In this document: one piece after another, positions 1 through 22,091 of the stretch
Numbering within the stretch: the stretch's first letter is position 1
Layout of the letters: every line of letters begins with the position of its first letter
NCBI GenBank assembly: GCA_022496205.1
Contig: WTXD01000173.1
Coordinates: 1 to 22,091, forward strand
Reading direction: 5' to 3'
DNA: 22,091 nucleotides
From: Gloeopeniophorella convolvens
Lineage: Eukaryota; Basidiomycota; Agaricomycetes; Russulales
The notes under the pieces: model-generated
What the model saw: the letters and a program-made list of their open reading frames with translations, nothing else
Database searches by the model: none
What the model was told of the DNA's origin: nothing
Position numbers and translations under genes: made by a program

Positions 1-2
1 GC

Positions 3-470
3 TACTTTGTACAGGACTGTGAGAAAGCTGCGGAGTACATTCGAGCTGGGAAGTGCAAGCGCAGCGTTAAAGGCAAGATTGTACTCCCTTTAGGTGTAGT
101 AGTGCCGTGTGAACCAGAAAGTGTGCTCTTGCGTGAATGAGTTGACGAGTGGCACTACTGTAATCCGGGCTAGATGGCCGCCCAGATGATACTCAAGGTG
201 TCAACCCACAGCTTGATGCCCGCGCAAACATCTCCCGGCTTGGCTCTCATTGCGGTGTCTTGGCCGGACCATGCTGGGCCTATTGGCCTCTACTCGCTCA
301 CTGTCGAAGACCGCCTCCAAGCACTCCAGCACAAAATACTTGCCCTAAAGAAGCAGCAGCATCCCTGCCCAGAGGTCGTCATCAACACGTGGCCCCCGCA
401 AACGCGTACGGGACAAGATACCGCTGGTGACCAAGGTGCAGCCAGTACCGTTGCTCCGGACGAAGTTTAA
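3..470 (+). pseudogene. Gag C-terminal region of the gypsy element
   Basis: In the frame starting at base 3 the translation begins YFVQDCEKAAEYIRAGKCKR, matching the end of a CCHC zinc knuckle and the following basic linker of basidiomycete gypsy Gag proteins. The first knuckle cysteines lie outside the window. The same frame runs on past TGA 138-140 and TAG 171-173 to 470, with a helical stretch around 280-350 (EDRLQALQHKILALKKQQ) that could form a coiled coil. The stops sit where Arg (CGA) and Gln (CAG) codons would be expected, so single C-to-T changes explain them. Identification rests on family resemblance from memory; the fragment is non-functional. Confidence 0.72.
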
Positions 471-589
471 TGTGACATGTCGTTGGACTTGCCTGACCAG
501 AGCCGCGTCTCGCAGCAAGACCACAACGTGGGACCCACCCATCCATACGCAGCCACGAAAGATGCGACTAACCCCCTCAGGTTCATTTC

Positions 590-1045
590 ACAACTAATGT
601 GAACGCACCTGCGAAGCTGGGCATCTTGCGGTGCCTGGATGACAACTATTCCAACACTTCCAAGATTTACAATGAGAAGATCGCTGCAGACGTCTACAAC
701 CACACAATGAACTCAGCAATCATGCTCACTCAGGGGAACTCCTCTCGCTCTCGCCGAGGTTTGCTTGCAAGTTGCTAATGCAACCATTTGTTGGCATGTC
801 GTCAAGGAGCAGCCACCCCAGCATGCCATGATTGAAGGGATCAAAGACAAGGGCAATGAACTCATGCCGCGAGCACAGGCCAAAACAGCCACATGCCGGC
901 AAGTTTGCCATGACAGCCAAGCGCCTGCGCCAGTTGTTGTTCCTGACCCATACGAGTCATACCTCTGCCCACTTCCCCCAGGCCACGGCCATCCAAGTGC
1001 CCTCGCCGTTGCGGAAGAGTCTTCGGCACTTCGCTTAATACTTCG
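590..1045 (+). pseudogene. Gag-protease linker of the gypsy element
   Basis: Fragments in shifting frames give recognisable pieces: KIYNEKIAADVYNHTMN from about 661, SLSPEV-like residues near 740-755, and VVPDPYESYLCPLPPGHG from about 934, ending with EESSALRLIL just before the protease. These resemble the spacer between Gag and the retropepsin in Agaricomycete gypsy polyproteins. A frame change occurs between about 1030 and 1046, where the protease frame takes over. No catalytic motif is expected here. Confidence comes mainly from position and from the family-like strings, not from a measured alignment. Confidence 0.6.
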
Positions 1046-1353
1046 CTCATTGACAACAAGTTGTGTATCAAAGCGATCATCGATCCCGGCTGTCAAGTAG
1101 TTGCGATGTCAGAAGAAGTCTGCACCGTGCTTGCACTTCCTTATGACCCCGACATCTGCCTCGACATGATCTCAGCAAACGGCGAAGTCGACCAGTCGCT
1201 CGGGCTGGCCGCAACATGCCGTTCCTCATTGGCAAAATCACTCTTTACATGCAAGTGCATATCTTACACTCGCCCGCTTATGATATTCTGCTAGGATGCC
1301 CCTTCGACGTTCTGACCGAGTCCATGGTCCAGAACTATTGCAACAAAGACTAG
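1046..1353 (+). pseudogene. Retropepsin-like aspartic protease domain of the gypsy element
   Basis: The frame from 1046 reads LIDNKLCIKAIIDPGCQ, with the active-site-like DPGC at 1082-1093 in place of the usual D-[ST]-G-[AS]. The variant is known in this basidiomycete clade, so it need not be damage. It is followed by AMSEEVC and LPYDP. Near 1211 a single-base loss moves the frame, after which the sequence continues as NMPFLIGKITLYMQVHIL and then AYDILLGCPFDVLTES, the flap and C-terminal ILLG part of a retropepsin. TAG at 1351-1353 ends the second frame. The domain would process the polyprotein in an intact element. Confidence 0.75.
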
Positions 1354-1651
1354 ACCATCACCATCAATGACACCAACATGGGTCAGAAGTCGACCATTCC
1401 TACCATCCGCCACGGAACTCATTGCTTCCGTGACCAGCAGGCGCGTCAGATCCCTCGATCAACGTCTGCACACCATCACCACCACCGCCATCATGACAAG
1501 GGTTTTTGAGCATCGATGATTTGATCGAAGATCAAGGAGAGCTTGCACTTGTCTTTGACTACGACCCAACAGCCCCAGTTCCACTTACCATCAACTCCTA
1601 CTCGCAACTCGGCAACAATCCGTCTTCCGCTGATGTTGCAAAGCCTATCTT

Positions 1652-2640
1652 TTGCTTTGTGATTCCGACTCAGATCCGTTTTCTTCCTTCTTTGCAACTC
1701 ACACTTTCGCTTATCCAGATCCCAGCACCCCGGAGCATGCCTCCACATCATTCTTCCAGCCGACCGCCCATGTTCTGGCAGCCAGCAAGTACAAGCCAGT
1801 CACCCTCAAGGTTCACCCTGTAGCAGTTGAGCTTCCATCCAAGTTCCACATCATTTGCGATATCAAAGGCGATCCGCTCGCCTCCATGCCACCACTCTCC
1901 ACCTCGCCACCTGACTTTGTTTCAACTGGATGCTACATGCAAGAGCGCAAAGACTAGTTTGATAAGGTTCATGATGGCGACTTCCTGCTTCCAGAAGAGC
2001 ATAAGCTCCTCCACCATTTCATGACTCAACAGAACGGTGCGTTTACATGGGACGACACGAGTGCGGCCACTTCCAGGAGGACTTCTTCCCTCCCATCGAG
2101 ATCCCTACTGTCGCCCACAAGCCCTGGGTCGAGCACAATATCCCCATCCCACCCGGCATCTACGATGAAGTCTGCCAGCTCATCAAAGTCAAGCTCGACG
2201 CTGGAACTTACAAACCATCCAACTCGTTGTACTGATTGCACTAGTCTTGCGTTGTCAAGAAAGATGGCAAATCACTGCAAATTGTACACAGCCTTAAGCC
2301 TCTCAACCGCATCACAACCAAACATGCTGGCATCACGCCGTTCCCGGAACAAATCGGCAAACACTTCTCTGGCCACACTTACAGTGGTATGCTCGACTTG
2401 TATGTCGGGTACAACAAGCACGGTCTCCATCCAGACTCGCGCAATCTCACCACGTTCCAAATGCCTTTTGGCGCGCTTCGACTCATCACTCTTCCGATGG
2501 GCTGGACCAACTCGGTGCCAGTCTTCCATAATGACGTCACTTACATCTTGCAGCCCGAGATCCCAACCGTTACCATCCCCTACATTGATGACGTTCCTAT
2601 ACGGGGACCCGCCACGCGTTACCTTCTTCAGATGGCATGG
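1652..2640 (+). pseudogene. Reverse transcriptase domain of the gypsy element (broken)
   Basis: The frame beginning at 1652 carries the conserved segment before RT (KYKPVTLKVHPVAVELPSKF, then QERKD before a TAG stop). Around 2047 the frame changes and continues EDFFPPIEIPTVAHKPWVEH to the first RT block. TGA 2233-2235 and TAG 2242-2244 then interrupt it, followed by VVKKDGKSL, HSLKPLNRI, MLDLYVGY, the TTFQMPFGALRLITLPMGWT block and the catalytic box YIDDVPIRGP with YIDD at 2581-2592. The two Asp residues of the polymerase box are therefore present, but the domain cannot be translated as one piece. Next to the box, at about 2630, the frame shifts again into the RNase H/integrase frame. Confidence 0.88.
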
Positions 2641-3884
2641 AAGAGTGAATACTGTAGAACCCAGGCATCCACCGGTTTGTGTGGGAGCACTTCCAAGGGC
2701 TCAACCGTGTCGTCCAGTGCATCAAGTATTCAGGCGGTACATTCTCTGGCCACAAGTCGGTCCTCTGCGTGGAAGAAATCATCATCGTCAGCCACCGCTG
2801 CATGCCAACTGGAAGACTTCCGGATCAGAGCAAGGTTGACAAGATCGTCAAGTGGGGCCCATGCAAGGACCTCTCAGACGTTCGGGCGTTCCTTGGAACT
2901 GTTGGCATCTGTTGTATCTTCATCAAGAACTTTGTGAAGTGCACTAACTCTCTCATTTACCTTACCTGCAAGGACGTGCCCTTTGTCTTCAGCCCTGAGC
3001 AGATCGCCGCTCAAGAAGACCTCAAGAACGTGCTTCTTACCTCTCCTGCACTCTGCCCCATTGACTACACCTCTTCTGCCCCCGTCATCCTTGCCGTCGA
3101 CACCTCACCCATCGTGGTGGGCTTCTATATCTGCCAACAAGACAAAGAGAACCCGTGCAAGCGCTACTTCTCATGCTTTAGCTCCCTTCCACTCAATGAT
3201 CGTGAGCACCGCTTCTCCCAGCCAAAACTCAAACTCTATAGTTTGTTCCACGCGTTGCGGGCTTATAAGATGTTCCTCATAGGTGTTCGCAACCCCACCA
3301 TCAAAGTCGATGCACATTACATCCGTGGGATGCTCAATCACCCTGACCTTGCGCCTTCTGCCAGCATGAATTGCTGGATCGTTTCCATACTCACTTTGAA
3401 CTTTGAACTTCGTCACATCCCCGGTGTCAGCCACGGCCCAGATGGTCTGTCGTGTTGGCCAGTCCAGCCTGACAACATTGACGACAATGTTGACCCTGAT
3501 GACTTTGACGATTGGATCGACAATCTTTATGGCTTCATTCATCTACTCAACCCAATGACTTCCACCCCTCGTTCCACTCTATCCCTTTTCACTCTCGCCG
3601 CTGACACGGCTGCATCTCATCTGGACGACATGGCAGATGACGTGTCAGAGTCAGATGGACCGCAACTTACTTATGACAACATTCTGCACTTCGACTTAGC
3701 GCGTCAAGTGGACAAGTGCCTCGAGATGGTGCACAACTGGCTGACGTTCCTAGAGTGGCCAGATGACCTCACCGATCGCAACTACGAGTCGCTAATCTGC
3801 TATGCAACCGCGTTCTTCCTTGACAACTTCGTGCTCTGGTGCCGTGACCCGCAAGGCACACATAAGCAAGTCCTCTACCCAAAC
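2641..3884 (+). pseudogene. RT thumb/connection and RNase H domain of the gypsy element
   Basis: One long frame from 2679 gives the RT C-terminal part (KYSGGTFSGHKSVL, PTGRLPDQSKVDKI, RAFLGTVG) and then the RNase H-like domain: VILAVDTSPIVVGFYICQQ with the first Asp, FSQPKLKLYSLFHALRAYK with the Lys-Leu substitution near the usual catalytic Glu, KVDAHYIRGMLNH with the second Asp, and HGPDGLS near the end. Many Cys, His and Trp residues occur where relatives have Arg (for example GICCIFIKNF, LSCWP), the pattern expected from CpG decay of CGN codons. The frame runs to TGA 3885-3887, where an Arg codon would fit, and then continues into integrase. Confidence 0.88.
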
Positions 3885-3887
3885 TGA

Positions 3888-4838
3888 CGCATCAATGTGC
3901 TTCACGCTGCCCACGACAACACCGGACACCGTGGCTACTATGTGACACACGCACTCATTGTGGAGCGGTACTGGTGGCCCTATCTCGGGCACAACGTGGC
4001 CTGGTTCGTCAAGACTTGTCATCTCTGCCAAGTTTGTCAGACCTGCAACATCGCTATTCCCCCGACCATTGCAACTCCCGCGCCACTCTTTGCAAAGATG
4101 TACATGGACACCATGCACATGCCTAAATCTAGCACGTTCACATACATTGTTCAAGGATGTTGCTCACTGACACATTATCCTGAGTTCTGGATGTTGCGTT
4201 GTGAGACAGGTCAGACCATTGGTGAGTGGATCTTTCAGGACGTCCTCTGTTGCTGGGGAACTCTCACTGAGATCATTTCCGACAATGGCAAGCCGTTCAT
4301 CGCCACCCTCGAGCATCTCAAGCAGAAGTACCATGTCAAACATATTCGCATCTTGGGGTACAACTCCCGTGTGAACAGTATTGCGGAGCGATTGCACTTC
4401 GACGTGCGCCAAGCGCTCTTCAAGGCAGCTGACAGTATCCAGTCGCAATGGTCGCAAGTCGCGCATTTGGTGTTCTGGTCAGAACACATCATAGTTCGTA
4501 AGTGTATGGGCTGCTCACCTTGCTTCACAGCCACCAGCGTCCACCCTATCATCCCGCTTGACATCCTTGAGTCCAACTACCTTCTTCCACCGCCCGACTC
4601 CATCCTTACCTCGACCGACCTTATTGCGCGTTGCGCCATCGCGCTCCAGAAACGTCCCAAGCAACTCGCACTCATTCGCGCCAAGGTTCACTCAGCCTGG
4701 AACAAGGCAGCGATCCACTTCGAACAAGAAAACACCGCCATCATCTGCACTTCGACTTCAAGTGCAGTGACCTCATGCTTGTGTGCAACACGGCCATCGA
4801 GAAAGCACTCAATAAAAGATGCGCGCCTGCTACCTTGA
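3888..4838 (+). pseudogene. Integrase of the gypsy element (H2C2 and DDE core)
   Basis: This is the same frame as RNase H, interrupted only by TGA 3885-3887. An N-terminal H2C2 zinc-binding region is visible (HAAHDNTGHRGYY ... CHLCQ, about 3903-4032). The catalytic core shows Asp at 4107-4109 (YMDTMH), Asp at 4281-4283 (SDNGKPF) and Glu at 4386-4388 (AERLHF), 58 and 35 residues apart, as in Ty3-type integrases. All three acidic residues survive. From about 4740 the frame slides: ENTAII is followed by out-of-family residues while the correct continuation appears in another frame. It would insert the cDNA in an intact element. Confidence 0.9.
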
Positions 4839-5130
4839 ACCTTATGTTGTCATCTCACGCAACCGCGGTGGCACATATATCCTCTGTGAACTCGACAGCA
4901 CCCTCGCCCACATGCCTTTTGCAGTGTTCTGCGTAGTTCCATACTTCACACGGAAGTTGCTTGTGCTGCCAGCACTTGACAACTTCATCGACGTGACCAC
5001 CATGCGCCTCAGGGAGATGGAGGCCTCTGCCGAAGAAGACCCCGACGCACACGCTGAACAGCAGATTGAAGACAACATTGATGATGAGCTCCCTCTCTTG
5101 CACATCTCGGAGATTGGCGACGACGACTGA
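4740..5130 (+). pseudogene. Integrase C-terminal tail / polyprotein end
   Basis: Continuation of the integrase C-terminal domain in two further frames: HFDFKCSDLMLVCNTAIEKA (about 4749-4810), then from 4819 RACYLEPYVVISRNRGGTYI, PYFTRKL and an acidic end rich in Glu and Asp closing with GDDD and TGA 5128-5130. The last frame is 103 codons. A GTYILCELD-like beta segment followed by a short acidic tail is typical of basidiomycete gypsy polyproteins. No chromodomain was seen. Confidence 0.8.
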
Positions 5131-5148
5131 GGACAGTCAGTTTTCAGT

Positions 5149-5165
5149 GGGGAGGAGGATAAGGG
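5149..5165 (+). other. Polypurine tract, second-strand primer site
   Basis: A GGGGAGGAGGA run followed by TAAGGG lies 18 bp after the gag-pol stop. A purine run between the end of pol and the 3' LTR is where plus-strand DNA synthesis is primed in LTR retrotransposons. It contains one T. Confidence 0.65.
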
Positions 5166-5312
5166 CAGTACCGTCTTCTGATGACTTCTGATTGGGTCTC
5201 GACTTGTCGTTTCTTTTCACGTTTGTGTTCCGCATCTCATTTGTTCCATTTGTGTTCCATTTTGTTCCGCTTCAGTTCTGTTTCTCGTGCTTTCCGCAAT
5301 ACTGGCAGCTAT
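5166..5312 (+). repeat. Probable start of the gypsy 3' LTR, interrupted
   Basis: The 147 bp between the purine tract and the palindrome contain no gene. The sequence is T-rich with repeated GTTCC words (TTGTTCCATTTGTGTTCC). By position it should be U3 of the 3' LTR. A clear TG start and the other end are not visible, so the exact boundary is unknown. Confidence 0.45.
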
Positions 5313-5584
5313 CTTTGTAAAGTAAAACATGGTAATATTCATATTTTGGTCTCATTTTCAGCATGAATTTTTGATACTATAGTAATGCTGATAATATAGC
5401 TATTATAGTTAAAACTTCTATAAAGTGCATACTACACTGCTAACATGATAGTGCCTACTACAAACACTATTATAAATACAATAGTATACTATGTATTATA
5501 CTATCAGTACTAGTAAATACTATAGTATATATATAGTCTTACTTAGTGTACTATAGTAAATGTTATAGTGTACTATATACAGTT

Positions 5585-6210
5585 CTACTAGCACTATAGT
5601 AATTACTATAGTATATTATATACAGTTCTACCAGCACTATAGTAATTACTATAGTATACTATACATGGGTATATCAGCCCTATAGTAAATACTATAGTAT
5701 AATATACATGGTTTTGTTAGCCCTACAGTAAAGATTATAGTATACTATGCATAGTTCTATCAGCTTTATAGTAAATACTATAGTATAATATATATGGTTT
5801 CACCAGCACTATATTGAATACTATAGTATACTATACATAGTATTCTTAGCCTTACAATGAATCTTACAGTATACTATCCATGATTCTATCAGCCCTATAG
5901 TGAATACTATAGTATACTATACATGTTCTACCAGTATCTAGTAAATACTATAGTATACTATACATGGTTTTGTCAGCCTTACGATAAATATTATAGTATA
6001 CTATACATGGTTCTATCAGCCCTATAGTGAATACTATAGTATAATATACATGATTCTACTAGTACTATAGTAAATACTATACTATACTATACTATACTAT
6101 ACTATACTATACTATACTATACTATATATAGTTCTATCAGCCCTGTAGTAAATACTATAGTATAATATACATGATTCTACCAGCACTATAGTAAATACTA
6201 TCCTATTCCA
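5585..6210. repeat. Diverged 43-bp minisatellite in the left arm
   Basis: Successive units begin at 5591, 5634 and 5677, giving a 43-bp period. The core reads CTATAGTAAATACTATAGTA followed by TACTATACATGG and a TTCTAYCAGCC-like end. About 14-15 diverged units are present, several of them self-complementary around TACTATAGTA. A pure (ACTAT)10 run lies at 6076-6125. The mirror copy is at about 7230-7860, with (ATAGT)11 at 7312-7366. Confidence 0.85.
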
Positions 6211-6573
6211 GACTCTTCCAGATTCTTCTGGGCTCTTCTATAGCCCACCTTGAGTTCCAGTATCCACCTTAGTTCCACTTTCATGTGGGTCACTAGTTAT
6301 CATATATTGCTGTGTTTATTACATGCAAACCACACTCTTTTTATGTATATAAGGGATGCTGTTTTTGCCCTTGTTGCCTCAATCTGTTAACTTCACTGAC
6401 TGAGGCAAGTACTTTACTTCTGGTACTTCTAGACTTGCGCTTACTTAGTTACTTTAGCTTTGCTCTTGCTTGCCTAGGTATTGCACCAATGATATAAAGT
6501 CTGTTGACTTCACTGACTAAGCTTTACTCTTGCTTGCCTAATTGGCACCCTGTTTCTACTATACTTCAACAAT
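6195..6573 (+). repeat. LTR-like segment inside the left palindrome arm
   Basis: This stretch aligns by eye with the 3' two thirds of the LTR relic at 13738-14203. Both have GATTCTTC...GGCTCTTC, CACATGGGT/CATGTGGGT, TTACATGCAAACC/TCACATGCAAACC, a TATA-like box (ATGTATATAAGG), two copies of GTTGACTTC...TGACT, ACTTTAGCTTTGCTCTTGCT, and the same end CTTCAACA (6566-6573). The 5' third of the LTR is replaced by the minisatellite. The right arm carries the mirror image (about 6886-7245) but lacks the CTTCAACA end. The 61-codon ORF in each arm is not a credible gene. Confidence 0.78.
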
Positions 6574-6885
6574 ATAAATAGACTCTTATATATATAAAGA
6601 TAGTGCTAAGACAAGCAGTCCTCAGACTATCCACTTGTGATATTTCTAATCTACCCAACTCATCATTCTTAGTATTCTACTAGTTGCCTTTGCTCTGCTA
6701 TCTTTATTGGTCTACACTAGCTAGTAGATTCAAGGCCAACACCTATAATATCAGTCCTTTACAAAGACTACTCTTTGTGAACCACCTCTGCTCCTCTATA
6801 TACTAGTATTATTGAAGTAAGTTGTAACAAGAGGCAATCAGCCTCTAGTGCATTAATAGAGAGCTACATTAAAGCACAGCAAGAT
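6574..6885. other. Unique loop of the palindrome
   Basis: This single-copy spacer lies between the arms, directly after the CTTCAACA end of the left LTR-like segment. It is AT-rich, with TATATATATAAAG near 6587 and the dyad GAGGCAATCAGCCTC at 6831-6845. I found no ORF of note, no transposase and no convincing primer-binding site. It may be leader sequence of the retroelement that supplied the LTR, but that is a guess. Confidence 0.55.
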
Positions 6886-8132
6886 AGGGTGTCAACTAGG
6901 CAAGCAAGAGTAAAGCTTAGTCAGTGAAGTCAACAGACTTTATATCATTGGTGCAATACCTAGGCAAGCAAGAGCAAAGCTAAAGTAACTAAGTAAGCGC
7001 AAGTCTAGAAGTACCAGAAGTAAAGTACTTGCCTCAGTCAGTGAAGTTAACAGATTGAGGCAACAAGGGCAAAAACAGCATCCCTTATATACATAAAAAG
7101 AGTGTGGTTTGCATGTAATAAACACAGCAATATATGATAACTAGTGACCCACATGAAAGTGGAACTAAGGTGGATACTGGAACTCAAGGTGGGCTATAGA
7201 AGAGCCCAGAAGAATCTGGAAGAGTCTGGAATAGGATAGTATTTACTATAGTGCTGGTAGAATCATGTATATTATACTATAGTATTTACTACAGGGCTGA
7301 TAGAACTATATATAGTATAGTATAGTATAGTATAGTATAGTATAGTATAGTATAGTATAGTATAGTATTTACTATAGTACTAGTAGAATCATGTATATTA
7401 TACTATAGTATTCACTATAGGGCTGATAGAACCATGTATAGTATACTATAATATTTATCGTAAGGCTGACAAAACCATGTATAGTATACTATAGTATTTA
7501 CTAGAGTACTGGTAGAACCATGTATAGTATACTATAGTATTCACTATAGGGCTGATAGAATCATGGATAGTATACTGTAAGATTCATTGTAAGGCTAAGA
7601 ATACTATGTATAGTATACTATAGTATTCAATATAGTGCTGGTGAAACCATATATATTATACTATAGTATTTACTATAAAGCTGATAGAACTATGCATAGT
7701 ATACTATAATCCTTACTGTAGGGCTAACAAAACCATGTATATTATACTATAGTATTTACTATAGGGCTGATATACCCATGTATAGTATATTATAGTAATT
7801 ACTATAGTGCTGGTAGAACTGTATATAATATACTATAGTAATTACTATAGTGCTGGTAGAACTGTATATAGTACACTATAATATTTACTATAGTACACTA
7901 AGTAAGACTATATATATACTATAGTATTTACTAGTACTGATAGTATAATACATAGTATACTATTGTATTTATAATAGTGTTTATAGTAGGCACTATCATG
8001 TTAGCAGTGTAGTATGCACTTTATAGAAGTTTTAACTATAATAGCTATATTATCAGCATTACTATAGTATCAAAAATTCATGCTGAAAATGACGACCAAA
8101 ATATGAATATTACCATGTTTTACTTTACAAAG

Positions 8133-8663
8133 AAGATCACCAGGGCTCCTTTCCGCTCATAGACTCTCGACTCAGCTCTAATCACACAGCCTACATCTTG
8201 TGGCTGCCTTTCCATTCTGTTCAGCATAGAGTATGACCTTTCTCACTGTGAGGAGGTGTACTCCAGCTCAGTGATGACATGGGTTGGCGCAGCATTCCGC
8301 AGGTTGCGTCAGTGAACCACGTCGCTACTATCGTATAGGCCGAGCATGCTTTAGCACATCAACTATCACTCTCAGCGTCGACCCTCAGTTCTGAGGGCTG
8401 GAGTCTTGCCTAGTGGTACTTCTTCCATGCAAGTCGCACGTTCTTCTGATTACGATCTACACTTGAAAAAACACACTACATCTTTTTACCTTGATTGTTC
8501 CGACTTCCGATCAGACTTCCACACTTATAAGACTCAGCAGTTTGTACAAAATTATTAAAGTCATATGTTGCAACTATGCTCTACTCCACGAACGCTCGCA
8601 AACGCTATCGCAACTCCTCGCAACTATGTACAAGACGCCGGCACAAGCAGAGGCGAACACAAA
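8133..8663. other. Intergenic region, nothing recognised
   Basis: About 530 bp lie between the palindrome and the stop codon of the minus-strand gene at 8664. Neither strand has a convincing ORF, and I saw no continuation of the gypsy LTR. The part next to 8663 is presumably the 3' UTR of the minus-strand gene. Confidence 0.5.
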
Positions 8664-10225
8664 TCAATCCGTGTCCCCTCCCACCTGTGCGTCAGTGTCC
8701 TCCTCGCCATCGCTCCTGTCGTTCACATCCCCGTCCACACTAGTGTCTTCCTCATCCTCGTCCTCGTCCTCCACCTCGATTATGTCCACCTTATGCTTCA
8801 GAGGACGCGACGGGCCTGTGCCAGGGGTTGACATCTGGTTGCAGATGGCCTCGCGTTGGGCTTGTGCAAGAGACCAGCGTGACTCCCATGTGGCAATCTC
8901 AAACGACGCATTGGCGATGGCACAATCAAGCCGGAAGAGGTCGGCCTCATTGGCGGTGAGGTTGCCCACGATGCACAGCACGTACACAAGCTGCTGCCAG
9001 TCAACCAAGGACGTGGATGCTGCAGCAGCAGCAGCAGCTAGGAAACAATCAACAAACCAACTTCCGTGCAGTTGCGGATAACATACCCCTCTTCCCCGTG
9101 TTGGCCAAGTTCGAGCATGCCGCCTTCCATACAGTACAGGCCTGGCAAGCACACCCCTGTGTGGCCAGTTGAGAGCGACAGCTGGGCTCTCCTGCCTTTG
9201 GGAGGCACTCAATACCCTCCTATTGACATGCCATGCACTACCAAGACTGATCAGTAAAATAATGTGGCACATCAGTACGATGCAAGCACACCGGCTTCCA
9301 GTCCGGTGGTGGGCTGATCCACTCCACTTCCAGTGACTTCATATGCCTCAATACTTTCGGCCTCAGCTTCCCCTTTCCCTTCCCCTTATCGCACGCCTTC
9401 TCGATGGCCTTCGAGTCCACATGCAACTTCCCCTTCAACTTCGAGGACGCCGAAGACTTGATCGGCGACAGCTACAAGGCGTGTAATATCAGTACCCGTG
9501 ACAAACATACTTCCAATCACGTACCTTCGAAATCTCAACGAACACGTCTTGAGTCTTCCACTTCTTGGCCATGCTACCGGAACTTTTAGTTGCAGAAGAC
9601 TTGACCGAGGGCCTGCCGGGGATGAACTGCGGTGGTGTTGCGAGCTTCGCTTTGCAAGCCGTGACTGCATTGTGCAGTTGGTCCTGCGCCTTTTTCACCA
9701 TCAACTCCCCCGCATGTTTCAGGTTGTCAATGCACCTCTTTTCCTCCTGGTAGTTGGCCTCGCAGATGACATTCCACCGCAGCATGTCTTTGGTGCACTG
9801 ACGTTGCTCCGCAAGACAATCTTGTGCCTCGCGTTCTTCCACCTCTTTACAGTGTCGTTGTTCGGCCGTGTGGTAACGGTCATTTTCCCGGGCCTCACGC
9901 TCTTTCGCCCGCTCTTTTGCCTCTTCACAGCGATGTTGTTTGGCCTCGCGACGACAGTCCTTCTCTCGGCGCTTCAACTCACCCTCGCACCCCTGCATGA
10001 GGTTGGGGAAGGCCTTGATCCACCACAAATCGGCATACTCCAACGTGCCCGTCCAGCAAGTAGCCAGGGTGTTGATACCCCAAGGCCAGGCCTATCGGTG
10101 CCCGAACAAGGTAAGTAGCAGGCCGCATGAGGGGAACTAACCATAAGACCCATCGACTGAAGCCCTGGTGGTAGGACCAAGCATGCTGCGATAGGCTGAG
10201 GTGTCCAGGCGGTTCGGCCGAGTCG
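8664..10225 (-). pseudogene. Spliced gene: coiled coil, Cys-rich zinc-cluster-like segment, acidic tail (5'-truncated, one stop)
   Basis: Five exons join without frame conflict: 10225-10150 (partial), 10091-9525, 9471-9292, 9237-9087, 9037-8664, with GT-AG introns of 58, 53, 54 and 49 nt. From the N-terminus one sees SRW|AWPWGINTL, YADLWWIKAFPNLM, then about 130 highly charged residues predicted to form a coiled coil (KRREKD ... EEAKERAKEREAREN). A Cys-rich segment follows (CMACQ, EGIEC, CACQAC, AACS), then an eight-Ala run from a CTG triplet repeat, and a Glu/Asp tail (EVEDEDEDEED). The Cys pattern recalls fungal zinc-cluster domains, so DNA binding is possible. TAG at 9220-9222 interrupts the Cys-rich part. 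Cys, His, Gln and Trp are scattered among Arg in the coil (KDCRREAKQHRCEE), as CpG decay would give. The 5' end is cut at the repeat boundary 10226. I do not recognise the family. Confidence 0.72.
9019..9037. repeat. CAG/CTG triplet repeat in an exon
   Basis: Six CTG triplets plus flanking GCA codons on the minus strand encode the polyalanine run at the start of the last exon, directly after the intron acceptor CCTAG. Confidence 0.8.
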
Positions 10226-10658
10226 CACATATGGACCAAGACCAGCTATATCAGTTATGGAATGGCCCGACTGCAGAATCTTCATATGACTCATGGACAG
10301 CCAACGTCGGCCAACCAGACCGTTTTCACCTATCAGTCATAGCGTCGGCCGACCATGTACCAAAATGGACCGTGCAAGCGTCGCTTTGAATGAAGGAACG
10401 ATTGGAAAAACATAAAATGAAGTATCTAAGGAGTGTTCAGAGAATGTTTGAGTAGTATCCAAGGAGTATCCAAGTATTCATTGAGTGATAAACACATAAG
10501 TACTTTAGTATAGTGAGTAGATACATTAGATGATTCCAAGGGCCCCCACTATACACATAACTCAGGTGGTGAGTGGTAAATTAAGATGAATGAGTGTTAC
10601 CATGTTACATTACATACTATGTAGCGCACTCTGAGTGCATATAAGGCAGAAACACGGA
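10226..10658. repeat. Repeat R, copy 1
   Basis: These 433 bp are repeated in the same orientation at 21659-22091 with no net length change, starting at the same word CACATATGGACCAAGACC. Copy 1 differs mainly at CpG sites, where it usually has TG or CA while copy 2 keeps CG (GGAATGGCCC versus GGAACGGCCC, CCAAAATGGACC versus CCAAAACGGACC). R contains the palindrome GTCGGCCGAC or its decayed form twice and one ACGGACCGTGC motif. Its start truncates the 5' end of the minus-strand gene at 10225, so 10226 looks like a true element boundary. It lacks a TG start, so it is not a standard LTR. Confidence 0.88.
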
Positions 10659-11480
10659 CTGTGCAAGTGCTATAGAATGGACCGTGCAAAGGCCCTATAA
10701 ACAAATCATATAAAATCTGTATATATAGTTCAGTTACTCTACATGTGCACGGTCCGTGCATAAAACGGTCTGTGTAGAGAACGGTCCGTGTAGAAAACGG
10801 TCCGTGTTTAGAATGATTAATGAACAGATTAGATCATGTTAGAGAATAGACTATGCACAGATCAGACTGTGCAGGCAGTATAGGTAATATCTGTGTGAAC
10901 TACTCATCCATAACCTGTTGTGCTAGGTATACAGAGTAGATAGGACTGCATCAATCAAGCTGTTGTAATGGCTATACTCAGATGGCTTTGATTATCCAGG
11001 TGTCAAGCATCATAAGACGTATCTTTACCTACAAGTAAGATATGCTCTCAAACTGAGAATACACTCTGCAAAGTCCTTCAATATGAGAAGGAGCCAGAGA
11101 TGAAGCATGTCCATTGGGGAGTGCATATACACTACAGGAATATTAGACTAGTTGTGAAGACTAATATACAATGAGATACAATAAGTGTACTAGGTGCAAA
11201 GGACTAGATACATCAAGTGACTGCAAGGTTGTCCACCACATACATAACTCAGATGATGAATGATAAATCAAGATGGGTAAGTGTAACCATAATACACTAG
11301 ATACTATGTAGTGTACTCTGAATGTATACAATGCAGAAACACAGACCATGCACACACTATAGAATGGACCGTGCAAGGAGTACTCATATAAGTATTTAAA
11401 ATCGATGGATATAGATTACTTACACTATATATGCTTCGACCGTTTCTGGATCGGACCATGTATTAAATGGACTGTGCAAA
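10516..11480. repeat. Diverged tandem duplication within and beyond R
   Basis: 10516-10830 and 11203-11480 are related direct copies about 690 bp apart. Shared landmarks are GATACAT, ACATAACTCAG, ACTATGTAG, ACTCTGA, GCAGAAACAC and CTATAGAATGGACCGTGCAA, in the same order. The second copy is clearly older. The interval has no credible gene; short AT-rich ORFs were dismissed. Confidence 0.7.
10749..10812. repeat. 16-bp tandem array of the ACGGNCCGTG motif
   Basis: There are four consecutive 16-mers: ACGGTCCGTGCATAAA, ACGGTCTGTGTAGAGA, ACGGTCCGTGTAGAAA, ACGGTCCGTGTTTAGA. The first is preceded by GC, making the full 13-bp dyad GCACGGTCCGTGC at 10747-10759. The array lies in noncoding DNA next to R copy 1. 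Confidence 0.85.
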
Positions 11481-11584
11481 AACTATGATCATGCTAATAC
11501 ACCTCAAACATCAACAAGCTAGGTACACAATAAATAAAAACTACCTAGGCAATGCAGTATAACCTAGAAACTATACTCCACCAC

Positions 11585-13181
11585 TCAAGAAGTCATTGGG
11601 AACTCTGCCTGCCCCTCGTCCTCTATTAGGATTGCTGCAGGGTAAGGAACAATGTCAGTACCACAAGATAGTGAATAGGGAGAAGAATTGTACCTAGCCT
11701 TTTCAGTCAGCATAGTGTTAGCTTTGGACGACTTGTGCTTGTAGAGAGTGCCATGGCAGGCACATCTTGGATGGATCTTGTAGCTGGAGATCTGTGGGGA
11801 GACTGTCCTCTTGGAGCCAAGCAAATTGATCTTTCTTAAGGGCACTCCAGCTAATAGCAAGGTTTTTGCGGCCTGTGACAAACTCTATATCATATTATAA
11901 GGAGTAATAAACAAGGTGAAGGGCGACTCACTGAGATGTAGGGTGAGAAAGTCTCTGACAGCACCCTGAATCACTTTGGCATGATGCTGAGAATAGTCTG
12001 CAATCACTGGAACCAGAGGACATCCTTCTCTATCAAGTTCAATCATGATCGGCTCATGATTGGCCTTTCCAGATGCTGCTGGTGCTGGAACATGCATAGC
12101 TAGCAGGGATATTAGTGATAGAGATATTGAAGACAGATAAACACGGACCATTTGCAAAGCACCTCTGAGAATATCTCTTCCAGCTATTCCACAATGGGGC
12201 TGTCTCCCAGTCTCTGATCATACTCTTGAAGTCAACTCCATTGTCAATATATTTGTTATACTCTTGTCTGATTACCAAATTAGCATTGTGCATAAGGGAT
12301 AATAGAAGCATATATTTCACTCACCCACAAGCTCTGATGGTATTTGTCTCATCTGTCCAGATGCAGAGGACAAATGTTCTGATACCACAGTATCGATATA
12401 GCTGCTCTGGAAGTCTCTGATCACTCTTCCTCGCATCTTAAGTGCAAGACTGTGAGATTGCACGGGCCGAACAGGGGGTTAGAAGGTCCGTGCAAAGGGG
12501 ACAATATGGAAATGACTGACCAACACTGGATCTCACAAGGTGGGCCTCTGAGAGACCACTCATTGGCTGTTTCCTGAAGCACAGCCATCTCATCTTCTGT
12601 CACAGGTGCCATGAGCTCTGTGGTGGTACGCTGCAGGTATCCAAAGTAGACTGGAGTGCCAGGAGGTGCTCCAGAGTTTGTTCAGTGAGATTCATGATCT
12701 TGTCACGGTTCTCTTGATAGAACACATTTCTGGCAGACCACTTGCGTGTGAAACGCATAAATCTGGCTAGGGCTTTGCGAGATCGGTTGTCAAACCACTT
12801 GCGGACTTTCTGAGCCAATGGTGAGCCAGAGAATGCTGAAATGATACATAGAACGGACCGTGCGAGCCTCCCCTTTGTCAAATCATCCCCCTCATCTCTC
12901 AGTGCTGTGAGGTCACCCAGAACACGATTGACTAGAAGAGCTCTGTCTGGTGCATCGCTGACTCGATACTCATCCAGATTCTCATGCAGAATCTCTAGAT
13001 CGGCCTCAGTCAGCTTGAAGGGAGAGTCATCATCATCCTCTTGTTGTATGTGGCCTTCTGAGCGATCAGGTGAGCGATCAAGATGATTTGAGGCAGGGAG
13101 AGGGTTTTCAAGGTCCCAGCCTTCTTGTTCATCTTCAGCAGGTCCAAAAACATCATCAGCAGTGTTGTAGAGATGGGCCAT
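11585..13181 (-). CDS. Spliced gene of unknown function, possible DNA-binding protein of the KDZ block
   Basis: Exons 13181-12537, 12436-12325, 12267-12149, 12084-11932 and from 11884 join in frame through GT-AG introns of 100, 57, 64 and 47 nt. The start is ATG at 13181 (MAHLYNTADDVFGP). An acidic N-terminus is followed by a basic region (VRKWFDNRSRKALARF, FTRKWSARNVF). A 1-base loss near 12672 moves the frame, which resumes GAPPGTPVYFGYLQRTTTEL and TEDEMAVLQETANEWS. Later exons give YRYCGIRTFVL, IDNGVDFKSM, DWETAPLWNSWKRY and FVTGRKNLAISWSALKKD, ending near DPSKM. I recall similar uncharacterised proteins in Agaricomycetes. WFDNRSRK loosely resembles a homeodomain recognition helix, and the GYLQRTTTEL part an HMG-like helix; both are weak. 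The 3' exon is unresolved, and 11585 is the end of a plausible final frame. Apart from the frameshift the gene looks intact. Confidence 0.66.
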
Positions 13182-13394
13182 AGGAGTAGTAGAGCAGTTG
13201 ACAGTAGTAGAGGAGTGATACAAGCTAGGAAATCAATGCAGATGGCTGATGCGTGCTCAAACATGCTGAATTCATATCTATGTGTTGAGATAATGATTAG
13301 ATGTGGGTGGAACGGGCCGTGATTGGCCGGGCCTGATGAGCAGTCATGTAAAGTGTAGATTGTGATCAGCACGGATATGATAAGATATGGCAAC

Positions 13395-13438
13395 ACGGGC
13401 CGTGTGTAGAACGGACCGTGCAGAACACCGTGCGACGA
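13395..13438. promoter_or_regulatory. Phased motif array upstream of the minus-strand gene
   Basis: There are three adjacent units of 16, 14 and 14 bp: ACGGGCCGTGTGTAGA, ACGGACCGTGCAGA, ACACCGTGCGACGA. They lie about 215-260 bp upstream of the start at 13181. A regulatory role is inferred from repetition and placement only. Confidence 0.55.
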
Positions 13439-13460
13439 CAATATTAAAGTAGTTCAAAAC

Positions 13461-13490
13461 ACACAAGTTCACACAAGTTCACACAAGTTC
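13461..13490. repeat. Three perfect copies of ACACAAGTTC
   Basis: The 10-bp word ACACAAGTTC occurs three times back to back, with a partial copy (GTTCAAAAC) just before. The function is unknown. Confidence 0.9.
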
Positions 13491-13580
13491 AGAGATCACA
13501 GAGCATGGCAAAAACGCGAGATACATTGTACAATAATGAGTGCAGACAGAGGGAAACAGAATATGGATAGTACAATGTAT

Positions 13581-14960
13581 TTAGGCCCTTGAGTGGCCAC
13601 TCATGATGGAAGCAAAGTCCCTCACCTGCTCACAGCGCCCCTTCAAGGCCTCCAGCTCACTGATGATGTCCTCCATCTCCCTGAGAACATCAACAAAGTT
13701 GTTGATGGTCCTGTGGGTCTGAGGGGAGGTGGAGATGTGTTGAGACGGACAGGACTCAGGACAGGAAGGACGTCTCTGATTAGATTAGATAAGGGACTCG
13801 ATGATTGCGAGCTATTGATCTACATGTATATGACATCATTATGTTCTAGCCTAAGGCTGTACTACTTCTTCTGTTCTAGATTCTTCGGCTCTTCCATGAC
13901 CACATGCAGTTCCGGGTTGACCCACTGCAGTTCGGTCGACCATTTAGTTCGCTTTCACATGGGTCTCTGGTTATCACATGTTGCTGTTGTTATCACATGC
14001 AAACCTCCTTTTGTGTATAAAGACGCTGTTTCGCCTTGTACTCAGTCTGTTGACTTCCTGACTGAGGCGTCTTTCTTCCGATTCCGCTTCTTATTACTTT
14101 AGCTTTGCTCTTGCTGCTAGTATGCGCCATGACATTCATCTGTTGACTTCATGACTGAGCTTTGCTCTTGCTCTAGTTGCACCTGTTTCTGCTGGCTTCA
14201 ACAGATGTCCTCAGCAGAGGGTCAGCCTCTGCACGGCCAGGGTGAGAGGGGAGCCTTGGGGACTCTTGAGGCTCATCCTTGATAATGGGGGAGTGCTGTG
14301 TTACCCTGGGGCGTTTCCTGGGCTGTTTGAGGCTCTAAAACAAGGTGAGATGTGTCTGGGATCAGACCATGCAACAGCGCACCTCAGGGGAGTCTGGCTC
14401 ATCCTGCACCTCGATCTCCTCGTCCTCATCCTCCTCAGCCGGCTCACTCTGGGTCTTCTGGGGTTTCTCCCATGCTTTCCATGAGCTGGCCAAGCTCTTG
14501 AGCTTCGCACCAGGGAGAATGGGTGAGGGAGGGGTGGGGGATGCCATTCTGACATCACCTGTGGCCTGCTTGACCTTGTTCTAAAGGATAACAGCTTGTG
14601 AGCATGGAGAATAGCACATATACATTGTCAGACTCACCTTTCCCTTTTCCACCTTCCTGGTGGGTGGGGCCTCTTCCCCAGACGACTCAAAGGTTGCCTG
14701 AACAGCCTTTGGCTCCTGCTTGGACCTGGTGGAGGCTGCACGGCTTGGTGCACGAGAGGCAGCAGGCTCTGGGGCCACCTTGTCACCCTTAGTGGATGAG
14801 AGTGACTCTAGAAACATGCAGTGAGTTAAATATCACACAGAATGGACTGTGACGCACGCTTGGAGGCCTTGGCAATGATGGACTTGCCACCAGGGGTCTG
14901 GGCAGGGGATGCACCCTTCTCCTGCTTGATGGGCTTTGGCTGAGGGACTTTGGGGGCCAT
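13581..14960 (-). pseudogene. Spliced gene of unknown function, Pro/Lys/Ser-rich with C-terminal coiled coil, interrupted by an LTR
   Basis: The start ATG is at 14960 (MAPKVPQPKPIKQEKGASPA). Exons 14960-14858, 14807-14638, 14580-14383 and 14334-14204 join in frame through introns of 50, 57 and 48 nt. The LTR relic 13738-14203 then splits the exon, and the last part, 13737-13581, ends in TAA with a heptad-like helix (INNFVDVLREMEDIISELEA). The middle is low complexity: APSRAASTRSKQEP, an acidic run AEEDEDEEIEVQDEPDSP, and basic KQPRKRPRV that could be a nuclear localisation signal. The frame before the LTR is off by one from the frame after it, so a small indel also lies here. It is divergent from the gene at 16036, and the shared upstream region carries motif arrays. 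Family not recognised; roughly 250 residues. Confidence 0.68.
13738..14203 (+). mobile_element. Solo LTR A, inside an exon
   Basis: This LTR starts TGTTGAGACGG and ends GGCTTCAACA, giving the TGTTGA/TCAACA terminal inverted repeat. A TATA-like GTGTATAAAG is at about 14014. Flanks are GATG on both sides (13734-13737 and 14204-14207); a 5-bp AGATG duplication would need loss of one A. It is diverged in sequence from LTRs B and C (which lie in the opposite orientation) and related to the LTR-like segment of the palindrome arms. No internal retroelement sequence accompanies it, so it is a product of LTR-LTR recombination. Confidence 0.88.
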
Positions 14961-15475
14961 TGGGACAGTTGAGGATATTGTGAGTGGGGAGGAGCAAGGT
15001 GGGAATAATCAGAGCGCTGCAAATGACCCTCAAGACACGCTGTGAACCAGACTGTGCAATACCCATCAAGGAAACATCTCTGTGATCAAATTGATCAATG
15101 CACAGACCATGCAGAACGGACCGTGCAATGCGGACCGTTCAAGCGATATCAGATCACCTGAAGAAGTGATGTCATTATCTAGATCTTGATCATAATCAGA
15201 TCTTTGTTGTGAATGACATCACTGGGCCTAGATCATTCTAGAAGTTGCCAGAATCTTCTCGCAACTTCTCTCAGCTTCTCCTATCACCTGACTATGATTT
15301 GTGATGTGCTAGAACGGTCCGTGCAATGACCCGGTCATGTGAGAGACCTGAGTCACATGCAGATCTCTCACACTTATCACATGTTCAGTGTGACATCAGA
15401 TCCTGTGATGTGGTGGCTGCATGTGATGAGAGAGTCTAGAATAGTCTAGAATCGAATGGAAACACTGAACCATTG
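14961..15475. promoter_or_regulatory. Upstream region of the minus gene at 14960, motif-rich
   Basis: No gene is evident. The region holds decayed and intact motif copies near 15050, 15102-15143 and 15312, and a 12-bp inverted repeat AGTGATGTCATT (15165-15176) / AATGACATCACT (15212-15223). Near its right end TCTAGAATAGTCTAGAATC resembles words inside the nearby LTRs and may be an older LTR scrap. With 15845-16035 it forms the divergent promoter of the genes at 14960 and 16036. Confidence 0.55.
15102..15143. promoter_or_regulatory. 14-bp phased motif array
   Basis: There are three adjacent 14-mers: ACAGACCATGCAGA, ACGGACCGTGCAAT, GCGGACCGTTCAAG. The first shows both CpGs changed to CpA. They lie about 140-180 bp upstream of the minus-strand start at 14960. 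Confidence 0.6.
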
Positions 15476-15844
15476 TGTTGAAGCGCAGCAGAGGGTGAAG
15501 TGACAACTGAAGGACACAGAGTGACACTCAGTCAGAGAAGGTCAAAAGACTGAGGCTACAGAGGCGAAGAAAGAGGTCCTTATATACAGTAAGGAGCGAC
15601 AGATAGCATGTGATAAACACTGCTTAGAAAGCCTAGGAGACCCACATGAAACGGAGTAAGAGTGGGTACCAGAGTACAAGGTGGGTCATGGAATGCCCTA
15701 GAATAGTCCAGAATCATGGAAACGAATGTGGGGCTGAACACAGCCTTAAGTCTAGAACATTATGTACACAAGATAAGATAGTCCTTGATCATTAGGTCCA
15801 TATCTAATCTAATCAGAGCCGCCAGGACACTGTCCGTCTCAACA
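15476..15844 (-). mobile_element. Solo LTR B, between divergent genes
   Basis: It begins TGTTGAAGCGCAGCAG and ends GTCCGTCTCAACA on the plus strand; its TATA-like box places it in minus orientation. A perfect 5-bp target duplication CATTG flanks it (15471-15475 and 15845-15849). It is nearly identical to LTR C except that C has an extra segment of about 117 bp. Confidence 0.95.
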
Positions 15845-16035
15845 CATTGTGTTGGTAATCTGATGGATCAATAGATGCGATGAGAACGGCCCGGTTTGGG
15901 CGAATGGAACGGTCCGTGCGAGGGGCATGCACAGCCCGTTTGTAGGCGCTTTGGGGGCATTTTGGGAACTCTGAGTCGCACTGAGTGCTTCCTCACATTG
16001 CCCAGCAATATCTCCACTTTATTCATCATTGCATC

Positions 16036-18042
16036 ATGGCTGCCATTGACCCCAAGCTTCTCAAGGACTACCAAAGGCTTCCCTTTCAGCAACAGAGGCA
16101 GATCCTCTGTGCTGGGAGAATTCTGGAGGCTCTCTTACTTCGAAGGCAAGGCCAGACAGCCTCTGATGATGTGCTCATGCTTGGTATCAATAGGGAACTG
16201 GTGAGTCTCAATCACACTCTCTAATCATTCTGCATTACTGATAGTGAATACTAGGCTGAGGCATCCATGTGGGAGGATCAGGATGCCAAGGATAGGGCCC
16301 ATCCCATCACTAGCTTTGTGGCTAGTTTCCTTGAGGAGGGGAACACAGATCTGGGTGAGATCAACCTAGATGAGCTCATTGAGAGGTGCAAAGAGCTGGA
16401 GGATGAGCATGGGGTGATTGCATGCAGTGAGCCCAACCTGTTCAATGATCAAGACCCATCCCACCCTGAGTGGTGGATGCTAGAGGGGGACAACAATGGG
16501 GAGGGAGATGGGGAGCCAGAGGGTGAGGAGAATGAGGAGGAGGAGGATGGAGAGGAAGAGCAGCCCTCTGGAGGTGCGTGGTGCACGGTCCGTGCATTCT
16601 GAACACTAACAGCCATTTCTACCTCGATTTCAGAGTCTGAGCAGCCTGAGGAGCCCCCCTCAGCGCCGCGTCGCTCGGGCCGTCTTCAACAGCGCAAGGG
16701 AGATGCTGCTGAGGCCCAGAAGACCCCCCAGAAGGTCCAAGACGACGATCAAGACGTCCCTCAATCGGTGAGCAGCTCAATCGCTGAAAGCTTCAAGGTG
16801 GGTGACTTTGAAGGCAATTCTGAACAGGGGGAGGTTGTGGAGCCTGTTGAGGCCCCATCAGCGGTCGTCTTGGGCAAGAGAAAGGCACGGCCCACTCGCC
16901 GTCGCGCCCCCACCGCCCAGGAGAGTGAAGAGGCCCATATTGTCACTCTGAACAACTATGACACGGTCCGTGCTTGCGATAACTCGCAGATTTCAACTAA
17001 TCGGTCCGTTCTCAGATGAAATGTGGTCCCTGCAATTGCCTTGTCAAGAAGTATGAGCCACAGAGCTCTACCTCCAGCAGCAGGGCCTACACATGCAAAT
17101 CCTGTCATGATGGCAAGATCAAGTGCTTCCCTGTTGCTGAGTGGGCTCTGCACATGTTGCAGAACAGGGAGAACTACATCAAGACACTCACAGAGGCTGA
17201 GTTTGTTTGTGAGTGCTCATTCTACTAATTTCTGATTTGTCTGACTATTTTAGCGAATGAGGAGCTCAGGGAGATGCTCACTGGCGTTGAGACCCTCACA
17301 GAGGGTCTCATATCTCAGCTGGGCACCCTGAACCTTGGCAGCAACCTCCCCTCTTGTGCCAACACCTCCACTGTCCCCAACCCCATTGACTCACCTGCAG
17401 GTTCGATGCAGTCATTTGGGATCTCGTGTTGAAGCGCAGCAGAGGGTGGAGTGACAACTGAAGGACACAGAGTGATGCTCAGTCAGAGAAGGTCAAAAGA
17501 CTAATACATTAGTGCAATACCTGAAGGACACAGAGTGACGCTACAAGGTAAGGTAAGCATAAGGTAGAAGTGAAAGGAGTGTAAGTGTACTTGCCTCAGT
17601 CAGAGAAGGTCAAAAGACTGAGGCTACAAAGGCGAAGAAAGAGGTCCTTATATACAGTAAGGAGCGACAGATAGCATGTGATAAACACTGCTTAGAAAGC
17701 CTAGGAGACCCACATGAAACGGAGTAAGAGTGGGTACCGGAGTACAAGGTGGGTCATGGAATGCCCTAGAATAGTCCAGAACATGGAAACGAATGTGGGG
17801 CTGAACACAGCCTTAAGTCTAGAACATTATGTACACAAGATAAGATAGTCCTTGATCATTAGGTCCATATCTAATCTAATCAGAGCCGCCAGGACACTGT
17901 CCGTCTCAACATCTCGAGGCTCACGGTAAATGACCCAGCAGCATCAGAGAGTGCCTCAGTGCCTCGTGATGCACGCAGCACGGGCCGTGCACCCTCCACT
18001 CGAGGTGCACGCCCCTCTGGCACTTCTGGAGGTCGTCGTTGA
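16036..18042 (+). pseudogene. Spliced gene: acidic protein with Cys-rich zinc-binding-like domain, last exon split by an LTR
   Basis: Exons 16036-16200, 16255-16573, 16634-16965, 17016-17208 and 17254-17426 plus 17917-18042 join in one frame through GT-AG introns of 54, 60, 50 and 45 nt. Phase is also kept across LTR C, giving 435 residues. The N-terminal part is helical and Gln-rich (MAAIDPKLLKDYQRLPFQQQ). An acidic stretch follows (GEGDGEPEGEENEEEEDGEE), then a basic RKARPTRRRAPT that may be a nuclear signal. A Cys-rich module CGPCNCL ... YTCKSCHDGKIKCF resembles the split zinc-cluster motifs of Agaricomycete transposon-linked proteins. A helix and a Ser/Gly/Arg tail follow (STGRAPSTRGARPS, which includes a translated motif copy). 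Intron 3 uses the motif itself as splice donor. With the LTR in place translation would stop early or depend on removal, so I call it disrupted. Confidence 0.72.
17427..17911 (-). mobile_element. Solo LTR C, inside the last exon of the Cys-rich gene
   Basis: It has the same TGTTGAAGCG...GTCTCAACA ends as LTR B. A perfect 5-bp duplication TCTCG flanks it (17422-17426 and 17912-17916). Removing the LTR and one TCTCG leaves the host exon in frame, so the insertion is recent relative to the gene. The extra 117-bp part repeats CAGAGAAGGTCAAAAGACT and GAAGGACACAGAGTGA, showing an internal duplication absent from LTR B. Confidence 0.96.
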
Positions 18043-18357
18043 AGGGCCTGTTTGTTTACTGTATTTTCTGTATCGTTGTGCATGCGTGCGAAGTCTGTAC
18101 GAATGTGAAGCTGCGTTGTTTTGCCTTTGACTCAAATTCGGCTTGCACGGACCATTCAAACAGTCCGTGCAGAACGGACCGTGCGACACTGCATGTGCAC
18201 AACTGCATGTGCCAAATGGCACGTGCAGAATGACACGTGAAGAATGACACGTGCAACACGGCCCGTGCCAGCCACAATATCCGAGCAACTCAGTCATTAT
18301 AACCATATTCCAGTTGTCCTACTGCTCACTATATTCCTCACTCTATTCTCACCATCT
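18043..18357 (+). promoter_or_regulatory. Upstream region of the KDZ transposase gene
   Basis: No gene is evident. After the stop of the Cys-rich gene, a T-rich stretch leads into the tandem motif array at 18149-18274. The transposase ATG at 18358 follows 83 bp later. The spacing suits a promoter with an upstream binding array, but no TATA box is convincing. Confidence 0.5.
18149..18274. promoter_or_regulatory. Nine-unit 14-bp tandem motif array before the transposase
   Basis: Nine consecutive 14-mers start at 18149, 18163, 18177, 18191, 18205, 18219, 18233, 18247 and 18261. Examples are GTCCGTGCAGAACG, GACCGTGCGACACT, GCACGTGCAGAATG and ACACGTGCAACACG. The CGTGC core (or its CpG-decayed ATGTGC) is kept in register in almost every unit. 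This is the longest array in the window. Confidence 0.82.
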
Positions 18358-21300
18358 ATGTCACCAAACTATATCAAGACAATTGACCTAGAGGATGAAC
18401 CCATCCAACAAGACACTAGAAATGTCCAAACCAGGACCAGTATTAGAACCTATGAGCGCACAGTGCGCTCAAAGCCATACCAGCGACCCAACAATCCTCC
18501 AGTCCGTCAGACACCCACTGCTGGCCCATCCAAGACACGCACAACCACTCAGGTGGTCCAGAATCAACCTAGAACGGCCCGTGCAACTCCCAGATATCCC
18601 CCAAATTATCAACAAGATGATGATATGATGGTGGTTGATGAAGAACCATCAGAGCTCCCACCTCATCCTCAGTTGGTCTGTAATATTCACATCTCATCAT
18701 ATTCTACTCATGGGCCATAGAAACCTATGGAGGAGTGGCTAGGACTCAGAGAGGATTATTTGAACATCCTTCTGCAGAGTGAAGGTCCTCAGAGTGGTCT
18801 TGTGTGCTCAGTCTGTGGTGTTGAGGGTCTACTGTCTTGTTCTGATTGCTTTGGACGACCTGCATATTGCAAGAAATGCTGTCTCAAGGCTCACAATCAT
18901 CTCCCATTCCACAGACCTTCTGCATGGACTGGATCACACTATTCTCCTGTGAGCCTCACATCCCTTGGCTACATCTTGTGCATGGGCCACAATGGACAGC
19001 CTTGTCCCTCTACTGTTGAGGTATGATGCTTTGCTTCTCTATGAACACTTACTCATTGTATTAGGGGAAACGAGCTGAGCGTGCTGCTGAGAATGCTAAT
19101 CAGGCTAGAAATATCAGTGTGCCAAGCAGAGGTCAGTCTTAGTATGCTTTCTTAGTGCAATTGTTTATTGATGACTTGTCTTTGATCTCCAGAGATACTC
19201 AGTTTGCCACTGAGGTTCAGAGACTTATGGCCATCTCTGTTGACCTTGTGTCTGAAGGCAGAGACTGGAATCTAGGACGAAGAACCAGGGTCACCAAGGA
19301 TTGACACAATTGTTACCATTGTTGATCGGACCTGGATATCCATCAGATCCCTGTGCTGTACTGCATTTGCCATGGTGCTGCTGACTTGGATCAACAACTC
19401 TTTGCCATGGGATTACTCCCAGCCACCTTCCAAACTGTGGAGACCATCTTCACCTTCACTGTGCTGGATGACTTTCTGGTGGATAATCTAGAGTGTAAGA
19501 CCACTGGACAGACCTATTATTCCAAGCTGCAGACCATCACCATAGCATGTTTCCTCATCGTGTTCCAGTAAGTTTTCAATCAATATGTCTGGTTGAGACA
19601 CATTAATATTGTGATAGACCCGATACAAGCAGCTACAACGTGCTTCAAGGCAGTGGAGAGACCTCACAAATAGGAAAAGAGCAGGTTATGGCCACACTGT
19701 GCCAGTCAAGGAGGAGGAGGGCTGCATGGCCATCTTCTGTCCAGCATGTCCTCAGCCTGGCATCAATCTGCCAGACAACTTCCAAGAGATCTACAAACTG
19801 TCAGTCTAACTTGTTGTTCAGTGATAATACAGCTAATAGTGACTTTAGTGAAGAGTTGGTTCGAACTTTCATCATGGATGGCAACTTCACTGCAGAGCAC
19901 ATGAGGGCTCGCACATCTGATGATGAGGTCCCTCTGTCTGAGGGAACTTCATTCATGGCTGAACCAACTCGATATAAGGAACATCTATCCACTGCCAATC
20001 ATAAAAGATTGTGAGTTATTGATCAGTACCACAATTGAGGTTTCTAATGTGTGATTGTAGAAAAGCACCTGTAACACCTATAGAGCCATTGAGATGGCCA
20101 ACTCTAGTCATCCTCATCTGATGTCACTGGGATAGGTGCCACTGCATGTGCCCATGGTTGTTTTGTGCCTACATCAGTTGTTGACTTCCAGAAGGGTGAA
20201 TGGTGCATGCACGGTCCGTGTTGAAACGGCCCGTGCTAAACGGTCCATGCTAACAGTCCATTTACACGTATCTATAACCACCAGACAAGCCAACATGGAC
20301 TACAGTCTCTGTCAGGCCCTCAACTACAACATGGATGGCATCCCCATTGCTGTCATCTCATATGACATCATGTGCCAGTATTGTGTCAATCTACTCAAGA
20401 GGATTGATGAGAATGCCTTGTTGTCCATCCCTGAGGCTCTCAAGCTTCGTTATGTGATTGGTCTCTTTCACATTCATGGCCACCAAGACACCTGTCTTGC
20501 TCGATTCTCACCCAGCTACACTCATGCTACCAGACAAGTGGATGGAGAGATCATTGAGACTCTGTGGTCAATATTGAACAACATATCTCGGAGTACTAGA
20601 GGGATGTCTCTAGTTCATCGTGCAGAGGTGCTAGATGCCCACATGAACTATTCTAACTGGAAGAAATTGATTAAGACGGTCCGTGCAATCTCAAATCTCA
20701 TCCTACTCATTGTTAACTGGTGTTCTAGTTCCCTTCATGCTGAACGCTGGAAGCATGTCCAGGAAGGTCTCCCTCTGAGTGAGGTGGCCTTTGTGGGCCT
20801 GAGTCAACGCTTCCCTACAATGATTGGGATCTGGGCACTGCAAGAGGCTGATGCACAGTCAAAGCGATGGGAGAATCCGAGGCAATGGATATCTATGAGA
20901 CAAAGACTAAGAAAGGTGAACATACTTGTTTGTGCCAATATGACTTCTCTGATACTTTGAGCACTAGCCCCCACTCGCTCAGAAGTTCAAACTGAGCTCA
21001 GTAAACAGAGAAAGCCTGGGACTCATCTAATGGCGAGGCCCAATGGATCTCATCTGGACTCACTATTCAGGAGACTCAGTATGGTCCATGTCTTTGCACG
21101 GACCGTGCAATTGCTGATTTTACCCCTCTAGACTTGGAATTAGAAGGTTCATTCGTGCAAAGAAGGGAAGATTCAACACAGCTGATAAGAAGACACTTGA
21201 TGATCGTCGAAGCAACCTACAATCCCTCATCAACAAGTTCCAGCATGAGGCTGATTCCTACTTGCTCAGACACACCAGTGTTGCTATCTCATCAATCCAG

Positions 21301-21657
21301 AAAATCAAGTCTTACCATGAGTTTGATAGAGCTGATCAAGTGGATGAAGATCAGATCAATGAATTGGACCGTTCTGATGATGAAGATGTGGAGAATGAAG
21401 GTGTCAGAGATGGAGATGATGGCTCTGCATCTGTGTTCCCTGAAGATGTTAACATCATGCTCCCCTCAACTCTAGGATGGACTTGGTGCCTCCATCATGG
21501 TGCCAAGTCACTTGCTGTCAAAGAAGCAAAGCTGAGGGTTGCTCAAGCTCATGATGCAATCCACAAGATCTGACTTGCCCTTGGATTCAAGTCTTCACTG
21601 ATCAGAACAAGGGTCAGGACTGCCAAGAGCCAGAAGACAAAGAAGAGTGCATGGAGC
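18358..21657 (+). pseudogene. KDZ-family DNA transposase with CxC2 cysteine cluster (3'-truncated, frameshifted)
   Basis: The start is ATG 18358 (MSPNYIKTIDLEDEP). Exon 1 (18358-18675) is low complexity; exon 2 (18721-19020) carries the CxC2 cluster (VCSVCGVEG, LSCSDCFG, YCKKCCLKAH). Downstream pieces are DIHQIPVLYCICHG, FTFTVLDDFLVDNLECKTTG, RASRQWRDLTNR, FCPACPQPGINLPD, FIMDGNF (19871-19888), VVDFQKGE, ANMDYSLCQALNYNMDGIP, YDIMCQY (20361-20381), FHIHGHQDTC (20467-20496) and VDGEIIETLW (20538-20567), all typical of KDZ transposases, which have an RNase H-like fold. Several 1-base frame breaks (for example near 19340, 19620, 20131, 20875 and 21035) and a TGA at 21571-21573 show decay. Homology ends at KTKKSAW, where repeat R begins, so the C-terminus is missing. 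About a dozen short introns are likely; some carry the motif. Confidence 0.9.
20203..20284 (+). other. Transposase intron built largely of tandem motif copies
   Basis: This 82-nt intron (GTGCAT...CCACCAG) separates DFQKGE from QANMDY. Its middle is four units, 20211-20225, 20226-20239, 20240-20253 and 20254-20267: ACGGTCCGTGTTGAA, ACGGCCCGTGCTAA, ACGGTCCATGCTAA, CAGTCCATTTACAC. The codon split by the intron now reads TG|A, a stop, which a C-to-T change of CG|A (Arg) would produce. Confidence 0.7.
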
Positions 21658-21658
21658 A

Positions 21659-22091
21659 CACATATGGACCAAGACCGGCTATATCACTTATGGAACGGCC
21701 CGACCACAGAATCTACATATGACTCATGGCCAGCCGACGTCGGCCGACCGGACCGTTTTCACCTATCGGTCATAGCGTCGGCCGACCGTATACCAAAACG
21801 GACCGTGCAAGCGTCGCTTTGAATGAAGGAATGATTGGAAAAACATAAAATGAAGTATCTAAGAACTGTTCAGAGAATGTTTGAGTAGTATCCAAGGAGT
21901 ATCCAAGTATTCATTGAGTGATAAACACATAAGTACTTCAGTATAGTGAGTAGATACATTAGATGATTCCAAGGACCCCCACTATACACATAACTCAGGT
22001 GGTGAGTGGTAACTCAAGATGAATGAGTGTTACCATGTTACATTACAGACTATGTAGTGTACTCTGAGTGCATACAAGGCAGAAACACGGA
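21659..22091. repeat. Repeat R, copy 2 (runs off the window)
   Basis: Direct repeat of 10226-10658, roughly 93% identical by eye. It keeps more CpGs: GACGTCGGCCGACCGGACCG and GCGTCGGCCGACCG are intact here and partly decayed in copy 1, so copy 2 looks younger. It begins just after the transposase homology ends and continues past the window edge. It may be the left end of a second, nested copy of the same element, or the right-hand member of a pair of long direct repeats bounding 10226-21658. Confidence 0.88.

Follow-up and report, generated by a model that had tools for sequence, protein, structure and literature searches.

A short dyad word recurs along the greater part of a block with a KDZ transposase gene in the basidiomycete Gloeopeniophorella convolvens (contig WTXD01000173.1; the window, i.e. 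the whole stretch analysed, is 22,091 nucleotides long). This raises the question of which protein, if any, reads the word. The initial annotation had described the dyad as dispersed over the KDZ block, and the counts, which lie far above those of shuffled sequence, bear this out. The 13-mer GCACGGNCCGTGC occurs in the window 4 times exactly, 14 times with at most one mismatch and 26 times with at most two, all inside positions 10360-21810. These 26 sites span 10.65-21.81 kb, and close to none are expected (mean of 0.0 matches with at most two mismatches in eight Markov shuffles of the block). With up to three mismatches, 41 matches are found in the window, 37 of them inside 10360-21810. As had also been stated, the motif is absent from the gypsy element and from the gene at 8.7-10.2 kb (0 matches with at most two mismatches in stretches 1-5400 and 8.2-10.2 kb).

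The KDZ block is part of an element of about 15 kb with terminal inverted repeats of about 1 kb. The window holds the left ~11.4 kb of one copy of this element, named family 1 (10226..21658, plus strand). Its left end, previously placed at 10360, is really at 10226, where the left terminal inverted repeat begins with CACATATGGACC (10226..11245, plus strand; counting the window, 22 matches span all 1020 bp and another covers 1-808). After 21658 the window copy is broken off by another copy of the element, inserted in the first, whose terminal repeat (21659..22091, plus strand) contains a dyad site of its own. Eight other family-1 copies continue beyond this position, and those of C21, C276 and C89 can be traced to an inverted left end 5.0-5.7 kb further (C21:31926, C276:1337 and C89:8672 on the minus strand). 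Terminal inverted repeats, a trait of the KDZ superfamily, are present in this sense, with the two ends taken from different copies. The outermost ~130 bp (10226..10355, plus strand) are common to other element families: matches of 76-79% limited to the outer 1-125/130 were found at C165:3730, C117:2799, C35, C359, C43 and C40:16079, and the family-2 right end matches the family-1 outer end at 72% over 159 bp. These outer 130 bp of the left end contain no dyad site even at three mismatches. The block is also interrupted by three solo-LTR-like insertions, at 13738..14203 (minus strand; ends TGTTGA..TCAACA, 4-bp duplication GATG), 15476..15844 (plus strand; duplication CATTG) and 17427..17911 (plus strand; duplication TCTCG). 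The last lies inside a zinc-cluster gene and is missing at this place in C164, C220 and C165. Used as an internal negative control, the three insertions have 0 dyad sites, against 4.6 expected.

The sites themselves are as follows; those starting at 10747, 13393, 15100, 16583, 16961, 17978, 18256, 20209 and 21096 are listed without strand and all others on the plus strand. In the left terminal repeat, two sites with two mismatches (10652..10664 and 10675..10687) precede an exact site (10747..10759) that opens a series spaced by 16 bp, with members at 10779..10791 (two mismatches) and 10795..10807 (three mismatches, core ACGGTCCGT intact). Sites with two mismatches follow at 11362..11374, 12460..12472, 13310..13322 and 13393..13405, the last with its neighbour 16 bp on (13409..13421, one mismatch), and a one-mismatch site at 12851..12863 falls in a coding exon of a minus-strand gene. 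The site at 15100..15112 has two mismatches here and at most one in another copy; the next site is 14 bp on (15114..15126, one mismatch). Further one-mismatch sites lie at 15312..15324 and, upstream of the zinc-cluster gene, at 15907..15919. Within that gene, by a hand-made model, an exact site occupies an intron (16583..16595), a one-mismatch site overlaps the 5' end of an intron (16961..16973) and another exact site lies in the last coding exon (17978..17990). Then come 18145..18157 (two mismatches, in a series of 13-14 bp), 18172..18184 (one mismatch) and, between the zinc-cluster and transposase genes, 18256..18268 (one mismatch). In the transposase gene, a one-mismatch site is found in a coding exon (18572..18584), and one intron holds both 20209..20221 (one mismatch; homology with C140 breaks at 20206-20282) and 20224..20236 (two mismatches). 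The site at 20674..20686 (two mismatches) sits at the 5' border of a probable intron, where similarity to C140 is lost at 20672-20706 and to C5k at 20696-20745, and where frame residues 182-201 are skipped or contain stops in other copies. The fourth exact site is intronic (21096..21108; homology break 21083-21129 against C140), and the site in the second copy, 21796..21808, has two mismatches. Earlier coordinates had mixed starts of the 13-mer with starts of the core: 13411 refers to the core of the 13409..13421 site, and 15308 is corrected to 15312.

The core had been taken for a perfect dyad except for its central base, but the flanking bases do not bear out full symmetry. Among the 20 intact cores ACGGNCCGT in 10226-21658, the next base is always G, and the preceding base is A in 11, C in 8 and G in 1. 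On the left side of the element most asymmetric sites are oriented rightward, and near its right end most are oriented leftward. According to the hand-made exon model, only 3 of these 20 core sites fall in coding exons, which make up 58% of the sequence (P 9e-5), the other 17 lying in introns and spacers. The decayed copies that had been reported are confirmed, several places being degraded in the window as compared with other copies. In all, 29 places have a site with at most one mismatch in at least one family-1 copy, window included, and altered motif CpG cells among the copies read TG or CA in 148 of 151 cases.

At the scale of the genome, confinement to the KDZ block holds for family 1. 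Of 39 exact GCACGGNCCGTGC sites (17 for the control pattern read backwards), 38 are on family-1 contigs, counted by hand as those with a family-1 terminal repeat or close KDZ sequence; the remaining one is at C112:934270. The pattern AACGGNCCGTGC has 176 sites against 23 for its control, and 94 of the 100 matches listed are on family-1 contigs (hand count). The initial annotation would have been contradicted by equal density in unrelated sequence or by lack of enrichment around other KDZ copies. The motif does not reach the same density elsewhere, and other family-1 copies are enriched in it, but in other KDZ families it shows no enrichment; these have words of their own. Separately, a host-like locus at C1:1387-1391 kb was seen to carry 11 CGGNCCG cores in 4 kb, with no similarity to the element.

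Two genes of the window copy encode Cys-rich proteins. Gene A (16036..18039, plus strand; exon borders set by hand) encodes a protein with an N-terminal domain, a WW-containing middle domain, an acidic linker and a Zn2Cys6-like cluster (17022..17126, plus strand). In the window this gene is decayed and split by the solo LTR; the third Cys of its cluster is replaced by Tyr, and the six-Cys pattern misses this copy. The less decayed C164 copy retains the Cys and reads C-x2-C-x6-C-x13-C-x2-C-x6-C. Family 1 encodes three such related proteins. The KDZ transposase gene (18361..21658, plus strand; ATG chosen by hand), cut off at 21658, matches CxC2 (PF18803, 19326-19568, E 4.9e-16) and the KDZ domain (PF18758, 20136-20957, E 9.8e-29); both the CxC cluster and the KDZ domain that characterize the superfamily are thus present.

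Eight zinc clusters, from families 1 to 4 and from C297, align with six invariant Cys and, in 8 of 8, the spacing C-x2-C-x6-C-x(11-13)-C-x2-C-x6-C, two of them (C140 and C5k) having been picked only by this spacing. Similarity led to the clusters of families 1, 2 and C297, whose proteins have N-terminal and middle domains in common; the C140 protein shows a weak N-terminal match. The Pfam model matched by most clusters is Zn_clus (PF00172), with E values of 10 or less for six of the eight (best 0.0012) and no match for the C297 and C5k clusters. None of the eight reaches the PF00172 cut-off of 21 bits, the best scoring 19.3, and matching is limited to about half of the cluster (12-14 of 39 positions). 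The clusters therefore resemble Zn2Cys6 clusters but are not assigned as members. A profile search of the PDB with them gave nothing significant; AlcR, the sole Zn2Cys6 protein among three insignificant matches, was second (E 4.6). The six-Cys pattern had 0 matches in the five stretches L024, L029, L033, L048 and L058 (18.7 kb), and a pattern search of the C9 stretch showed no zinc cluster.

Three other families combine zinc clusters with a dispersed CGG-containing word of their own (TGACCGGWCCGGTCA, TGCGGAGCA and CAACTCCGGAGTTG). Counted over 16 stretches, with shuffle figures given as the mean of eight Markov shuffles, motifs and families form a nearly diagonal table. The family-1 motif m1 occurs 25, 16 and 10 times in the three family-1 stretches (shuffles 0.0 each) and 0-1 times in the other 13. 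The motif m2, GACCGGNCCGGTC, occurs 21 and 20 times in the two family-2 stretches (shuffles 0.2 and 0.0), 6 times in C297 (0.2) and 0-1 times in the other 13. For m3, TGCGGAGCA, the counts are 10 in C9 and 25 in C5k, which are homologous stretches (shuffles 2.1 and 2.8), and at most 4 in the other 14; for m4, AACTCCGGAGTT, they are 10 in C140 (0.2), 1 in C5k (0.6) and 0 in the other 14. The case for a family-specific dispersed word is strong for families 1 and 2 and weaker for families 3 and 4, whose discovery and scoring came, post hoc, from a single scan. Across the genome, the family-2 word hardly exceeds its control (79 matches, control 64), and the same goes for the family-4 dyad, with 6 occurrences (control 4), two of them in C140. 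The family-2 loci showed no KDZ match in their vicinity, and at the distant KDZ loci L024, L029 and L033 no word was enriched over shuffles.

In families 1 and 2, the sites concentrate CpG. They make up 4.5% of the family-1 window sequence and 55 of its 205 CpG (27%), 5.3% of the C89 right part and 38 of its 132 CpG, and 6.4% of family 2 and 39 of its 82 CpG; outside the sites, CpG o/e is 0.28, 0.32 and 0.18, respectively. In families 3 and 4 no such concentration is found in the sites (3-5%). Among present family-1 copies there is no conservation of the dyad sites: motif CpGs decay as fast as others (TG/CA 25.6% vs 20.3%), and non-CpG positions are more variable in sites (6.5%) than outside (2.3%) or in 15-bp flanks (5.1%). 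The genome contains DNA-methyltransferase-like genes.

Fungal Zn2Cys6 regulators such as Gal4 and AlcR bind CGG triplets. The element clusters resemble theirs in six-Cys spacing, and the putative targets contain CGG/CCG; they differ in scoring below the Pfam cut-off, in lying near the C-terminus with a Pro after the sixth Cys, and in a CGG-CCG gap of one base in families 1 and 2. We consider that the element's own zinc-cluster protein is probably the binder of the word. Family-1 zinc-cluster proteins would bind GCACGGWCCGTGC through its CGG/CCG half-sites in the Zn2Cys6 manner, as the CGG/CCG in each family word leads us to infer, and cooperative binding may occur on site pairs 13-16 bp apart. 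That the dyads are binding sites of these proteins, each family having its own protein-word pair, seems fairly likely; such pairs would let a family recognise its own copies along their whole length. The initial annotation had proposed a binder encoded by the block and had named two candidates, the Cys-rich protein and the CxC2 transposase. The former gains support from the six-Cys spacing, the three family-1 proteins and the clusters and words of the sister families; the scatter over the whole element and the dyad-free outer termini speak against the latter.

The KDZ transposase has diverged along the same family lines, so that covariation by itself cannot separate binder from bystander. Sites of the KDZ/CxC2 transposase, used for synapsis, would be an extreme form of the subterminal repeats of Ac/Ds and Spm, and the common divergence of transposase and word, the Cys cluster of CxC2 itself, the position of the first, weak site 137 bp from the terminus and the density of the first kilobase (6 sites, the highest) agree with this. 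We nevertheless hold it unlikely, because the sites continue at 2-4 per kb through the rest of the window copy and run through the right part of the element in C89, and because the cross-family outer ~130 bp, the likeliest target of a transposase, has no family-1 site. The transposase sites of Ac/Ds and En/Spm, which are likewise short words repeated in an element, cluster near the ends; the dyads run through the whole element.

Slightly less probable still is a neutral origin of the sites, in which slippage, duplication and gene conversion would have multiplied a short tandem unit that no protein reads. Small arrays with a period of 14-16 bp, an excess of neighbouring pairs 12-17 bp apart (7 vs 0.67 expected) and the lack of conservation among present copies fit such an origin, but 17 of the 26 sites stand alone, with no other site inside a distance of 17 bp, the CpGs of neutral units would be expected to have disappeared from an element in which CpG decays, exons are avoided, and four families have four CGG words. 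Least probable of all appears a host factor, nucleating silencing or regulating as a zinc-cluster protein, that would target the words in place of the element's proteins. Host zinc-cluster regulators do bind CGG triplets, a CpG o/e of 0.2-0.3 outside the sites suggests heavy past methylation of the elements, and the host-like locus has its 11 cores; against this, neither a different word per family nor the keeping of sites that attract silencing is easily explained, and the exact m1 is nearly absent from the rest of the genome.

What would binding by the zinc-cluster protein achieve? The VANDAL elements of Arabidopsis, which are Mutator-like, encode VANC anti-silencing proteins that are not of the zinc-cluster type and that bind the word of their element and strip it of methylation in trans. 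To our knowledge, element-encoded anti-silencing with dispersed recognition words is known from this one plant transposon group. The fungal case shares with it a DNA transposon, a short family-specific word, mainly non-coding and partly in small arrays, and an element-encoded protein family that diverges along with the word. It differs in concerning fungal KDZ-type elements and Zn2Cys6-like proteins, with putative binding and demethylation; membership of the VANDAL group was rejected, the transposase here being KDZ and not Mutator-like. Together, the dispersed words, the zinc-cluster genes and the different words of the sister families suggest a possible self-recognition system like the plant one. 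By analogy with VANC, binding may counter host methylation and silencing, or activate all genes of the element. Anti-silencing as its purpose is put forward tentatively. With similar reserve, we propose that several KDZ-type families recognise themselves over their whole length each through a dispersed CGG word of its own to which a zinc-cluster protein, diverging in step with the word, would bind and thereby undo silencing, a fungal counterpart of VANC derived from another fold.

Because the words and proteins are short and well delimited and differ from family to family, direct tests of binding, of specificity and of any influence on methylation are possible. KDZ (Kyakuja-Dileera-Zisupton) transposons with CxC clusters were reportedly described by Iyer in 2014, and the window element carries the corresponding PF18758 and PF18803 domains; as far as we know, dispersed family-specific dyads and such zinc-cluster proteins are not part of that description. 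If the proposal is true, fungal KDZ elements and plant transposons would have evolved counter-defence against DNA methylation convergently, and this would suggest why KDZ elements carry extra Cys-cluster genes.

Within the window, the dispersed 13-mer GCACGGNCCGTGC is found by pattern count in 4 exact copies, at 14 sites with up to one mismatch and at 26 with up to two, all of them in 10360-21810; at up to three mismatches, 37 of 41 window sites lie within the same limits. Markov shuffles of the KDZ block (10226-21658; n = 8) gave a mean of 0.0 sites at up to two mismatches. The window contains 21 copies of the core of the word, ACGGNCCGT, of which 20 are in the block and one is in the adjoining copy. 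The site is skewed, since a G follows all 20 cores of the block and a C precedes only 8 of them. According to an exon model drawn by hand, coding sequence makes up 58% of the element, but coding exons hold just 3 of the 20 cores (P = 9e-5); six cores lie in introns, either of the zinc-cluster gene or of the transposase gene. At the four cores in introns of the transposase gene, protein similarity to contig C140 or to C5k, a related stretch on contig C5 of the same genome, is also interrupted at or near the site. Sites without a neighbour within 17 bp make up 17 of 26; pairs 12-17 bp apart were observed 7 times in this element family (family 1), versus 0.67 expected. Such an excess was not borne out in the sister family 2 (3 versus 2.2 expected, a count made imprecise by partial matches that overlap).

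The genome used for comparison comprises 36.7 Mb in 404 contigs, the window being the whole of contig C83. Comparison with other copies in the genome places the left end of the element at 10226, where it starts with CACATATGGACC. Eight other copies continue past 21658, and in three of them (C21, C276 and C89) the left end can be traced again, inverted, 5.0-5.7 kb further on. Because copies extend in this way to an inverted left end, the element has terminal inverted repeats of about 1 kb and would measure about 15 kb without later insertions, a length pieced together from copies each showing one end. It encodes a KDZ transposase (PF18758, E = 9.8e-29) with the CxC2 cysteine cluster (PF18803, E = 4.9e-16; both from Pfam). 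Three solo-LTR-like insertions with 4-5-bp duplications interrupt the block; they contain no site at up to three mismatches, versus 4.6 expected, and the sites are therefore those of the element and not of the locus. A second copy starts at 21659, inside the first. This end and those at C276:1337 and 8440, C117:17377 and C89:8672 lie within another family-1 copy or abut a solo LTR, and nested family-1 clusters may break the assembly. A minus-strand gene of the element (11596-13171) gave no Pfam match above the cut-off, the best being DUF7853 (E = 0.044). Elsewhere in the window, 5465-7972 holds two AT-rich tandem arrays of a 43-bp unit, inverted relative to each other and with about 17 copies each; DNA similar to this pair adjoins a family-1 left end at C164:1-936.

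Genome-wide, 39 exact sites of GCACGGNCCGTGC were counted, versus 17 for a control consisting of the pattern read backwards, and by hand count 38 of the 39 are on contigs with the family-1 terminal repeat or close KDZ sequence. For AACGGNCCGTGC, 176 sites were found versus 23 for the control; among 100 sites listed, 94 are on such contigs. The terminal repeat itself has 22 matches across its full 1020 bp, the window's copy counted. A lone exact GCACGGNCCGTGC at C112:934270, on a contig where no family-1 sequence was detected, is possibly a host target. Two look-alikes were set aside. The stretch C1:1387-1391 kb (L058, C1:1387224-1390333), chosen for four ACCGGNCCGGT hits, has 11 CGGNCCG cores within 4 kb, but was taken as host DNA; its CpG observed/expected ratio is 0.93, and comparison with C5a, C89 and the window revealed no similarity. 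The word AAGTACAA, enriched in C117, C164 and C220, is not dispersed: it belongs to an array with a 25-bp period, AAGTACAAAGGG, that lies close to either end of an element inserted in family-1 copies (C117:3.5-9 kb, L036; C164:3.4-8.1 kb; C220:1.8-6.3 kb) and called copia-like from reading its ORFs.

Sister families carry different words. The family-2 loci, C5:4.9-9.8 kb and C372:797-801.6 kb, have zinc clusters of about 40% identity in the similarity search and are 99% like each other; they are without the family-1 word and have 17 and 18 sites of the TGACCGGWCCGGTCA type. Their right end is 72% identical to the family-1 terminus over 159 bp, and no KDZ match was seen at these loci. The KDZ family of C9 and C5:34-45 kb (family 3), whose two stretches are homologous, has the words TGCGGAGCA and GAGCAAACA, part of the sites of the latter being in series spaced by about 70 bp; the KDZ family of C140 (family 4) has CAACTCCGGAGTTG. 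The table of words by families is nearly diagonal. In an enriched-word scan, which for families 3 and 4 served both for discovery and for scoring, six family stretches reached -36 to -130, and none of their shuffles went below -16.4. Seven of twelve other stretches scored no better than -15.5, and the five at -29 to -33 contain element pieces or a tandem array: C40:15.5-20.5 kb, a control stretch with an enriched word, contains a family-1 repeat, and C165:1-3.8 kb, a control with the word ACCGGTCC, carries the shared terminus at 3730. Three distant KDZ loci show neither an enriched word nor a zinc cluster. Genome-wide, the words of families 2 and 4 exceed their controls only slightly (79 versus 64 and 6 versus 4, respectively). 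A locus on C297 (L052, C297:9029-11125), with a zinc cluster, 6 weak family-2-like sites and no clear word of its own, was assigned to none of the families and is perhaps an old or intermediate one.

The block is poor in CpG, with an observed/expected ratio of 0.37; the gypsy part has 0.81 and the left gene 0.79. Sites hold 55 of the 205 CpGs of the family-1 window sequence in 4.5% of its length, 38 of 132 in the right part of C89 (5.3%) and 39 of 82 in family 2 (6.4%); with sites at up to three mismatches left out, the ratios are 0.28, 0.32 and 0.18, respectively. In families 3 and 4, sites hold only 3-5% of the CpGs. Protection of the motif CpGs in present family-1 copies was rejected, TG/CA amounting to 25.6% at the motif versus 20.3% at other CpGs, and non-CpG positions of the sites show no conservation among these copies. 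Selection in the active lineage presumably kept the sites, which dead copies would now be losing. Genome searches found DNA-methyltransferase-like genes; a Tet/JBP search had no match, its control likewise matching nowhere.

The Cys-rich gene at 16036-18039 (A) encodes a member of a protein family that combines an N-terminal domain, a middle domain with WW, an acidic linker and, towards the C-terminus, a zinc cluster; for the middle domain, Pfam gave no match at E up to 1. With the window's cluster as query, 33 matches were found in the genome. Family 1 encodes three such proteins, A in the window and, in the right part of the element, B and C (both in C89, C117 and C398, C additionally in C276). 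Family 2 has two zinc clusters in C5 and the C297 locus has one; none was seen in the C9 stretch. The clusters of C140 and C5k were picked up by spacing pattern alone; the C140 protein shows a weak N-terminal match to the family, and none was aligned for C5k. The spacing C-x2-C-x6-C-x(11-13)-C-x2-C-x6-C is found in all eight aligned clusters. The window's own copy is decayed and has lost one Cys that C164 keeps. Six of the eight aligned clusters match Pfam Zn_clus when E values up to 10 are admitted, C140 scoring best (0.0012), none above the cut-off and each over just one half of the cluster. A PDB profile search gave nothing significant, AlcR coming second (E = 4.6).

Zn2Cys6 proteins read CGG triplets, and CGG is present in all four family words. 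The most likely reading is that in every family the dispersed word is bound by the zinc-cluster protein of that family. We regard the zinc-cluster protein as the probable binder, with slightly reduced confidence because the Pfam matches cover only half a cluster and two clusters were recognised only by their spacing. This proposal is weakened above all by the joint divergence of transposase and word, so that the transposase could itself be the reader, although coverage of the whole element fits end cutting less well and the outer 130 bp or so common to the families contain no family-1 site. If the zinc-cluster protein is indeed the reader, that of each family would dock on its own word along the whole element. 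Because coverage is element-wide, it can be proposed that docking marks the element for anti-silencing or activation rather than for end cutting; the pair of word and zinc-cluster protein would then parallel VANDAL elements and VANC.
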